DNA from: Fimbriiglobus ruber | Lineage (GTDB): Bacteria > Planctomycetota > Planctomycetia > Gemmatales > Gemmataceae | Assembly: GCF_002197845.1 (NCBI RefSeq) | Contig: NZ_NIDE01000001.1 | Span: 186,001-250,000, forward strand | Reading direction: 5' to 3' | Length of the DNA stretch: 64,000 nucleotides | Shown: positions 1-64,000 of the stretch, in pieces | Position numbering within the stretch: position 1 is the stretch's first letter | Layout of the letters: every line of letters starts with the position of its first letter | Translations under genes and position numbers: made by a program | The notes under the pieces: model-generated | Told to the model about the DNA's origin: nothing | Databases searched by the model: none | What the model saw: only the letters and a program-made list of their open reading frames with translations

Positions 1-297
1 ATTCTTGATTGAGTGACGGAGCGTTATAGCGGGGAACTAGGTTTCCAAGCCCGTAAAAACTCACCGCGGCCCCGGTGTGCTTTTGAGGTCCGTGGTGGGT
101 TTGGGCATGATCGCAGGTCATTCGACTATGGGATGAATTTGGTACGTATACCTGACGTGTAACCGTCTGACTCCTGGCGTAAATTCGACAACCTAAGCAC
201 ATTCGGTCCAACGGGTTTGCACGCACTCAGGGCATGATCTAGGTAATAATACCACCCGCCCGCCCTTTTTCGCCGCTCAACCTACTTGGAAACCATC

Positions 298-483
298 ATG
301 AAGCTGGTCAAGGACATTGTCGAGTTCCTGACAAAGGAAGATGGCCCGACTGCAGTCGAGTATGCGGTTATGTTGGCCCTGATCGTCGTCGTCTGCATCG
401 CTGCTATCACTGCGATTGGGACCAACGCCAACGCCACTTTCTCGCATGTCGGCTCGGCCCTTAAGCCGGCCACCGCCAGCTAA
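298..483 (+). CDS. Flp/Fap-type pilin subunit
   Basis: Small type IVb pilin, 61 residues from the ATG at 298; an in-frame TTG at 286 is the only alternative. Flp pilins are inserted in the inner membrane, cleaved by a prepilin peptidase and assembled by a Tad-type machine into adhesive fibres. The sequence shows a short charged N-terminal part, a glycine followed by the conserved TAVEYAVMLALI block with the invariant Glu, then one hydrophobic helix and a short polar tail. This matches the usual length and layout of the family. No Tad assembly genes lie next to it in this window, so it is either an orphan pilin or its partners are off the left edge. Family assignment is firm; the fibre it builds is unknown. 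Confidence 0.88.
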   Translation: MKLVKDIVEFLTKEDGPTAVEYAVMLALIVVVCIAAITAIGTNANATFSHVGSALKPATAS

Positions 484-713
484 TCCGATCGTCTTCGATC
501 GGTTCAAAAATTGCTAGGAACGAGACACCGGAAGGGTCGCTCGGCATTGGCAATATTAATCCGATGGTGCGAATGTTGGCGGCCCATTTCCATATTCAGA
601 TCCAGTTGGGTTTGCTACCCTAGAAAAAACAATGGCCGGAGATACCGGGCGCCAGTTGCGACGCCCCTCCGAGGCGACAGCACCATTCAGGTCATTTTGT
701 TGTAAGGAAAAGC

Positions 714-1790
714 TTACCAATCCGAAGACATGACGAGCCCGTCATCGGGTGCCATTGCTTGCCACCAAGTGGTGGTACTCATTCCCTTGGCGCAAATGCG
801 CACACTACCATCGCCGAGACCGGCCATAATGCCACCAACGTGACCAGTGCTTGCGATGCTCGCCTGGCACGCGCTGCTCGCCCACGGGCTGGGATTCACC
901 TGAAAGTAACCGCTCGCGCCGTAATTGACCGGGACATCGGGCGCGGCAGCGTCCGCGGGATAATACCCGATACATGGCATCCCCTGGACGTCGAACCGAT
1001 CCGCCCACTGGGTGCTGCCGACGTAACCACTGCCGTTGCTAGGCATGGTGGGGCCGCATCGCGCGAGCTTCTCAGTCCAGATGATCGTGTTGGACGTACC
1101 GTCAGACCAGGATGCGGGAATCCGCTTGCCGCCCATGCAAATGGGGTAGCTCTGGATGGTAGTGACCACGGCGGTTGGACGCGTTCCGGCCACGTAGTAA
1201 CTCATGACGTCGCCGGCTGCGCCGTTGAAGGTTCCTTTACTGAACGCTAGCGAATTGGCGGCGTAACACCCGAAGGCAAACCCGCCCGCCAACGCGCTGG
1301 TCCAGGTCGAATCAGATGGGCAGACATATGTTTTAATTATTGCTCCCTGCACATTATTGTTGGCCGATCGATAGTTGCCCGTACTCCCCATTGAGCTGTT
1401 CCACAAGTTTTGTTGTTCGATAAACGGCAAGATGTAGAACGTGAGCGGGCCGTAATTGCCGACGGTCGTGGAGGAGGGTGTAGTGGGAACGGACGGGAAG
1501 ATACCCACCGTAGGCGGTAGCTGGTTATATGTGTCATGCAGACCATGCACGGCCAGACCCATTTGCTTCAGGTTGTTGGTACATTGTGCTCGTGCCGCCG
1601 CTTCGCGAACCTTCTGCACGGCGGGCAGCAGCAAACCGATCAGGATCGCAATAATGGCGATCACGACAAGTAGTTCGATCAGGGTGAAGCCCCGCCGTAG
1701 CCGCATGTGGCGGTCCACCGGCATCCGGAGCCGCCGCACCTTCGGAAAACATCGGGCCAGCTGGTCTTGAGCCGATGGAAGAGACTTCAT
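714..1790 (-). CDS. DUF1559 pseudopilin-like protein
   Basis: Member of the planctomycete-expanded DUF1559 family: type II secretion pseudopilin-like proteins with unknown individual roles, 358 residues. A prepilin signal [19 protein letters not shown] lies near residue 34, followed by the typical helix [12 protein letters not shown] with N-N-L-K-Q just after it. The C-terminal end has the family's closing His...Asp-Gly block ([15 protein letters not shown]). The start at 1790 is preceded by an AAGGA Shine-Dalgarno; starts at 1724 or 1706 would give the shorter leader more usual for prepilins but show no ribosome binding site. It is monocistronic and points away from the pilin. Confidence 0.9.
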
Positions 1791-2174
1791 GGGGAAATCC
1801 TTTTACTTTTATACGCCGGGGGTTGTGTTCATCTGGCTCATTATGTGAGCTATAAAACCACGCAAAAACTATGGATCAATAGAAAAAACGTAGATAACAT
1901 TTTGCCTCATATTGGTACAAAACAGAACAAGGGATGAACGTGATTTTGCCCGATGACCGGAGTGATAATGCTATACAGAACCTGTTTCTCGGCTTTTGAT
2001 GGCGTTTTTCTATACCCTAAGAGATTGCAGGATAGACATTGTTCGCCGGTCGGGGAACTTGGCGTACTTGCCGCAACCCATCTATAGCAAATCTCGTGCC
2101 GTCAAGCAGCAACAGGTCCGTCCGTCTCAGGAAGACCGGGGGCCCTGGATGAACTTAGTTGCCACAGGTTGTCT
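1791..2174. other. Intergenic, no gene seen
   Basis: AT-richer stretch between the DUF1559 start and the IS630 left end. No coding frame with recognisable protein character and no clear hairpin or repeat was seen. Confidence 0.5.
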
Positions 2175-2176
2175 TA

Positions 2177-3280
2177 CTGCCAACTGCGCGGCCAATGCCA
2201 CACGGGGTATAATTGCGTATGAGCAGACCCTACGGATCCGCAAGCGCTTTGGAACTGCGCCGTCGTCAAGCCGTTGCCGCGGTCGTCCGAGATGAGAGCG
2301 TCGATGATGTCGCCCGTATCTTCGACGTTCCCCCATCGACCATCTACCGTTGGCTTCGCCTCGCCAAACGCCCGAACGGATTAGCCGCGAAGCCACACCG
2401 CGGCCCGGCACCCCGTCTCTCGCCCAAGCAGGAGAAACTCCTCGAACGCATGCTCCGCACGGGAGCCCAGTCGTTCGGCTGGGACAATCAACTCTGGACC
2501 ACCCAGCGGATCGCCGACGTCATCCACCGGAAGTTCGGGGTCGTGATGCACCACGACCATGTGGGCCGGTTCCTGCGGCAGCGATTGCAGTGGACGCCCC
2601 AGAAACCCCGCCGCCGGGCCCGCGAGCGGAACGAACGGAAGATCACACGGTGGAAGACGACGCGCTTTCCGAAGATCCGGGCGGCCGCCCGGGCTCGGAA
2701 TGCGCATCTGGTGTTCCTGGACGAGAGCGGGTTTATGCTCACCCCGACGCTGCGACGGACATGGGCTCCGATTGGTAAGACTCCGCTGCTGAAGTGCTGG
2801 GACCGTCGGGACCGGTTGTCGGCGATCAGTTGCATTACCGTCAGCCCGCGGACCGGCCGGCTGAATTTCTATTTCACCCTGCTGCCGGACAACCGGAATG
2901 CCCGCGCGACGGAGATCGTCGGATTCCTGCGGGATCTCCGGCGACAATTGGGCGGCCCCTTCACGGTCATCTGGGACGGGTCGAATATCCACGCCCGGTC
3001 GAAGTTGGTGAAGGCGTTCTTGGCTCGGCACCCGGATGTCGTGGAGGAAACGCTGCCAGGGTATGCCCCGGAACTAAATCCGGACGAAGGCGTGTGGGGG
3101 TGGACAAAATACGGCCGGCTCGCGAACTTGGCGGCGACGGACACCGCCGCGTTGAGGGCTCGGATCGAGACGGAATTCAACGCCCTACGAAAGAACCGTC
3201 ATTTACTCGAAGCTTTTATCAAAGAGACGGAGTTATCCCTCGCCGTATAAATCTTGTGTCATTAGCCATGCAGTTGGCAG
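2177..3280 (+). mobile_element. IS630-family insertion sequence, complete
   Basis: About 1.1 kb. Imperfect terminal inverted repeats begin CTGCCAACTGC at the left and read CTGCCAACTGC again on the opposite strand at the right; similarity continues for about 26 bp per side with four mismatches. Each end is flanked by TA (2175-2176 and 3281-3282), the dinucleotide target duplicated by IS630/Tc1-type elements. It contains one intact transposase gene, so it may be active. Confidence 0.9.
2219..3250 (+). CDS. IS630-family DDE transposase
   Basis: Cut-and-paste transposase of about 343 residues. The N-terminal half has a helix-turn-helix (DVARIFDVPPSTIYRWL) and a winged-helix Tc5/IS630 region. The catalytic core shows the first Asp in VFLDESGF, the second in VIWDGSNIH and the acidic third position in APELNPDEGVWGW, the order expected for a DDE transposase. 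The ATG at 2219 was chosen over an in-frame TTG two codons earlier. It fills the IS and ends 30 bp before the right inverted repeat. No frameshift or stop is seen. Confidence 0.93.
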   Translation: MSRPYGSASALELRRRQAVAAVVRDESVDDVARIFDVPPSTIYRWLRLAKRPNGLAAKPHRGPAPRLSPKQEKLLERMLRTGAQSFGWDNQLWTTQRIADVIHRKFGVVMHHDHVGRFLRQRLQWTPQKPRRRARERNERKITRWKTTRFPKIRAAARARNAHLVFLDESGFMLTPTLRRTWAPIGKTPLLKCWDRRDRLSAISCITVSPRTGRLNFYFTLLPDNRNARATEIVGFLRDLRRQLGGPFTVIWDGSNIHARSKLVKAFLARHPDVVEETLPGYAPELNPDEGVWGWTKYGRLANLAATDTAALRARIETEFNALRKNRHLLEAFIKETELSLAV

Positions 3281-3283
3281 TAA

Positions 3284-4306
3284 AGGCAAAGGTTAAAAGG
3301 GTTTCATGACACGGCTTCGATGGCGGCTTGTCCGCCGTCGCGGGGTCGAAGATCCATGTTCCATCACAGCCGCAACGGCATGCAATGGCGTACTTTACGT
3401 ACACCATGAGGGGCTGAGCGGCACTCACCGGTGGGCGAAATAGCTGTACTACTTGTGTTGCAATCCGTGCTCACCGATGAACCCCGAGAACTTGCAAAGC
3501 GACCCCCAAAACCTCTTTCCTGGACGTATGCTCTTACCTGATGTTTGCACACGAAATGAATTATCTCGTTGCTGTACGTTTGTTCCAATCGCTCCATGCG
3601 CAGAAAATACCGCAGACGGCGCAAAAAGCGCAAAAACCTTCCCGTGTCGGCAGTCGTAGATGATTTCCGTGAGTAGTAAGAAGTTTCTTCCAAAGCGTCA
3701 GCAAGGATGTGGAGCCGGTCAAAAGCGCGGTAAGTGCAAATGCCTTGAGCGAGAGAAAGGACGGTGAGGGTTTGTCAGGGGGGATCGAGAGTGAGCGGAG
3801 GAAGGGGTTGAAGATGCAACGGATATGGCGGACATCGTGACGAGTGCGTCGAGGCGTTCGCAGGTCAGTCGGGTTTTCATCGTCGTCTTCGGTTGGAGAT
3901 TAGTGATGCAACTAATTCGCTCCAACCGGCGGGAATCTATCAGGGGGAAACGAAAAAACCCGCGGTGGGGAATCCCCGCGGGTCGTTGAGCCAATGGCTC
4001 TCGTAAGGCCGTCGCTCTGCTCGATGCCGACGCGGTTAACCAGGACAACGGCGGGGCGAGCGGGGAAAGATAGCATAATACTTTATTGGCGGCAAACTAC
4101 TCCCGGGCACTATTTCCAAGACTCGGAACTGGCGATGTCCCAAAGGTCTCAGCTGCGACGTTGATATCAGTCACGACCCGCGTTAAATTTCCCCCCATCT
4201 TGGGGCGTCACCGCGACGTTTCAAGCCCCGCCTCGACGGTCACGGGTCGGGCGGGGTCGTTTCTGATTAGCCAGATAGTCGGTACGCGCTCCAGGATTCG
4301 AGACCC
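3284..4306. other. Gene-poor spacer between IS630 and esterase
   Basis: About 1 kb with no convincing protein gene. On the minus strand at 3719-3880 a 53-residue frame starts MKTRLTCERLDAL, which resembles the opening of many planctomycete secreted or autotransported proteins (LTCERLDAR-type N-terminus). The rest of that frame has no recognisable domain and stops early, so it could be the decayed head of a larger gene. A terminator on the same strand lies just upstream of it. A 109-residue minus-strand frame at 3364-3693 has no recognisable feature. Confidence 0.4.
3953..3983 (-). terminator. Rho-independent terminator, minus strand
   Basis: GC-rich stem CCCGCGG...CCGCGGG, extended by GGGG/CCCC with a one-base bulge around an AAT loop, followed on the minus strand by six T. 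No minus-strand protein gene is seen upstream of it, between here and the esterase, so the transcript it ends is unknown. Confidence 0.65.
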
Positions 4307-5026
4307 GTGAAACACCTTCTCCCGCTCCTCCTGGCGTGCCTGTCGTCCGCTCAGGTCGCCGCCGCCGATCCCGAACCGTCGCCCGCCGCGTTCGCCCCCA
4401 AGGTTCGCATCCTGTTCCAGGGCGATTCGATCACCGACATGGCGCGGGGCCGCGGGACCGACCCGAACCACGTCCTTGGGCACAGCTACGTCTTCTTGAT
4501 CGCCGCTAAGTACGGCGCGGCCTTCCCCGAACTTGACCTCGACTTCGTCAACCGCGGCGTCGGGGGCAGCACCGTCCTCGACCTGGAGAAGCGCTGGCAA
4601 AAGGACGCCCTCGATTTGAAGCCCGACCTGCTGAGCATCCTCATCGGCGTGAACGACAACAAGTCGGGGTCGATCGCGCAATACGAAAAAACCTACGACA
4701 AGCTGGTTACCGACGCCAAGGCCGCGAACCCGAAATTGAAGTTGGTGCTGGGCGAGCCGTTCGGGCTACCGGTCGGCCCGCGCAAGGAATCGTGGGCGGA
4801 GTGGAACGACGGCCTGACGAAGCGGCGCGAGGTGGTGGTGAAGCTGGCGAAGGCCCACGGCGCGGCACTGGTGAAGTACCAACGTGCCTTCGACGAGGCG
4901 GCCAAACGTGCGCCGGCCGAGTACTGGATCTGGGACGGCGTCCACCCGACGTACCGCGGCCATCAGGTCATGGCCGACGAGTGGGTGCGGACGGTCCGGG
5001 AGTTCTGGCCGGCGCCCAAGAAGTGA
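4307..5026 (+). CDS. Secreted GDSL/SGNH-family esterase
   Basis: Predicted exported ester hydrolase of 239 residues with a GTG start at 4307. A signal peptide (KHLLPLLLACLSSAQVAAA) precedes an SGNH fold. Block I is FQGDSITD with the nucleophile Ser, block II has the oxyanion Gly in GVGGST, block III is IGVND with the Asn, and block V is WDGVHPTYRGH with the catalytic Asp and His. The substrate is probably an acylated sugar or lipid but cannot be read from the sequence. It appears monocistronic and is the last clearly chromosomal-looking gene before the plasmid-like segment. Confidence 0.9.
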   Translation: MKHLLPLLLACLSSAQVAAADPEPSPAAFAPKVRILFQGDSITDMARGRGTDPNHVLGHSYVFLIAAKYGAAFPELDLDFVNRGVGGSTVLDLEKRWQKDALDLKPDLLSILIGVNDNKSGSIAQYEKTYDKLVTDAKAANPKLKLVLGEPFGLPVGPRKESWAEWNDGLTKRREVVVKLAKAHGAALVKYQRAFDEAAKRAPAEYWIWDGVHPTYRGHQVMADEWVRTVREFWPAPKK

Positions 5027-5111
5027 CCGGGGGGACATGCTCGACTCGCGCCCGCTGGCCACGAGATCGAGTTTCAACACGTCCGCGTTGGATCTGTGGG
5101 GCGACGGCCCT

Positions 5112-5410
5112 CGGGCCGGGCGTCGGGCGGGAACCGCAGAACGGTGCCCGATGCGAACACGACCTCGATCGGTGGCGTGGCGGTGACGGGGTCAGGCGAA
5201 TCGGAACGAGGGCGGGGGGGGCGGGGCCGGCGACTCTGCCGCGCGGATGAGGGTCTGATTCCACACGTAGAAGGACGGCTCGGAGATACCCTCGGCGGCA
5301 CAGAATTGGGCGATGGTCTGGCCCGATCGGCGAAACCGCTCGAAGCGCTCGGCCCGCCGGCGACGGGTGGCCGCCGTATTACGTCGAGAAAGAGTCGGTA
5401 CATTCAGCAC
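5112..5410 (-). pseudogene. IS66-type accessory protein (TnpA-like), frameshifted remnant
   Basis: The first 60 or so residues are a helix-turn-helix protein (RFERFRRSGQTIAQFCAAEG, then SEPSFYVWNQ), like the small first protein of IS66 elements. The frame breaks in a run of eight G at 5214-5221. In the next frame the family's C-terminal beta segment continues (IEVVFASGTVLRFPPDARPE) and then similarity ends near 5112. The downstream IS66 genes are missing, so this is a decayed end of an element. The single-base slip in a homopolymer could be a real mutation, a read error or programmed slippage. Confidence 0.65.
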
Positions 5411-5675
5411 GGTGGCAGTCTCCAGGGGAAACAGATGCCCACCAACCTAACTCACCCGTCAATGATGTGATTCGCCGGTCGTGTACGCAGGTGCTGGCGT
5501 CCGGACAGGTTACGCGGTGCGATGCACCGATGCCCTGTGGCATCTATCCGGAGCCATTTTAAGGCCCGTAGAAAGCAATTCTGGTCGATTATGCGGAAAG
5601 ATCTTCCCTTGAAGTCACTTTCTTCTCTGCTAAGCCTCTTTGACGGTCTATACGTGGGGTTTGACGGAGCCGTCG

Positions 5676-5920
5676 TCAGTTGTCCACAAAAAGGGTCCGG
5701 CAACTACAGGAAGAAAGATTATAGGTATATATAGGTTTGAGCGACCGAATGACCGTAAAAGACCCGCAGAAATTCGTGGGGGGCCGCGACCAAATGACCG
5801 GAGCGACCGCGACCAAATGACCGTGGATAACTTCCCTCGTCCACCGAGTTATCCACAAAGTGCGACCAAATGACCGTTCCGCACGACTCCTCGGGGAGGG
5901 GGCGCGACCAAATGACCGCG
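5676..5920. other. Plasmid-type replication origin (oriV) with DnaA boxes
   Basis: Compact origin directly after repA. It holds five 15-bp iterons (separate entry), a perfect DnaA box TTATCCACA at 5849-5857, a one-mismatch box on the opposite strand at 5822-5830 and a third at 5680-5688 (TTGTCCACA). An AT-rich stretch at about 5708-5739 is a candidate unwinding element. Iterons plus DnaA boxes plus an AT-rich region next to an initiator gene is the standard layout of Rep-controlled plasmid origins. Whether it still fires is not shown by the sequence. Confidence 0.8.
5741..5918 (+). repeat. Five RepA iterons, 15 bp each
   Basis: Direct repeats GCGACCAAATGACCG at 5786-5800, 5809-5823, 5862-5876 and 5904-5918, and a one-base variant (GCGACCGAATGACCG) at 5741-5755. 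Start-to-start distances are 45, 23, 53 and 42 bp. They are the likely binding sites of the RepA protein encoded just to the right. Confidence 0.88.
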
Positions 5921-5926
5921 CCAGCG

Positions 5927-6844
5927 TCACGTCTTGCCCGAGGGGTCAAGATAAGTCTTGGTCGAAGGAACCGGGGGCGGGCTGTGATAGAGATTGATGC
6001 CCTTCAGGTCGCTGTCGATCCGAGAATCGGGATAGACGGCTCGAACTTGCTGGAGCGTCGCTAAGAACTTCTTCCGAAAGTCACGGATTCGGTTGTAACC
6101 CTGGCCAAACTGTTCGTAGAGGGCAGTCCAAGGGATGAATTGCGGATTGCCCGGCGTTACCCGGTGAAGCCGCTGCGAAAGCCAGACATAAATATCGAGG
6201 GCGAGAGGGGAGTTCGCGATCGCGCCGACTGCTCGGTTGTCCAGTGGGATTGCGTGGCGCGATAAACTTTCAAAGAACTCATGGCTGAGGCGGACGGTGG
6301 AAGGCCAGAGGACTCTTTGGGAAACTTCGTCGGGGAACCAGAGGTCGAAAGCCGAAGCGACCTGGGTATTGACTTGGACCACTCTCCCCTGCTCGATAAT
6401 CCCCATGCGGATCGTCGCCGAAGCCAGTCGCGTGATCTGATCCTTGAGACCGCGTAAATGGTGCCCGTTGGTTTCCAGCCCGAGCGAGCGGGCGAAAGCG
6501 GTCATGGAATCCTCGACATCAATGACCGGGCTTCCGGTTCGGATCGCTTCACTGGCCAGATGAATCAGAACTAGGCGGGGCTTCTCCCCGTAAGGCAGCC
6601 CGAGTTTGACGTACTCCTTGCTTCTCGGGTCGAGCGCGGAGCCGGCCTCGATCCGGAGTGCGGCCGTGCCCTGCTTCCGGTCCCACTCGCGGACATGGTC
6701 GCCAGGGTCACGATAGGGCAAACTGGTTTGGCATTGCACGGTATGCAGGAAGTCGATGCGTTTGGCTCGCTCGCTCCGAATACTGGTCGCGGCTTCGATC
6801 CGGCGTTTCTGAATGTTGCTGAGGCTCGATTTTAATTCTGTCAT
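5927..6844 (-). CDS. repA: Plasmid replication initiator, RepA_C family
   Basis: Replication initiator of about 305 residues, matching the RepA_C-type initiators common on large proteobacterial plasmids. Family-like blocks include FLHTVQCQTSLPYRDPGD near the N-terminus, the central VIDVEDSMTAFARSLGL, FDLWFPDE, RVLWPSTVRLS and the C-terminal ALDIYVWLSQRLHRV and FGQGYNRIRDFR. It would bind the iterons that begin about 9 bp beyond its stop codon and recruit DnaA and helicase. The ATG at 6844 is preferred over an in-frame TTG at 6850. Length and domain content look complete. It is strong evidence that this segment is or was a plasmid. Confidence 0.88.
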   Translation of the reverse strand: MTELKSSLSNIQKRRIEAATSIRSERAKRIDFLHTVQCQTSLPYRDPGDHVREWDRKQGTAALRIEAGSALDPRSKEYVKLGLPYGEKPRLVLIHLASEAIRTGSPVIDVEDSMTAFARSLGLETNGHHLRGLKDQITRLASATIRMGIIEQGRVVQVNTQVASAFDLWFPDEVSQRVLWPSTVRLSHEFFESLSRHAIPLDNRAVGAIANSPLALDIYVWLSQRLHRVTPGNPQFIPWTALYEQFGQGYNRIRDFRKKFLATLQQVRAVYPDSRIDSDLKGINLYHSPPPVPSTKTYLDPSGKT

Positions 6845-6987
6845 CTTCAACCCGTTCCCATGCCGTCTGGCGATGGAATTCCGAGCGACAGTAGCACCTC
6901 TTTCCGAGGAATGTCAAACGATCCTTCCCGAGCGTGGTCCGCCCGGCCGGATGGCTCCAGTGGGGCGGGCTGGTCCGCATCCTGTGG

Positions 6988-7317
6988 CTACTCGGGGACC
7001 GGGTAGAAATACTCGGTCACACGGCGAATCGTTGCCCGCATGGGGTCGTTCAGTCGATCCCAGAACCGATCGCATTCCTGAAGTACTTCCCACGCCTGCT
7101 CGTCGGTGAGGTCAGGTCGCTGATCCCGGACGTGGGACGTGTCCCACACCTGGGCGATGGCTTGATGCTCCACGAGCAATTGGTCGATGTCGATGGCCTC
7201 GCGGTGGTGAAGAAGTGCATAGATAATGGTATCGACCGCCCGCTCGATTTCTTTCGTGAGGTCGTCCAGCTTTGGGCCGACGACGTCGGCGATTTCGATC
7301 TCGATTTTGTAAGTCAT
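6988..7317 (-). CDS. Small acidic hypothetical protein of the plasmid backbone
   Basis: 109 residues, no recognised domain. The N-terminal half (KIEIEIADVVGPKLDDLTKE) looks alpha/beta and the C-terminal half has a helical RPDLTDEQAWEVLQECDRFW segment of a kind I associate with small plasmid-borne hypotheticals. The ATG at 7317 follows a good AAGGAGA site. The gene sits 140 bp upstream of repA in the same direction, so it may be co-transcribed with it. Its leader carries a structured element shared with the unrelated gene at 17906-18130, which suggests the two are regulated together. Function unknown. Confidence 0.72.
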   Translation of the reverse strand: MTYKIEIEIADVVGPKLDDLTKEIERAVDTIIYALLHHREAIDIDQLLVEHQAIAQVWDTSHVRDQRPDLTDEQAWEVLQECDRFWDRLNDPMRATIRRVTEYFYPVPE

Positions 7318-7378
7318 GGTTTTGTTCTCCTTGATGATTTCCAGTCGCGCCAGTCGCGACCTTTCCGGAGGTCATGAG

Positions 7379-7489
7379 AGCCGCCCGGCAGCCGGAAGCG
7401 AACGCGCCCCGGCAAGCGAAAGGCCGAAGGCTTCCGCCCCTTACAGCGGAAAGCGGCCTTGGCAGCTTGCGGGGTCCGGCGGGGCGGCT
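7379..7489 (-). promoter_or_regulatory. Candidate structured RNA leader, copy 1
   Basis: A 111-nt segment ending 61 nt before the start codon at 7317. Nested pairings: AGCCGCC with GGCGGCT (outermost), CCGG with CCGG, GCAAGC with GCTTGC, AGGCC with GGCCT, and an inner hairpin GCTTCCGC/GCGGAAAGC. Between the stem and the Shine-Dalgarno lies a second hairpin (GTCGCG, loop ACTGG, CGCGAC). Copy 2 at 18193-18300 has the same architecture with compensatory base changes. This is read directly from the sequence; the regulatory role is inference. Confidence 0.6.
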
Positions 7490-8114
7490 AGACCCGGACA
7501 GAGTCAGGTCGCGGGTGGGGCACGAGAAGGAAAGAAAGAGCCGGAACGGGAACTTCGATGAACGAGCCGATTCGGTCCTGCCTGCGGGTTCAGGGAAAGC
7601 TGGTCAATAACCTGACATCGGTAAAAATGTGCTGGAGGAACCATAACGAGCGCCATCGATCCGGAGATCGGCATTTCGGAGGCCGAGGGGACCGATCAAG
7701 TCGCTGGCGGCGAAAAAGTCGTCAGGATTCTATCGTTCGTGAAGAGGACGGCGAACCGGATGGAACCCGGTCCCGAAACGCCCCGGTCTCGAACAGTTCG
7801 TAGGCAAGTAGTTGGACGTAGCGGCCGTCATCGAGCCGGCCTTCGGCGGACGCGATGAACCCAGCGGCATAACTTCCTCGGTGTGTCGGACCGGAGCGTG
7901 CAAGATTCGGCAACGAGGATGGCCACCGATTTTGGACTACATTCGGGTCACGACTTCTGGCGGCGCGTGGCAAAATTCTGCTAGGTTTGGTGGATGGCCC
8001 AGTCAACACAACTCACCGTGCAAACAGATTGGTAGTGTCTCAGTTCAAACATAGGCGTACTGAATTCGCTGCTTTCATCTGTCGAACAGAGGCACTGCCA
8101 AATCGTATGGGTCG
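7490..8114. other. Intergenic, no supported gene
   Basis: About 620 bp between the structured leader and the end of the hydrolase operon. Several short frames exist on both strands but none has a start with a ribosome binding site and a recognisable domain. A minus-strand frame at 7722-8009 contains a plausible-looking stretch (GRLDDGRYVQLLAYELFE) that may be a gene fragment. Confidence 0.4.
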
Positions 8115-10457
8115 TCACAGCGCCGGATCGACCAGCGCCCCGTAGGTAATGGACCGCGAGATCCCGCGGATGTCGGCGACAGGGTATGACCGGCCGGTCA
8201 TTGGGTTGCCGGCATCCTGCTGTTGGACCATGCCAACGACGACAACATCATGGACGGGATCGACCCAGAACCAGGTGCCGTGGACGCCGCCCCAGTAGAA
8301 GGTGCCGACGCCGACGGGACCACCGTTGAAGTCGGCGTGGGCGGGGCCGAGGACGACACCCAGATTCATACCGTAGCCGACGCCCGCGAACGGCCGCTCG
8401 AAGTGCATCGGCACGCCGTCCGCCAACAGGTTGCTCGCCATCAGCTTGACCGATGACGGCGACAGAACCCGAACCCCGTCGAGTTGCCCGCCGTTGGCCA
8501 GCATCTGCGCGAATCGCAGGTAGTCCTGCGTGGTGGAGTAGAGCCCGGCGATCGACAGCAGCATCTTCGGTGTGACGCCGGGCGGCGTGCCGAACAGCGT
8601 CGGAAACGCCGACTGGTCGGGTGCCAGCGCAAGCTTGAGATCCTTATCCAACAGGTATCGCGGCGGAATGCGGTCGCGCTGGCCCTCGGGGACGCCGAAG
8701 CCGGTGTCCTTCATGCCGAGCGGACGGAAGATGCGGCGAGCCAGATACTCGTCGAGTCCTTCCCCGGTGATCCGGCGGAGGATCGCGCCCTGAACTTCCT
8801 GCTGAAGGCCGTAGCGGAACTCGGTTCCTGGTTGTGCCTCCAGAGGCAGTGTCGCCAGCTTGGCGATCATGTCATCGTTGGTACCGCCCCACAGGCCGGC
8901 GGCGGCGTACATCTCGTCCAGCTTCGTGTTGGTGCTGCCGAGCGGAATGCCGAACGCGAACCCGGCTGACGTCGACATCAGGTGGCGCATGGTCATCGGA
9001 CGGTCGAGCGGGACCAGTTGACCGTCCTTCAGCACCTTGAGGTCGCCAAACTCGGGAATGAACTTGGTGACGTGATCGTCGAGTTGCCACTTGCCCACTT
9101 CGTAGAGCGTCATCATCGCGGTGGCAATGATCGGCTTGGTCATCGAGGCGATGCGGAAGATGGCGTCTTCCCGCAGCGGCTCCCGGCCCTCAAGCGTCTG
9201 GTAACCGTATCGCCCGGACTTCACGAGCTTGCCGTGGCGGGCAACCATCACGCTGATGCCGGCGTAGTGGCCGGCGTCGATCTCGGCCTGCATCGCGGCA
9301 TCCATGCGGTCGAGGTGTTCGGCCGAGAAGCCGACGGAGGTTGGCGACGCGACCGGCAAAGGCGATGACGCCGACGAGCCGACGTTCGCCGGAGAAGCCG
9401 CGCCGATCGCGAAGTTGGCCATGTCACTGGCGGTGGCGTCGCAGATGTCGGGGCAGATGACCGGGAAGATCTCGATGCCGTGGCACGCGCCCATGACCTG
9501 TCGACACCTCGCCGAAACGCCGCTGTCCATCAACAGACGGTAGAAGGCGATGCCCTCGTCCCGCAGCGGGTCGCACTCGTTGACACTGATAACTGTCGGC
9601 GGCAGGCCTTCGACATCCGCGGGGGTGGCGAAGCTGGGCCAGGCGAGCGGGTCGCCGGCGTTGAAGGCTTCGATGCCGTACGCCATCGTTGCCCGGTTGT
9701 CATCGAAGTTGAGGACGATGCCGCCGTTCTCGATCGACGAGGGGAACCGCGCCTGCGGCCATTTGCCGGCGATGTAGGGGCACAGCGAATACAGGCCACG
9801 GATGAGGTCGAGCCCGCCGTCGCGCTTGAGCTTCATCGCGACGGCGAGCGTCAGGTTCCCACCGCCGCTTTCCCCGGCGACGACGATGCGACTCGGGTCG
9901 ATGCCGAGCCGGGCCGCATTGGCATGAACCCACTTGAGGCCCGAGACGCAATCGTTCAAACCCGCGGGGAACGGGGCCGTCTCCGGCACCGCCGACGGGT
10001 GCACCGAGTTGCGGAACTCGACCATGGCGACCGCGACGCCTTTCGCGGCGATCATGCGGCCCCAGGTCTTGTAGTTTCCTTCGAAGCAAGAGTTCATCTC
10101 CATCCGACCGCCGTGGATGTAGTAGATGCAGGGCAGCACCTCGCCGTTGTCCGGCCGGATGAACTGGATCTTGATCGTATTCCCGTCCGGCGTGGACGTG
10201 AGCGTCTCGGTGCGCACGCTCAGGCCGGCCGACGGGGCGATCGCCTCGCTGTCCATCGAGTTGAAGAACGCCGTCACCCGCTTCATCGCCGCCGAACCGG
10301 CGGGCGAGAGCTCCTGGGCAAGCAGTTCCGCGCGGCTCGACACGTCCGGCATCGGGTGGCCGAGTTCCGTCCCGGCGCAGAACTTTTTGATCCTGGGATC
10401 GAGGCGGGGATCGAGCGCGACTTTCGACTGTGCCGAATTCGGAATAACGGGTGACAT
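8115..10457 (-). CDS. Alpha/beta hydrolase fused to a class C beta-lactamase-like serine hydrolase
   Basis: Two-domain enzyme of 780 residues. Residues about 1-350 form a hormone-sensitive-lipase-type alpha/beta hydrolase with the oxyanion motif YYIHGGR and nucleophile elbow GESGGGN. A linker rich in Ser/Ala/Pro follows. Residues about 375-780 are a penicillin-binding-protein/beta-lactamase class C-type domain with the catalytic SxxK in ASMTKP and the family's long C-terminal half. No signal peptide is seen, so both activities should be cytoplasmic; an esterase role is more likely than antibiotic hydrolysis. It lies 54 bp after the upstream hydrolase in the same operon, under the TetR-type regulator at 11865. 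Substrates unknown. Confidence 0.85.
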   Translation of the reverse strand: MSPVIPNSAQSKVALDPRLDPRIKKFCAGTELGHPMPDVSSRAELLAQELSPAGSAAMKRVTAFFNSMDSEAIAPSAGLSVRTETLTSTPDGNTIKIQFIRPDNGEVLPCIYYIHGGRMEMNSCFEGNYKTWGRMIAAKGVAVAMVEFRNSVHPSAVPETAPFPAGLNDCVSGLKWVHANAARLGIDPSRIVVAGESGGGNLTLAVAMKLKRDGGLDLIRGLYSLCPYIAGKWPQARFPSSIENGGIVLNFDDNRATMAYGIEAFNAGDPLAWPSFATPADVEGLPPTVISVNECDPLRDEGIAFYRLLMDSGVSARCRQVMGACHGIEIFPVICPDICDATASDMANFAIGAASPANVGSSASSPLPVASPTSVGFSAEHLDRMDAAMQAEIDAGHYAGISVMVARHGKLVKSGRYGYQTLEGREPLREDAIFRIASMTKPIIATAMMTLYEVGKWQLDDHVTKFIPEFGDLKVLKDGQLVPLDRPMTMRHLMSTSAGFAFGIPLGSTNTKLDEMYAAAGLWGGTNDDMIAKLATLPLEAQPGTEFRYGLQQEVQGAILRRITGEGLDEYLARRIFRPLGMKDTGFGVPEGQRDRIPPRYLLDKDLKLALAPDQSAFPTLFGTPPGVTPKMLLSIAGLYSTTQDYLRFAQMLANGGQLDGVRVLSPSSVKLMASNLLADGVPMHFERPFAGVGYGMNLGVVLGPAHADFNGGPVGVGTFYWGGVHGTWFWVDPVHDVVVVGMVQQQDAGNPMTGRSYPVADIRGISRSITYGALVDPAL

Positions 10458-10511
10458 TGGAATGCCTTTCGTTCTGAGTGTGAGGTGGAACGCTGTAAGC
10501 CGCGAACGGAT

Positions 10512-11753
10512 TTACCGGTGGCCCGTGAGGCCGAACGTGTCATCCAGCCAGTCGAAGATGCGGGCGTTAGCCAGTCGATCCGCGCCGACCTGGCAATGCG
10601 CTCCGGCCCCCTCGGCGGTGGTGAAACGGATCAGGGTCTTCGGGCAGGTCAGCCGCTTGAACAATTCGTCGGGCTGCCCCTTGAGATACAGGTCTTCCTC
10701 GGAGTCGAGAACGAGCGTCGGACAGGCGATCTGCTCGGCGATTCCATCCCGAAGGTTGAACTTGAGCACCTTGGCAACGGTCGCGTGTGGCGTCGGCTCG
10801 CCCATGACGTACCCGGCCTGATCCATGGCCCACTTGGCGCTCGGCGAACGCTGTGCGCCGGCCACGATCTGGCGGTCGAGCTCGGGCGCGTCCTTTTGAT
10901 TGAGAGCGGCGATAAATGCCTCGCGCTGATCCGGCGGGACGGACGCCAACTGCGTCACGCCGAAATCGTAAATCCCGTCGTTGGCAACCAGGGCCGAGAT
11001 GCGCCTCTCGAACGCGGCGGCGCGGGGCGCGAGGTAGCCGCCGAAGCTGACGCCCATGAGGGCGATGCGTTCCGGATCGACGCCGGGCAACGTGAGGGCG
11101 AAGTCGACGACCGGCGTGACCACGTTCTCCCAGTCAGGGCGGAACGGCAGCCGCTCGCGGTGAATCGGTCCGTACTGGCCCGGCCCGTCGAAGACCAGGA
11201 CGTTCCAACCTCGCTCGACGCCGGCGCGAGCGCTTTCGTTGTGCATCTCCTCTGCCGATCCGTCGAAGCCCGTGTGCATGATGAACAGCGGTCGCTTGGC
11301 CTCCGTGTCGTCGACCCTGTGGAAGTACCCGGGCAGCGTGGTCCCTTCGTACGGGATCTCCACGGGAAGGATCGGGGTGTCGTAGAGAGGACAGCCAAGT
11401 CGGTACGCGCGGGTGGCCTTCTCGTAGGCGGCTTGGATGCGCGGATCGTCAGGGTTGCCATGAAGGAAGAACTCGGAGGTCCGGAAGTAGGTGGCCGCCC
11501 GCAGATAGCCGTCGCGTGCGCTGACCCGATGTCCGGCAGCCCGCTGCGCCTCAGCCTCGGCGAACACGCGTTCGGCGGTGACGTTCCACTCGGCGTGCCA
11601 GCCCTCATAGTCGCCGGAGGCGATCCGGCTGACCGTGGCTAGCACTTCGCCGAACTCGCTGGCACCGTAACTACTGGCACCGAAGGCGCGTTGGGTCTCG
11701 AACCAAAACTCCTCATTGTCGGGGAAGAACGGGAACTTCGCGGGGGTAGCCAT
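10512..11753 (-). CDS. Alpha/beta hydrolase, FrsA/pseudooxynicotine-hydrolase-like
   Basis: 413-residue serine hydrolase with a helical N-terminal extension of about 150 residues and an alpha/beta hydrolase core. The nucleophile is in GVSFGGY, the acid is likely in VLDSEED, and the His in GAGAHCQVGADR. The order and spacing resemble the FrsA/DUF1100 and 2,6-dihydroxypseudooxynicotine hydrolase group, which cleaves C-C or ester bonds of small molecules. It is the first gene of a two-gene operon with the fusion hydrolase downstream. A near-consensus sigma-70 promoter at 11816-11844 drives it and is flanked by two copies of a probable TetR operator. The pair looks like an inducible catabolic or detoxification cassette. 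Confidence 0.85.
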   Translation of the reverse strand: MATPAKFPFFPDNEEFWFETQRAFGASSYGASEFGEVLATVSRIASGDYEGWHAEWNVTAERVFAEAEAQRAAGHRVSARDGYLRAATYFRTSEFFLHGNPDDPRIQAAYEKATRAYRLGCPLYDTPILPVEIPYEGTTLPGYFHRVDDTEAKRPLFIMHTGFDGSAEEMHNESARAGVERGWNVLVFDGPGQYGPIHRERLPFRPDWENVVTPVVDFALTLPGVDPERIALMGVSFGGYLAPRAAAFERRISALVANDGIYDFGVTQLASVPPDQREAFIAALNQKDAPELDRQIVAGAQRSPSAKWAMDQAGYVMGEPTPHATVAKVLKFNLRDGIAEQIACPTLVLDSEEDLYLKGQPDELFKRLTCPKTLIRFTTAEGAGAHCQVGADRLANARIFDWLDDTFGLTGHR

Positions 11754-11798
11754 GACCGTGTTCCTTCTGAGGCGGTGTGTTCGAGTCCGGCAGAATAG

Positions 11799-11868
11799 CC
11801 GTACCGTGCAGTACGATTTTAGATTCGAGTAGACAGGCTGTCAATAGAAACCGTACTATGCGGTATGG
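11799..11868 (-). promoter_or_regulatory. TetR-controlled divergent promoter with two operators
   Basis: On the minus strand TTGACA (11839-11844), a 17-bp spacer and TAAAAT (11816-11821) form a near-consensus sigma-70 promoter for the hydrolase operon. Two copies of a 17-bp motif bracket it: CCGTACCGTGCAGTACG at 11799-11815 just after the -10 box, and CCGTACTATGCGGTATG at 11851-11867, which overlaps the regulator's own ATG. This arrangement predicts repression of the hydrolases and autorepression of the regulator. Confidence 0.78.
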
Positions 11869-12548
11869 AAATTCCGAGCGACGAAACGCGCCCTCCGGTC
11901 GGCCGCCGACAACAGAACAAAGAGAAGCGGCGCGGGGCGATCATCCAACTGGCGATGCGGAGCTTTTTGGAGCACGGCTTCGAGGGCACGAGCATGTCGG
12001 CGATCGCCACCGCCATGGGCGGCTCGAAGGGGACGCTCTGGAGCTACTTCGGCTCGAAGGAGGAACTCTTGGCGGCCGTCATCGAAACCGTTTCCAGCAA
12101 GTTTCAGGCGTTCATGGCCTCGGTCCTCGACCCGAAGAGGAACGTTCGCGAGGTGCTCACCAACTTTTGTGAGACGTACATCGCCCGCATCTCGATGCCG
12201 GACGCGATTGCGATTCAGCGGCTCGTCCTCAGCCAGGCCGGTCGCCTCCCGGAAGTCGGGCGCATCTTTTACGACCGCGCCCCGGCCGTCAATCACGCGG
12301 CCCTCACCAAATATTTCGCCGCCCTGATGACCGCCGGAGTCATTCGCGAGGACGACCCGGAGGACGCCGCCCGCATGCTCCTCGACATGTGCACGGGTGG
12401 GTACCACGATCTGGTGCTGTGGGGCGTCGGCACCGTCGATGCCACTGTCGAGCGACGTGAGGCCGCGCGAGTGGTGCGGCAGTTCCTACGTTGCTATTCG
12501 ATTGCGCCTGCCGCCGATGAGCGGCTGAAGCGGAAGCGGCGTTCCTAG
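11865..12548 (+). CDS. TetR-family transcriptional regulator
   Basis: 227 residues. The N-terminal helix-turn-helix reads RGAIIQLAMRSFLEHGFEG, then SMSAIATAMGGSKGTLWSYF, then KEELLAAVIE, the canonical TetR DNA-binding domain. The rest is an all-helical ligand domain with the AefR-like/TetR_C pattern (ISMPDAIAIQRLVLSQAGR). It is divergent from the hydrolase operon with 111 bp between start codons, and an operator copy covers its start codon. It likely responds to a substrate or product of the two hydrolases. Complete in length. Confidence 0.93.
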   Translation: MEIPSDETRPPVGRRQQNKEKRRGAIIQLAMRSFLEHGFEGTSMSAIATAMGGSKGTLWSYFGSKEELLAAVIETVSSKFQAFMASVLDPKRNVREVLTNFCETYIARISMPDAIAIQRLVLSQAGRLPEVGRIFYDRAPAVNHAALTKYFAALMTAGVIREDDPEDAARMLLDMCTGGYHDLVLWGVGTVDATVERREAARVVRQFLRCYSIAPAADERLKRKRRS

Positions 12549-13204
12549 AGGACCGGCAAGCCGCGACCGAAGACCATCGACCCGAAGGATGCAGACGTGG
12601 TGATCGAACTGAAGCGAGTCGGGCAGGTCAAGTGAGGGATAGGCATCGAGTCGGGTCCACGGACAACCGCGCTCACCCGGTTGACCGTGATCGCGCCACT
12701 CGCGCAGGTAACGGGAGGGCATCGGGGTCTGGGTACCCCGCCTCACCCACCTTTCTTTTTCCCCTGTCGGCGTTGCTGTGACTTACGCCCCGGTCGGTAG
12801 CCCGTCGGCTTGACCGGCCCGGCACCCCGCTCTCCCGGCTGTTCACCTTTGGCGGGGTTGGCGACGGTGTGGTAGTGGTCGCCTTTGACCGCCCGGTTCG
12901 CAACTCGCCACCGTGACTCGAAGCGTCGTGCCGGCCGGCGGTTTTGCCTGCTCCGGTCCCCTCGACCGAAGCCATTATCTCCTGGATTATACCGAATCGT
13001 CCGCGTCGATCGGGCCCTTCTTTCACGCACTTTTGAATCGATCCGGCATAATCCGGCATTCGGTATTATGGGATCGATTCAACCAGATTGAGTCGGTCAT
13101 TTCGGGCCATCCGCTTAGGAACGAATCACGGCCGTCGGTGCCCGTTCACTGCAAAATTGTGGCATAGCCATTTTGGTTGAACCAGCGATCTCGTGGAAGC
13201 GTAC
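12549..13204. other. Intergenic with gene fragments and an inverted repeat
   Basis: No complete gene is supported. At 12570-12635 a plus-strand frame reads KTIDPKDADVVIELKRVGQV and stops, which looks like the tail of a lost gene. A minus-strand frame at 12743-13030 has a basic C-terminus (RKSQQRRQGKKKGG) but no domain. An inverted repeat at 13033-13082 pairs TTGAATCGATCC with GGATCGATTCAA around a 26-nt centre that itself pairs imperfectly (CATAAT/ATTATG); it lies downstream of the partition operon. Confidence 0.45.
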
Positions 13205-13486
13205 TCACGCTTCGTCGTGTTTCTGTGCTTCCGTCTCTACGACGAGCGGAAGCGATTTCGGTTTCGGTTCCGGGAACCGCTGGTCGAGCATCTCGCGAAC
13301 CACATCGGCCATGACCAAATCCTCAATTGCACATGCGGTCTTGACCCGCCGGTGGAGGCTTTCCGGGATGTCGATGGTCAGCCGCTTAACGGGTTCCATA
13401 GGCCGCTCCCGAGCCGTCACCCAATCATCGGCAGTTCCGAGATTTCCTCCGTTGGACCGTTTTGGACCGAAGGCGACTTTCTTCAT
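13205..13486 (-). CDS. Ribbon-helix-helix partition protein (ParG/ParB-like)
   Basis: 93 residues. The C-terminal two thirds match a ribbon-helix-helix DNA-binding fold: strand VKRLTIDIP, then helices [14 protein letters not shown] and [13 protein letters not shown]. It starts in an ATGA overlap with parA, so the two are translationally coupled. A small RHH protein directly after a ParA ATPase is the arrangement of type Ib plasmid partition systems, where it binds the centromere and represses the operon. The basic N-terminal tail ([13 protein letters not shown]) would be the ParA-stimulating arm. Role inferred from context and fold. Confidence 0.78.
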
Positions 13487-14118
13487 GGGCCTAACTCCCC
13501 GATTTCGGCTGCCAAGGCATCGATCTCCTTCTCCGCCGGATTGCCCGGCGATAGTTCGTAGACGGTCATCCCCTGAGTCGCGCTTTCGGCGAATAGCACC
13601 CGCTGGGCGACGGAGGCAACGAGAACCGGAATCGGATATTCCGCCAGGGCCTCGGCCACGTCGCGGCCGATCGCGGTGTTGGCGATCTTGCGGTTAATGA
13701 CGAATGCCATCTTCAGGTTGGGTTTGTACACGGTGGCTTCGTGGAGCAGGTCGACAATCTCCTTGGCCGCCCACACGTCGTAGGGGGACGGCTGGACCGG
13801 GATCAGGACCAAATCGCTGGCCATGATCGCCGACCGCGCCACGTCGTAGACTCGGGGGGGACCGTCGATAAGTACCGTCGAATAGTCGGCGGCGAGGGCC
13901 GGAAGTTCCTTATGGAGACCCGCCTTGGGCATCCCGGCAACGGGAAACAACGGCGTCCCGCGGCGGGCGGCGGCCCAATCGAGGGCACTACCCTGCGGGT
14001 CGGCATCAATCAGTAACACCTTTTCCCCGCGGCGAGCAAGGGCGGTGGCCAGGTGGACGGTCAGGGTCGTCTTCCCCACTCCTCCTTTTTGATTCAGTAC
14101 GGCAATCACTCGTGGCAT
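13483..14118 (-). CDS. parA: ParA-family partition ATPase
   Basis: 212 residues from the ATG at 14118, chosen because AGGAGA precedes it; the frame is open further upstream without such a site. The deviant Walker A box is [16 protein letters not shown], followed by [14 protein letters not shown], the Walker B-like VLIDGPPRV, and [13 protein letters not shown]. This is the short ParA type without an N-terminal HTH, as in type Ib systems. It would form a nucleoid-bound gradient that separates plasmid copies, with the RHH protein encoded immediately downstream. Upstream a TTGACA box at 14188-14193 with a weak TACACA at 17-bp spacing is a possible promoter set among repeats. Confidence 0.93.
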
Positions 14119-14164
14119 TCTTCTCCTGGTTCCGGCGGTGCGGATGTACGGTTCAGCGTGTTTC

Positions 14165-14400
14165 TGTGTACACGACGTGTTATGAATTGTCAACGTGTTT
14201 GATTGATTAGATGGCGTGGGTCGACTGCGTCGTGATTACGTCATTACGGAATGTCGTGAACACGACGTTCCGTGAACCCGATTTTCCGTATCGCATGGTG
14301 GTCGTATTCCCGATTTTCCGTGTCTCCGTGTTCACGACTCCTGAAATGAAAGCCACATTCACAGAAGCACGATTTCGCGTGTTCACGGCCATGCGGAGAC
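14165..14400. promoter_or_regulatory. Candidate partition centromere/operator (parS-like repeats)
   Basis: Upstream of parA, short repeats of GTGTTCACG or its complement CGTGAACAC recur near 14252-14265, 14329-14339 and 14380-14390, with degenerate copies near 14167 (TGTACACGACGTG) and 14272. Two further direct repeats of ATTTTCCGT lie between them. Repeats like these upstream of a parA-RHH operon usually serve as both centromere and operator. The assignment rests on position and repetition, not on a known consensus. Confidence 0.55.
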
Positions 14401-14428
14401 ACAGAATTCCGGATTCTGCCGCAGGAAA

Positions 14429-14476
14429 TGCGGCGATCGCCGCAAACCCGCGGAAACCTTACCGCAAAAGTTGCGG
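14429..14476. other. Candidate oriT/nic region upstream of relaxase
   Basis: A perfect 16-bp palindrome TGCGGCGATCGCCGCA (14429-14444) is followed by a perfect inverted repeat CCGCAA-AAG-TTGCGG (14462-14476), with CCGCGGAAAC repeated beside it. Inverted repeats close upstream of a relaxase gene are the usual setting of oriT. The nick site itself cannot be identified. Confidence 0.4.
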
Positions 14477-14646
14477 CATCCGCGGAAACGCCCGCCCGCC
14501 CGCGGCTTTGGGGAACAAGGCCTGAGTCAACAAGGGTCAACCGATGCGTGTACCTGCGGCCACAATCGACACCTATGCGCTGCATAGGGAAGATGTCTGT
14601 AACACTTATTCACTGACTTATGATCTGAGGCGACATAGCATGGAGC

Positions 14647-17403
14647 ATGCTTAGGATCAACCAGCAACGATCGGCTACCGGCGCGAAAAGTTACTTCGAG
14701 GAGGGGCTCGCTCGTGAAGATTACTACACCCAAGATGCCATTGTTGGCAGATGGGGAGGCAGAGGAGCCGAACGACTCGGCCTGATCGGTGAGGTCCAAC
14801 GAGAGGCGTTCCTCAAATTATGCGACAACCAGAATCCTCTTTCCGGCCACCCCCTCACGCCTCGGTCGAAAACCGAGCGCACCGTCGGCTACGACTTCAA
14901 CTGGCACGCCCCGAAGTCGGTGTCGCTCCTTTACACGCTGACCAAAGACGAACGCATTTTGGCGGCCTTCCGCGACGCCGTCCAACTGACCATGCGGGAA
15001 CTCGAATCCGACGTCCGCACCCGCGTCCGGCAGGGCGGGCAGAATTCCGAGCGGATAACCGGCAACCTGACCTATGCCGAATTCATCCACCTCACGGCCC
15101 GGCCGGTGAACGGCGTTCCCGACCCGCACCTGCATGCCCACTGCTTCGTCTTCAATGCCACCCACGACGACATCGAAGGCCGGTGGAAGGCGGCACAGTT
15201 CCGCGAGGTCGTGCGGGACGCTCCCTACTTCGAGGCGGCGTTCCACGCACGTTTGTCCAAGGGGATGGCGGACCTGGGCCTGACCATCGACCGCACCAAG
15301 GCCGGGTGGGAAGTCGCCGGGATCTCCAAAACCGTTCTCGATAAATTTTCGCGGCGGACCGCAAAAATTGAGGAATTGGCCCGCGAAAAAGGAATCACCG
15401 ACGCGGCCGAAAAATCGCAACTCGGAGCCAAGACGCGGGAGAAGAAGGGGGAGCCAAAATCCTTGGACGCACTCCGGGCCGAATGGAAGGGCCGGCTAAC
15501 GGAGGCCGAGCGGGGCGAGGTTAAATCCGTGCTAACCCGGCGGCAAACGCCAAAAGAGCCCCAGGTCTCCGTCCACGGTGCGATCGACCACGCCCTTCGC
15601 CACGGGTTCGAGCGGTCTTCGGTGGTCGAGGATCGCACGTTACTTGCGGCGGCCCTGAAACGCGGCTACGGGTCGATTTTGCCCGAGGATGCGCGGCGGG
15701 ATTTTGACGGGCGGATTGACATCATCCACCGTCGTTACAGCGACCGGAATGTCTCGACCACGAAAGAAGTATTGGCCGAGGAATCGGCTGCCCTGGAATT
15801 TGCGCGGGCCGGCCGCGGAACCTGCCGGCCGTTCCGAGCGAATGGCGCGACCTACCAACCAACCGGCCTGAATCTCGGTCAGGCGGAAGCGGTGCGGCAC
15901 GTTCTCACCTCGGCCGACCGCGTGATGTTGATCCGGGGTGCGGCGGGGACCGGCAAGACCACCCTCTTAAAAGCAGCGGACGCGGCGATCCGGTCCCACG
16001 GGTCCGCCGTCCACGTCTTTGCCCCAACGTCGGAAGCCTCCCGCGGCGTTTTGAGGAAGGAAGGTTTTCAGAATGCGGATACCGTCGCCAAGTTACTTGC
16101 GGACCGGGCGACGCAAGAAAAGGTCAAGGGCCAGGTGCTGTGGATGGATGAGGCGGGACTTCTTGGGACGAAGGACCTCCAGGGTGTATTCCGGGTGGCC
16201 CGGGAGCAGGGGGCGCGGGTCGTCCTGGTGGGCGATTCGAGGCAGCACAAATCGGTGGCGCGCGGCGACGGATTCCGGCTTTTAGAGACCCAGGCGGGGT
16301 TGCAGGCGGCCGAAGTGCGGGACATTCGCCGGCAGCAGGGCGAATATAAACGGGCGATCGAGGCACTGGCGGAGGGAAATCTGGAAACCGGGTTCACGCG
16401 GCTCGACCGCATGGGGGCGATCCGTGAGATCGCGGGCGAAGAGCGGCATCAGGCGCTGGCAGCCGATTACTTGTCGGCCATGAAAGACAAGAAGACGGCG
16501 CTGGTGGTCGCTCCGACCCATGCCGAGGCGCGGGAGGTGACGCATCTGATCCGTGAGGAAATGAAGACCGCAGGTTTTCTGAAGGGCCGGGAACAAGTTT
16601 TTACGCAACTCGTCTCCTACGGTCTGACCGAAGCCGAGCGCGCGGATCGCTTGAACTATCAGCCTGGGGACGTGGTTCGCTTCCACCAAAATGTCCGCGG
16701 CGGGTTCCGCAGCGGGCAGGCGGTGACCGTGATGGGCCGGGATGCGGAGGGAAATATTCTGGTCGCCCGCGAGCAGGGGACGGCCGCCGCACTCCCCCTC
16801 GACCAGGCGAAACATTTCGACGTGTATCAGCCGCGCGAACTCGCGCTCGCGGTCGGAGACCGGCTCCGCGTCACCCGGAATGGGATGACGGCGGACGGGA
16901 AAGGGCGGCTCCATAATGGGAATATCGCGACCGTCGCCGCGATCAACCGCCGCGGGGACATTGTGCTGGATAGTGGGCAAGTGATCGCGAAAGACTTTGG
17001 GCATGTGGCGCACGGATTCTGCACCACGTCTCATGCCAGCCAGGGCAAGACGGTCGACCGGGTTCTGGTCGCCATCGGCCAAGAGTCCTTCCCGGCGACC
17101 TCACAAGAGCAGTTCTATGTCTCGGCCAGCCGGGGCCGGGAGGCGGTCACGATTTTTTGCGAGGATAAGCGCGAGTTGCTGGAGGCGGTCAGCCGAGCGG
17201 GGACGCGGATCTCCGCCACGGAACTAACGGCTCCGGCGGCAACGGCACCCACCCAGCAACCCGCCCGCCGGGTGCGGCTCGGGGAACACATCCACCGGCA
17301 ACAACGGGCCGAAAAAGTCCGTCAGAAGGCCAGAACAGATGACAGGAGCCGTGAGCCGGTTATTGTCCCAGAACGGAGAAAAGAAAGAGGGAGGGATCGA
17401 TGA
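14647..17403 (+). CDS. MobF-type conjugative relaxase/helicase (TrwC/TraI-like)
   Basis: 918-residue bifunctional mobilisation enzyme. The relaxase domain (about 1-300) has candidate catalytic tyrosines Y16 and Y26/Y27, the acidic block GYDFNWHAPKSVS (81-93) and the metal-binding triad in PDPHLHAH (H161, H163, H165). The helicase domain has Walker A GAAGTGKTT near 430, Walker B WMDEAG near 500 and the RecD-like SHASQGKTVDRV near 796, then SASRGREAVT. It would nick and covalently hold one strand at oriT and unwind it for transfer. It is slightly shorter than TrwC (966) and half of F TraI. It overlaps the next gene by ATGA, marking a coupled pair. Confidence 0.95.
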   Translation: MLRINQQRSATGAKSYFEEGLAREDYYTQDAIVGRWGGRGAERLGLIGEVQREAFLKLCDNQNPLSGHPLTPRSKTERTVGYDFNWHAPKSVSLLYTLTKDERILAAFRDAVQLTMRELESDVRTRVRQGGQNSERITGNLTYAEFIHLTARPVNGVPDPHLHAHCFVFNATHDDIEGRWKAAQFREVVRDAPYFEAAFHARLSKGMADLGLTIDRTKAGWEVAGISKTVLDKFSRRTAKIEELAREKGITDAAEKSQLGAKTREKKGEPKSLDALRAEWKGRLTEAERGEVKSVLTRRQTPKEPQVSVHGAIDHALRHGFERSSVVEDRTLLAAALKRGYGSILPEDARRDFDGRIDIIHRRYSDRNVSTTKEVLAEESAALEFARAGRGTCRPFRANGATYQPTGLNLGQAEAVRHVLTSADRVMLIRGAAGTGKTTLLKAADAAIRSHGSAVHVFAPTSEASRGVLRKEGFQNADTVAKLLADRATQEKVKGQVLWMDEAGLLGTKDLQGVFRVAREQGARVVLVGDSRQHKSVARGDGFRLLETQAGLQAAEVRDIRRQQGEYKRAIEALAEGNLETGFTRLDRMGAIREIAGEERHQALAADYLSAMKDKKTALVVAPTHAEAREVTHLIREEMKTAGFLKGREQVFTQLVSYGLTEAERADRLNYQPGDVVRFHQNVRGGFRSGQAVTVMGRDAEGNILVAREQGTAAALPLDQAKHFDVYQPRELALAVGDRLRVTRNGMTADGKGRLHNGNIATVAAINRRGDIVLDSGQVIAKDFGHVAHGFCTTSHASQGKTVDRVLVAIGQESFPATSQEQFYVSASRGREAVTIFCEDKRELLEAVSRAGTRISATELTAPAATAPTQQPARRVRLGEHIHRQQRAEKVRQKARTDDRSREPVIVPERRKERGRDR

Positions 17404-17837
17404 CCGACGAGCATTACCGGAGGACGGGCGACGCGGCCAGCCGTTTGGCCGAGATCCGGAAAGGAGCGAAAACTACCGAAGCGTCCGGCGAGGAAGTCGC
17501 GCTGGAGGTGGCGGATAGTGACAACGAAAGTTACTCGACCTTAAGCGCTGACCGCCAGCAAAAGGTCATGCTGGAACTGCGCCTCCTAACCGGAAACGCG
17601 AAGGCACTCGCCTATAGTTATCTCGTCAGCATCGACTTCAATCCCACGTCCGGCATCGCGATGGACTTCTCGGCCTACGACGTGCGGATCTCGGGGCGGA
17701 ACCTGCGGCCGTTATTCTCCGGGTTGGTGGCCCAACGGGTCGCTTACGTGCAGGAGCGGGACGAGCTTTACGGCGAGGTCGACACAGCGGCCGATGCCAT
17801 GATCGTGACCAAGATTGTGGTCAAAGAACGGAGCTAA
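17400..17837 (+). CDS. Hypothetical protein coupled to relaxase
   Basis: 145 residues, starting in a 4-bp overlap with the relaxase stop, so almost certainly co-translated with it. The N-terminal half is charged and probably disordered; the second half (SAYDVRISGRNLRPLFSGLV, then YVQERDELYGE) looks folded alpha/beta. No known domain is recognised. Position suggests an accessory role in mobilisation, for example a relaxosome factor, but this is inference only. Confidence 0.75.
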   Translation: MTDEHYRRTGDAASRLAEIRKGAKTTEASGEEVALEVADSDNESYSTLSADRQQKVMLELRLLTGNAKALAYSYLVSIDFNPTSGIAMDFSAYDVRISGRNLRPLFSGLVAQRVAYVQERDELYGEVDTAADAMIVTKIVVKERS

Positions 17838-17871
17838 ACTTCGTGCCGATAAAGCGGCTTTAACTGCCGAT

Positions 17872-17893
17872 CGGCGGGACCGAAGTCCCGCCG
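17872..17893. terminator. Hairpin between convergent genes
   Basis: Perfect 9-bp stem CGGCGGGAC / GTCCCGCCG closed by a CGAA tetraloop, placed between the end of the relaxase operon and the end of the minus-strand gene at 17906. No T-run follows on either strand, so termination would be weak or Rho-assisted. Confidence 0.5.
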
Positions 17894-17905
17894 GAAGAGC
17901 CTGTC

Positions 17906-18130
17906 CTATTTGGACGGGTCGGTTTCCGCTGATTTTTCGGATGGCACCCGAAGTGTGATGCGGCCGTCGAGCGGGAGGGCATCGATCAGGAGGTTGAAGC
18001 CTTTTCCGTCGGAGTGCGAAAAAGCGATTCCGATCCGGTTAAAGTAACCTTTCTCGTCTTTTCCTTCGCGGACTTGGTAGGCGATGAAAGCCGGCTTCGT
18101 GGATTTGGTGGATTTGTTCTTGGTCGTCAT
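17906..18130 (-). CDS. Small conserved-looking plasmid protein, unknown function
   Basis: 74 residues: a Lys/Thr/Ser-rich head (TTKNKSTKSTK), then a compact beta-rich body (AFIAYQVREGKDEKGYFNRIG, split here as AFIAYQVREG and GYFNRIGIAF), with LIDALPLDGRITLR near the end. Short proteins of this pattern occur on conjugative plasmids without assigned function. The ATG at 18130 has a good AAGGAGA site. Its leader contains copy 2 of the structured element, at the same distance from the start codon as copy 1 from its gene. The two genes do not resemble each other, so the shared leader is the link between them. Confidence 0.72.
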   Translation of the reverse strand: MTTKNKSTKSTKPAFIAYQVREGKDEKGYFNRIGIAFSHSDGKGFNLLIDALPLDGRITLRVPSEKSAETDPSK

Positions 18131-18192
18131 AAAGATTCTCCTTGGTTAGTGTTTCTAGACCGCGACCCCGCGGCCTTTATGCCCGGCGATGA

Positions 18193-18300
18193 ACAGCCGA
18201 AGTAACCGGGGCATTCATGCCTTCTCACCCAGGCAAGCGAAAAACCGAGGCTCCCGCAGGGAAACGGTTTTGGCAGCTTGCCGGGGCCGGTGGCGGCTGT
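18193..18300 (-). promoter_or_regulatory. Candidate structured RNA leader, copy 2
   Basis: A 108-nt segment ending 62 nt before the start codon at 18130. Pairings mirror copy 1: ACAGCC with GGCTGT, ACCGG with CCGGT, GGCAAGC with GCTTGCC, AACCG with CGGTT, and an inner TCCC/GGGA hairpin; an extra GGCAT/ATGCC hairpin sits on one flank. A second hairpin (CCGCG, loop GGGT, CGCGG) separates it from the Shine-Dalgarno, as in copy 1. The GCAAGC/GCTTGC stem and its internal loops are conserved while other stems covary. Confidence 0.6.
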
Positions 18301-18798
18301 AGCAGGGAAGCAAAAAAGGCAAGGAGTCGTGGACACTTACGAAACATGACCGAGCGAAGAGAATTTCCTCTCGACCATACAAATCTGCCGAAATATCCAC
18401 GCTGGCTTTCCAAGACCCTTCCGCGAGAGAAACGGAAGGACGACGGCGCAAGGTTACTCTGGGATCGGCTGAAAAAAATCGCTCTCCTTGGCCGTTCGCT
18501 TTTGACGGAAATGCTCTGAAAAAACAGATTCCTGATCACCCGCCGGGGCCTGCTCTCATAAAAGCGGGTTATCCGAGGATCGGACTGCCCGGCCAGTCAC
18601 TAGACGTACCGAACCCGGCGGCATGAAGCGCTTTTACCTTTGTCCTTTGCTGCGCCAGTGAGTTTGGGCATTTGACTCCGGCAGAGGCGACACGGAACAT
18701 GTGAGGTCGAGGACCGTTTGCAACGCCGGGCCGAGTGTTTTGCAGCGGAAGCGATTAGGTTCAAAAGTGCAATGAATTGTTCTTTCAGTGCGATATGA
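18301..18798. other. Intergenic, one doubtful small frame
   Basis: About 500 bp without a supported gene. A plus-strand frame from an ATG at 18346 to 18519 encodes 57 residues (starts MTERREFPLDHTN) with a basic C-terminus, no domain and no clear ribosome binding site; it may be real but cannot be supported. Confidence 0.4.
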
Positions 18799-18821
18799 AA
18801 AAGCCCCGCCGAAGCGGGGCA
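18799..18821 (-). terminator. Rho-independent terminator, minus strand
   Basis: Perfect 7-bp GCCCCGC/GCGGGGC stem with a four-base TTCG loop, followed on the minus strand by five T. It lies 10 bp after the stop codon of the gene at 18831. Confidence 0.88.
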
Positions 18822-18830
18822 AAAATCGGG

Positions 18831-19076
18831 TTACGCACGGTTGCGTACAAGTTTGGCAATTTCGTCATTTATATAAAGCATGAATTCACTGACGATCTGC
18901 TTATCGCTCTCGCTTTCGGCCCGCTCGAACGCGTCACACGCAAAATCCATGTGGTTGATGTAGACTCCTAGTTTTTCTAGGAAACTCGTCACTAACCCCA
19001 GTTCGGTTTCCAATTCATTTCGTGCAAGCTCCACGCTAAAAACATTGTCGGGTACCGTCCCGTTATTGCCGCTCAT
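18831..19076 (-). CDS. Small helical hypothetical protein
   Basis: 81 residues from the internal ATG at 19076 (MSGNNGTVPDNVF); the frame is open 12 codons further upstream. Predicted mainly helical, with an acidic second half (DFACDAFERAESESDKQ). It is followed by a strong terminator, which supports it being a real transcribed gene. Base composition is AT-richer than the neighbours, suggesting separate origin. No domain recognised. Confidence 0.5.
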   Translation of the reverse strand: MSGNNGTVPDNVFSVELARNELETELGLVTSFLEKLGVYINHMDFACDAFERAESESDKQIVSEFMLYINDEIAKLVRNRA

Positions 19077-19359
19077 GAGGTAAAAAACCGCTTTCGGGCG
19101 CGAACTCCGCAAAAAGTATGTCTTCCCCGCTCACCATTATTCGTTTCAAAATACGGCTAAACCACAGGTGACGACACGAACTTTTTAGTCCATCTAACCG
19201 ACGTTGTTTGACCGTAAAACTGGTCATTATTGATTCGTAAAAGCTAGAAATCTGACCAAGCTCGACAATCAAGGCAGGGTGGACTGGGTATAACCGAACA
19301 AAGTCCGCGGGAGCGTTTATTGCCACCGCGGGCCGTGGTGAAGTTTTCCGATCCCTCAA
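19063..19359 (-). CDS. Possible hypothetical protein overlapping the next gene
   Basis: 98-residue frame ending 14 bp inside the start of the gene at 18831, as expected for coupled small genes. Internal stretch LYPVHPALIVELGQISSFYE has plausible amphipathic character. There is no recognised domain and no good ribosome binding site; a shorter start at MTSFTVKQRR is possible. It could be a decayed larger gene. Confidence 0.35.
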   Translation of the reverse strand: MRDRKTSPRPAVAINAPADFVRLYPVHPALIVELGQISSFYESIMTSFTVKQRRLDGLKSSCRHLWFSRILKRIMVSGEDILFAEFAPESGFLPHERQ

Positions 19360-19421
19360 AATCGGGCGAGTCAGATCACTGAATCAATGAAGTGAATCGC
19401 CCATATTACGATCCATCACCT

Positions 19422-19808
19422 TTATCCGCCATTAACGGCAATACGCTTAGGCCGAACCGCCTCGGCCTTCGGCGCCCGAACCGTCAGCACTCCGTCCTTA
19501 AGGGAAGCCTCAATACGGCCGGTCTCGACTTTCTCCGTGACCTTGAACGCGCGGTAAAAGTCACGGATGCCGTACTCGGAGTAGAGGAGCTTTTTCCCAA
19601 CATGTCTGGGCAGGCAGGAGGCGTGCAAGATCAACTCGCCGTCCTTGCACGTGAGCGACACGTCCTCCTGCTTGACCCCCGGTAAGTCGGCGTACAGGGT
19701 CAGCGCGTCGTCGGTCTCGACGACATCCACCCGCGGGGCGTACACACGCATGGTCGGGCGGGGAGTTTCAATCTTCTGTGTCTGAGCGCTTTGCAGATTG
19801 CTGGTCAT
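19422..19808 (-). CDS. Hsp20/alpha-crystallin small heat-shock protein
   Basis: 128 residues with an alpha-crystallin domain from about residue 25: PRVDVVETDDALTLYADLPG, VSLTCKDGELILHA, FYRAFKVTEKVETGRIEASL, and the closing DGVLTVRAPKAEAV with PKRIAV as the C-terminal anchor motif. ATP-independent holdase that keeps unfolding proteins soluble. It has a consensus AAAGGAGG site and sits 47 bp after a second Hsp20 gene, forming a two-gene operon. Such pairs are common cargo on mobile elements and may give heat or oxidative-stress tolerance. Confidence 0.95.
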   Translation of the reverse strand: MTSNLQSAQTQKIETPRPTMRVYAPRVDVVETDDALTLYADLPGVKQEDVSLTCKDGELILHASCLPRHVGKKLLYSEYGIRDFYRAFKVTEKVETGRIEASLKDGVLTVRAPKAEAVRPKRIAVNGG

Positions 19809-19855
19809 GGCTACCTCCTTTCGGGATGGTGCGAGGAATGGGAGTCATACGTGGG

Positions 19856-20281
19856 CTAAGCTGCCGCCAACGCAGGCACAACGGCTTTTACCGCAATGCG
19901 CCGCGGCTTGACGGATTCGACCTTGCGAAGTGTGACGGTAAGTACGCCGGCCTCGTATTTGGCTTCGACCGCATTCGGGTCCACGGTTACCGGGAGGGTA
20001 ATGGTTCGGCTGAACTCGCCGTACATGCACTCTTGGTACAACCACTCGCCAGAGCCGGTTGACGGAGCGCGTTCGGCAGAAATCGTGAGCTGGTCGCCAT
20101 CAGTTACCGACACCCCAATGTCCTCAGCCACTAGGCCAGGAACCTCGGACTCGACATACAAGGCGTCCTCGTCCTCCCAAACACTCAGCGGCGGGTATGC
20201 GGGAGGCGAGAGGTCTGGGCTGTCAAACCCAGCCGGACCGAACAGGCGATCCATCTGCTCAAAAAGGCGGTTGGCGAACAT
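19856..20281 (-). CDS. Hsp20/alpha-crystallin small heat-shock protein
   Basis: 141 residues from the ATG at 20281, chosen for the strong AAAGGAGG eight bases upstream; the frame is open 14 codons further. N-terminal MFANRLFEQMDRLFG is the usual amphipathic helix, then PPLSVWEDEDALYVESEVPG, VSVTDGDQLTISAERA, GEFSRTITLPVTVDPNAVEA and GVLTVTLRKVESVKPRRIAV. First gene of the Hsp20 pair. The two proteins differ enough to be separate paralogues able to form mixed oligomers, which is inference. Confidence 0.95.
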   Translation of the reverse strand: MFANRLFEQMDRLFGPAGFDSPDLSPPAYPPLSVWEDEDALYVESEVPGLVAEDIGVSVTDGDQLTISAERAPSTGSGEWLYQECMYGEFSRTITLPVTVDPNAVEAKYEAGVLTVTLRKVESVKPRRIAVKAVVPALAAA

Positions 20282-21282
20282 GAGGGGTCCTCCTTTCGCG
20301 GTTGGGAATGGAGTCCCCGGCACCCGGTTGGGAACGGCAGGCCCGATTTGGATTAAATGGTCCTAGCCGAGCTCGGGATACCGAGGGCTTAAAAAGGTCC
20401 GTTCGCTTACAGGGCCAACCAGAAAAGAACCGACATCCCGTGGTGCCAATTCTGCGCTGGTCAGTGTCCCAACGAGCCAAAATGCAAGTCGCGCGCCGGA
20501 AAAGTAACTCCAGTAGAACAGACATCTGTCGCGCCGCAAGTGCTTGTGACGGATAGATTTTTGTTCGATGGCAAGCTAGCATGACGAGGAGCGGCAAAGC
20601 AAGAGAAGCTGTCATGGTGACAGCCTGTGCGAAAAGTGATTTTGCATGCGTCAGTCGGGGGTAGGGGCGGCTCAGCCGGTCTGCAGGACGGAACTCTGAA
20701 GCACACGACCCATCAGGGGGACGCCCAATCACTTCAAAGCCATCATCCTCTCCGCTGATGCTGGGTGGATCTCTCCTGAGAGCCACCTCCGAACCGTCCG
20801 AGGCTTTACGGTGTACTCACAGCCAGGTAGCATCATCGCTGTTCCCCTCTTACCACATCTGGGAGAAGTGATGTTCAGGAATGTGGCATTCGCCCTAGGC
20901 TGAACCGCACGGACATATGAGGTCCGTGCGGGGGCTGATTGGTTTGCCGTCGCCTTCGTCTTCGCCGTCGGGGGAATTCGAAGGGTAAGGGGGTCCCCGA
21001 CGGCGAAGACGAAGGCGACCCTGTAATGGCCGCGCCCCTCTCTCGGAGACTGGCAGGGTTAAAGGGACCGAATGGGGAATTGCTAGAGCCCGAGTCCGAG
21101 CCGGAGGGGGAATTTCATGCGCCTTTTGCGTCACCCACAACAGAAGCGGTGTACGGGTTGGGCTTTTAGGTCCAGAAAGGGAGGGCGTGGGAACCGCAGG
21201 GTTCCCACATGAGCTCACGCTCTTTGGTAGCGAATGAACCTCTGGGAAGACCCAAGAGATTCTTGCTAACGTGCCGCAGAAT
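20282..21282. other. Structured intergenic region beside integrase
   Basis: One kb with no supported gene but three strong hairpins near the 3' end of the minus-strand recombinase: 20905-20931, 20949-21019 and 21187-21208 (entered together below). Frames covering the hairpins are low-complexity and not credible proteins. Confidence 0.5.
20905..21208. repeat. Cluster of three perfect hairpins
   Basis: Hairpin A: CCGCACGGAC / GTCCGTGCGG (20905-20931), 10-bp stem and 7-nt loop. Hairpin B: a perfect 25-bp inverted repeat, 20949-20973 with 20995-21019, loop 21 nt; the arm begins GTCGCCTTCGTCTTCGCC. Hairpin C: GTGGGAACC / GGTTCCCAC (21187-21208), loop GCAG. The cluster starts about 75 bp from the end of the tyrosine recombinase gene. 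None has a T-run. Possible recombination substrate, terminator array or insertion scar. Confidence 0.75.
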
Positions 21283-22335
21283 TTAAAGAGAAATGCGCTC
21301 GACGAGATTACGGGTGACAGCCTTTTGCCGGCGGTCATAGAGGCGGGTGGTCCGGGGATCGGCGTGACCGGCTAAAAATTGCACGTCTTCGAGAGCCGCG
21401 CCGTTGGTCAGCAAATTCGTGATGGTGGCGACCCGGAACGAGTGCGGGGAGAGGCGTCCCGGTAAGTCATGGTCGGACAGCCGGCGTTTCACCATCCGGC
21501 AGATATCGTTCCCGGAGACCGCCGTTGCCGTTAGCACTCCGGTTCTTCCGACACAACTTGGGAACAGGGGGGCTTCCTTGGTAGCGTTCAGCAGGCTGGT
21601 CACATCCAAATAGGCCAACAAGAATTGTTGGAGGTCGTGCCGCACCGGAATTTCCCGGATGCGATTGCCCTTTTCACGGAACCGCAGCAGATATTGCGTC
21701 CCGTCGCTCTCCAAATCCCCCCGGCGGAGGCGGGCAACGGCTCCGGCCCGGGCCGCGGTGTACACAAGCACCCCCAGTATGGCGCGATCTCGGAGACCGA
21801 CTGGACGGGAAGTGTCAACCTCGCCGAGTAATTGCCGGACCTGCTCGGCGGAGATTTCGGGCGTCCGGCCTTCCTGCACCTGATAGCGTTCGCCCCGGAC
21901 GGTGGCGGCGGGATTTAAAATCAGGACGTGCCGATTCACCAAGCGGTCAAATAGGGCGCGGAGGGCCGCGAGAGCCAGCTTTTTACTGGGAATCGACCCC
22001 GGATGCTGATCGAAATAACGACCGATCAATCCGGGCGTCACCTGTTCCAGCGGAGTGTGACTGGACTCCAGCCAGGAGCAGAATTGGCGGACCGCGCGTT
22101 CATACGCTTTCCGGGTGTGGGAATTTCTGAGCCAGCCGTGGAAGAATTCCTCCCAGGCGAAGGAGGCGGCTCGGCCAGCATTGACGATAATCTCTGGCGG
22201 AGGAATTTCAACATTTTCGATGTTGCAGGACGCCGATTGGTCATGAGGGAGTATCATTTCGGATGTTCTGGTCATTTCACAAACCTGACAGCTCGTAGCG
22301 GCTTCGTCCACGTTCCAAATCAATTGGAATCGCAT
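21283..22335 (-). CDS. Tyrosine recombinase (phage integrase family)
   Basis: 350 residues. A core-binding SAM-like domain (SHTRKAYERAVRQFCSWLE) precedes the catalytic domain. Catalytic residues are visible: Arg in YTAARAGAVARLRRGDL, Lys in FREKGNRIREIPV, His-x-x-Arg in SPHSFRVATI, the second His in GHADPRTT and the nucleophile Tyr in RLYDRR. The true start may be an internal Met. It resembles stand-alone XerC/XerD-like enzymes of plasmids and integrons more than the tRNA-linked integrase at 42886. Adjacent hairpins could be its sites. Role may be resolution of plasmid multimers or cassette movement. Confidence 0.9.
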   Translation of the reverse strand: MRFQLIWNVDEAATSCQVCEMTRTSEMILPHDQSASCNIENVEIPPPEIIVNAGRAASFAWEEFFHGWLRNSHTRKAYERAVRQFCSWLESSHTPLEQVTPGLIGRYFDQHPGSIPSKKLALAALRALFDRLVNRHVLILNPAATVRGERYQVQEGRTPEISAEQVRQLLGEVDTSRPVGLRDRAILGVLVYTAARAGAVARLRRGDLESDGTQYLLRFREKGNRIREIPVRHDLQQFLLAYLDVTSLLNATKEAPLFPSCVGRTGVLTATAVSGNDICRMVKRRLSDHDLPGRLSPHSFRVATITNLLTNGAALEDVQFLAGHADPRTTRLYDRRQKAVTRNLVERISL

Positions 22336-22671
22336 GTGCTAGATAAATAAATATTGAACGTGACAAAAAATCAACTAACACGATAATGAAATGAGGCTAT
22401 AGCCTATAATTTGAATTCTTAGCCTGCATTTCTGGCTACTTATCGAACTTTGTTCGATTCCATCCCTCGTGTTCCGAAGCAATTGCCTGGATGGCTTCCA
22501 CCCGTCGATGAATTCGCGCGGTAACAAGCTCTTCGGCCGCCAATCGACGAGTTCCGATTCTATCGGAAGTCCCCTCAAGGTTTGTATCCGTTCACGGGCT
22601 CCGACTCACGTGATCTGCGCCTGGATTTTTAAGGGCATTTCGCGATGAACTCACGCGGGCGATGTTGTCGG
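22336..22671. other. Spacer with possible gene fragment
   Basis: On the minus strand an open stretch from about 22585 to 22436 ends in a stop and reads, in part, AAEELVTARIHRRVEAIQAI, with coding-like composition but no start codon. It may be the tail of a gene lost when the IS66 element inserted. Nothing else is seen. Confidence 0.3.
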
Positions 22672-24212
22672 TCAGGCCGCTACGGGGACGAGTGAGGGTC
22701 GTGCGGTCCCATTCCGGTCGGCCACGACCGCGGCCGTCAGGAACGCCAGGATGTTCCGCTTCTGCCGCCGGCAACTGGCGATCACCGTCAAGATCCGCTC
22801 GACGTACCGACTCCCGCGGGCGCTGTCGGTCCCGTAGCTGGTCTTCCGCCAGCAGACGGCGTGACGGAGTTCCCGCTCGGCGGCGTTGTTCGTCGGCTCG
22901 ACCGTCGACCGGCGGGCGAACGTCCACAACGCGTCCGCCGTCGCCCACAGGTTGGCGCACACGGCGGCCGTCTTCGGGCACCCGCAGGCGCGGCCGCGAG
23001 CGAGCAGGGCGTGGACCTCGTCCCGCAACCCCGGAAGGTAATTCCGCCGGAACGTGCCGCGGGTGATCGTCCCGTCGCGAACGCGTTCCCAGTGTTCGAA
23101 CAAGATCCGGGCGTGAGCCAACAATTCCTCCCCGATCCCCGACCCGGCGTTCGTCCGGTCGATCATGGCCTGGAAATCGCGGGCGAGGTGGGCCCCGCAG
23201 AGTTGGCGCCGGGCCGGGGTGAGGTGGTCATAGACGACGTACCGGTCCGTCGTGTGGATCGTCGTGGCTCCCCCCGGAGGTCGTCGAACGCGGCCCGGTT
23301 GCGGCACCCGCGGATGAGGAAAACAACGACCGCGGGGGTGACGGCGACCCACAGCCACGCCTTCTTCTTTCGTTGGTGGGTCGGCGTGGTCCCGCGCGCG
23401 TCCAGGGGCAGTGGAGGTGGGGGCGCTTCGGTCGGTGGGTCCGGAGGGGGCGACGACTCGACCGGCGGGGTCGCCGGGTGGCGGCCCTCATACCACGTCG
23501 TTTCGTCGAGGTTGGCATCCTGGGTCTTGGTGTACTCATGAGCCGCGGTGTGAATCGGCCCGAGGGCCGTGCTGGTCCGGTGCTCCAGATTGGTGATGGT
23601 GCCCAGACTCATGGGGATGCCGAAGACGTCCTCGAAGAGTTGGCGGGTCGGCCGCTTGCCGATCCGGCACCCGCCCGTCAAGTACGCGGCGGTCGCTTGG
23701 ACCGCCGGGCCGAACCCGGTGGCGGCTTCGGGAACCGGCGGGGCGGTCGTCCGGACGCGGCAGTGCGGGCAGGTCAGGGTGTGACGGCGGTGGTGAATCA
23801 CGTGCCGCATCTTCGCCGGCAGATCGATGACCTGATCGATAACGGGCTCGGGGTCGTCACCGGTGAGGGCCTGTTGGCAGCGGCCGCAGCGGGTCGGCTT
23901 GTGGTCGAGGACTTCGTCGGCCGGAAGAATCGTCCGCTCGTGCTTCGGGTGACCGGGTTGGCCACCCCGTCTCTTGCCGGACGGCGTTCGGGGCGGGGCC
24001 GGCTTGGCGTGCGGTGGGTCGGACGACGGCGGCTTGTGTGAATTGATCGAGTTCTGGCTGACTCGTTCGGACAGATGGGCGACCTGGGCGCGGAGGGTGG
24101 CGATCTCTTCGGTGAGAGCGGCGATGATGGCTTGCGCGGCCGCGGGAAACGTGGCCCACAAGTCGTCAGGAATCGAAGGCGGTCGCGGCATAGCCAAGTA
24201 AATGCGCGGCAC
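22672..24212 (-). pseudogene. IS66-family transposase (TnpC-like), frameshifted
   Basis: Transposase of about 500 residues in two frames. The first part (24212 to about 23270) has the leucine-zipper-like LTEEIATLRAQVAHLSERVSQ, the SDPPHAKP linker, a zinc-finger region (CGRCQQ and CPHCRV) and LDETTWYEG with the first catalytic Asp. The second part (about 23275 to 22672) continues with TDRYVVYDHL, CGAHLARDFQAM and the acidic TVEPTNNAAERELRHAV typical of IS66. The join lies in a G run near 23268-23273; adding one base restores a single frame. The element is therefore inactive unless slippage occurs. Inverted repeats were not identified. Confidence 0.85.
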
Positions 24213-24224
24213 CCGTCGCGGTTG

Positions 24225-24550
24225 TCAAGCCGAAGCAGAAATGGAGTCGTGGACGGATACCAAGGTTTTGCTGGGTTTCAGTGCTTTAATACGGTGGGCG
24301 ATTTCCGAAGAATTCGGCATTGGTTTGCAAAGTGGGCCGGAAGGTTGGCCAGAAAAACTGGCTTTCAATTGGTCACGGAGACTTTCGAACTCGAACAAAT
24401 ATTCGTCGTGAAGGAAGGGAGCGCCTAATCGCGAACGGTAATCGCGGAGTTGACCTTCGGCGATCGACCGCTCTTGCTGGGCGGCTAGGATTTGAGACTC
24501 GTAGCTGCCGGCTTGATAATAAAAGGAATTAAGGGGAATCGCTTGAACTC
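24225..24550 (-). pseudogene. C-terminal remnant of a large helicase/methylase-type protein
   Basis: Minus-strand open stretch with no start codon, about 108 residues, ending in TGA at 24225. It reads QILAAQQERSIAEGQLRDYR, RLGAPFLHDEYLFEFESL, RDQLKASFSG and SEIAHRIKAL. This coiled pattern is like the C-terminal tail of large plasmid-borne helicase/DNA-methylase proteins (strawberry-notch type), by memory of the family rather than a search. A stop codon lies just upstream in the same frame, so the front of the gene is gone. It abuts the IS66 remnant, which suggests that insertion removed the rest. Confidence 0.45.
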
Positions 24551-25051
24551 AGGATGGTGAAAATGACGCATGTATCACATTGTCCAGATATATTTGACAC
24601 CGACATACATTTCAATGACACGGTTAGCCTTGATTGAATCGGATGATGTCGGTGCAATGCTGGATGAGACGGGCCTCAAAAGCTAGTCTCCTCGTATGGT
24701 AGACGAGTGAAGACAGGGCACGGCAGAAGAAGATGTCTCGCCACTTATATCTTGTTAACGTTTTATTAACTATTGTTTGCTATTATGAGATTTCAACTGA
24801 CGTATTAAGAAGAGAGCGCATTGGAGGCGCGGCATGGATGTACTTGAGGGATCAAGAAAAAAGATTGTTGGACGCCATTTGTGCGCAACCAGACGATAAC
24901 ACCGTGCGGCTGGTATACGCAGATTGGCTGGATGACCATGCTGGAGATGAAATGCCAGGCCATTCCTCCGCCTAGGAGATGCATGATCGGGCAGAACTTA
25001 TCAGAACCCAAATAAGCCTTGCGACCGCGAATCAAATGACAGAACCACTTA

Positions 25052-26002
25052 GAGGCTGTCCGAAAAGTGACCTTGCTGTAAGTTGTGCGTCTCTTGTAAG
25101 TTAGTCGCTCCTTCGTACTCGAGGAGCGAAGTCATGGATGCGACCGTTCGCAAACCGTATCCGACCGATTTGACCGACCTCCAATGGGAGATCATCCAGG
25201 TCGTCCTGCCGGCCGCCCGACCCGGAGGACGCCCCCGGTCGGTGGACCTCCGGGAGGTGCTGAACGCGATCGTGTACGTGAACCGGTCGGGGTGTCAGTG
25301 GTCGATGCTCCCGCACGACTTCCCGGCCAAGAGTACGGTGTACGAATACTTCGCCCAGTGGCGGGACGATGGCACCTGGCAAGAACTCCTGGATGTCCTC
25401 CGGGAGGGGTATCGGGAAGTCCACGCCCCGAGTCACGAGCGGACCCCGAGTGCCGCGAGCATCGACAGCCAGTCGGTCAAAGGGACCGAACACGCGGGCG
25501 GGAACGGGTACGATGCGGGCAAGAAAATCCAGGGCCGGAAGCGGTCGATCGTGGTCGATACGCTGGGCCTGCTGATGGTCGTGGCGGTGACCGCCGGGCA
25601 CGTCGACGACGCGGCCGCGGCCCCGACCGTACTCGAAGGGTTGGACCGTGACGCGTACCCGCGATTGAAGGTCGTGTGGGCCGACGGGAAGTACCACAAC
25701 CATGCCCTGAACGGGTGGAAAGACGGCCACCCGGAACTCGGATGGGAACTCGTCATCGTCCGCCGACCGGACGGGGTAAAGGGGTTCACCCTGTTACCCA
25801 AGCGGTGGGTCGTCGAGCGGACGTTCGGGTGGCTCGGGCGGGCCCGGCGGTTAAGTCGTAATTATGAGCGACTGAATAGTTCCAGCGAATCCATGATTCG
25901 TGTGCGGTCAATCCAGCTGATCCTCAATCGCATGGATCCACAAGAGCGTTATCCCCCGTTTAAATATAGAGTTGCATCAAAATAGTCTTCCCGGACAGGC
26001 TC
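25052..26002 (+). mobile_element. IS5-family insertion sequence, copy 1
   Basis: 951 bp with imperfect ends GAGGCTGTCCG (left) and GAGCCTGTCCG (right, opposite strand). TTA is present on both sides (25049-25051 and 26003-26005) as the target duplication. A second copy of the same length lies at 41367-42317 in opposite orientation and encodes an identical protein, so both moved recently. Confidence 0.93.
25134..25985 (+). CDS. IS5-family DDE transposase (copy 1)
   Basis: 283 residues from the ATG at 25134, which follows GAGGAG. The N-terminal DUF4096-type domain reads LTDLQWEIIQVVLPAARPGG. Catalytic residues: first Asp in ASIDSQSVKG, second Asp in VWADGKYHNH, and Glu in VERTFGWLGRARRLSRNYER, the DDE signature of IS5 relatives. 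Identical in sequence to the protein of copy 2. Intact and probably active. Confidence 0.94.
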   Translation: MDATVRKPYPTDLTDLQWEIIQVVLPAARPGGRPRSVDLREVLNAIVYVNRSGCQWSMLPHDFPAKSTVYEYFAQWRDDGTWQELLDVLREGYREVHAPSHERTPSAASIDSQSVKGTEHAGGNGYDAGKKIQGRKRSIVVDTLGLLMVVAVTAGHVDDAAAAPTVLEGLDRDAYPRLKVVWADGKYHNHALNGWKDGHPELGWELVIVRRPDGVKGFTLLPKRWVVERTFGWLGRARRLSRNYERLNSSSESMIRVRSIQLILNRMDPQERYPPFKYRVASK

Positions 26003-26952
26003 TTAGCCCAGATATTCAAATTGGCTATACTAGTCGCATAAAAGAACTACAGATTATCCACCGTAGCGAATGGGAATCCCAGATCCGTACGGCCCTCGGG
26101 CAGAGTTGTGACCAAGTGATTTTCCGGCGAGGATTTCCGAGCGAAGTTGTAGTGAACGACTTGCAACAATTAATCGACAGCCGTAGCCGCGTCTTCGAGT
26201 CCACTACATTGACGGAACTAACCGCGTGGAGGCTTGGGGGACGGCTTCAGGAACTGCTTGATAGTCTTGAGAGCCCGAAACTGACTTCACTCACACTTGG
26301 TTATTGTCTCCGCAACGAACAAGCTAGGGCTATCGCTAGTTCGCCATACCTTGCTAACTTAAAAAAGCTCGAGTTATGGAGCGAGATCGGGGGTGACGGA
26401 GCAGAGGCTATAGCTGGATCGCCACACCTTAGCAAACTGACAAAGCTCAAGCTTTCGCCGAGTAACCTCGGATCCAGGGGCGCTCAAGCGATAGCCCGTT
26501 CACCGCACTTAGCCAATCTTACTATTCTGGACTTGGAGGACAGCGGAATCGGAAATCAAGGCGCACGAGCCATTGCTCGCTCGCCGCAACTTGCCAACTT
26601 GACTGAGCTCAATTTGAATCTAAACGGCATCGGCGCAATGGGGGCGGAAGAATTGGCCGCCTCGCCATACCTGTTGCTCCCTGCCAAGCTCTCCGCTCTC
26701 CGATCGGCGCGGTTTGATGCCATTGCCGACCAAGTCGAGCGGGGCTCTCAAAGCCGTTACACTGGTCGTTAGTGCCAAGCATCTGATACGCACTTGTTTC
26801 GAACTTGAGTCAATGCAAGCACAACCGATAACATACTTTTTTAAGATAGAACACGCGAGTGTTTCCCACTCAAACAAAACGAAAATGCTGTCACTTCGAA
26901 CAAAGCCCTCTAGACGCGTGAAGAATTATATTTCATAGGGAAACCAGAAGTT

Positions 26953-29900
26953 TTATCCAGGGTCAACAAGAGAGAAATAACTTGTAGTCGTCGTGCCCGT
27001 GATGATATCGTAAGGGACAATTAGCGGCTGGATAATATTGTATAATCGATCGTCACTCCAGCTAAGATTCATCGAAAGATCAGATTGTAGCGGGCGAGAT
27101 GGTACACGATTGCCTGGGACTGGAACTCCACAAAGTTTTGATATGCTGTCAAAGACTTCACAAGCCACTGTCTGGACGTCTACCAAATCGAACTTAATTT
27201 GATCGCCAAACGCACAGGCTATCTCTTGGCTTGTAAGGATAGACACGTCCCGAATCGCGAGCCACCATTGTTCAAGCGAAGGAAATTGCTCATGGAATTG
27301 GAGGTAAGAGTTCGCGCAGTGATTGAGGTCGAGATCGAGACGACTTCGGATCGCAGCCGCTGCAATACGTACCGTTTCGTGCAACTTTGCAAGCGCAGGA
27401 GTGAGCCCAAGTGTTTCTCGCTGACGATCTGCCGACTCAGTGTTAGACAAATGGATCTGCCATCGAATGGCAATGATCTCCCATAAAGCCCAACGAATTT
27501 CAAGGCGGTAATATAAGCGCCACCAACGAGTATTCCGTCGCCCGCGACGTAAATGTGCACGGGCGCGGTCCAGAATTGACCGGAGTGATCGGACTTTAAC
27601 AATAGCGAAATGCAGGTTTGGCAAGGGTGCGGTGACAAAGATGAGACGCTCGATGTGTTGCCGAACAATAACTCCGGCGAACAATTCAACTATGCCTTGA
27701 CGATGCGCAGCGCTGTCGCTGGCCAGCGCCCGGGCGAGATCAATCTTCTTGTAAATCTCCTGCCAATTGTCCGAATCCCCTAATGATGTCTGCATAGCAC
27801 TGAGCCGTGCGTCCTGGATATAAATCCACATGTTAGCAATTCGCAAGTCGTCATTTTCAACATGATGCTGACTCGCATATTGGAAATACTTGGCCGACGT
27901 GTTACGAAATCGAAGCTCTTTAATGGCATCTGTTACATGAATGATTCTCTTGCCATCGCCTGTGTAAATGGGAGTTTCAAGCGCGGCGAGCGCGGCGGAC
28001 ATCTTCCACAAACGTGCTTCCAGAGACAGCTTGCCCGGTTTGTCGTCGATAGATATGCCACTCCCCGCACTTTGATAATCCAGGTCCCCCGAAAAGGCCG
28101 AGGCATAGGCCAGGGCCCGCTGACACGCGAGGCTCGCCCTACCTTTTCGTTCGGACGTTTCCTCTAGTCGTTCGAGGTCTTGGAACACTGCCGCCGCAGA
28201 GTAGAAATCCATCCGCTCGAAAGCCGACTCGCCCCAGAGTTCTAAAAGAAATCGCTGGAGAACCAATTTTGCACTCTGGGAGCCTGCGATTTTACCCGCT
28301 AATTTCTCCGGAAACATCCGATCAAAGTCATCACTCAGTAGCCACCGCACCCAGAAAATAATCTGTCCGGCCGGCGCCTGATACCGCAGGCTATCCGCAG
28401 ATTGACGCCAGGCATCAAGAAGAAACTCGTATCGGGCTTGGAGAACTGCGGCCAATTGCTTCGAGAGGTCTTCCGTGTTCGCAAAAAAATCTTTCCATAA
28501 CATTCCACCAACGTCGTCGCCGTAGTTAGGATTTTTCCTCAAGGTCCAATCGTCCTTGACCAAGGCTTGTTGTGCTGCACCGCAATCGACCCCAACCAGA
28601 ACGCATGTCTTTGATAGGTATCGAATACTGGATACGCGATGATATACATACTCAAAAAACGCGGCTGCATCCTTGCTCGCGAGATAGGTTTCAAAGTAAG
28701 TCGTGGCAATACAGTCATGCTCCGTAAACGCGCGGAATGTCTGGCGAACGGCCTCACCAAACTTATTCTTACGCGCAAGCTCCCCGCTAGGATGGTCATC
28801 GTTTGGCTCGTTGCGGACAACTTCGTCCATCCGGACCTGTGAAGTGTGGTTTGTGAAATGACTGTAAATGGCATTCCTTCTGGATCGATTCATCCACAGC
28901 CCGTCACCTTCGACATGGAATAATAGACGGTTTTCTATGCAGCAGGCATCGATCACATCCTTGCAACGGTTTGCATCATCTACGAACGCCTGCCTGATCT
29001 CGACAAGGTTGCGGGTTCGTCGAAAGCATGAGAGGCGAAATACTGCTTGATCTCTGTTCGGATTCGATCCGATATCGTCTAATAAATCCTTAACTGTAAC
29101 TGTTGAATTGGTAGTAAGATCGATCCATGCTTTGTCACTTTTCAATTTCTCGATCAGCCCCTGATCCAGACATGGAGGGCAGATTAGTCCAGGAGCGTGT
29201 CGCGGGTGGGGTGTGTCGATACTGATAACGACACGTGATCCATGAAACTTGGCCCGATGAGAAGCAAGTCGCTTAAAAAAAGCCATCACGTCCTTCAGAT
29301 GAGTTCCCATGTAAACGCGGGTCTTTTCGACATCCCCGTGGTGGGCCGTGGGAGGCCAAGTCAAAGTTTCCAGGCCATCGAATGCTAGTAAGAAGTGCGC
29401 ACGCTGTAGAATACGTAACACTCGCTGCACGGCCCTATCGACAACCTCATCTGATAACGGATTTCGATCAATGTCGAGATTGCAGCAGCTACCATCTTGA
29501 TTCGGCTTAACTGAATCCTGGCCCATTGCAAAGGGAGTCGTCGCAGTGTCATAGCGCTTCGCCTGGTCAACAATCATGACGATGACGTCTGCGAGTGAGT
29601 AACACGCCTCCAAATCCACCCAGATTACATGATGGATCCCGCTGTGTACTCTGAGAAACTCGGCCAGATGTTGAGAGGCGGTCGCTTCCGCCGGAAAACA
29701 ACCAACAACATGGGTCGCGGCTGGATCAAAGCCATTAATGACAGCAAACGGCTGATCTTTGATTTGATCCAGGACTTTTTTTCTCACTTTCAAGCCAGTT
29801 TCGCCCGAATCGAACCCAAAAGGGCGTTCGCTATGGGTGAGGTACGGGACACGGCTGGCCGGGTAACGCCCAGCCATTCGTCCGTAAAGCGCTTTCAGGA

Positions 29901-31014
29901 AGTACCCTGGATTGAGGGCGCGGCAAGCTGATACGGAGGAACCAATCCCATCTTCTCTAAAAAAATCAGGAGCTTCCTTGTCAAAATGAATCCACGCGAC
30001 AGTTTTTAATTCTTCCTGTTTTTTTTGGTTTGCAAAGTGCTCCACGACTGATCGAACACGCCTATCGGCGCCGCTACAACCGAGAACGACGAGCAAAGGT
30101 GGCATCGACCCTCGCCCCTGCAAACACTGCTGCAGGCGTTTCAAGTAGTCACGGGTGAGTGGTTCTTCGAGCCGATAATCGAGCAATAGACGGTGTGTAT
30201 CTCCGTGCAATTTGAGAACTGCCGTCGTATTTCGGGTCAAGAGTTCACCTGGAAATTGCATTCCCTCTTCTAAAGCGAAGACACGATGCGGAATGTCCTG
30301 TTGGCGCAAGGCGATTTCAAAATATTGATCAAAATTAAAAGTTAATAATATCGTCCAAACGTTTAGCCGCGTCAGAAATGCGGCATATTGATGCGCCAGA
30401 GCGGGCGGGCGGTCAATGTGGAGACGACTGAATAATGCATCCGCAAGATCCGCATCGTGGTCAGTAAAATGCGAGATTGTATCTCGCCAATCTTCTAAAT
30501 ACCAATTGATGTCGTAATTAAAATCGTATTGAGGCTCGTTGGGCTTGTTCTGTTTGTATACGTCCAGGCATAGCTTCAGTCGATTCGCTTGATAACGATG
30601 GCGCGAACTCGCAATTATACGTTCCTTTGCCTTATTGATACGGTCCTCAACCACGTCGTATTCCGACAGAGTGGCGGCTATTTCGGCATGAATATCAAAG
30701 CGCCCCGGCCACCCGAAAATATGCAGAAACGTACTAGGCGTCCGCTTAAAGAGATCGAGTTTTTTGTGGAGAAACTTTATAAATAGAGAGTTTCTCAATC
30801 TTGAGTCCGTCAGAATGTCACTGGCACCCATAAGCAAATATTTGTCAAGATAACAACGGAATTTGTACAAATATCGCTGGATTCCGGTAACGACAGGCAT
30901 CCCTGCATCATAGGAGCAACCTGCACCAAACAGAGGTACGATAGTGCGACCATTGTGCCAAGCTGTGATTATCAAGTCCATGACCTCATCGTAATTCTTC
31001 CTTTCATCACTCAT
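26953..31014 (-). CDS. SIR2-domain protein with STAND-like and helical repeat region (candidate antiphage NADase)
   Basis: 1353 residues. Residues about 20-330 are a SIR2-like fold: GAGCSYDAGMP (30-40) for NAD binding, TFNFD (225-229), LKLHGD (267-272) and VVLGCSGADR (309-318). Such N-terminal SIR2 domains in large defence proteins (Avs5/SIR2-STAND, DSR families) destroy NAD+ after phage sensing. Residues about 420-560 look STAND-like, with Walker B LLAFDGLE (542-549), but the expected Walker A near 425-440 lacks the GKS/T. The rest, to 1353, is long alpha-helical repeat sequence, probably TPR-like sensor. AT-richer than neighbours, implying transfer. Transcribed alone; the next gene (31686) is 670 bp upstream. 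Confidence 0.82.
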   Translation of the reverse strand: MSDERKNYDEVMDLIITAWHNGRTIVPLFGAGCSYDAGMPVVTGIQRYLYKFRCYLDKYLLMGASDILTDSRLRNSLFIKFLHKKLDLFKRTPSTFLHIFGWPGRFDIHAEIAATLSEYDVVEDRINKAKERIIASSRHRYQANRLKLCLDVYKQNKPNEPQYDFNYDINWYLEDWRDTISHFTDHDADLADALFSRLHIDRPPALAHQYAAFLTRLNVWTILLTFNFDQYFEIALRQQDIPHRVFALEEGMQFPGELLTRNTTAVLKLHGDTHRLLLDYRLEEPLTRDYLKRLQQCLQGRGSMPPLLVVLGCSGADRRVRSVVEHFANQKKQEELKTVAWIHFDKEAPDFFREDGIGSSVSACRALNPGYFLKALYGRMAGRYPASRVPYLTHSERPFGFDSGETGLKVRKKVLDQIKDQPFAVINGFDPAATHVVGCFPAEATASQHLAEFLRVHSGIHHVIWVDLEACYSLADVIVMIVDQAKRYDTATTPFAMGQDSVKPNQDGSCCNLDIDRNPLSDEVVDRAVQRVLRILQRAHFLLAFDGLETLTWPPTAHHGDVEKTRVYMGTHLKDVMAFFKRLASHRAKFHGSRVVISIDTPHPRHAPGLICPPCLDQGLIEKLKSDKAWIDLTTNSTVTVKDLLDDIGSNPNRDQAVFRLSCFRRTRNLVEIRQAFVDDANRCKDVIDACCIENRLLFHVEGDGLWMNRSRRNAIYSHFTNHTSQVRMDEVVRNEPNDDHPSGELARKNKFGEAVRQTFRAFTEHDCIATTYFETYLASKDAAAFFEYVYHRVSSIRYLSKTCVLVGVDCGAAQQALVKDDWTLRKNPNYGDDVGGMLWKDFFANTEDLSKQLAAVLQARYEFLLDAWRQSADSLRYQAPAGQIIFWVRWLLSDDFDRMFPEKLAGKIAGSQSAKLVLQRFLLELWGESAFERMDFYSAAAVFQDLERLEETSERKGRASLACQRALAYASAFSGDLDYQSAGSGISIDDKPGKLSLEARLWKMSAALAALETPIYTGDGKRIIHVTDAIKELRFRNTSAKYFQYASQHHVENDDLRIANMWIYIQDARLSAMQTSLGDSDNWQEIYKKIDLARALASDSAAHRQGIVELFAGVIVRQHIERLIFVTAPLPNLHFAIVKVRSLRSILDRARAHLRRGRRNTRWWRLYYRLEIRWALWEIIAIRWQIHLSNTESADRQRETLGLTPALAKLHETVRIAAAAIRSRLDLDLNHCANSYLQFHEQFPSLEQWWLAIRDVSILTSQEIACAFGDQIKFDLVDVQTVACEVFDSISKLCGVPVPGNRVPSRPLQSDLSMNLSWSDDRLYNIIQPLIVPYDIITGTTTTSYFSLVDPG

Positions 31015-31439
31015 TGCTTGCTCCTAAATCGAATGACCTACGGATAGATTGGGTATAAGTCAGCTAGCCGATCAGCTGAGCTTGCTTTTTTTTTCTTTGG
31101 CGGCAGACGTAACGGATAGAGACAGTGTTCAAGTGCATTCGATCGCTCTGTAGGTCGTGCCAAAACTGCCGACTCTTGGATCAGTTACAGATACCTTCCG
31201 TAATCGCGGTCGCCAACCCGACTCGCTTCGTCTGACCACAGCACTCTTGCGATCGTTCGGTCGGCCCATACCTTTTTAATGAGTTGCGCTTTTACGTGGC
31301 GTTTATCCTTAAAAAGATCCGCTCAACCGCATTGCGCAGCTCATGTAACTGGCACAACTAGGAAGTCAGTCCAACCTTCCGGTAGCTGCCTCAGATCACT
31401 CGGCGGCGAGTTGTATAATAAGTATTTTACGCCAACGAT
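31015..31439. other. Intergenic upstream of SIR2 gene
   Basis: AT-rich, likely promoter region of the SIR2 gene; no defined -35/-10 pair or gene could be supported. It contains a run of eight or more T at about 31087-31095. Confidence 0.4.
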
Positions 31440-31622
31440 TGTGGCGGGGCGAGTCGATTTCCGGACACGAAGTAGAAAGAGTTTGTGCTCCAGAGCGCGG
31501 AAACTCGTTGTGCTGGGATTGCCCTATCTTGTAGTTTATCAAGCCGGACGGACTGGATCGAAATCCTCCGGGTGCTGCACACCTCCCTGAATTTTCCCGT
31601 CTCTCGTGTCACACGCCGCTGA
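31440..31622 (+). pseudogene. ParE/RelE-type toxin remnant, frameshifted
   Basis: A plus-strand frame reads ARKLVVLGLPYLVVYQ, matching the core strand of ParE/RelE toxins. One base later the matching C-terminal strand appears in another frame as WIEILRVLHTSLNFP. The N-terminal helices and a start codon are not recognisable, and no antitoxin is adjacent. This is a decayed toxin gene. Confidence 0.5.
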
Positions 31623-31685
31623 TTAATCTGATTCGTCGTTTGCGACCGCGGCGGAGAATAGGGGGCAAAAGGGCTGGAATCGCAC

Positions 31686-32201
31686 CTATCCTCGTTCTTG
31701 GTCCTTGCCACCTTTTCGCTCAATGAGTCGCTTGAGCCCTTCTTGCATCTGTTCCAGGGCATCCTCATCTCGGAGAGCGGACGTGAACTTCGTCCTGGCG
31801 GCCAGACGATCGCCGAGAGTCGGGTCTTGGAACGGGGAGGAAAGCTCACCCAGGATCGGGGAGTAACAGGACAAGACGACATTTTTCACGTCGTCGGTAT
31901 AGGTCCCGTCGATTTTCACCAAACCGGCACGCATCAGATCGATGATGATCTTGCGGTCTAACGGGTCGATCGGGATGGCTTTACTACAAGCCCGGTGCAG
32001 AACGGTTAGACATTTTTCGCCGTAGGCAAACGCCCCTCCCGACGACATGGCGAGTACCTTTTGCACCCCCAGCATGATTTCCGCCGCGGCCGCGAACGAG
32101 ACGTCCGCTCCGTTCTTCAGCTTGACACGATCGCTCATAATAGCCAAAAAGGCCGTTTCTAAATCGGCTATTATTATACTATTAATACTATATTCAGACA
32201 A
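31686..32201 (-). CDS. Hypothetical protein coupled to the STAND gene
   Basis: 171 residues if started at the TTG at 32201, which overlaps the end of the upstream STAND gene by 8 bp; an ATG at 32138 would give 150 residues. Mainly helical, with FAAAAEIMLGVQKVLAMSS and LDRKIIIDLMRAGLV, and a charged C-terminus. No domain recognised. The overlap implies co-translation with the STAND protein, so it could be its effector, inhibitor or adaptor; this is inference. Confidence 0.65.
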   Translation of the reverse strand: MSEYSINSIIIADLETAFLAIMSDRVKLKNGADVSFAAAAEIMLGVQKVLAMSSGGAFAYGEKCLTVLHRACSKAIPIDPLDRKIIIDLMRAGLVKIDGTYTDDVKNVVLSCYSPILGELSSPFQDPTLGDRLAARTKFTSALRDEDALEQMQEGLKRLIERKGGKDQERG

Positions 32202-34333
32202 TTTCTATTTGACGTCGGAGCTGTTCGCGTCTCTTTTCCGCCCGCTGATAACCACATTGTCGGATCAGCCGCGCCGCGATGTCCCAATGGACCGATGCCG
32301 CCGAACGCGGACCGACTGCCAGGTTCAACGCGACCAATTCGAGGTGACATTCGATCTCGCACAAACGATGCTTTCGCTTCTCGGACAAATTCAGCGCCGT
32401 CTCGGTATCTTTATGGGCCGTCTCCGTTTGCCCCCGGACTTGGTCCAAGCGGGCGCGTCCGAGCAGTCCGCGAATGGCCAGATCAGTGACTGCCGACTGA
32501 ACAAGCTCTTCGGCCGAGGATTCGATGAGCGGGATGGCACGGGGGAGGTCACCGGCGAGGAGAAAAAACCGCCCGAGCGTGAGCCGGGCGAGGGACCGGC
32601 CCGGCCCGGGGTAGTGGATACCCTCGACACCGTTTTCGATCCGATCACGCGCGAGCGATTCCCCGAGGAATTCGTGCCGGTCTACGAGATAGATGCAGTA
32701 ATGCGCCTCGTTTAACGCTTCGATGCCGGGGTATCCCGCCCGCCCCACTTGCTTCAATAGACGGTGCATGAAATCGAAGGCTTTGCCGCTCTCGTCCCAC
32801 CGGCCGGCGGCATGAAACACGCGGGCCGAAACACCGAGGGCCAAAATCCGAACCGTTGGGAGATGGGGGAGATGCTCTTCCACCAGTCGGAGACACTTTT
32901 CGCTGCTCCGGATCGCTTCGCGCAAGCTGCCGGCGATCAGGTGGTGCATCGCCAAATACCCGGACGCAAAGCCCGCTCCCACATAGTCGCCCACCTCGGC
33001 GAACAAAGCCGCCGCCTGGGTGTTTCGCAGAATGGCTTCCGTGGGCATCCCGGCCGCTTGCGCGACGACGCCGGCCCAATGATGAAGTCGGGCCAGATCC
33101 TGCGCGGGAAAGGTGTTCATGATGCCGGAATGCGGATCTTTGCCGAGGGCGTTCGGGAAGAATAACCGCATCATTTGCTCGTCGTCCCGGCCGAGCCCGA
33201 TTCCGTGGGGTTGGAAGCCGACCCATCCCTGCCAAAACTTGCCCCAGATAATGTCACGGAACGCGGCCAACTGCTCTCCGGCGGAACAGGCGTGCCAGAC
33301 CGCGCGACGTAACGGCTCGAACTCGCGTTCGATCGAGGGAATTTCTTCCCCGCCGCGATAAAAGTGGAAGAGGCGGCGGCTCCCTTCCTGCCAAGTGTCG
33401 GCTCGCTCGAATAAGACTCGCCGATAGTAATTGCGGGCGATCGGGTGGTAAAAATCGATCGTCTCCTCGGCTTGCGTACCGGGACTGTGGGTCGTGACCA
33501 GACGACATTCTTGGAGCGTATGGAGCAACTCGTCCCACCAGGATTGTGGCCGATCGGTAAAGGCTTCCGTCAGGTCCGGAAGGGCCGGTTTCTCAATCAG
33601 GGAGAAGATCTCCGGCCAGTGGGCGGGGCCGTTGAAGAACGCCAGGAGGCAGAGAAACGCCCGGGCCTCCGCGGGTAGGCACTTGTCGTAGGACGAAAAG
33701 AGCCGATCGATTTTGTAGTCGGTGGTATTGCCGGTGATTTCGCTGCGTTTCTCGATGTCACCGCGGTACTGGCGAACGAGTTGGGTCGCAAGCCAGGTCA
33801 GGCTTAAAGGATGATTCTTCCACTCAGTCACGGCCGCGAAGAGTTCTGCGTCCTCCCCCCGAACACCAAGCCCCCTTAATAGCTCGACTCCCACCCGATC
33901 GGGAAGGGGCTGAAGATCCAAATACCGGACGGTTTTGCCGCACCAGAGGTCGAGGTCCGTCACCGGCACCCGCGTCGTAATGACGCAGAGAAACGGGGTG
34001 GTGGCGGGTAAGGCTAACGTGGCCAAAAACTCGCGAAGTCCTTCGTCCTCAATGTGTCCCGGCCGCTCGTGGCCGAGCGGTTTCTGAAGCGTTTCGAGCC
34101 CGTCCAAGAGGAGTAACGACCGCTTTCCGCGGAACAACCCGGCTAAATGCCGGCCGCGGGCGAAGGCGGACCGATCGAAAGGAATTGGTTCTTCAAACCA
34201 CTCCTCGGTAGCAGTCCGGATGAAATCTGTCGCCGCGGCCGACGGGCATTCGATCCCCTGATTGTTGAAAGACCAGTAATAAATTCCGCGAGCCCCTCCG
34301 TAACCCAACGAAGTGAGCTCGGCTAGCCAATTA

Positions 34334-35613
34334 CAGTAGTTCAAAATCCCCGTGAGTGAAACCCTTTATTCTTTAAACAGTTATGTTCGCGTATCAGAAA
34401 GCGTTTCGTTGTCGTTATTTCCTTGAGCAAGTACGGCCAACATCCACCTGAACTGGAATCGTTTCGATGCCGCTTGCACTCGCGGGTGCCTGTCCTCCCC
34501 GAACCAGAGCGCCTGAAACCACACCCAAAGGTTTCGCAGCAACAGGGCCAGACCCACGAAGAACGATCGCAGGATCGGGTTCCGGGTACTGGTCCGGATT
34601 CGCGCCTGACCGAGTTGCCGATAGCTGCTTTCGATCCCGAACCGTGTGCGATACGCGTCACGCACGTCCCTCGGTGCACCCGACACACGCCAGCTGGCGA
34701 ATACCAACGTCTTGGCCCGCCGCTTGTTCGTCCGGTGGTGGCGGTAGCTCTTGTAACTCACACAGACCCTCACGGTCACCTCCTCACCCTTGTGACGGTG
34801 CGTGTGACGATACCAGCCGGCGGGCTTGCGCCGGAACATCCGCCATCCCGTGGACTTCTTCCCGCGACGCGGCTTCCGCCCGCGCATCACCACGGGCATC
34901 AGGAAGGGACAGTTGCGCTCCTGGAGAAACTGCATCACGGCGACGCTGAAAAACCCCCGATCCAGAAGCAGTTTGCGAATCCTCACGCCGCTGTTCCCGA
35001 CCTCGGTCAGGAGTCGTTGCAGAACCTCGACCGTCGAGTCTTCCGCCCGGACCCACGTGTACGCCAGGGTATACCTGTGCCCATGATGAATCAGACAGGC
35101 GGTGGCGTAGGTAAAAAACGTGGTCGTCCCCGAGCGTGGCTTGTTGCCCCGGACGTGATTCTTGGGACCGTGTCCGTGATACGGAATTTCGTGGTAATCG
35201 ATCGCCAGATCCCGAGACCGGCGGCGCGTGTTCGGCGGCAGCGGTTCGCGCAAGGCGTGGTTCAGCTTGGCTTCGAGCGGCTTGCGCTGTTTGGGCAGAC
35301 GCGACTTCAATTCGCTGCGCGCCGTCTGATCGGAGATCGTACCCAGACGAAGGCAGGCCCCGAACAACGAGATGATGTTGGCCGCAGCCGTCAACACGAC
35401 CTGGAGCAGAACCGGCGCAGAACATTTGCGCGAACTCGATGGTCTGAAGATCGGAGAGATCAGTTCCGCAGCCCGATCTTGAATTTGCCGGGAACACAGT
35501 TTAGGCTTCTTGGCAGAACGCATGTTTCGCCACTCCATGGCTAGGTCGTGCTAACCCACTATGGAGCCGAAACATGCGTTTTTTTCAAGACCACCTCCAA
35601 TTTTGAACTACTG
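34334..35613 (-). mobile_element. IS4/ISH3-like insertion sequence
   Basis: 1280 bp bounded by 14-bp inverted repeats CAGTAGTTCAAAAT and flanked by the 5-bp duplication AATTA (34329-34333 and 35614-35618). A 5-bp duplication fits the ISH3-like branch of IS4 relatives. It carries one intact transposase gene. Confidence 0.92.
34381..35538 (-). CDS. IS4-superfamily DDE transposase
   Basis: 385 residues, basic. First catalytic Asp in LAIDYHEIPYHG, second in KLLLDRGFFS, and Glu in YRTRFGIESSYRQLGQAR, the YREK-like third motif of IS4/ISH3-type transposases. N-terminal helical DNA-binding part. Full length for the family and fills the IS. Confidence 0.88.
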   Translation of the reverse strand: MEWRNMRSAKKPKLCSRQIQDRAAELISPIFRPSSSRKCSAPVLLQVVLTAAANIISLFGACLRLGTISDQTARSELKSRLPKQRKPLEAKLNHALREPLPPNTRRRSRDLAIDYHEIPYHGHGPKNHVRGNKPRSGTTTFFTYATACLIHHGHRYTLAYTWVRAEDSTVEVLQRLLTEVGNSGVRIRKLLLDRGFFSVAVMQFLQERNCPFLMPVVMRGRKPRRGKKSTGWRMFRRKPAGWYRHTHRHKGEEVTVRVCVSYKSYRHHRTNKRRAKTLVFASWRVSGAPRDVRDAYRTRFGIESSYRQLGQARIRTSTRNPILRSFFVGLALLLRNLWVWFQALWFGEDRHPRVQAASKRFQFRWMLAVLAQGNNDNETLSDTRT

Positions 35614-35998
35614 AATTAGAGATTAAGGTCGATTTCCCGTCGCCACCGGCGGCATGAACGACCAGGATATTGATCCGCCGGTCGCCCCAGGCGGTATTCA
35701 GCGCACGAAGTTCTTCCTCGCGGCCGAGACACCGGGAATCACTGGTCGGGGTGTCGCCATAAAAGGGGACGCTCTGGCTGGTGTCAGGTTGGAGGTCTGA
35801 CTGGGAGAGGCCGAGTGCGTTCGCCAGATCTCGCAAGGTTTGCGGGGCGGCTTTGTGGGCTCCGGTCGATTTTTCGATTTGCTGGATCGTCCTGCGAGCG
35901 ACTCGCGACTTGGCTTCTAGTTCCGCCTGGGACCAACCTTTTTGCTCGCGATATTCCTTGAGGAGACGACCCCAGATCACGACGAGCGGACGGCTCAT

Positions 35999-36281
35999 TT
36001 TTCGTCTCCATTATGCGCCTTTAAGTGGATCGACAATGCGCCTTTATCTAACGTACCATCTCTAAGAGCAGCCAAGGGATTAGCGGTCAGATCGGGACGG
36101 ATAACCCACCTTTGAAAATACGCTCTGTCGGAACGCCCGCAAGTCGCCGGTTGCCGTGATGCGCCGTCGATGCGCCGGCTCACGCCCGTTCATTCCCAAC
36201 CGCTGACACGATCGCCCTGACATTCGTGACTCTGAAAGCCGGTTCGCCGGCGTGTGTTTTCACCGGAAATCGAGGTGGCCT
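35999..36281. promoter_or_regulatory. Divergent intergenic region
   Basis: Separates the STAND gene (minus) from the transfer-type operon (plus). It must hold both promoters, but no convincing -35/-10 pair was picked out. A short CGCCGGC-rich inverted repeat lies near 36238-36250. Confidence 0.4.
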
Positions 36282-37211
36282 ATGGCGTTACGCGAGCAAA
36301 TTGAAGCCGCGCATCGAATCGGAAAGATTTTGACGGGGGTTCCGCTCCCGGCCAGTTGGCTGATGATCGGTCGCCGGACTTCCCTCGGCGACGATAAATG
36401 CCGCCGGCTCATCGAGCGGTGGGAAGAAGGTGTGGAAGCCAAGCTAGTCGAATTGCGGGACGGCCGGTTGACGCTCTCCGCGACCGGCTGCCGATTCCAA
36501 AAACTGATCGAGGGACTGATCGCCCTGAAGACGCAATCCGCCGCCGGGCCGCAAGAGCCCTTGAACATCGAAGCCGCCCCGGAGCTTGCGGAATGGCTGC
36601 TGCCTCGGGTTTTTCCCGCGATGTTCGAGACCTATGGCGAATACGTCCGGACACAAATTCGGCCGTTCGACCCGGCCCGCGTCCGGTCCAACATTCGCGC
36701 CGGCCTGACCGATTTGGCGATCGGCTTCGCCTCGGAAGAGACCGAATCGCCGGCCGACGAGGTACTCGAAACGTCCCGGCACTGGCTCCTGATCTTCCCC
36801 GATTCGTTCGGCACCCGCCCCGAAGGGGCTTTGCTCGCAGCCTCCGACCGCGTTTTTGTCGCGCGTGGAAACACGCCCCAAATCGCTCTTGAGGCACTGA
36901 GCGCCGTTCCGGAATCCGCCTGGACGGAATGCGGTACGTTCGCGGCCGTCCGTGCCTGTGTAAGTGCCGGTCTCGGTGCGGGGTTGGTCCCGGCCATCGG
37001 GGTCGAAGCGAAAGAATATGGTGAGATGCCCCTCACGAATGTGGCCCCCGTCGGTGTGGCAATCTACCGCCCGCGAAATCTCGCCGGCCTGAGCGATCCA
37101 GCACGAACTTTTCTCACCGCGATTCGCGACGTCTTTGCGGTGACAAACCCGCCAGTTACGACGGGCGAAATGGTTTCTACCCACGCCGAAACCAACGGAG
37201 AACTCGCGTGA
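36282..37211 (+). CDS. LysR-like regulator with atypical DNA-binding half
   Basis: About 309 residues from the ATG at 36282, chosen for an upstream GAGG. The C-terminal 200 residues resemble the LysR periplasmic-binding-fold effector domain (EPLNIEAAPELAEWLLPRVF, DLAIGFASE, CVSAGLGAGLVPAI). The N-terminus has helices like a winged HTH (GDDKCRRLIERWEEG) but is not a textbook LysR HTH. It overlaps the coupling-protein gene by 4 bp, so it is the first gene of the transfer-type operon and probably controls it. Finding a LysR-like protein fused by overlap to a coupling ATPase is unusual. Confidence 0.65.
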   Translation: MALREQIEAAHRIGKILTGVPLPASWLMIGRRTSLGDDKCRRLIERWEEGVEAKLVELRDGRLTLSATGCRFQKLIEGLIALKTQSAAGPQEPLNIEAAPELAEWLLPRVFPAMFETYGEYVRTQIRPFDPARVRSNIRAGLTDLAIGFASEETESPADEVLETSRHWLLIFPDSFGTRPEGALLAASDRVFVARGNTPQIALEALSAVPESAWTECGTFAAVRACVSAGLGAGLVPAIGVEAKEYGEMPLTNVAPVGVAIYRPRNLAGLSDPARTFLTAIRDVFAVTNPPVTTGEMVSTHAETNGELA

Positions 37212-38635
37212 CCATCAACACGATCAAAGCCTGGAACCTTTTAAAGCCGCTGCTCTACTTCTCGGAGCAAGATCCGTTCACGATCGGCGACTCCTGTGAG
37301 GGGGCGTTCGTGTTCGGACAAACGGGGTCGGGTAAATCCTCCGGCATCGGCCAGAGTCTCGCCATCGCCATGCTCCGCGCGGGCTATGGAGGCTTGGTTC
37401 TGTCCGCCAAACCCGGGGAAGCCGAGACCTGGATGAAATACGCCCGCCTCACGGGACGGGAACGGGATCTGGTCATTGTGAGCCCGGAGAACCGGCACCG
37501 ATTCAACATGCTCGACTTCCTGTACAAGTCGGGCGGACGGGGGGCGGGCCTCACCGATAACGTCGTTGCCATCATCCTCGAAATGCTGCGAGTGAAAGAC
37601 CAATCGCGGGGAAGTGGAGGGGACGCCTTCTGGACCGATTCCGCACGGCAAACCTTGTCTTGCTGTATCGATTTGCTGGGGTTAGCGAAAGAAACGATCT
37701 CGTTCCCGAACATCGCCAAACTCCTGAATTCCGCCCCGACTTCTCAGGAAGAATTGGCGTCGGATGTCTGGCTGAAGAAATCTTACCTGAACGCGATCGT
37801 CGACCGGGCCACGGCGAACAAAACGCTGTCGGTCTCCCAGGAAACGGATTTGCTGGTGGCGGTGGAATATTTCCTGTCGCAGTTCCCGCGGATGGACGAC
37901 CGCACCCGGAGCAACATCCTGGCCACGGTGAATTCCTTGACGTTCGTCTTCACCCGCGGGTTACTGGTCGAGCTATTCGGTTCGACCACGAATTTCGGTC
38001 CGCAGGACACGTTCGAGAAGGGTTCGATCATCGTTCTCGACTTGCCCGTGAAGACGTTTCTTGAAGCCGGGCAGTTCGCACAGATTCTTTTCAAAACCAT
38101 CTGGCAGAAGGAGGTCGAAAGACGTGATGTGAGCCTCCACCCGCGGCCGGTAGTCATGTTTTGTGACGAATTTCAGAATTTCGTCACTCCCTATGACCCG
38201 ATCTTCCAAAGTACGGCCCGGAGTGCGCGGGTTGCGAGTGTCGCTTTGACGCAGAACATCGATTCGATCATCAGCCGTTTTCCCGCCCATACCGGCCGGG
38301 CCGAGGCCGAAGCCCTGTTCGGGAATTACAACCTCAAAGTTTTCTCCGCCCAAGACCACGTCGGCACGAATGAATGGGCAAGCAAATCGATCGGCCAGGT
38401 TTGGCAGTATGTGACCAATACGAACGCTTCCCTCGGAGCGGAGAACGGTTCCCTGTCGGCCGGGTCCAGCCAGCAACTCAAATACCTCGTCGACCCGATC
38501 GAATTCGTTCGGCTCAGGAAGGGCGGGGAATCAAACAACTGCATGGTTGACAGCATCGTGTTTCGGAGCGGCAAACCCTTTGTTGCCAGTGGCGTGAACC
38601 ACCTGCATGTGAGCCTCCCCCAAAACCTCCGGTGA
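37208..38635 (+). CDS. VirD4/TraG-like type IV coupling ATPase, soluble form
   Basis: 475 residues, GTG start in a 4-bp overlap. Walker A FGQTGSGKSSG (36-46), Walker B VVMFCDEFQNF (315-325), and conserved VLSAKPGEAETW and LTQNIDSIISRF match the coupling-protein/TraD family that feeds relaxase-DNA to a secretion channel. Usual family members carry two N-terminal transmembrane helices; this one starts almost directly at the ATPase domain. The next gene encodes a membrane protein that could supply the anchor. With the relaxase at 14647 this makes the element at least mobilisable; no VirB4 or pilus genes are in the window. Confidence 0.85.
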   Translation: MTINTIKAWNLLKPLLYFSEQDPFTIGDSCEGAFVFGQTGSGKSSGIGQSLAIAMLRAGYGGLVLSAKPGEAETWMKYARLTGRERDLVIVSPENRHRFNMLDFLYKSGGRGAGLTDNVVAIILEMLRVKDQSRGSGGDAFWTDSARQTLSCCIDLLGLAKETISFPNIAKLLNSAPTSQEELASDVWLKKSYLNAIVDRATANKTLSVSQETDLLVAVEYFLSQFPRMDDRTRSNILATVNSLTFVFTRGLLVELFGSTTNFGPQDTFEKGSIIVLDLPVKTFLEAGQFAQILFKTIWQKEVERRDVSLHPRPVVMFCDEFQNFVTPYDPIFQSTARSARVASVALTQNIDSIISRFPAHTGRAEAEALFGNYNLKVFSAQDHVGTNEWASKSIGQVWQYVTNTNASLGAENGSLSAGSSQQLKYLVDPIEFVRLRKGGESNNCMVDSIVFRSGKPFVASGVNHLHVSLPQNLR

Positions 38636-38660
38636 TGAAAGCCGGGAACGGAGAATCATC

Positions 38661-39671
38661 GTGAATAATCTTCCCCTGACGCTGCCGGGCGCACCCGCCC
38701 AGGCACCAATGGAATTCGACCTGCACCCGAATTTCTATTCCCAATTTGCACTCGGCTACCAGTTTCTTCCGCCCGGCCTCAAGACCGTCGTGTTCCTGGT
38801 GAAACTCATCGTGGAATGGTTCCTCAGCCGATTCGCGCTCCCGCTGGAGATCTGGCTCAGATCGGAGTGGGGGACTCGGGCAATCTCCCTGCTTCAACTC
38901 CTCCAGATGATCGGGTTGGGAATGATGGGCTTGGCGATCGGAAAACTCGATCTTTTTCTGGCCCTCTTCTGGTGCGGGGGAGCGGGTCTTGCGGTTTACC
39001 GCTTTTGGGAGTCGCGGAAGGCGGAAAGCACGCAAAAGCGGGCAGGCCTTCCGGTCGAACGGCATTCTTACTGGGCGGGCGAGCCGGTCTTATGGGCCCG
39101 GATCGCTCAGTATGTCGCCCGTAAGCGCTGGCGGGTCGGCAAATGGATCACTGAGGAATCGGTGGCCCGGTTCCTGGAACCGGCGACGGCACTGGTTTTC
39201 GCCCTGTTCTTCGGATGGCTTTGCCCGCTGTTCGGTTACGTGATGTGCTGTTCGGCTCTCGCTCTGCTCGTCAAGCGGCATCTGATCCACATGCGACACG
39301 TAAACATGGAGCGCGATCAGGCCGACGCCCTGGTCCTTGCTCAATACATGGGTCGGTCGCGTGGAGACCCAAAGGGCGCGTCACACATCCGTCATGTCGT
39401 CCGTCTCGCACCCGCCCCCTTTGCGCTGCCTGTCGATCCGAGGACGGTCACAAGCCGCAATGTGCCGCCCTCACCTGCTCCGGGAACCGAGTGGATCGCG
39501 GACTGGTTGCCAGAAACCAACGGGGAAGCTCCGCCGAGCCCCCCCATCCCCGTAAAGATCAAGGTCCCCTGTCCGAAATGCGGGCAGTCTTTGAAGACGT
39601 CGAGCCAAACGGCGGGCCACAAAGGAAAGTGCCCCAAGTGCGGGGAACGCTTCCTCGTCGGGAAATCGTGA
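38661..39671 (+). CDS. Membrane protein with C-terminal zinc ribbon, putative coupling-protein partner
   Basis: 336 residues, GTG start. Hydrophobic segments lie at about 40-57, 72-112 and 172-210, separated by a basic cytoplasmic loop (ESRKAESTQKRAG). The C-terminal tail has two CPKCG knuckles 18 residues apart, a zinc ribbon. It follows the ATPase gene by 25 bp. Since that ATPase lacks membrane helices, this protein is a reasonable candidate for its membrane anchor, as a split coupling protein. No family name recognised. Confidence 0.65.
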   Translation: MNNLPLTLPGAPAQAPMEFDLHPNFYSQFALGYQFLPPGLKTVVFLVKLIVEWFLSRFALPLEIWLRSEWGTRAISLLQLLQMIGLGMMGLAIGKLDLFLALFWCGGAGLAVYRFWESRKAESTQKRAGLPVERHSYWAGEPVLWARIAQYVARKRWRVGKWITEESVARFLEPATALVFALFFGWLCPLFGYVMCCSALALLVKRHLIHMRHVNMERDQADALVLAQYMGRSRGDPKGASHIRHVVRLAPAPFALPVDPRTVTSRNVPPSPAPGTEWIADWLPETNGEAPPSPPIPVKIKVPCPKCGQSLKTSSQTAGHKGKCPKCGERFLVGKS

Positions 39672-39731
39672 CGCTTAGCCCTACCAACGCAGCACGGGAT
39701 TTCTTTGTCCTGAATTCTTGAGGGAGAAGTG

Positions 39732-40229
39732 ATGAATGAAGCAGCCAAGCGCGTGGAGTCTGATTCGCCGGCCCTCCAAACGGCCAAGGCGAAAGCAGAC
39801 GAACTCCGGGCGATCGCCCAGGATCTGAAACGGTCCAACATCGGACTGCCTAAAGAAGTACCCCTCCAACAGCTCGGGAATATTGCCCCAGCACCGACGA
39901 TCGGGGGGACGAACCAAGAATCCCCCGCGTCCCGAGAAAAGTTGATCGAGAAGCCGGGTACAACACGCGACTTACCGGCCGCCGGATTCGGTGCTTCCGC
40001 TCCCGGTGACAAGCAACCAGTTGCGAACGCGGAAAAACAACACAATGTCGAAGGTGTGGGTAGGGATCTTCGCCAGAGCCAGGATCGAGAAACGGGGTCA
40101 GGTTCCGTGATCGAAAAGGTCAAAGAGATCAAAGGCATCACCCAGAAAGAAAGTCCGGGCGCGGACGCCGGGGCTCTAAAACCCACCCCGACGCCCAAAT
40201 TACCCGATAAAGGCAGCCGAGAACGGTAG
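39732..40229 (+). CDS. Hydrophilic disordered hypothetical protein
   Basis: 165 residues after GGGAGAAG. Rich in Ala, Pro, Lys, Asp and Gly with repeated short charged segments; no folded domain or membrane helix is evident. Same strand and operon as the coupling ATPase. Function unknown. Confidence 0.6.
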   Translation: MNEAAKRVESDSPALQTAKAKADELRAIAQDLKRSNIGLPKEVPLQQLGNIAPAPTIGGTNQESPASREKLIEKPGTTRDLPAAGFGASAPGDKQPVANAEKQHNVEGVGRDLRQSQDRETGSGSVIEKVKEIKGITQKESPGADAGALKPTPTPKLPDKGSRER

Positions 40230-40321
40230 CCATTCGACCACCCGGTCACGCGGTTTTTGGGGGATCAAAACTGCGTGATTAACAGTCGATCCTCAACTCA
40301 TTTACACGCGAAGGAGAACGA

Positions 40322-40594
40322 ATGCGAGCCGAAACGACCTGGGCCAGGCTTCTGGCGGTGATTCTGGTGGCGGCCGGTATTTCGTTGCAGAGCTTGGTCT
40401 GGGCCTGCGAAATCGATCCGTGGGGTTTGGCAACCCGCTTGCTTCCGGCCGAAGGGGGTCCGATCCTCATCGCCTATTACGGACGGTTTCTGTGCCAAGC
40501 GATCGTGATGTTGACCCTCTTCCTAATTGCGGCCGTGATCGCGGACGCTCCCGAGGTCCGGCCGGCCGAGCGAAGGAGTTTTGCTCGGAATTGA
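40322..40594 (+). CDS. Small two-helix membrane protein
   Basis: 90 residues with a strong AAGGAGA site. Two hydrophobic helices: LLAVILVAAGISLQSLVWA and AIVMLTLFLIAAVIA, joined by a short loop. Last gene of the operon that starts at 36282. The size and topology are like small inner-membrane components of transfer systems, but no family is recognised. Confidence 0.65.
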   Translation: MRAETTWARLLAVILVAAGISLQSLVWACEIDPWGLATRLLPAEGGPILIAYYGRFLCQAIVMLTLFLIAAVIADAPEVRPAERRSFARN

Positions 40595-40690
40595 CGGGCC
40601 ACCAGGGCCACGACTGGAAACGATGTGGAGGGGTGCAAAAGGCACTCCTCCCGGTTCCGGGACGGACGGGCCTTCGGAAATGTCCCAACT

Positions 40691-41068
40691 TCAGGCTTTC
40701 AGAATCGGAATGCCGTATTTGACGAGCATTTTGTCAGCGGTTACGAGTGTGAGTTCCTCGGCCTTCGCTTGAGCGACCAACATGCGGTCGAATGGGTCTT
40801 TGTGGATGGCAGGAAGTTCTTGGACGGCGAGGGCGTGGTCGTAGGTCAAGGAGAGCATCGAGAAATGCGACGCCGCGATAGCGGGTGCCAGAGGTTTTCC
40901 GACGTGAAGTTTCCCCAAAGATTGTTTGATGGCAATTTCGACGATTGAGATTGAAGAGACATAGACGGATCGGGTCGGATCGGTCATCGCGGCCCGGGCA
41001 TCCGGACTCAAAATTTCCGGATTATCGAGCCACCACAAAAGCGTGTGGGTATCGAGTAGGACGGTCAC
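40691..41068 (-). CDS. PIN-domain toxin, VapC-like
   Basis: 125 residues. Acidic residues of a PIN nuclease are visible: LLDTHTLLWW, SSISIVEIAIK, DPFDRMLVAQA and TADKML. VapC-type toxins cut tRNA or rRNA when their antitoxin is lost. It overlaps the antitoxin gene by 4 bp. The pair probably stabilises the element. Complete in length. Confidence 0.93.
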   Translation of the reverse strand: MTVLLDTHTLLWWLDNPEILSPDARAAMTDPTRSVYVSSISIVEIAIKQSLGKLHVGKPLAPAIAASHFSMLSLTYDHALAVQELPAIHKDPFDRMLVAQAKAEELTLVTADKMLVKYGIPILKA

Positions 41069-41334
41069 GGCCGGCGATCCGGTGGAAAGATGTCGCCCTC
41101 ATAGAACAGCCGTTCGATTTCGGGATCGGGCGCGTCGAAGTCAGGGGCCATCCAAATCTGCCCTTTTAACTGCCCTCCCTGCCTGGGTTGGAGCGGTGAA
41201 AGAGCCGAGTCGTAAGCGCACAGAACCGCAATCGGTTTACCATTGCGTCCGATGACGACAGGTTTGCCCCCCTCGACCTCTTGGAGCAGTTTCGAGAAAT
41301 GCGTCTTGGCTTCGTGGATATTTATAATGTCCAT
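41065..41334 (-). CDS. Phd/YefM-type antitoxin
   Basis: 89 residues. The N-terminal DNA-binding half reads INIHEAKTHFSKLLQEVEGG, then VVIGRNGKPIAVL, as in prevent-host-death antitoxins. The C-terminal tail (DPEIERLFYEGD) would wrap the PIN toxin encoded downstream. An IS5-family copy sits 32 bp upstream of the start and may have replaced or altered its promoter. Confidence 0.92.
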   Translation of the reverse strand: MDIINIHEAKTHFSKLLQEVEGGKPVVIGRNGKPIAVLCAYDSALSPLQPRQGGQLKGQIWMAPDFDAPDPEIERLFYEGDIFPPDRRP

Positions 41335-41366
41335 ATGATAGATGCGCTAATAATTAAACTAGCTTA

Positions 41367-42317
41367 GAGCCTGTCCGGGAAGACTATTTTGATGCAACTC
41401 TATATTTAAACGGGGGATAACGCTCTTGTGGATCCATGCGATTGAGGATCAGCTGGATTGACCGCACACGAATCATGGATTCGCTGGAACTATTCAGTCG
41501 CTCATAATTACGACTTAACCGCCGGGCCCGCCCGAGCCACCCGAACGTCCGCTCGACGACCCACCGCTTGGGTAACAGGGTGAACCCCTTTACCCCGTCC
41601 GGTCGGCGGACGATGACGAGTTCCCATCCGAGTTCCGGGTGGCCGTCTTTCCACCCGTTCAGGGCATGGTTGTGGTACTTCCCGTCGGCCCACACGACCT
41701 TCAATCGCGGGTACGCGTCACGGTCCAACCCTTCGAGTACGGTCGGGGCCGCGGCCGCGTCGTCGACGTGCCCGGCGGTCACCGCCACGACCATCAGCAG
41801 GCCCAGCGTATCGACCACGATCGACCGCTTCCGGCCCTGGATTTTCTTGCCCGCATCGTACCCGTTCCCGCCCGCGTGTTCGGTCCCTTTGACCGACTGG
41901 CTGTCGATGCTCGCGGCACTCGGGGTCCGCTCGTGACTCGGGGCGTGGACTTCCCGATACCCCTCCCGGAGGACATCCAGGAGTTCTTGCCAGGTGCCAT
42001 CGTCCCGCCACTGGGCGAAGTATTCGTACACCGTACTCTTGGCCGGGAAGTCGTGCGGGAGCATCGACCACTGACACCCCGACCGGTTCACGTACACGAT
42101 CGCGTTCAGCACCTCCCGGAGGTCCACCGACCGGGGGCGTCCTCCGGGTCGGGCGGCCGGCAGGACGACCTGGATGATCTCCCATTGGAGGTCGGTCAAA
42201 TCGGTCGGATACGGTTTGCGAACGGTCGCATCCATGACTTCGCTCCTCGAGTACGAAGGAGCGACTAACTTACAAGAGACGCACAACTTACAGCAAGGTC
42301 ACTTTTCGGACAGCCTC
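41367..42317 (-). mobile_element. IS5-family insertion sequence, copy 2
   Basis: 951 bp, same ends as copy 1, flanked by TTA at 41364-41366 and 42318-42320. It lies inverted relative to copy 1. The 15-kb segment between the copies includes both STAND-type genes and the transfer operon, but each copy has its own target duplication, so they look like separate insertions rather than one composite transposon. Confidence 0.93.
41384..42235 (-). CDS. IS5-family DDE transposase (copy 2)
   Basis: 283 residues, identical to the product of copy 1 at 25134, with the same DDE residues and start (ATG at 42235 after GAGGAG). Intact. Confidence 0.94.
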   Translation of the reverse strand: MDATVRKPYPTDLTDLQWEIIQVVLPAARPGGRPRSVDLREVLNAIVYVNRSGCQWSMLPHDFPAKSTVYEYFAQWRDDGTWQELLDVLREGYREVHAPSHERTPSAASIDSQSVKGTEHAGGNGYDAGKKIQGRKRSIVVDTLGLLMVVAVTAGHVDDAAAAPTVLEGLDRDAYPRLKVVWADGKYHNHALNGWKDGHPELGWELVIVRRPDGVKGFTLLPKRWVVERTFGWLGRARRLSRNYERLNSSSESMIRVRSIQLILNRMDPQERYPPFKYRVASK

Positions 42318-42483
42318 TTAGTCTATATTTTCGATTGTGTCAACAATTATGGTTAATGCTGAATAACATCCTTTATTCGGCACTAAGTTAAAACATGCGA
42401 CCAAAGGGAGAAACTGGTCGATTCACGAGTCATCGATCGGAAACGCGGAATCCGACCGATGTACCTTCTATCCGACGGTATCG

Positions 42484-42768
42484 ATGAATTCCTCCCCAAG
42501 TCCTGACTCCCTTCCCGACATTTCTCCCGATCAGTTCGAGCGCGTGTTAGCTCTTGTCGCGGCAATCGCCAAAAGCGCCCCCGGGAAAACCGAACCCAAA
42601 TACTTAACTGTCGAGGATGCGGCCGCATACTGCCGGGTCGCAGTTCAAACGATTTACAACAATCGAAGGTACATCGAGCGGATGCCGGGAGTGCGGAAGC
42701 TCCTATTCACCAGGGAAGCCCTTGATGCCTGGTTGGCAAATCGAAAGAACCGCCGCCGGGCGAAATAA
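42484..42768 (+). CDS. Excisionase-like helix-turn-helix protein
   Basis: 94 residues. The second half is a MerR/Xis-type winged helix: YLTVEDAAAYCRVAVQTIYN, then the wing VRKLLFTREALDAWL and a basic tail. Placed 117 bp upstream of the integrase on the same strand, the usual place for a recombination directionality factor. It would bend DNA at the attachment site to favour excision. Confidence 0.82.
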   Translation: MNSSPSPDSLPDISPDQFERVLALVAAIAKSAPGKTEPKYLTVEDAAAYCRVAVQTIYNNRRYIERMPGVRKLLFTREALDAWLANRKNRRRAK

Positions 42769-42885
42769 CTGCAAACGTCGTGAGTCAGGGCGAATATCAC
42801 TTTTTCCTCCTATGGGCTTGAGTTTGTCGTTCACGGTGCGAATAATGGGGCGAAAACCTTTGGTTCGACCCCACGAGATACAGCA

Positions 42886-44127
42886 ATGGGACGGCAAGCC
42901 AAATTCACCTTTCCTTTACAGGATGGGCGACAAGTCGGAGCCAGTTTCAAAGTCAGAGGCGGATATCTCCGTGTCCAGTTTCCGCACCCTTCCGAAGCCG
43001 GAAAGTACGTCGAAGCCAGCACCGGTATCGAGGTGCCCAAGGGTTGGGTGAAGAGCCGTAACCCTCCCAACGATGTGTTCACCGCAGCGGCAAAGATCAT
43101 TCTCAAAGTCTACAGCCCGACACTTCCGGCGAAAGTCCGCTCCCCAAGTTGGGACAAGGTGATAACGGAGCTTCCAGCTGCCGCGAGCCTGCGCGATAAA
43201 TCCCTCGAAACCTATCTCAGTATCATTCGGATTTTCAGAACGTATGTGTCCGAGTCCAAGGGACCGGGTGATGTCACGGTCGAGATTGCGAAGAGTTTCC
43301 GCTTCCAGTACGGCAAGGAGAGTTTCAAGAGGTCAAAGAAGTCGACCGCAAAAACCTACGAACGATCAGCTAAAACAATTGAAAATGCTGTTCGCCGGCT
43401 GCATGGTCTGTGGAATCATTTGAAGAATATCGGGTATGTGGAATCGAACCCGTGGGATTCGGTGCCGCGCCCTACAGTGCCAAAGAAGCTCGTCCGTATC
43501 CCGACCGAGGACACGTTCGATGCCTTCACTTGTTGGCTAAAGGAACGGTATCCGAGCTGGGAATTGCCGTCATTGTTCGTTTTGGTCAAAGCGATGGCAG
43601 GTTGCCGGTCGATGGATCTTTGTTCGGTCAAGTCGCATCAACTCCGAGACGGAATCCTGTGCATTGAGCCCGGTCAGGACAAAACCCACCGCCAGCGGAT
43701 AATCCCACTTCCCCCGGATGTATTCCGGAAGCTAGATGCCCTCAAAGGGCCGACCTACCTTTGGGAGTCCTACATCGAGGATGCGAAGAAATATCGGCCG
43801 GGTTCGCGGAACCGATCCGACTTCCAACCCCGGACCCTTTTTTGGGCAATCAACAACATATTCCGCGAGTGGAACGAGGCGCACCCCGACAGGAAGTTAA
43901 AACCGCACGACCTCCGCAAGCGGGCCATTACTCTTACCACACTAGCTACCCAATCGGTGGACCAAACGGCCGAGGCCATTGGCATCGATCCCGCGACTGC
44001 GAGGCGCTACTACGTGGATGCGAAGACGGCGTTCGACGGACAGGAGTTGTTAAAGCGGATGGCGACCATCCTGCGGCCGCAAAGGGATACTGCCCCAGAA
44101 TTGGGCCAGTCAGACACACCGAAGTAA
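42886..44127 (+). CDS. int: Tyrosine integrase of the integrative element
   Basis: 413 residues. The N-terminal 100 residues are a beta-rich arm-binding-like domain, then a helical core-binding domain (SLETYLSIIRIFRTYV). Catalytic residues: Arg in MAGCRSMDL, His-x-x-Arg in LKPHDLRKRAI and Tyr in TARRYYVDAK. The second His of the usual pattern is not obvious. The gene ends 86 bp from the 3' end of the tRNA-Arg gene, pointing at it, which is the arrangement of integrases that use a tRNA 3' end as attachment site. Confidence 0.88.
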   Translation: MGRQAKFTFPLQDGRQVGASFKVRGGYLRVQFPHPSEAGKYVEASTGIEVPKGWVKSRNPPNDVFTAAAKIILKVYSPTLPAKVRSPSWDKVITELPAAASLRDKSLETYLSIIRIFRTYVSESKGPGDVTVEIAKSFRFQYGKESFKRSKKSTAKTYERSAKTIENAVRRLHGLWNHLKNIGYVESNPWDSVPRPTVPKKLVRIPTEDTFDAFTCWLKERYPSWELPSLFVLVKAMAGCRSMDLCSVKSHQLRDGILCIEPGQDKTHRQRIIPLPPDVFRKLDALKGPTYLWESYIEDAKKYRPGSRNRSDFQPRTLFWAINNIFREWNEAHPDRKLKPHDLRKRAITLTTLATQSVDQTAEAIGIDPATARRYYVDAKTAFDGQELLKRMATILRPQRDTAPELGQSDTPK

Positions 44128-44213
44128 CTTTTTCTGGGGCGATTCTAGGGCGGTCAAAAGTGAGGCATTATAGCCCGTCGACATAACTTGCTATCTTTTA
44201 GGAACTTATCGAT

Positions 44214-44287
44214 TGCGCTCGGAGGGAGTCGAACCCCCAACCTACGGTTCCGAAGACCGTTGCTCTATCCAGTTGAGCTACGAGCGC
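44214..44287 (-). tRNA. tRNA-Arg (anticodon TCG)
   Basis: Minus-strand cloverleaf: acceptor GCGCTCG / CGAGCGC, D-arm GCTC...GAGC, anticodon stem ACGGT / ACCGT with loop CTTCGGA (anticodon TCG), variable loop AGGTT and T-arm with TTCGACT. The discriminator base is A and no CCA is encoded. Its 3' end faces the integrase, making it the likely attB. Confidence 0.97.
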
Positions 44288-44429
44288 GCCGGCAGCAGCA
44301 TTGAAAGTCTAGAGAACGCTACCCGACCCCGCAAGGGATACTGCCGACTCCGGCAATAAGGCCGTCGAGATTTCACCGGGCCGGGACAGCCGATTCAGGC
44401 GTCGTACTTCATTCCATTGGCGTTGGTGA
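44288..44429. other. tRNA upstream region
   Basis: Short region that must contain the tRNA promoter; no clear boxes were picked out. Confidence 0.35.
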
Positions 44430-44561
44430 GCCGCCGTGTCGACCTGCGGCGAACTCGGCTGAGGAGGCATGGGTATCGTTTACCTGACCGAACACCGCCT
44501 GATGTACCTACTGGCTACCGGCGGGATGCGCGATCGTTCCGAAAACGAGCGGGCGAAGCAC
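44430..44561 (+). pseudogene. Serine/threonine protein kinase glycine-loop remnant
   Basis: One frame reads GELG, a TGA stop, then GGMGIVYLTEHRLM, which matches the glycine-rich loop of bacterial Ser/Thr kinases (GxGGMGxVY) with the usual Arg codon CGA changed to TGA. After about 15 codons similarity is lost and the IS3-family element begins. Without the catalytic loop this is only a scrap of a kinase gene. Confidence 0.4.
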
Positions 44562-44626
44562 TATAGTGGACCCCGAAAACTAGACCGCCAGTTAAGATAC
44601 ACTGGCGGCTTTTCGAGGGTATCTGG

Positions 44627-45740
44627 ATGGCGACGAAACGAAAAACACACACGGCGGCGTTCAAGGCCCAGGTCGCACTGGCAGCGATCAAGGGGGATCG
44701 GACCATCAACCAGGTGGCTTCCCAGTACGATGTCCACCCGACCCTGATCCACGCCTGGAAGAAGCAGTTACTGGCCGGAGCGGAGACGGTGTTCGCGTCC
44801 GGGGTCAAGCCGACCGGACCGCCGGACGACAAGACCGACGAGTTGTACGCGCAGATCGGGCGACTCAAGGTCGAACTCGACTGGGTGAAAAAAAAATCTG
44901 CCGCCCTCGGTTGACGCCCGGCGGGCTCTGATCGACGACGATCACCCCGCGCTGAGCATCCGTCGGCAGTGCGCACTGGTCGGCCTGAACCGGTCGACCC
45001 GGTACTACGACCCGGTCCCGGAGACGGCCGAGAATCTCCGGCGGATGCGGTGGATCGATGAGCAATACACCCGGTGCCCGTTCTATGGCAGCCGGCGGAT
45101 CACCGCGTGGCTGGCGGGTCAGGGCCATGAGGTGAACCGCAAGCGGGTCCAGCGGCTCCTGCGGATCATGGGGTTGGAAGCCATCTACCCGCGGCCGAAA
45201 TTGTCCGCCGGGCCGGCCCATAAGGTGTACCCATACCTACTCCGGGGCGTCGCGATCGATCGGGTCAACCAGGTCTGGTCGGCCGATATTACATATGTCC
45301 CGCTGCCGTCCGGGTTCATGTACCTGGCCGCGACGATTGACTGGTTCAGCCGGTCTGTCATCGCCTGGCGGTTGTCGAACACGCTCGACGGGTCGTTCTG
45401 CCAGGACATGCTGGACGACGCGTTGGGCCGGGGCACGCCGGAGGTGTTCAACACCGATCAGGGCGTCCAGTTTACGGCCCGGAGTTGGATCGACCGGGTG
45501 GAGACGGCCGGGGCGTCGGTCAGCATGGATGGTCGCGGGCGGTGTCTAGATAATGTATTCGTCGAACGGCTGTGGCGAAGTGTCAAATACGAAGATGTGT
45601 ATCTACGGGGGTACGAGTCGGTGTCGGCGCTGACGAGCGGGTTACGGTCGTACTTCGCGTTCTACAACGGGCAGCGGTTGCATCAGTCGTTGGACTACCG
45701 GACGCCCGCGGCTGTGTACGAGGGGACGTCGGGGGGATGA
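44627..45740 (+). CDS. IS3-family transposase OrfAB (programmed -1 frameshift)
   Basis: OrfA (44627-44914, 95 residues) has the helix-turn-helix KAQVALAAIKGDRTINQVAS and a leucine-zipper tail. A run of nine A at about 44888-44896 allows a -1 slip into OrfB, which has no good start of its own and runs to 45740. OrfB carries the rve integrase core: Asp in VWSADITYVPL, Asp in VFNTDQGVQFT and Glu in FVERLWRSVKYEDVY. The fusion is the active transposase; OrfA alone is the usual repressor. No lesion is seen. Confidence 0.92.
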
Positions 45741-45748
45741 GGAAAGGG

Positions 45749-45797
45749 TTTTCCGCCCCGAAGCCCTCCGCGGGGTGAAGGGCTTCGGGGCGGAAAA
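45749..45797. terminator. Strong hairpin at end of IS3 transposase
   Basis: Perfect 19-bp inverted repeat beginning TTTTCCGCCCCGAAGCCCT, loop 11 nt, eight bases after the OrfB stop. A-rich flank on the far side gives T-rich RNA only on the minus strand, so it could block read-through in both directions. Confidence 0.75.
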
Positions 45798-45949
45798 CCA
45801 TCCGGCAGAACGGATCGACGAATGAGACCGCCCCCAAAAAGTGTAGCTAAGGACGGCGGTTTTTTGGTCTAGACAATGGGGTCCACCATACACCGTCTTG
45901 GCGTGAAGTGTTCGTGCCGCGGGAGCAAGGATGTTCGCAGTCTCGGGTT

Positions 45950-47440
45950 TCACGACGGCTTCTTATCCGCTGTCTCGCCGGCCGGTCGCGGCGGCAGCCA
46001 CTTCACGTCCGCCGCGCGAAACTCGACCCCGACCAACGTGGTCACTGATACGTCGCTGAACCGGTAGCGGACGGTCCCGCGGCGGAGTAGCAATTTCCAC
46101 ATCATCGGGTCTTTCTCGCCGCGGACCGCGGCAACGAGCTTCTTGTCGTCGACCGAGTAAACGACGTAATCCTGCGTCGCCCCGGGCGCGAGCGGCACGT
46201 TCTCGTTCTCCTGGCCGTCCGCGTAGACCCGCTGGATTTCGGCTCCGAACGGCCAGTCGACCGGGCTGCCGGGGAACCGGCTCTTTCCCACGTAGAGGCC
46301 GGACACCGCCGGGGCGTTGGGCTTCGGCTTGGTTTGGAACGCGGGGTCGACCGGGCAGAACTCGACGTCGTCCGACAGATTACGCAGTCGCAGTTTGAGC
46401 GCGAGGCAGGCGTCGAGCGATTTTTGGGACGGGGTCGCGTTCGCCGACGAGAAGCGGGTCACGAGGAGAGGCTTGCGTTCCTCGACCGCGAGGGGGGTGA
46501 TTTCCAACTGCCCGACCGCGATCGTCTGCCCGAGGCCGACCCGGAGCTGCGGCGGGAGGTCGTCGTCCGGCTTGAAGTATTGCCGCCAGACCTGGCTCAC
46601 CTTCTTGCGGTCGGCTTTTCCGTACTCGCCGAAGAAATCGGGGATCGTCGAGAGCGGGTGCCCGGATTCGCCACCGCGGAGCCACCCCCACGCTGCGACT
46701 ACCGTGACAACCAAGGCGTAGACAGCGAGTGCGCCCATGACCGCGTACTTCCACCACTGCGACCGCGGGACAGGTCCCGCCGGTGCGGCAGTCGGTTTGG
46801 CGGAAGCCGACGGCTTTTTCGGCGGCTCGGGCGGTGGCGGCGGGTCGTCTGCGTCGATCGCCTGCCACGGGCTCGCGTCGCCGACCGGCACCGGGCCAGC
46901 CAAGTCGGAAAACGGATTCGCGGCTGTGTCGGCGTGCGGTTGCACGGCCACGGGGACGATGGCCGGTACTTCGAGTGCGGGCGCGGACGGTGGTGTGATC
47001 GGTGTGGGCGCGAGCCACCCGCTCGACGGCGGAGACCCCCGCGTTGGGGCGGGCGTCGGCTGCCCCGTGAGGTTGGACAGATACCGCATCTTGTCGGTCG
47101 GCTGCTGCGCCTCGGGGCCGGGCGGGAGTTCCGGCTTGCGGGCCGCGGCGCCCGTGAACACGCTGTCCTCGGACTCTTCCGGATCGCTGAAGATGCTCTC
47201 GGACGATTCCCGCGCGGTGATCGAGACGACGAAGTCCGTCGAGGGCCGCGGGATCATGGTGGGGGTCAAATCCGCCCCGGGGCCGGGCGGGGCTTTCGCG
47301 GCGGGCGGCCCCGGTTGCGAGGCGGCCGGCGCGACGACGACGTGCCGGCAATTCGGGCACCGCACCGACCGGCCGGTCAACTCCAGGCCGACGGCCATCC
47401 GCTTGCCGCACTGCGGGCACGGGAACGTAACCTGTTGCAT
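45950..47440 (-). CDS. Zinc-ribbon, proline-rich membrane-anchored protein
   Basis: 496 residues. An N-terminal zinc ribbon (CPQCGKR and CPNCRH, residues 8-31) is followed by a long Pro/Ala/Gly/Ser-rich disordered region, one transmembrane helix near 232-252 (AVMGALAVYALVVTVVAAWG) and a folded C-terminal domain of about 240 residues with beta-rich character. This architecture is common in planctomycetes, where such proteins have no known function. It is the first gene on the chromosome side of the IS3 element. Confidence 0.78.
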   Translation of the reverse strand: MQQVTFPCPQCGKRMAVGLELTGRSVRCPNCRHVVVAPAASQPGPPAAKAPPGPGADLTPTMIPRPSTDFVVSITARESSESIFSDPEESEDSVFTGAAARKPELPPGPEAQQPTDKMRYLSNLTGQPTPAPTRGSPPSSGWLAPTPITPPSAPALEVPAIVPVAVQPHADTAANPFSDLAGPVPVGDASPWQAIDADDPPPPPEPPKKPSASAKPTAAPAGPVPRSQWWKYAVMGALAVYALVVTVVAAWGWLRGGESGHPLSTIPDFFGEYGKADRKKVSQVWRQYFKPDDDLPPQLRVGLGQTIAVGQLEITPLAVEERKPLLVTRFSSANATPSQKSLDACLALKLRLRNLSDDVEFCPVDPAFQTKPKPNAPAVSGLYVGKSRFPGSPVDWPFGAEIQRVYADGQENENVPLAPGATQDYVVYSVDDKKLVAAVRGEKDPMMWKLLLRRGTVRYRFSDVSVTTLVGVEFRAADVKWLPPRPAGETADKKPS

Positions 47441-47613
47441 GCCGCCTCACACGGGCTACCGGCGGGCGGACGACCGCGCCGGGGTGGTGTCCGAATTGGG
47501 TCGCGAGTCGCCGCTCAAGAATTGTAGGCCGTTTGGGGGAACCCGGGGGAGTCGAACGGAAGGCGGTTGTCGCCCGCCCGACCCCCGCGGGGACGGCCCG
47601 ACCGTGGTAACCG

Positions 47614-48492
47614 TTACTGCCCGGCCGAGGTGGCTCCGTGCATCGCCCAGTTCAACCCGGCGAGGAGGTGGGTTTGGAACCGCGGGTCTTTCCACACGTC
47701 CTTCCGGTGCCCGAGCGAGGTGTAGAAGACGCGGCCCTTGCCGTACTCCTTGACCCACGAGACGGCATAGTCGTTGTCCGCCCGCTTGCCCTTTTTCACG
47801 TCGATCGAGCTGTTATCGACGCTGTAAATGCCGTGCAGTTTTTCGCGGTTGAAGTTCTTGAACTGGTAGATTTCATCGGTAATTTCGTCGCCTTCCACGA
47901 AGCCCTTGGCCGCCGGGTGCTTCGGGTCGTCGACCTTGATCTTGATCTTCTGGTGCCACGGGTGGCCGTCGAAGTACCCGCCGATGAGGTCGCCGTAGGC
48001 GGTGTCGTACAGGGTGTCGGTCGCGCAGTGGGTGCCGGCGAAGGCGCCGCCCGCGTTGACCCACTCCATCAGGTCTTTGAGTTCTTCCTTGTTGACCGGG
48101 TTGCCCGTGGTAAAGAACAGCACGCAGTCGAAGTTCTTGAGCGTGTCCTTGTTAATCCGCCCGCAGTTTTCGATCGCGACGGTCTTCCCGGTCGGCCCGC
48201 GGAACCGCTCGCTGTACGCCTCGAGCGCGGTCTTTTCGACCTCGGGCTTGTCCTTCGGCTTGATTTTCACTGTCTTTGTCGGGTCTTCGGTGAACCGGTA
48301 GCAGGTGACTTCGAGCCCGTTCTTCGGGCCGATGTCCTTGAGCGTGTCCTCGGCGAACCCCAAGGCGTCGTGGACGAACCCGCCGCTGTGGGTGACGAGG
48401 AGGACGCGCTTGGGTTTGTCCGCGGCGCTAAGCGGGGCGGCCGCGGCGAGGATCAGCGGGAGGCAGAGAAATGCCCGTCGGAGGAGAGTCAT
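47614..48492 (-). CDS. ThuA-domain secreted protein
   Basis: 292 residues with a signal peptide (AFLCLPLILAAAAPLSAA). The ThuA fold, a glutamine-amidotransferase-like Rossmann variant, shows LLVTHSGGFVHD, GGAFAGTHCATDT, GGYFDGHPWHQKI and GRVFYTSLGHR. ThuA-like proteins are linked to sugar and trehalose metabolism and are frequent next to sulfatases in planctomycetes. No amidotransferase activity is implied. Divergent from the sulfatase operon. Confidence 0.9.
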   Translation of the reverse strand: MTLLRRAFLCLPLILAAAAPLSAADKPKRVLLVTHSGGFVHDALGFAEDTLKDIGPKNGLEVTCYRFTEDPTKTVKIKPKDKPEVEKTALEAYSERFRGPTGKTVAIENCGRINKDTLKNFDCVLFFTTGNPVNKEELKDLMEWVNAGGAFAGTHCATDTLYDTAYGDLIGGYFDGHPWHQKIKIKVDDPKHPAAKGFVEGDEITDEIYQFKNFNREKLHGIYSVDNSSIDVKKGKRADNDYAVSWVKEYGKGRVFYTSLGHRKDVWKDPRFQTHLLAGLNWAMHGATSAGQ

Positions 48493-48994
48493 TCCGGTCG
48501 GCTCCGGGAGTGTGGTGGGAGTGCATTGGGTGGAGAAAAAGTCGCCTCTGCCCGGTCATCTTACGGGCAACCCCACGCGAACTCCATCGGATTTCGCGCC
48601 ACCCAAAAACGCTGCGTCGGCTTGCTCGATCAGGTTCTCGCACACGCCGCGCCGCTGGAAGAACAGTAAGCTCGGCACCTCGCCGGCCGCCAACTCATCC
48701 GCACCCGGTACGCCGACTTCGAGCCGGGCGCGCGGGCCTACGGCGTTCACCGTGGCGTCTTGTTCGACGCGATCCACGGCACGGTCGCACACAACCAGTC
48801 GACGTGCGGCTCGGGCGCGACGTGGTTAAAATTGCCGAGGGCGATTTGTGCCATTCCCTACTTCGTCACAAAGTCTTGAAGAAACGCTGAAAAACAACGT
48901 GCAGCCCATTCCGCACTGATGAACCGGAATAGAATCGGCCTCCGGTGGGCGCCGCGAGATGCCCGAGCCCACGCGCCCCACATCGGGAGAAACG
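48493..48994. other. Divergent spacer, no supported gene
   Basis: 500 bp between ThuA and the first sulfatase. A plus-strand stretch at about 48680-48860 (contains FEPGARAYGVHRGVLFDAI) is coding-like but has no start and no recognised family; it may be a fragment. Confidence 0.35.
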
Positions 48995-50401
48995 ATGCGC
49001 CGCTGTCTCGTCGCCTGGGCACTGGTTGTCGCCCCGTTCGCCACCACGACTCGGGCGGCCGACCAGCCGAAGACCGCCGCCAAACCCAACGTCCTCTTCA
49101 TTGCCATCGATGACCTGCGCGACTGGGTCGGCTTCCTGGGCGACAACCAGGTCAAGACCCCGAACATGGACCGGCTCGCCGCCCGCGGTCTGACGTTCAC
49201 CCGGAGTTATTGCGCCGCCCCGGTCTGCAACCCGTCGCGCACGGCACTCATGAGTGGACTGCGACCCGGGTCGACCGGGGTGTACGAGAACAACGCCGAC
49301 TGGCGGACCACCAACGCCGCGGGCGTCACCCACCTGACGAAACACTTCATGGCGAACGGCTACTTTGCATCCGGGGCCGGGAAGATTTACCACGGCAGCT
49401 ACCCGCCGCCCAAGGACTACTGGAACGACTTCGCCAACCAGGGGGCCGAGGAAGACGACACGCCGAAGGCGAAGAAGGGCAAGCCCGGCGATGACAGTTG
49501 GGGCTTCGGCAACTTCCAGTTCGGCCCGACCACCGGCGGCGACGATTCGTTGGCCGACTACCATATCGTCAGCTACTGCGTGAAGGAACTCCGCAAGAAG
49601 CACGACAAGCCCTTCTTCCTGGCCTGCGGGTTGCACAAGCCGCACCTTCCCTGGCACGTCCCGCAGAAGTATTTCGACCTCTACCCGCTCGACCAGATCA
49701 AGCTGCCGCCCGTCAAGGAGAACGACCTCGCGGACGTTCCGCCGGCCGGGTTCAGGATGGCGAAGCCAGCCGGGGACCACAAAAAGATCGTTGAGGCCGG
49801 GAAGTGGAAAGAGGCGGTACGGGCCTATCTCGCCACCATCTCGTATTGCGACGCGATGGTCGGCCGGCTGATCGACGAGTTCGACAAGTCGGCCTACCGC
49901 GACAATACGGTCGTGGTGCTGTGGAGCGACCACGGCTGGCACCTCGGGGAGAAGGAACACTGGCGGAAGTTCGCCCTGTGGGAAGAGGCCACGCGGTCGC
50001 CGGCCGTGTACATCGTGCCGGGGCTAACGAAGCCGGGCACCGTCTGCGAGCGGACGGTCGACCACATGAGCCTGTATCCTACCCTCTGCGACCTCTGCGG
50101 GCTCGACACCCCGAAACACGTCCAGGGCAAGAGCATCAAATCCCTCCTGGGCGACCCCGCCGCGCCGTGGGCCGACCCGGCCGTGACGACCTACCTGCAC
50201 AACAACCACGCGGTGCGGACGGAAAAGTGGCGGTACATCCGCTACGCGGACGGCAGCGAGGAACTGTACGACCATGCCGCCGACCCCCACGAGTGGACGA
50301 ACCTGGCCACGGCCGAGAAATACGCGGGCGTGAAAAAAGACCTCGCGAAGTGGCTGCCGACCGAGAACAAACCCGACGCCGGGAAGAAAGGAAAGCAGTA
50401 A
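48995..50401 (+). CDS. Secreted sulfatase, iduronate-2-sulfatase-like
   Basis: 468 residues from the ATG at 48995 (GGGAGAAAC upstream). Signal peptide, then NVLFIAIDDLRDW with metal-binding Asp residues, and the formylglycine motif C78-N-P-S-R82, which needs an activating enzyme encoded elsewhere. LPWHVPQKYFDLYP and DHGWHLGEKEHW are typical of iduronate-2-sulfatase-type members. It should remove 2-O-sulfate from sulfated glycans outside the cytoplasm. First of three sulfatases in a row; an inverted repeat follows its stop. Confidence 0.93.
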   Translation: MRRCLVAWALVVAPFATTTRAADQPKTAAKPNVLFIAIDDLRDWVGFLGDNQVKTPNMDRLAARGLTFTRSYCAAPVCNPSRTALMSGLRPGSTGVYENNADWRTTNAAGVTHLTKHFMANGYFASGAGKIYHGSYPPPKDYWNDFANQGAEEDDTPKAKKGKPGDDSWGFGNFQFGPTTGGDDSLADYHIVSYCVKELRKKHDKPFFLACGLHKPHLPWHVPQKYFDLYPLDQIKLPPVKENDLADVPPAGFRMAKPAGDHKKIVEAGKWKEAVRAYLATISYCDAMVGRLIDEFDKSAYRDNTVVVLWSDHGWHLGEKEHWRKFALWEEATRSPAVYIVPGLTKPGTVCERTVDHMSLYPTLCDLCGLDTPKHVQGKSIKSLLGDPAAPWADPAVTTYLHNNHAVRTEKWRYIRYADGSEELYDHAADPHEWTNLATAEKYAGVKKDLAKWLPTENKPDAGKKGKQ

Positions 50402-50508
50402 AAATTTTCGCCGCAGACACACGCAGATGAACGCGGATCAGAAAAGATCAGATCGAATTCAATCTTTTCTGATCGCGTTCATCTGCGTGTGTCTGCGGCG
50501 AAAATTTT
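50401..50508. repeat. Long near-perfect inverted repeat (47/48 bp)
   Basis: Left arm 50401-50448 and right arm 50462-50508 pair over their full length with a single bulged G; the loop is 13 nt. The arm contains CCGCAGACACACGCAGATGA. It begins at the last base of the sulfatase stop codon and ends 12 bp before the next start codon. Short elements of this wording recur across planctomycete genomes by my recollection. Confidence 0.93.
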
Positions 50509-50519
50509 GGGGACTACCC

Positions 50520-51998
50520 ATGATGCGACCGATGTTGGCGGCGGTGATTCTTGTCGGGGTATTCACTTCCGCGGCGCCGGCGGCGGAACCGGCGCGGCCG
50601 AACGTACTGTTCGTGATCGCCGACGATTGGGGGTACGGCCACGCCGGGGCTTATGGGTGTAAGTGGGTGAATACGCCGGCGTTCGACCGGGTGGCGAAGG
50701 AAGGCGTGCTGTTCAACCATTGCTTCACGTCGAACCCCAAGTGCAGCCCGTGTCGGGCCAGCATCCTGACCGGCCGTAACTCGTGGCAAACGGAAGAGGC
50801 GTGCTGTCACTTCGGCATCTTCCGCGCGAAGTGGGCCGTCTACCCGGACCTATTGGAATCGGCCGGCTACCACGTCGGTTTTACTGGCAAAGGGTGGGGG
50901 CCGGGCGACTTCAAGACCGGCGGGTTCAAGCGCAATCCGGCCGGGCCGGCTTACAGCAAGTACACGACCAAGGTGCCGACCAAAGGGATCGCCGCCACCG
51001 ACTATGCCCGCAACTTCGAGGACTTCCTGGCCGCGCGAAAGCCCGGGCAGCCGTTCTGCTTCTGGTACGGCGGCCACGAACCGCACCGCGACTACGAAGA
51101 AGGCTCCGGCGTCCGCGCTGGCAAAAAGCTCGCGGACGTGGACCTGCCGGCCTACTACCCCAACTCGCCCGTCATCCGCAGCGACTACCTCGACTACGCG
51201 GTCGAAGTCGAGTGGTTCGATTCGCACCTGGGGAAGATCCTCAAGCAACTCGAAGCCGCCAACGAACTCGACAACACACTGATCGTGGTGACGTCCGACC
51301 ACGGTGCCCCGTTCCCGCGCATCAAGGGGCAGATTTACGAGAGCGGCTACCACATCCCACTCGCCATCCGCTGGGGCGCTCAGGTGAAAGGCGGCCGGAC
51401 GGTCGACGACTTCATCAACGTCCGGGACTTTTCGCCGACGTTCCTCGTGGCCGCAGGTGTGCCGGTTCCTGCAACGGTGACCGGCAAAAGCTTCGTCGAC
51501 GTGCTGAAGGCAGAAAAATCCGGGTGGGTGGATGCGACGCGCAACCGCATGCTGATCGGCAAGGAGCGGCACGACCTCGGCCGCCCGGACGACCTCGGCT
51601 ACCCGGCCCGGGCGATCCGCACCCCGGAATACTTGTACGTCCGCAACTTCGAGCCGGACCGCTGGCCCGTCGGCAACCCCGAGACCGGCTACCGCAACTG
51701 CGACGACGGGCCGTCCAAGACGCACATCCTGACCTCCTTCGACCGTTTCTACAAACTCTGCTTCGGCAAGCGTCCGGCGGAGGAGCTTTACCGGGTCGAC
51801 AAAGACGGCGACTGCGTGACCAACCTCGCCGAAGATTCGTCGCTCCGGGAGGTGAAAGAAGCCCTCCGCAAGGAGATGGAAGAGTTGTTGCGGAAGGACG
51901 AAGACCCGCGGATACTGGGCAACGGCAAGGTGTTCGACACGTACCAGTACGTCGGCCCGCGGAAGCACGCATACGACACCTGGCTCAAGAACCAGTGA
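50520..51998 (+). CDS. Secreted sulfatase, N-sulfoglucosamine-sulfohydrolase-like
   Basis: 492 residues; ATG at 50520 or 50523. Signal peptide MLAAVILVGVFTSAAPAAE, NVLFVIADDWGYGHAG with metal ligands, and C75-S-P-C-R79 as the formylglycine site. TGRNSWQTEEACCH and KGWGPGD fit the heparan N-sulfatase-like planctomycete group. The start lies just beyond the large inverted repeat, which could hold back translation or transcription from the upstream gene. Second sulfatase of the cluster. Confidence 0.92.
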   Translation: MMRPMLAAVILVGVFTSAAPAAEPARPNVLFVIADDWGYGHAGAYGCKWVNTPAFDRVAKEGVLFNHCFTSNPKCSPCRASILTGRNSWQTEEACCHFGIFRAKWAVYPDLLESAGYHVGFTGKGWGPGDFKTGGFKRNPAGPAYSKYTTKVPTKGIAATDYARNFEDFLAARKPGQPFCFWYGGHEPHRDYEEGSGVRAGKKLADVDLPAYYPNSPVIRSDYLDYAVEVEWFDSHLGKILKQLEAANELDNTLIVVTSDHGAPFPRIKGQIYESGYHIPLAIRWGAQVKGGRTVDDFINVRDFSPTFLVAAGVPVPATVTGKSFVDVLKAEKSGWVDATRNRMLIGKERHDLGRPDDLGYPARAIRTPEYLYVRNFEPDRWPVGNPETGYRNCDDGPSKTHILTSFDRFYKLCFGKRPAEELYRVDKDGDCVTNLAEDSSLREVKEALRKEMEELLRKDEDPRILGNGKVFDTYQYVGPRKHAYDTWLKNQ

Positions 51999-52043
51999 CC
52001 ACCCGCGCGAGTCGGATTCACAACGGACAGGACCACGCACGCC

Positions 52044-53570
52044 ATGAAGCATTTCCTCCCCACACTGGGAGCGGTCGTCCTCTTCACCGCGATGGCCTCC
52101 GGCCAGACACCCCCGCCGGCCGCCGCGGGTAAGCCGAACGTCGTCTTCATCCTGGCGGACGACATCGGGTATGGCGATTTCAGCTGCTATGGGGCAACGA
52201 AGGTGCGGACGCCGAACGTCGACAAGCTGGCGGCCGCGGGAATGAAGTTCACGGACGCCCACACGCCAGCCAGCGTCTGCACGCCGACGCGGTACTCGCT
52301 AATGACCGGCCAGTACGCCTTTCGCCATCCGCCGGGCTCGCGCATTCTCAGCGGGGTCGCCCCACTTTCGATCCCGACCAACACCGTCACGCTCCCCAAG
52401 CTCTTCCAGCGCGCCGGGTACGCGACCGGCGTGGTCGGCAAGTGGCACCTCGGCCTGGGTGAGAAGGAGCCGGATTACAACAAGGAGGTTAAGCCCGGTC
52501 CCCGCGAGGTCGGGTTCGACTACTCGTTCATCATCCCGGCCACGGGCGACCGGACGCCGTGCGTGTACATGGAAAACGGCCGGGTGGTCAATTACGACCC
52601 GAAAGATCCGATCACGGTCAACTACACGAAGAAGGTGGGCACCGAGCCGACGGGCAAGGAAAACCCCGACCAGCTCACCAACCAGAAACCGAGCCACGGG
52701 CACGACATGACGATCGTGAATGGCATCAGCCGGATCGGTTGGATGACCGGCGGGACAGCCGCCCGCTGGAAAGACGAGGACACCGCGGACGACCTTTCAA
52801 AGCGGGCCGTCTCGTTCATCGCCCAACACAAGGAGAAGCCGTTCTTCCTTTGCTTCGCCACGCACGACATTCACGTCCCGCGGGTACCGAACGAGCGATT
52901 CCGGGGCAAAAGCGGCTGCGGGCTGCGGGGCGACGCGATCGTCCAGTTCGACTGGCAGGTGGGCGAAGTGCTGGCAGCCCTCGAAAAGAACGGCCTGGCC
53001 GACAACACCCTTGTGATCGTGAGCAGCGACAACGGCGGCGTGATGGACGACGGCTATCAGGACGGCTCGGGGAACGACGCGAGCGGGCACAGGTGCAACG
53101 GCCCCCTGCGCGGCTTCAAGGGCGGACTGTACGAAGGCGGCCACCGCGTCCCCCTGATCGCCCGCTGGCCGGGCAAGGTGCCGGCAGGGAAGACGTCAGC
53201 CGAACTGGTCTGCCTGGTCGATACGATGGCGACGGCCGCCAAGATACTCGACCAATCGCTGCCGCCGGGCGCGGCCCCGGACAGTGTAAACGTATTCCCG
53301 TGTTTACTGGCCGAAAAGCCGGGGAAGCCGTGCCGAGAATCGCTGATCATGCAATCGGGCGGCGGAGCCCTAGCGATCCGCAAAGGCCCGTGGAAGTTAA
53401 TCCCAGAGACCGGCAAGAAAGTGAAGGGCGGGCCCGAACTCTATAACCTCGCGGACGACATCGGCGAGACGAAGAACTTGGCCGCCGAGAACCCGGACCG
53501 GGTCAAGGAACTGACTGCACTTCTCGCCGCCACGCGTGACGTGAAGGCTGTGGTCGGGGGAAAGAAGTAG
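52044..53570 (+). CDS. Secreted arylsulfatase A-like sulfatase
   Basis: 508 residues, signal peptide LPTLGAVVLFTAMASGQ. NVVFILADDIGYGDFSCYG gives the metal ligands; the formylglycine motif is C79-T-P-T-R83, then KWHLGLGEK and the metal-binding VIVSSDNGG. This is the arylsulfatase A/GALNS layout. It follows the second sulfatase by 45 bp and is probably co-transcribed. The three enzymes differ in subgroup, which suggests stepwise desulfation of one complex glycan. Confidence 0.94.
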   Translation: MKHFLPTLGAVVLFTAMASGQTPPPAAAGKPNVVFILADDIGYGDFSCYGATKVRTPNVDKLAAAGMKFTDAHTPASVCTPTRYSLMTGQYAFRHPPGSRILSGVAPLSIPTNTVTLPKLFQRAGYATGVVGKWHLGLGEKEPDYNKEVKPGPREVGFDYSFIIPATGDRTPCVYMENGRVVNYDPKDPITVNYTKKVGTEPTGKENPDQLTNQKPSHGHDMTIVNGISRIGWMTGGTAARWKDEDTADDLSKRAVSFIAQHKEKPFFLCFATHDIHVPRVPNERFRGKSGCGLRGDAIVQFDWQVGEVLAALEKNGLADNTLVIVSSDNGGVMDDGYQDGSGNDASGHRCNGPLRGFKGGLYEGGHRVPLIARWPGKVPAGKTSAELVCLVDTMATAAKILDQSLPPGAAPDSVNVFPCLLAEKPGKPCRESLIMQSGGGALAIRKGPWKLIPETGKKVKGGPELYNLADDIGETKNLAAENPDRVKELTALLAATRDVKAVVGGKK

Positions 53571-53763
53571 CGTCATCCGAGCAACCAGGCTCAGATATTC
53601 TGGTCGATGTTTTGGTTGCACGTCGCGAAACCTTGGCGCTGCTGGCTGGGTATAGGAAGCGATCATTGGGCGAGCGGCAAAGTTCAAGATGGGTCCGCGC
53701 GATCAGCGGAAAAAATGACCCTCGTTGCCGAACACCCGAACAGCCCGTCCCTGGAGTCCCACT

Positions 53764-55530
53764 GTGATTCGAGCTGTTGCCGCCGTCTTGCTTGCCTGTG
53801 TCGCGACTGCCGCCAGAGCGGCCGAAGCCCCCGCGCCGGTCGGTGCCAAAGCCGAGTTCACACTCGCCGAGGCGGCCACCGGGCGCTTGTGGCCGCTCGC
53901 CGAACGGACGCGGGACGCGAAAGGAACGGTGATCGCGTTCCTGGCGGGCGGGTGCCAGGCGAGTACCGCCTACGGCCCTCGCCTGGCCGAGCTTCACAAG
54001 AAGTATTCTGCCCTCGGCGTCACCTTCGTCGCCGTTTACTGTCATCCGGCCGACGACGCGGCCGGGGCCGCCAAACACGCGAAAGAACTAAGCCTGCCGT
54101 TCCCCGCCCTGATCGACGACGAAACCCACGTCGCGGAGAAACTGGCTGTCACGCGAGTTCCGTCAGTCATCGTCCTCGATACGTCCCGTGCGGCTCGGTA
54201 CGCCGGCCGGATCGACGACCAGTTCGGCCCCGGTCTTCACCGCCCGGCCGCCACGACCCACGAACTGGCGGATGCGATCGACGACGTGCTGGCCGGCCAC
54301 GAGGTCAAGGTTTCTAGCGCCCCGGCCACCGGCTGCCTGGTGACCCGATCGCGAACGGCCAAGCCGGGCGAGCCTGCCGTCACTTACTACAAGGACGTGG
54401 TGGCCATCCTCCAAACGCGGTGCCAGGAGTGCCACCGGGCCGGCGAGGCCGGGCCGTTCGCATTGACCAGCTTCAAACAGACCAGGAACTGGGCGGACAT
54501 GATCCGCGAGGTCGTCGCGGGCGGCACCATGCCGCCGTGGAGTTCGGACGCACCGCCCGGACATTTCAAGAACGACCGCCGGCTGACACCGGCGGAGAAA
54601 GCCACCCTACTGGCGTGGGTCGACGCCGGCTGCCCCGAGGGCAACGCGGTGGACGCGCCGCCGGTGCCGAAGTTCGTGACCGGCTGGCGGTTCGGCCGCG
54701 AGCCCGACGAAGTTCTGAAGATGGCCGAGCCGATCAAAATCCCCGCCCAGTCGCCGTTCGGGTGGGGCCTGCCGTACCAATACGTTCCCGTCGGTAAGCC
54801 GTTCGCGGAAGACAAGTGGGTGACGGGGGTGGAAGTCCGGCCGGGGTATCGGGCGGCCGTCCACCACATCATCGCGTTCGTCCTCCCGCCCGGGGCCAAC
54901 ATCTGGGACATCGCGGGCAAAGAGTTCGGCAAGCATATGCTGGGCGCTTTCGTCCCGGGCGACCAACCGATCATCGCACCGCCGGGTGGGGCTCGCAAGT
55001 TGGAGAAGGGGAGCCGGATTCTGTTCGAGGTCCACTACACCCCGAACGGGACGCCCGGCGACGACCAGTCGATGGTCGGCCTGATTTACGCCAAGGAACC
55101 GCCCGAGCGGGAACTCCACAACTGGGCCATCTTCAACGGCCGGTTCCAGATCCCGCCGGGGGCGGCGGACCACGAAGTCCAGTCCGTTTACAAGTTCCCG
55201 AAGCCGGCCGACGTCATTCTCATGACGCCGCACATGCACCTGCGCGGCAAGTCGTTCAAGTACGAACTCGTCACGACCGGGCCGGACGGCGGCGAGAAGC
55301 GGGAGGTGCTGTTGAACGTGCCGAAGTACGATTTCAACTGGCAGGTGTCGTACGTGTTCAAGGAACCGCGGCGGGTGCCGGCCGGGGCGAAGATCGTTTG
55401 CACGGCCCACTTCGACAACTCGGCCCAAAACCCGGTCAACCCGGACCCGACCAAACTGGTCCGCTGGGGCAACCAGACCTGGGACGAGATGATGATCGGC
55501 TTCGTGATGTACGCGGACGTGAAGGAGTAA
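53764..55530 (+). CDS. Redoxin / cytochrome c / copper-monooxygenase-like fusion protein
   Basis: 588 residues from the GTG at 53764; the signal peptide is AVAAVLLACVATAARAAE. Domain 1 (about 30-185) is a thioredoxin-fold redoxin, with a single Cys in GGCQAS rather than a CxxC. Domain 2 (about 200-290) has one heme c site CQECH. Domain 3 (about 300-588) resembles copper type II ascorbate-dependent monooxygenases, with His-rich AAVHHIIAFV, FEVHYTPNG and MTPHMHLRGKSF. An electron path from heme to copper is a reasonable guess. Periplasmic. It follows the sulfatases by 194 bp. Confidence 0.85.
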   Translation: MIRAVAAVLLACVATAARAAEAPAPVGAKAEFTLAEAATGRLWPLAERTRDAKGTVIAFLAGGCQASTAYGPRLAELHKKYSALGVTFVAVYCHPADDAAGAAKHAKELSLPFPALIDDETHVAEKLAVTRVPSVIVLDTSRAARYAGRIDDQFGPGLHRPAATTHELADAIDDVLAGHEVKVSSAPATGCLVTRSRTAKPGEPAVTYYKDVVAILQTRCQECHRAGEAGPFALTSFKQTRNWADMIREVVAGGTMPPWSSDAPPGHFKNDRRLTPAEKATLLAWVDAGCPEGNAVDAPPVPKFVTGWRFGREPDEVLKMAEPIKIPAQSPFGWGLPYQYVPVGKPFAEDKWVTGVEVRPGYRAAVHHIIAFVLPPGANIWDIAGKEFGKHMLGAFVPGDQPIIAPPGGARKLEKGSRILFEVHYTPNGTPGDDQSMVGLIYAKEPPERELHNWAIFNGRFQIPPGAADHEVQSVYKFPKPADVILMTPHMHLRGKSFKYELVTTGPDGGEKREVLLNVPKYDFNWQVSYVFKEPRRVPAGAKIVCTAHFDNSAQNPVNPDPTKLVRWGNQTWDEMMIGFVMYADVKE

Positions 55531-55543
55531 GGACCGAAAATGG

Positions 55544-55597
55544 TCGGCCGGCGGACGAGCGGAAAGTATGGGAAACTTCCGCTCGTCCGCCGGCCGA
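55544..55597. terminator. Bidirectional hairpin between convergent genes
   Basis: Perfect 21-bp inverted repeat TCGGCCGGCGGACGAGCGGAA with a 12-nt loop. It starts 14 bp after the stop of the redoxin fusion and ends 25 bp before the end of the opposing methyltransferase gene. There is no T-run; probably a shared terminator. Confidence 0.75.
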
Positions 55598-55621
55598 TGT
55601 CTACCGCTCACCGACCACTCG

Positions 55622-57934
55622 TTACACGACCTTTTCCCGAGCCGGCCCGAGTTCCGGTTTCGGCTCGGCGAGCCGGCTCCCCACCCCGTTGCTGGAGTTT
55701 GAAGCGCCCGGCCATTCCGCGGCTTGGGTCGATCGTAGCTTGACGGTCATGTTTCTGAGTTGCTCGTCCCGACCGGCGATGGCGGTCCTCAGGAACTGGA
55801 TCTGCTCGTCTCCGGCGGCCGCTCTCTCTCGGGTCCGTTGCGCGACAGCTTCGATTCGGGCCAGTGTAGCGGTGAGGTCGTCGGCCTCATACCACCCGGC
55901 CACAGTCACCCGGGCGACGTTTCCCGATACCGGCAGCACGACCACCGGGGCAGTCGTGTCGAACGCCAGCACCCCGCCGGCCGTCACGTCCCCGTTCGTT
56001 GCCGCGGCCGCCGGGTCGACCGTGTGAACGTGACCGCTCTCATCCTCCCACTCGATTCGGTCCAACCGCACCCGGCACGTCCGCGAATCAAGTGGTTGCC
56101 AGCGGAGCTGGCGGATCGGCCGCGGGTCGCCCAGATCGAACGTCAGCTCGAAATCACCGCCGGCAGCGGGTAGGAGGGCGGACCGCGATTCAGAGGACCG
56201 GAATCCGAACCCAGTGTCGGCAGATAAAGTCGATGTCAGGTGCTGTGTGCGGGCGGCCTCGAAGGTGGCCGCCAGTTCCCGGAGTTGGTCGTCGCGGGCG
56301 ATTACGGCGGTCGCCAGCGATCGAGCTTGCTCGTCTATCGCTCGGAGTCGCTCCTCTCGGTCGCGGGCTTGTTCGTTCATAACCCGCAGGGATTCATCCG
56401 CGGCTCGCAACTGGTCGTCCATGATCCGGGCTCGGTCGCGGGCTTGTTCGTTCATGACCCGCAGGGATTCATCCGCGGCTCGCAACTGGTCGTCCATGAT
56501 CCGGGCTCGCTCGCCCAGAACCCCGAGTTGCTCGTCCCGCTCCCGGAGGAGTGCGTCGACCGCCCGGAGTTGTTCGTCCCGCTCGCGGGCGTGGGCCTCC
56601 AACAGTCGGAGTTGTTCGTCGCGGTCCCGGACTCCTTTGTCCAGCGCTCGGAGTTGTTCGTCCCGCTCGCGGGTCCGGGCGCCGCTCGCGAGAAGTTCTT
56701 CTTCCCAAATACGGGCCTGTTCGTTCAGTGCGAGTAGTTGTCGGTCCCGGTCGTTGACAGCGAGTACACACTCGCGCACCCGCCGGGCGGTCGCGTCGAC
56801 CCGGGTCAGGGTGGCGCCGACCTCGTCGGCTTCGTACCACCCGGCCACGGTCACGCGGGCCACGTTCCCCGAAACCGGTAGGACGAACCACGGGTCGATC
56901 GTGTCGAACGCCCGAACCCCGTCCGCCGTTACGTCCCCGTTCGCCCCGACGGTCGCCGGGTCGGCCGCGTGGACTTCCCCGCGGTCATCTTCCCACTCGA
57001 CCCGGTCCAACCGGACCCGGCACGTCCGCAACTCGAGCGGATCCCATCGCAAACTTCGGACCGGCCTGGGGGCACCCAGGTCGAACGTCAACCGGAATTC
57101 GCCGCCGCCGGCGTTCAGTAACGTCGTGTCGCATTCTTCCACCCGGAACCCGGACCCGGTGTCCACGAACAACGTCGACTGGTACCCCCGCGCGCGCCCG
57201 AACAACAACCCGTCGAGGTCCAGGAGGGCCGAGTTCGTCTGGGGGGCGACGGGTTCGTCCGAACACAGGGCGACGAAGTACAGCTTTTCCTTGCGGTCCG
57301 AACCGGCGGGTTGCAACTGACCGCCCGCGATTGCCAACTGGTATTCGCTGAACCCCGGCGCCGGCTCGTCGTCCCAGATGTACGAGCACGGGTAAACGTG
57401 CTGCGACAGGGTGCGAACGGTGCGGAAGCGGGTGCCCAGAAACGCGGCGTATTCTTCCTGGTCGAATTCGTGGAGGTGGAACGGATTGTGGAACCGGGGC
57501 CGTTCGGTGTACAGCACCCGGTTCGGCGTCGAGATCAACAACAATCCGCCCGGCTTGAGGAGCCGCTTGGCCTCGTCTAGAAAGTGCGTTTGGTCGTCCG
57601 GAGTCAAGTGTTCGATCGTTTCAAACGACGTGATCACGTCGAACAGGTGCTGTCCGGAAATCGGGAGCGCCGCGGCCGACCCCTGGCAAAACGTCAGATT
57701 CTCCGCCCGATATTTGTCGCCGGCGGTGGCGACCACCGCGGCATCCAGGTCGACGCCCACGACCGACCCGGCGGTCCGGGCCAGCAGCGCGCTCCCGTAC
57801 CCCTCTCCCGACGCGACGTCCAACACCGACTTGCCGGCGACGAACTGTGTCGCGAAGAAGTATCGGTGCCAGTGTTCGTACAAGATGTCGGCGCCGTCCA
57901 GGTCTGGCAGATAACGTTCGCCGGTATTCAACAT
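55622..57934 (-). CDS. SAM methyltransferase with duplicated beta domain and long coiled coil
   Basis: 770 residues. Residues 1-230 are a class I methyltransferase: VLDVASGEGYGSALL binds SAM, VVGVDLD follows, and FDVITSFETIEHL and LLKPGGLLLISTPN are typical. Two similar domains (from VDTGSGFR near 265 and SADTGFGFR near 590) each contain RTCRVRLDR and the shared block LPVSGNVARVTVAGWYEAD. Between them about 180 residues of RDEQLRAL-type heptads form a coiled coil. Similar to surface-polysaccharide biosynthesis methyltransferases. No partner is fused; neighbours encode glycosyltransferases. Confidence 0.85.
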   Translation of the reverse strand: MLNTGERYLPDLDGADILYEHWHRYFFATQFVAGKSVLDVASGEGYGSALLARTAGSVVGVDLDAAVVATAGDKYRAENLTFCQGSAAALPISGQHLFDVITSFETIEHLTPDDQTHFLDEAKRLLKPGGLLLISTPNRVLYTERPRFHNPFHLHEFDQEEYAAFLGTRFRTVRTLSQHVYPCSYIWDDEPAPGFSEYQLAIAGGQLQPAGSDRKEKLYFVALCSDEPVAPQTNSALLDLDGLLFGRARGYQSTLFVDTGSGFRVEECDTTLLNAGGGEFRLTFDLGAPRPVRSLRWDPLELRTCRVRLDRVEWEDDRGEVHAADPATVGANGDVTADGVRAFDTIDPWFVLPVSGNVARVTVAGWYEADEVGATLTRVDATARRVRECVLAVNDRDRQLLALNEQARIWEEELLASGARTRERDEQLRALDKGVRDRDEQLRLLEAHARERDEQLRAVDALLRERDEQLGVLGERARIMDDQLRAADESLRVMNEQARDRARIMDDQLRAADESLRVMNEQARDREERLRAIDEQARSLATAVIARDDQLRELAATFEAARTQHLTSTLSADTGFGFRSSESRSALLPAAGGDFELTFDLGDPRPIRQLRWQPLDSRTCRVRLDRIEWEDESGHVHTVDPAAAATNGDVTAGGVLAFDTTAPVVVLPVSGNVARVTVAGWYEADDLTATLARIEAVAQRTRERAAAGDEQIQFLRTAIAGRDEQLRNMTVKLRSTQAAEWPGASNSSNGVGSRLAEPKPELGPAREKVV
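56361..56510. repeat. 75-bp tandem duplication inside coiled coil
   Basis: 56361-56435 and 56436-56510 are identical except for two positions. They encode two copies of a 25-residue block containing ARIMDDQLRAADESLRVMNE. The exact multiple of three keeps the frame and the near identity shows recent slippage. Confidence 0.92.
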
Positions 57935-58827
57935 GGAGAGTTACCCGTTGCGCGTCGGACCGGTTGGCACCCGCGTCCGTTTCGACCCACTACTTGGAAG
58001 TCGCATCTCAGCCGACCACCCGGGCGCGGCGTCGGAAAACGGTGCCGGCCGGCGAACTTTGCCTGTACATCAAGGCGGACAGGCCGAACTAAGGCTTTTA
58101 CGAAATTGATAATACGCCGGGCGGCTATACAGATTCGTCCGGATCGCGGTCCGGAAGGACTACCGGGAGGCAATGGATAATACCACGAAAACGCAGCCCC
58201 CTTACCCGTCGCAACCCAATATTAGCAGTACCCTTGCGTACCGCGTGAAATCAACGATTTCGGAGAACACAAAAAACGAAATCTGATCCGTTATCCTGCC
58301 CGGAATGCATAAAACCGTTAGATATCATCTCGTTTCTCACTCATGAATATACTGCTCAGTCAATCGTTCTGAACAATATGTATTTTTGCAGGATTCTGCC
58401 CACTCGCATACTGCCGGATCCGGCTACTCGATCCGACGCAAAAATAGGTGTGGACCGATGACGAATCGCACGGCAGGACGTCGTATGAACCGAGGTTCGG
58501 CAAAACCACGCCCCACAGCGGATGGGTTATCATTCCCGTGGCGACAAACCGCACGGGCGTAGGAGCGGAAGATTCGGAAAAATAGGTCCAGAGCGACCGA
58601 CCCTTTGGCGATTGTGATACCGTGCGGGTGAACCGTCGCGCGTAAATCATACCCGTTTTGTGGGCGGAGATTGTCCACCGCATCTCGGACTCCGCGCCGG
58701 TCGGCACGCGCGATGAGAACGCGGAACGACGGGGGCTCCGAGAGAACGCCCGGGTTCTCCGCTCGCTAACCGGCCGGAGGTGGCACACCACCCGACAAAC
58801 TCCCGTCCCAATGAGGCCTCCCGCGTA
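57935..58827. other. Intergenic, no supported gene
   Basis: About 890 bp. A 143-residue minus-strand frame at 58360-58791 (contains TYFSESSAPTPVRFVATGM) lacks a ribosome binding site and a domain. The left third is AT-rich and may hold the promoter of the methyltransferase gene. Confidence 0.4.
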
Positions 58828-61800
58828 TCACGCCGATGCCCGCAGGTTCCCGGTCGCGGGCAAACTCGGCAGGTCCGGTGCTTGCCCGTTCGCGTCTCCC
58901 GCGGAGTGACCCGCTGTTTTCCCCCCGCGCCGGCCGTAAACCTCGGGCCGGCCCGCCTTCATTTCTTCCAGCAGTCGCCGGATCTCGTGTTGCTCGGCCG
59001 CCAGTTTCGCCTGTCGGCTGTACACGAGTTCGCGCAAATCGCCTTGCTCGCGGGCGAGATCGCGGACTGCCGCCAACAACTCGGACCGGAGGGTTCCGGT
59101 GAGGGCCGCGTGCCGGTCTTCGATTAAGACGCGAAGGTCAGCTGCGCCGTACCCGTGGTAAAGTTTGTGGACGGTCCACGGCATGTGGACGGCCCGGCGG
59201 AGGTATTTGAATACTTTCCCCACGAGCGGCAGGGCCGCCAACCGGTGCCGGAAAGACGGCCGCAGGACGGCGGGCGGCGGCGGCGCGACTTGCGCGGGAA
59301 TAGCCTGGTCGTCTTCCCCGACGGCGGCAGGCAGCAACTGAGTACACCCCTGGAACAACTGTCGGCCGTAATCCGAGCCGTGGGCGATCGCCCGCGCGAC
59401 GTCCGTCCGCGTCGCGCCACCCCTGAACTCGCCAGCCCAGAATTCCAGGTCTTTGCTTGTCGGCTTGCGGCCCAGGAACAGGCGGTAGTTCGCGACAATG
59501 AACTCTTCCTGGGGCAACCCCCACGCCCGCCGGAGAGCGAGGAGTGGGTCGACCGGGAAACAGTTCGCGTCCAGCAAGCGGTCGGCCGCCCGGGCGGCCC
59601 GATCCGCCACGATGCCAGTCGTATCCGTTATAACATCGGCCAACCGTCGGGAGACACGTTCGAGGGGCGGAGCGCCGCCCGCCGAGGTCCGCGACAGGTG
59701 TCCAACGATCACCCGGCGGAAAGCGGTTTCGAGTCGGTCGATCATCACCGGGGCCGAGAACTTCGCTTCGTAAATCGCCCGCGACCGGCGGCCGAACTCG
59801 GCCCGGCGGGCCGGATCCGCCAGCAGCGCACGCAGCGCGCTTTCGACCGACCCGGCGTCGTCCGGGGTGGTCAGATAGCCGTTCTCGCCGTCCGCGATGA
59901 CTTCCGTCATGCCGCCGGCGCGGACGCCCACGACCGGCAGCCCGAACATCATCGCTTCGACGAACACGAGGCCGAACGACTCGTACCGCGACGGCAGGCA
60001 GAAGACGTCGGCGTTCGCGTAGTGGCTGAACAGTTCGTCTTCCGACACCATCCCGGTGAACACAACCCGATTGAGAAGATCGGAATTCCCGACGTGTTCG
60101 CGCTCGAACCGCTGCCGGTAACTTTCCCCGCCCTCGGTGTTCCCGGTGTCTCTGCCCGCCAGCACGAACTCGGCGGTCGGGAACTCCCGGGCCAACCGGG
60201 CCGCGACCGCCAGGAACAGGTCGGCGCCCTTGCGGACCTCCAACCGGCCGACGAACAACACGCGGACGCGGCCGCCGGTAGGACGGGTGCGCCGGTAATT
60301 GGGGCTGCGATCGGCCAACCCGAGTTCGGCCACGAACGCCTTCGCCCGGTCGGCCCCGTAGTCGACCTCAGCCTTGTCCAGGATCGCGTGCGAGATGGCG
60401 TGAATATGCCCGGCCCGGCGAACCGTCGCGTCTTCCAGGGCGACCAACTGGCGGGTGTGCGGGTTGTCCTGGAAATCGGCAGACTGCATTCCGGCGATGA
60501 CCTTCATGCACGTCATGAGTGTGACGACGGTCGGGAAGCGGTCGTCGAAACCGGCGGCCAACCCTTCGCACAGCCACAGCGGTGCGCACACCAGATCGAG
60601 CGGCCGACCCCGCTCGGCGATCCGGCAGAGTTCGTGGTAGACCCCGGCGACGTGGACCAGGTTGTGAACAAGGGGAACGCCATCGAGGTCCGGCACCCAC
60701 CGCTCGGCGGCCGGCACCCGGTGGACCCAGACGCCGTTCTCGAAGTCGAGCCGGTGATCGCCGGGCGAGTGCGTGACGACGTGGACCTCGTGCCCGGCGG
60801 CCGCGAACCCGGTTGCCAGTTCGGCGGAGTACCGCCCGACCCCGCCGAAATCCCCGGGCGGGAACTCGCGGGACACGAAGCACAACTTGAGCCGGGAGCC
60901 AGTCGGGGCGAGGGTCGGGAACTGGCAAAAGTCGGCCGGGTCGGCCGGACCGATCTGGCCGTTGATCCGGTGGCCGGACACGCCTTTGACGAGCCCGTGC
61001 TCCAACGCCTCTTGCACCCGAGCCCGGTAGTGGACGTTCTGGGTCCGCGTCATCTTCCCGGCCGCCAGATACCCGTCGGCTTCGTCCCCGAGGTGATCGG
61101 CGGCCTTGATCAGGGCGCCCACCACGTCCCGCGTCGTCCGGGTTTCCCGGCCGTTCTTGAGGGCGTAGTAGCAATGGTCCATCATCAGGTTGTACGGGTC
61201 GAGGGTCACCCGTTCGTGGTCCCGGACGTGACTGGCAAGGTACTTGTGGTGGACCGCGGCCCCATTCAGTGGGACAACCTTGAAGCCCGCGTCGATCACC
61301 CGGAGGGCGATTTCCACGTCGTCGTAGTAGTGCAGAATGTTTTCGTCGAACCCGCCGACCTCCGCGAGTACCGTCCGGCGGTAGCTCATGTTCGTTCCCT
61401 GGAGGTAGGCGATCGTGTCGGCCCGCGGGCGGGTATACTCGTCGAACGGGGGCTCCACGTCGAATTTCAGCTGCCCGACCCGGTTGCACAGGGCGTACCG
61501 GTACTGGAGGCGGACGCCGGTATGGTCGACGACGAGACCGCCGGCGGCTCCGACGCCCGCCTGGCTGTGGGCGGCGACCAGCTCCTCTAGCCACGTCGGT
61601 TCGGGAATCGCGTCGTCGTCGATGAAGGCCACGATGTCGCCGGCCGCGTGGGCGATGCCGATGTTGCGGGAGATTGCCAGCCGCCGGTGCGGGCACCGGA
61701 ACGCGCGCACGACCCCCGCGAATTCGGCCAACACGTCTTCGGTGTGGTCGGTCGACGGGCCGTTAACGACGAGGATTTCAAAGTTCGCGTAGGTCTGGTG

Positions 61801-61872
61801 GCGGAAGGAGGTCAGAGTCTGCCGTAATCCCTCGGCCCGGTTGTACGTGCTGATGACGACGGATACCCGCAT
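58828..61872 (-). CDS. Bifunctional GT2-GT4 glycosyltransferase with DUF4214-like tail
   Basis: 1014 residues from the ATG at 61872, chosen because MRVSVVISTYNR is the standard GT2 opening; the open frame extends 80 codons upstream without similarity. GT2 domain (1-300): VAFIDDDAIPEP is the DxD region. GT4 domain (about 325-720): LCFVSREFPPGDFGGVGRYS, RVLFVGRLEVRKGADLFL and RYESFGLVFVEAMMFGLPVV. A DUF4214-like block follows (NYRLFLGRKPTSKDLEFWAG, then RGGATRTDVARAI), then a helical coiled tail. It likely builds a surface glycan with two linked sugar transfers. Neighbouring methyltransferases support a polysaccharide cluster. Confidence 0.9.
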   Translation of the reverse strand: MRVSVVISTYNRAEGLRQTLTSFRHQTYANFEILVVNGPSTDHTEDVLAEFAGVVRAFRCPHRRLAISRNIGIAHAAGDIVAFIDDDAIPEPTWLEELVAAHSQAGVGAAGGLVVDHTGVRLQYRYALCNRVGQLKFDVEPPFDEYTRPRADTIAYLQGTNMSYRRTVLAEVGGFDENILHYYDDVEIALRVIDAGFKVVPLNGAAVHHKYLASHVRDHERVTLDPYNLMMDHCYYALKNGRETRTTRDVVGALIKAADHLGDEADGYLAAGKMTRTQNVHYRARVQEALEHGLVKGVSGHRINGQIGPADPADFCQFPTLAPTGSRLKLCFVSREFPPGDFGGVGRYSAELATGFAAAGHEVHVVTHSPGDHRLDFENGVWVHRVPAAERWVPDLDGVPLVHNLVHVAGVYHELCRIAERGRPLDLVCAPLWLCEGLAAGFDDRFPTVVTLMTCMKVIAGMQSADFQDNPHTRQLVALEDATVRRAGHIHAISHAILDKAEVDYGADRAKAFVAELGLADRSPNYRRTRPTGGRVRVLFVGRLEVRKGADLFLAVAARLAREFPTAEFVLAGRDTGNTEGGESYRQRFEREHVGNSDLLNRVVFTGMVSEDELFSHYANADVFCLPSRYESFGLVFVEAMMFGLPVVGVRAGGMTEVIADGENGYLTTPDDAGSVESALRALLADPARRAEFGRRSRAIYEAKFSAPVMIDRLETAFRRVIVGHLSRTSAGGAPPLERVSRRLADVITDTTGIVADRAARAADRLLDANCFPVDPLLALRRAWGLPQEEFIVANYRLFLGRKPTSKDLEFWAGEFRGGATRTDVARAIAHGSDYGRQLFQGCTQLLPAAVGEDDQAIPAQVAPPPPAVLRPSFRHRLAALPLVGKVFKYLRRAVHMPWTVHKLYHGYGAADLRVLIEDRHAALTGTLRSELLAAVRDLAREQGDLRELVYSRQAKLAAEQHEIRRLLEEMKAGRPEVYGRRGGKTAGHSAGDANGQAPDLPSLPATGNLRASA

Positions 61873-62410
61873 CGAACAACTCCTTGCCTTCTCGCCGCCG
61901 AGCCGTGCAGATACCGGGAACGCTTTGACGCCGGACGGTCGCGGAGAACGTTCGCCGGGGCGGTCGTTTTCGCTCGTCCGGGCGACGGCGGGCGCGCAGT
62001 CGGGCCGCGGGCACGCCGGTCTAACCTCTTGGTTGAGAAGTATATCGGTATCCGGCGGGGAGGGCTGTATGAGAAATGCCGACATCCCGGCCATCCCGCC
62101 CGGGTTACCCAACCTATTTTGCCGCCGGTGCGGACTCGGTCATGAGTCGGAACCGGGCTTTTTGTAGTATAGCGAGTGCCGGCGTGTTGATAATTGGTTG
62201 TGCGCGGTCGTGTCCGCGACCCCGCCGGAGTGCGGTCGGGCGCGTTGAATACGCTGAACCGAGTGTTACGATAAACCGCGACCCGCGAGCGCCGGCCGGA
62301 TTTTGCACCGATTCAGAATTTGAGCGGCCCGGTTTGCCCCCTCACCGTGCCATACAGAGTACGGGACACGATCACCCGCGATTGATCGGCGGTCGCCCGA
62401 GTGACACCCG
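61873..62410. other. Divergent intergenic region
   Basis: Separates the GT2-GT4 gene (minus) from the FkbM-like gene (plus). No gene is supported; it should hold both promoters. Confidence 0.45.
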
Positions 62411-63454
62411 ATGCTGAATGGGTCACGCACCCGGTATCGAGTTGACAGGCCGTTGGCCCGGGCGTTGTTGCCTGCCGACGCGGGCTTTTACATCGCCGTC
62501 GGATCGGGTGGTTCGGTCGAAGAGTCCGTCACGGCACCGTTTTACGACAGCGGTTGGTCGGGTATCAACGTCGAAGCCCAGGAAGAACCCTTCCAACGGC
62601 TCACCGCCGCCCGCCCGCGGGACTGCAACCTTCCCGTGGTCCTGGCTGAGAAGTCCGGGACGTGTACGCTTTACGCCGCCCCGACCCGCGTGGGATGGGC
62701 AACCGCCAGCGCGGTGGTCGCGGCCGACCTGGCCGCCAGCGGCATTACGGTTTACCCGCGCGAGGTGCGCGCGGCAACTCTGGCCGAAGTCTGTGCTGAG
62801 TACGTTCGCGGGGAGATTTCGTTCCTGAAGATCGACGCGAGCGGAGAAGAACGGGGCGTCTTACTCGGCGGCGACTTTCGGACGTGGCGCCCGCGGGTCG
62901 TTCTATTCGAGGGCACCCGACACGTGAGTTCGGCTCCCAATTTCGAACTGTGGGAAGACGTGCTTTTGGACAGCGATTACCAATTCGCGACGCGGGACGG
63001 AACAGACCGGTATTACGTCCGGGCTGAAGACGAGGCGCTGATTCCGGCCCTGCAAGTCCCGGCCGACGCCCTCCAGGCGCGTGAGTATCAATCCCGGCTC
63101 CTGGCCGCCGAAGCGGAAGCCGCGGACTCCCGGCGGATGTTGGCCGCGTTACAGGCTCAGGTCGTGACAGCGGGTCGTGAGATCGAGGCACTGCGGGCGA
63201 AACTCGCTGACCAAACCCGCGAGTCTGCATCGGTCCGCGAACAGCGGGACGCGGCCCTGGAAACCGCCGGGCGTGTCCAGGCCGAGATCGAGGCGCTAAA
63301 AACAGAGGCCGCAGTTCGGACGGGCGACCGGGAAGCCCTCCTGGCCGCCCACGCCGCCCTCCGCGGTCAGTTCGAGGCGGTTCGGGCCCGCCTGACAAAC
63401 TTCCGAAAAGCCTTCACCCCGCCGAATCCGCCCATCGATAAACGAACCGGCTGA
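62411..63454 (+). CDS. FkbM-family methyltransferase with coiled-coil tail
   Basis: 347 residues. The first 200 match FkbM-type SAM methyltransferases: TAPFYDSGWSGINVEAQEEP, ISFLKIDASGEERGVLLGGDF and RPRVVLFEGT, where the usual GANDP SAM loop appears as GSGGSVEESV. The last 140 residues are a coiled coil (EAEAADSRRMLAALQAQV and following heptads). FkbM enzymes O-methylate sugars or lipids. The coiled tail is shared in style with the other methyltransferase and the glycosyltransferase nearby, suggesting a membrane-free complex. Confidence 0.85.
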   Translation: MLNGSRTRYRVDRPLARALLPADAGFYIAVGSGGSVEESVTAPFYDSGWSGINVEAQEEPFQRLTAARPRDCNLPVVLAEKSGTCTLYAAPTRVGWATASAVVAADLAASGITVYPREVRAATLAEVCAEYVRGEISFLKIDASGEERGVLLGGDFRTWRPRVVLFEGTRHVSSAPNFELWEDVLLDSDYQFATRDGTDRYYVRAEDEALIPALQVPADALQAREYQSRLLAAEAEAADSRRMLAALQAQVVTAGREIEALRAKLADQTRESASVREQRDAALETAGRVQAEIEALKTEAAVRTGDREALLAAHAALRGQFEAVRARLTNFRKAFTPPNPPIDKRTG

Positions 63455-63569
63455 TGTTGTCGCAAACCTGCATCAATGTCGCGCGGTAGCGCGAAGCCGA
63501 TCTTCACGCCGGATGAAGTACGAGCCTCGGAATCGGCTACAATGCCGACCTCTCCAGGAGGGCTCGTCG

Positions 63570-64000
63570 ATGCACCCCACCCGCACTCTTCCGCGTGGTC
63601 TATTTCTCGCCGTGATCGGCTTGCTGTTCGCCATCGCACTTCCTCGCGCGGTCCGCGCGGCCGACCCACCCACGCCGGCGCCCTTCGCCCGTGACAACCT
63701 CGTCGCCTGGTGCATCGTTCCGTTCGATGCGAAGAAGCGGTCGCCGGAAGACCGCGTGGCGATGCTCGCGCGGCTCGGGTTCAAAAAGTACGCCTACGAC
63801 TGGCGAGCCGAACACCTGCCGACCTTCGACCGCGAACTCGTCGCCCTTCAAAAACACGGAATCGAACTCACCGCAGTCTGGTTCCCGGCGAGCCTGGACA
63901 AAGACGCCCAGGTGTTGCTCGACGGGCTCAAAAAACACGGCATCAAGGCGCAGCTGTGGGTGTCGATGAACGGCGGCAGCATCGCGGCGTCGCCCGAGGA
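63570..64000 (+). CDS. Secreted TIM-barrel isomerase-like protein, 5' part only
   Basis: The ATG at 63570 follows CAGGAGGG; the gene runs off the window end, 143 residues visible. A signal peptide (LFLAVIGLLFAIALPRAVRA) precedes a segment like sugar phosphate isomerase/epimerase (xylose-isomerase-like TIM barrel) proteins: MLARLGFKKYAYDW, LVALQKHGIELTAVWFPASL and LLDGLKKHGIKAQLWV. These secreted members are common in planctomycetes. The metal-binding C-terminal half is outside the window. Confidence 0.82.
   Translation, partial: MHPTRTLPRGLFLAVIGLLFAIALPRAVRAADPPTPAPFARDNLVAWCIVPFDAKKRSPEDRVAMLARLGFKKYAYDWRAEHLPTFDRELVALQKHGIELTAVWFPASLDKDAQVLLDGLKKHGIKAQLWVSMNGGSIAASPE

Follow-up and report, generated by a model that had tools for sequence, protein, structure and literature searches.

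STAND/NLR immune receptors are generally seen as ATP-driven switches. In the available part of its published description, Avs5 is composed of an N-terminal SIR2 NADase, a STAND middle and a helical-repeat C-terminus; its Walker A (GPAGSGKT) is essential for immunity, which is abolished by alanine at Gly362 or Lys363, whilst its Walker B is reduced to a single residue, Glu410, in a protein that works (PMC12931631). For DSR2, the excerpted text describes a tail-tube protein that binds the C-terminal sensor, by which the Sir2 domain is activated (PMC10981675). Inactive STANDs, with a STAND/ORC fold and eroded Walker motifs, are also known from the accessible portions of three papers as iSTAND and BrxB, components of the MoxR-vWA ternary and BREX systems (PMC7159879, PMC8195603, PMC12839542). 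These are multi-gene systems with other effectors, and the BREX paper, in the part available, describes the helical bundle as reduced or absent.

Here we consider a large protein of Fimbriiglobus ruber whose features are collected in Table 1. The window, meaning the whole stretch analysed, is 64,000 nucleotides of contig NZ_NIDE01000001.1 (positions 186,001–250,000). The family set comprises 29 long members including the window protein (1273–1959 amino acids), mostly from Planctomycetota, plus Methylobacter and Nitrosomonas, and the relatives are 15–32% identical to the window protein. Two pattern scans of genome contigs were run, the first finding none and the second 10 loci. Incomplete rows (L058, L034, L046), rows on contigs shared with others (L040, L041 and L045, with L064, L060 and L066) and short SIR2 proteins (L047–L049) were left out; L069, with its N-terminus in another frame, and L060, which reaches a contig end, were kept despite the defect. 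L069 is absent from profile A5 and the tree, and L066 from alignment A3, both being included in the residue and motif counts, where L069 is counted with clade 2, the clade of the window protein, without placement on the tree.

Table 1. Features of the F. ruber protein and its gene, in window coordinates.
Feature	Position	Strand	Basis
SIR2 / P-loop-less STAND / helical-repeat protein, full gene	26953..31014	(-)	1353 aa, ATG start, uninterrupted
SIR2 domain, residues 1-380	29875..31014	(-)	PF13289 and profile A5 match to 8in8
GAGCS NAD-binding motif, residues 30-34	30913..30927	(-)	Conserved in family rows
Catalytic Asn N227 (TxNFD)	30334..30336	(-)	29/29 members; aligned to TTNFD of 8in8
Catalytic-type His H270 (KLHG)	30205..30207	(-)	29/29 members; aligned to KIHG of 8in8
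Predicted pseudo-STAND module, residues 381-800 (nucleotide-binding-domain fold, helical part, winged helix)	28615..29874	(-)	AlphaFold model of 376-860
Strand 1 / degenerate loop / helix 1 at Walker A place, residues 423-457	29644..29748	(-)	GK[S/T] absent here; 0/29 members with Walker A there
Walker-B-like strand FLLAFDGLE, residues 541-549	29368..29394	(-)	D546 and E549 in motif
HHG motif, residues 558-560, specific to the clade of the window protein	29335..29343	(-)	Clade 2 conservation
Winged-helix motif GGxxW(x5)R, residues 703-713 (window: GDGLWMNRSRR)	28876..28908	(-)	G703 28, W707 28, R713 26 of 29
C-terminal helical-repeat region, residues 801-1353, presumed sensor	26956..28614	(-)	AlphaFold model of 760-1353

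The SIR2 active site of the window protein is complete, as a preliminary description of this DNA had claimed for the NAD-binding motifs: G30-A-G-C-S34, T225-F-N227-F-D229 and K268-L-H270-G271 are all present, and SIR2_2 (PF13289) matches residues 222–347 with an E value of 2.7e-9, passing the Pfam cut-off. This model matches all 29 members, and G30, G32, S34 and G38 occur in 28 of the 28 rows with an in-frame N-terminus, the 29th being L069. When profile A5 is compared with solved proteins, the top relative by sequence is 8in8 (E 1.1e-18), which we take to be the SPARSA Sir2; ThsA is a weaker match (E 8.5e-8) and 8k98, presumably DSR2, a much weaker one (E 0.0019). The catalytic Asn and His line up in the 8in8-type alignments shown. 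Defence NADases (SPARSA, ThsA, KomC, DSR2), ordinary sirtuins and human FAM118B are all among the SIR2 profile matches. SPARSA Sir2 and ThsA are the nearest defence-type solved SIR2 domains by sequence, but they have APAZ or SLOG partners rather than STAND and helical repeats.

Known-family scans label only the SIR2 part, plus the kinase of one member, and no near-identical named defence family was found with PADLOC or NCBIfam. At E 0.01, Pfam reports SIR2_2 in the 29 members and two kinase models in one of them, with no match to STAND or AAA models including nSTAND3 (PF20720). NCBIfam gives no match for the window protein and sirtuin models in up to seven of the 29 members, and PHROGs no match. 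PADLOC, which presumably includes Avs5 and DSR models, matches the window protein with PDC-S65 and Aga_SIR2 only, in the SIR2 part; neither Avs5 nor DSR is named among the best 25 of 50 families for the 29 members. A search for nSTAND3 (52 of 143 genomes) returned three strong hits, all proteins without SIR2.

The P-loop is lacking throughout the family. The pattern [G/A]-x4-G-K-[S/T] is absent from the whole window protein, and GK[S/T] does not occur between SIR2 and Walker B. The preliminary description had reported no GKS/T at about residues 425–440, and the AlphaFold model agrees: residues 428–445, between predicted strand 1 (423–427) and helix 1 (446–457), occupy the P-loop place, where the model is less certain (pLDDT about 67–72), and hold no Walker A. 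None of the 29 long members has one at the expected place, an absence too widely shared to be chance. The same pattern detects GMGGVGKT in a SIR2-NB-ARC-WD40 protein whose genome also encodes member L059, showing that the comparison works, and P-loops were seen by eye in all three strong nSTAND3 proteins and in the fragment of a STAND gene that neighbours the gene of the window protein. A P-loop hidden elsewhere in the window protein is ruled out, there being none, and so is recent local loss or a pseudogene, since the reading frame is unbroken, the remaining domains are conserved and all 29 members lack the P-loop. Two candidates were dismissed as P-loops: a relaxed-pattern match in L056 (residue 1308) lies far downstream, and NGKS in L062 is located before strand 1. 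Seven other SIR2 proteins, picked from a result showing 43 of 297, comprise one true case (L148), five without a P-loop and one relaxed match (L150), which we take for chance. Loss of ATP use at the canonical site is likely; to that extent the earlier suggestion that the module no longer uses ATP holds, although it falls short of proof.

In a sequence search at E 10, a profile of the middle module finds no solved chain. Residues 376–860 are nevertheless predicted to form a STAND module, in line with the STAND-like middle proposed before: the AlphaFold model (pLDDT 80.1, pTM 0.83) has as its best solved fold match the STAND-TPR protein 6mfv (VIA Z 17.8, rmsd 3.3, 272 residues), further matches being 8bob_C from a maltose system, taken to be MalT (Z 14.2), Apaf-1 (Z 12.7) and the NRC1 NB-ARC (Z 11.9). 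General ORC/AAA+ rows score Z about 9.4–11.6, with Avs3 among them at 10.4, and Foldseek gives a single match below 0.001, again 6mfv (E 9.4e-4, TM 0.34). The likeness to 6mfv, with its TPR sensor, MalT and Apaf-1 is one of fold; these nucleotide-binding proteins are not known to carry a SIR2 domain. The predicted model has the STAND superfamily fold without the GxxxxGK[S/T] P-loop of active STANDs, and agrees with iSTAND in the broad sense of a STAND fold with family-wide eroded Walker motifs, Walker B being eroded in clade 1 only. The module is evidently under constraint, for R668, G703, W707, E788 and H792 are each kept in 28 of the 29 members. The Walker B-like LLAFDGLE pointed out previously is present (FLLAFD546GLE549), with 17 of 18 clade 2 rows and two of 11 clade 1 rows retaining its acid at 546; HHG follows the clades as well, with H558 in 17, H559 in 16 and G560 in 17 of the 18 rows of clade 2 and no conservation in clade 1. 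The winged-helix motif appears to take the position that the MHD motif has in NLRs.

The model of residues 760–1353 is all helical (pLDDT 73.1, pTM 0.70) and TPR-like, with a top Z of 16.6, which exceeds only slightly the best Z of about 14 that helical models reach with the same tool, and with no Foldseek match at E 0.001. This region is 539–909 residues long among members, and its alignment (A4), harder to make, has three nearly invariant columns against six in A3.

To our knowledge, DSR2 has neither an NTPase domain nor a STAND fold; the want of a working NTPase would be common to it and the family. The SIR2 profile matches 8k98 within SIR2 only, and the middle-module profile finds no solved chain at E 10. 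The likeness to DSR2, as far as the available text goes, is that of a large single-chain SIR2 protein with a C-terminal sensor (PMC10981675). Avs5 has SIR2, STAND middle and helical repeats in the same order, and the family has the SIR2 domain with catalytic Asn and His, but it differs from it, as compared by the accessible part of the published description, in having no Walker A and no nSTAND3 match in any of 29 members; as Avs5 needs its Walker A, the window protein is no Avs5 (PMC12931631). Of the proposal of a distinct subfamily between Avs5 and DSR, the distinct subfamily is supported and the intermediate position is not, the SIR2 domain being nearest the presumed SPARSA Sir2 with DSR2 far weaker, and nSTAND3 unmatched. 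With iSTAND and BrxB, on the available descriptions, the family shares eroded Walker motifs on a STAND/ORC fold, but it differs in joining SIR2, a predicted winged helix and long repeats in one chain, with no recurring partner gene. Neither ‘Sir2’ nor ‘sirtuin’ is mentioned in the main text of PMC7159879 or PMC12839542, the single ‘SIR2’ of PMC8195603 concerns another system, and we found no inactive STAND fused to SIR2 described.

The absence of the P-loop from all relatives examined suggests a sensor of immune type that is no longer driven by ATP in the usual way. On balance we lean towards a single-chain, STAND-like SIR2 NADase immune receptor, with a defence role that we infer by analogy, in which the P-loop-less module would act as a scaffold and not as a canonical ATP switch; our best reading can also be worded as a STAND scaffold that is nucleotide-independent or re-purposed. 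The C-terminal repeats would recognise an invader molecule, probably of a phage, and the signal would pass via the winged helix and pseudo-nucleotide domain, so that SIR2 domains come together or are released and NAD+ is hydrolysed. The outcome would be growth arrest or cell death (abortive infection), and, as in DSR2, ATP would play no part at the usual site. It counts against this scaffold reading that the STAND assignment comes from predicted structure and is unseen by sequence models, and that the neighbours of the gene in the window are not recognisably defence genes. Moreover, the Walker-B acid and HHG kept in clade 2 would be odd if the pocket bound nothing. More tentatively, these may be NLR-like NADase receptors without an ATP switch, SIR2 being gated via the P-loop-less STAND and the clade 2 pocket (Asp546, HHG 558–560) being re-purposed for another ligand, such as a metal or a signalling nucleotide. 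A SIR2-STAND family with a kept NADase site, predicted STAND architecture and no P-loop offers a natural test of which NLR steps need ATP. Planctomycetes, a phylum with little-studied antiphage systems, would possibly gain with it a further family that depletes NAD+ in defence.

Could the inactive STAND itself be the invader receptor, binding nucleic acid or another ligand, with the helical repeats mainly inhibitory? Inactive STAND domains have been proposed as nucleic acid receptors in the available portion of a 2021 eLife paper (PMC8195603), the model bears a likeness to ORC/Cdc6 proteins too (Z up to 11.6), and a winged helix is predicted. However, the C-terminal part, harder to align and variable in length, looks as expected of a sensor, and we think this arrangement unlikely. 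The conservation of acid 546 (17 of 18) and HHG (16–17 of 18) in the clade of the window protein would also fit non-canonical nucleotide binding, in which the Walker-B Asp, HHG and winged helix make an atypical ATP/ADP or other small-ligand switch, and Avs5, as described in the part available, functions with its Walker B reduced to Glu410 (PMC12931631). Such a switch is nonetheless quite improbable: Walker A is found in none of the 29 members, the Avs5 substitutions at Gly362 or Lys363 show what its loss costs that protein, and clade 1 is without the acid in nine of 11 rows, with HHG not conserved.

A hetero-oligomer with an ATP-competent STAND partner encoded elsewhere, like sensor/helper NLR pairs, would find a candidate in the canonical HTH-STAND-TPR gene with a P-loop just upstream in the window, and the genome of L059 likewise has its P-loop SIR2-NB-ARC protein. 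We regard this pairing as very unlikely, because the upstream gene is interrupted by a transposase gene, its part at 32194–34344 goes unmatched at E 1e-20 across 40 other related genomes, and no Pfam family occurs in more than three of 94 neighbouring ORFs scanned at the loci of 28 relatives (98 were picked, the four of the window being scanned separately), so that there is no recurring partner. MoxR, vWA and PglZ/BrxC are not among the best 25 of 144 families in these neighbours. Four Gemmata-type members have a convergent LRR gene next to them. It would be most surprising if the protein were a non-defence SIR2 protein, for example a regulator or deacylase, on a TPR-like scaffold. The window neighbours are not recognisable defence genes, PADLOC matching just two of the nine scanned, of which one is TraG-like (mad8, E 2.7e-6) and the other scores more weakly (E 0.018 and 0.07), the neighbours of the family are diverse, and the SIR2 profile does match ordinary sirtuins. 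Against this stand the nearest solved match, a defence NADase, the strong divergence of the family, and its patchy distribution, which takes in 25 of the 397 genomes of the class and, in the class of Methylobacter, one of 274, which is Methylobacter's own genome. A pattern search for close relatives gave no match among plasmids, phages and viral contigs, and in bases 1–44000, examined for a left island end, repeats of the tRNA end do not exceed 12 in length. A mobile-looking context likewise speaks against a non-defence protein: GC is about 50% at the locus against 57–60% on either side, and a TrwC relaxase, a T4SS coupling protein, an integrase (PHROGs) and a tRNA-Arg lie nearby, the gene itself being placed by prediction in a mobile-looking island.

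The open frame encoding the SIR2 protein is uninterrupted and 1353 amino acids long, and SIR2_2 is its sole Pfam domain (residues 222–347, E 2.7e-9). This domain was matched in all 29 long members of the family, the window included, and N227, D229, K268, H270 and G271 are invariant among them. The preliminary description had called the SIR2 NAD-binding motifs complete, and the catalytic residues N227 and H270, present in 29/29 members, bear this out. For the whole protein phmmer returned no solved relative at E 1. A profile of the SIR2 part (A5, 28 rows) matched 8in8 and two related entries, which we take to be SPARSA Sir2, at E 1.1e-18, followed by ThsA (8.5e-8), FAM118B (1.1e-4), KomC (5.5e-4) and 8k98, presumably DSR2 (0.0019); many ordinary sirtuins were also matched, from E 2.5e-8. 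The catalytic Asn and His align with their counterparts in the 8in8-type alignments shown. Three SIR2 proteins (L144, L145 and L146, frames of 1042–1057 amino acids) resemble, by eye, single-chain SIR2–short-Argonaute fusions.

Residues 376–860, modelled from a 28-row alignment (pLDDT 80.1, pTM 0.83), follow the strand–helix order of a P-loop NTPase, then helices, then a winged helix, the domain names being our own reading of the DSSP string. VIA-align placed the STAND-TPR structure 6mfv best (Z 17.8, rmsd 3.3, 272 residues), followed by 8bob_C (taken to be MalT, Z 14.2), Apaf-1 (12.7), the NRC1 NB-ARC (11.9), archaeal ORC2 (11.6) and Avs3 (10.4), the lowest of the 50 rows listed scoring 9.4. 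Foldseek also ranked 6mfv top (E 9.4e-4), its sole match below 0.001. Given the predicted fold and these matches, the middle of the protein is most likely a STAND module, as the preliminary description had proposed, with the stretch 428–445 standing where the P-loop would be. The model of residues 760–1353 (pLDDT 73, pTM 0.70) is all helical and TPR-like in VIA (Z 16.6 downward); it gave no Foldseek match at E 0.001.

The reported absence of GKS/T at the Walker A place is confirmed: a pattern search found no P-loop anywhere in the 1353-residue chain, and in 28/29 rows the stretch that joins the SIR2 domain to Walker B carries no GK[S/T]; the remaining row, L062, has one, but ahead of strand 1. 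As controls, a P-loop was visible by eye in three nSTAND3 proteins and is present in the adjoining STAND gene fragment of the window (GGDGKST) and in one of seven other SIR2 proteins inspected, a SIR2-NB-ARC-WD40 protein (GMGGVGKT) from the genome of family member L059. When the long ORFs at these seven loci were searched with a profile of the STAND module (A3), none scored at E 10. The Walker B-like strand noted earlier is also present (FLLAFDGLE, residues 541–549). An acid, D or E, closes it in 17/18 rows of the window's clade vs 2/11 of the other. The SIR2-part tree (28 rows) divides along this line as well, into 17 and 11 rows with split support of 100/100; it is midpoint-rooted, and long branches, including L008, are flagged by the program. 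Just past Walker B, an HHG motif (residues 558–560) is specific to the window's clade, its positions being kept in 17, 16 and 17 of 18 rows. R668, G703, W707, E788 and H792 are each kept in 28/29 long members.

Taken broadly, the term inactive STAND applies to this protein. In Avs5, Walker A occupies residues 357–364 and is needed for immunity, which alanine at Gly362 or Lys363 abolishes (PMC12931631), whereas the present family has no Walker A; by this one tested defining feature the protein is not Avs5. In DSR2, a tail-tube protein is bound by the sensor domain, with activation of Sir2 (PMC10981675). Inactive STANDs are documented in PMC7159879, PMC8195603 and PMC12839542, the available portions of which contain no SIR2 fusion. 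Among open-access papers, compound names joining SIR2 with STAND, NACHT, TPR or NLR led to the Avs5 paper only, and no title or abstract among the matches listed fits a P-loop-less SIR2-STAND protein; the architecture was found nowhere in the literature searched. The protein may serve as an abortive-infection NADase, and the module may work independently of ATP.

The P-loop-less SIR2-STAND family is real and broader than was first thought. The window's 12.36-Mb genome holds one copy. Genome counts are lower bounds, the top few candidates per genome being scored: a single-sequence search matched 5/392 genomes of the phylum, the window's own among them; a profile of those five (A1) matched 39/397 of the class, 25 with family members and 14 with short SIR2 matches only (table read by eye); and A3 matched 7/392 of the phylum, the window's own included, and 1/274 of the class of Methylobacter, the Methylobacter genome itself. 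A5 matched 43/297 of the class, pooling the family with other SIR2 proteins. A second-round contig scan gave 10 loci, including Schlesneria, Isosphaeraceae, Methylobacter and Nitrosomonas. One member, 1959 residues long (L066:6902-12781), also has a Ser/Thr kinase domain, with HRDVKPDN starting from residue 820 in the chain numbering, and is the only one of the 29 matched by kinase models (including MAD6 and PD-T4-6 of defence systems, and PknB types).

Features of the window around the SIR2 gene
Feature	Position	Strand	Remark
Probable mobilisable island	13483-44287		
TrwC relaxase	14647-17403		
IS copy	25051-26003		953 bp
LRR gene	25972-26772	+	IS reaches into ORF start
SIR2 gene	26953-31014	-	
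HHG codons	29335-29343		
HTH-STAND-TPR gene	32194-35998	-	apparently split
STAND piece	32194-34344		Walker-B-like strand, TPR
Transposase gene	34381-35538		apparently splits STAND gene
STAND piece	35585-35998		HTH, P-loop
T4SS coupling protein	37208-38635		
IS copy	41366-42318		953 bp
HTH_17 protein	42484-42768		
Integrase	42886-44127		PHROGs match; no Pfam match
tRNA-Arg	44214-44287		adjoins integrase
Tandem duplication	56356-56505		75-nt stretch

The gene lies in DNA of GC 0.50–0.51 (26–32 kb) vs 0.57 and 0.60 in the flanking 2-kb windows. Because the region encodes ParA together with the relaxase, coupling protein, integrase and tRNA-Arg, it is probably a mobilisable island; its left end was not found when looked for. 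The two IS copies, identical, oppositely oriented and with an IS4/5-type transposase, flank the SIR2 and coupling-protein genes, and our own reading of their flanks suggests separate 3-bp target duplications (TTA, TAA). Among 94 neighbours of relatives, some of which may not be real genes, the commonest Pfam families occurred in three, and TrwC and resolvase in two. A convergent LRR gene is next downstream in four of eight Gemmata-type members compared (window, L063, L068 and L071, at 181, 44, 18 and -7 bp; the others being L056, which lacks downstream DNA, L057, L069 and L070). These four are mutually related, but genes of this kind are numerous in their genomes (42–93 matches to TIGR02996, the Gemmata repeat-companion family). 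The window's genome has 42 such matches vs none in 14 control genomes, so its host is probably a planctomycete of Gemmata type. At E 1e-20 the longer piece of the apparently split STAND gene was matched in none of 40 further related genomes. The copies of the tandem duplication are 99% identical.
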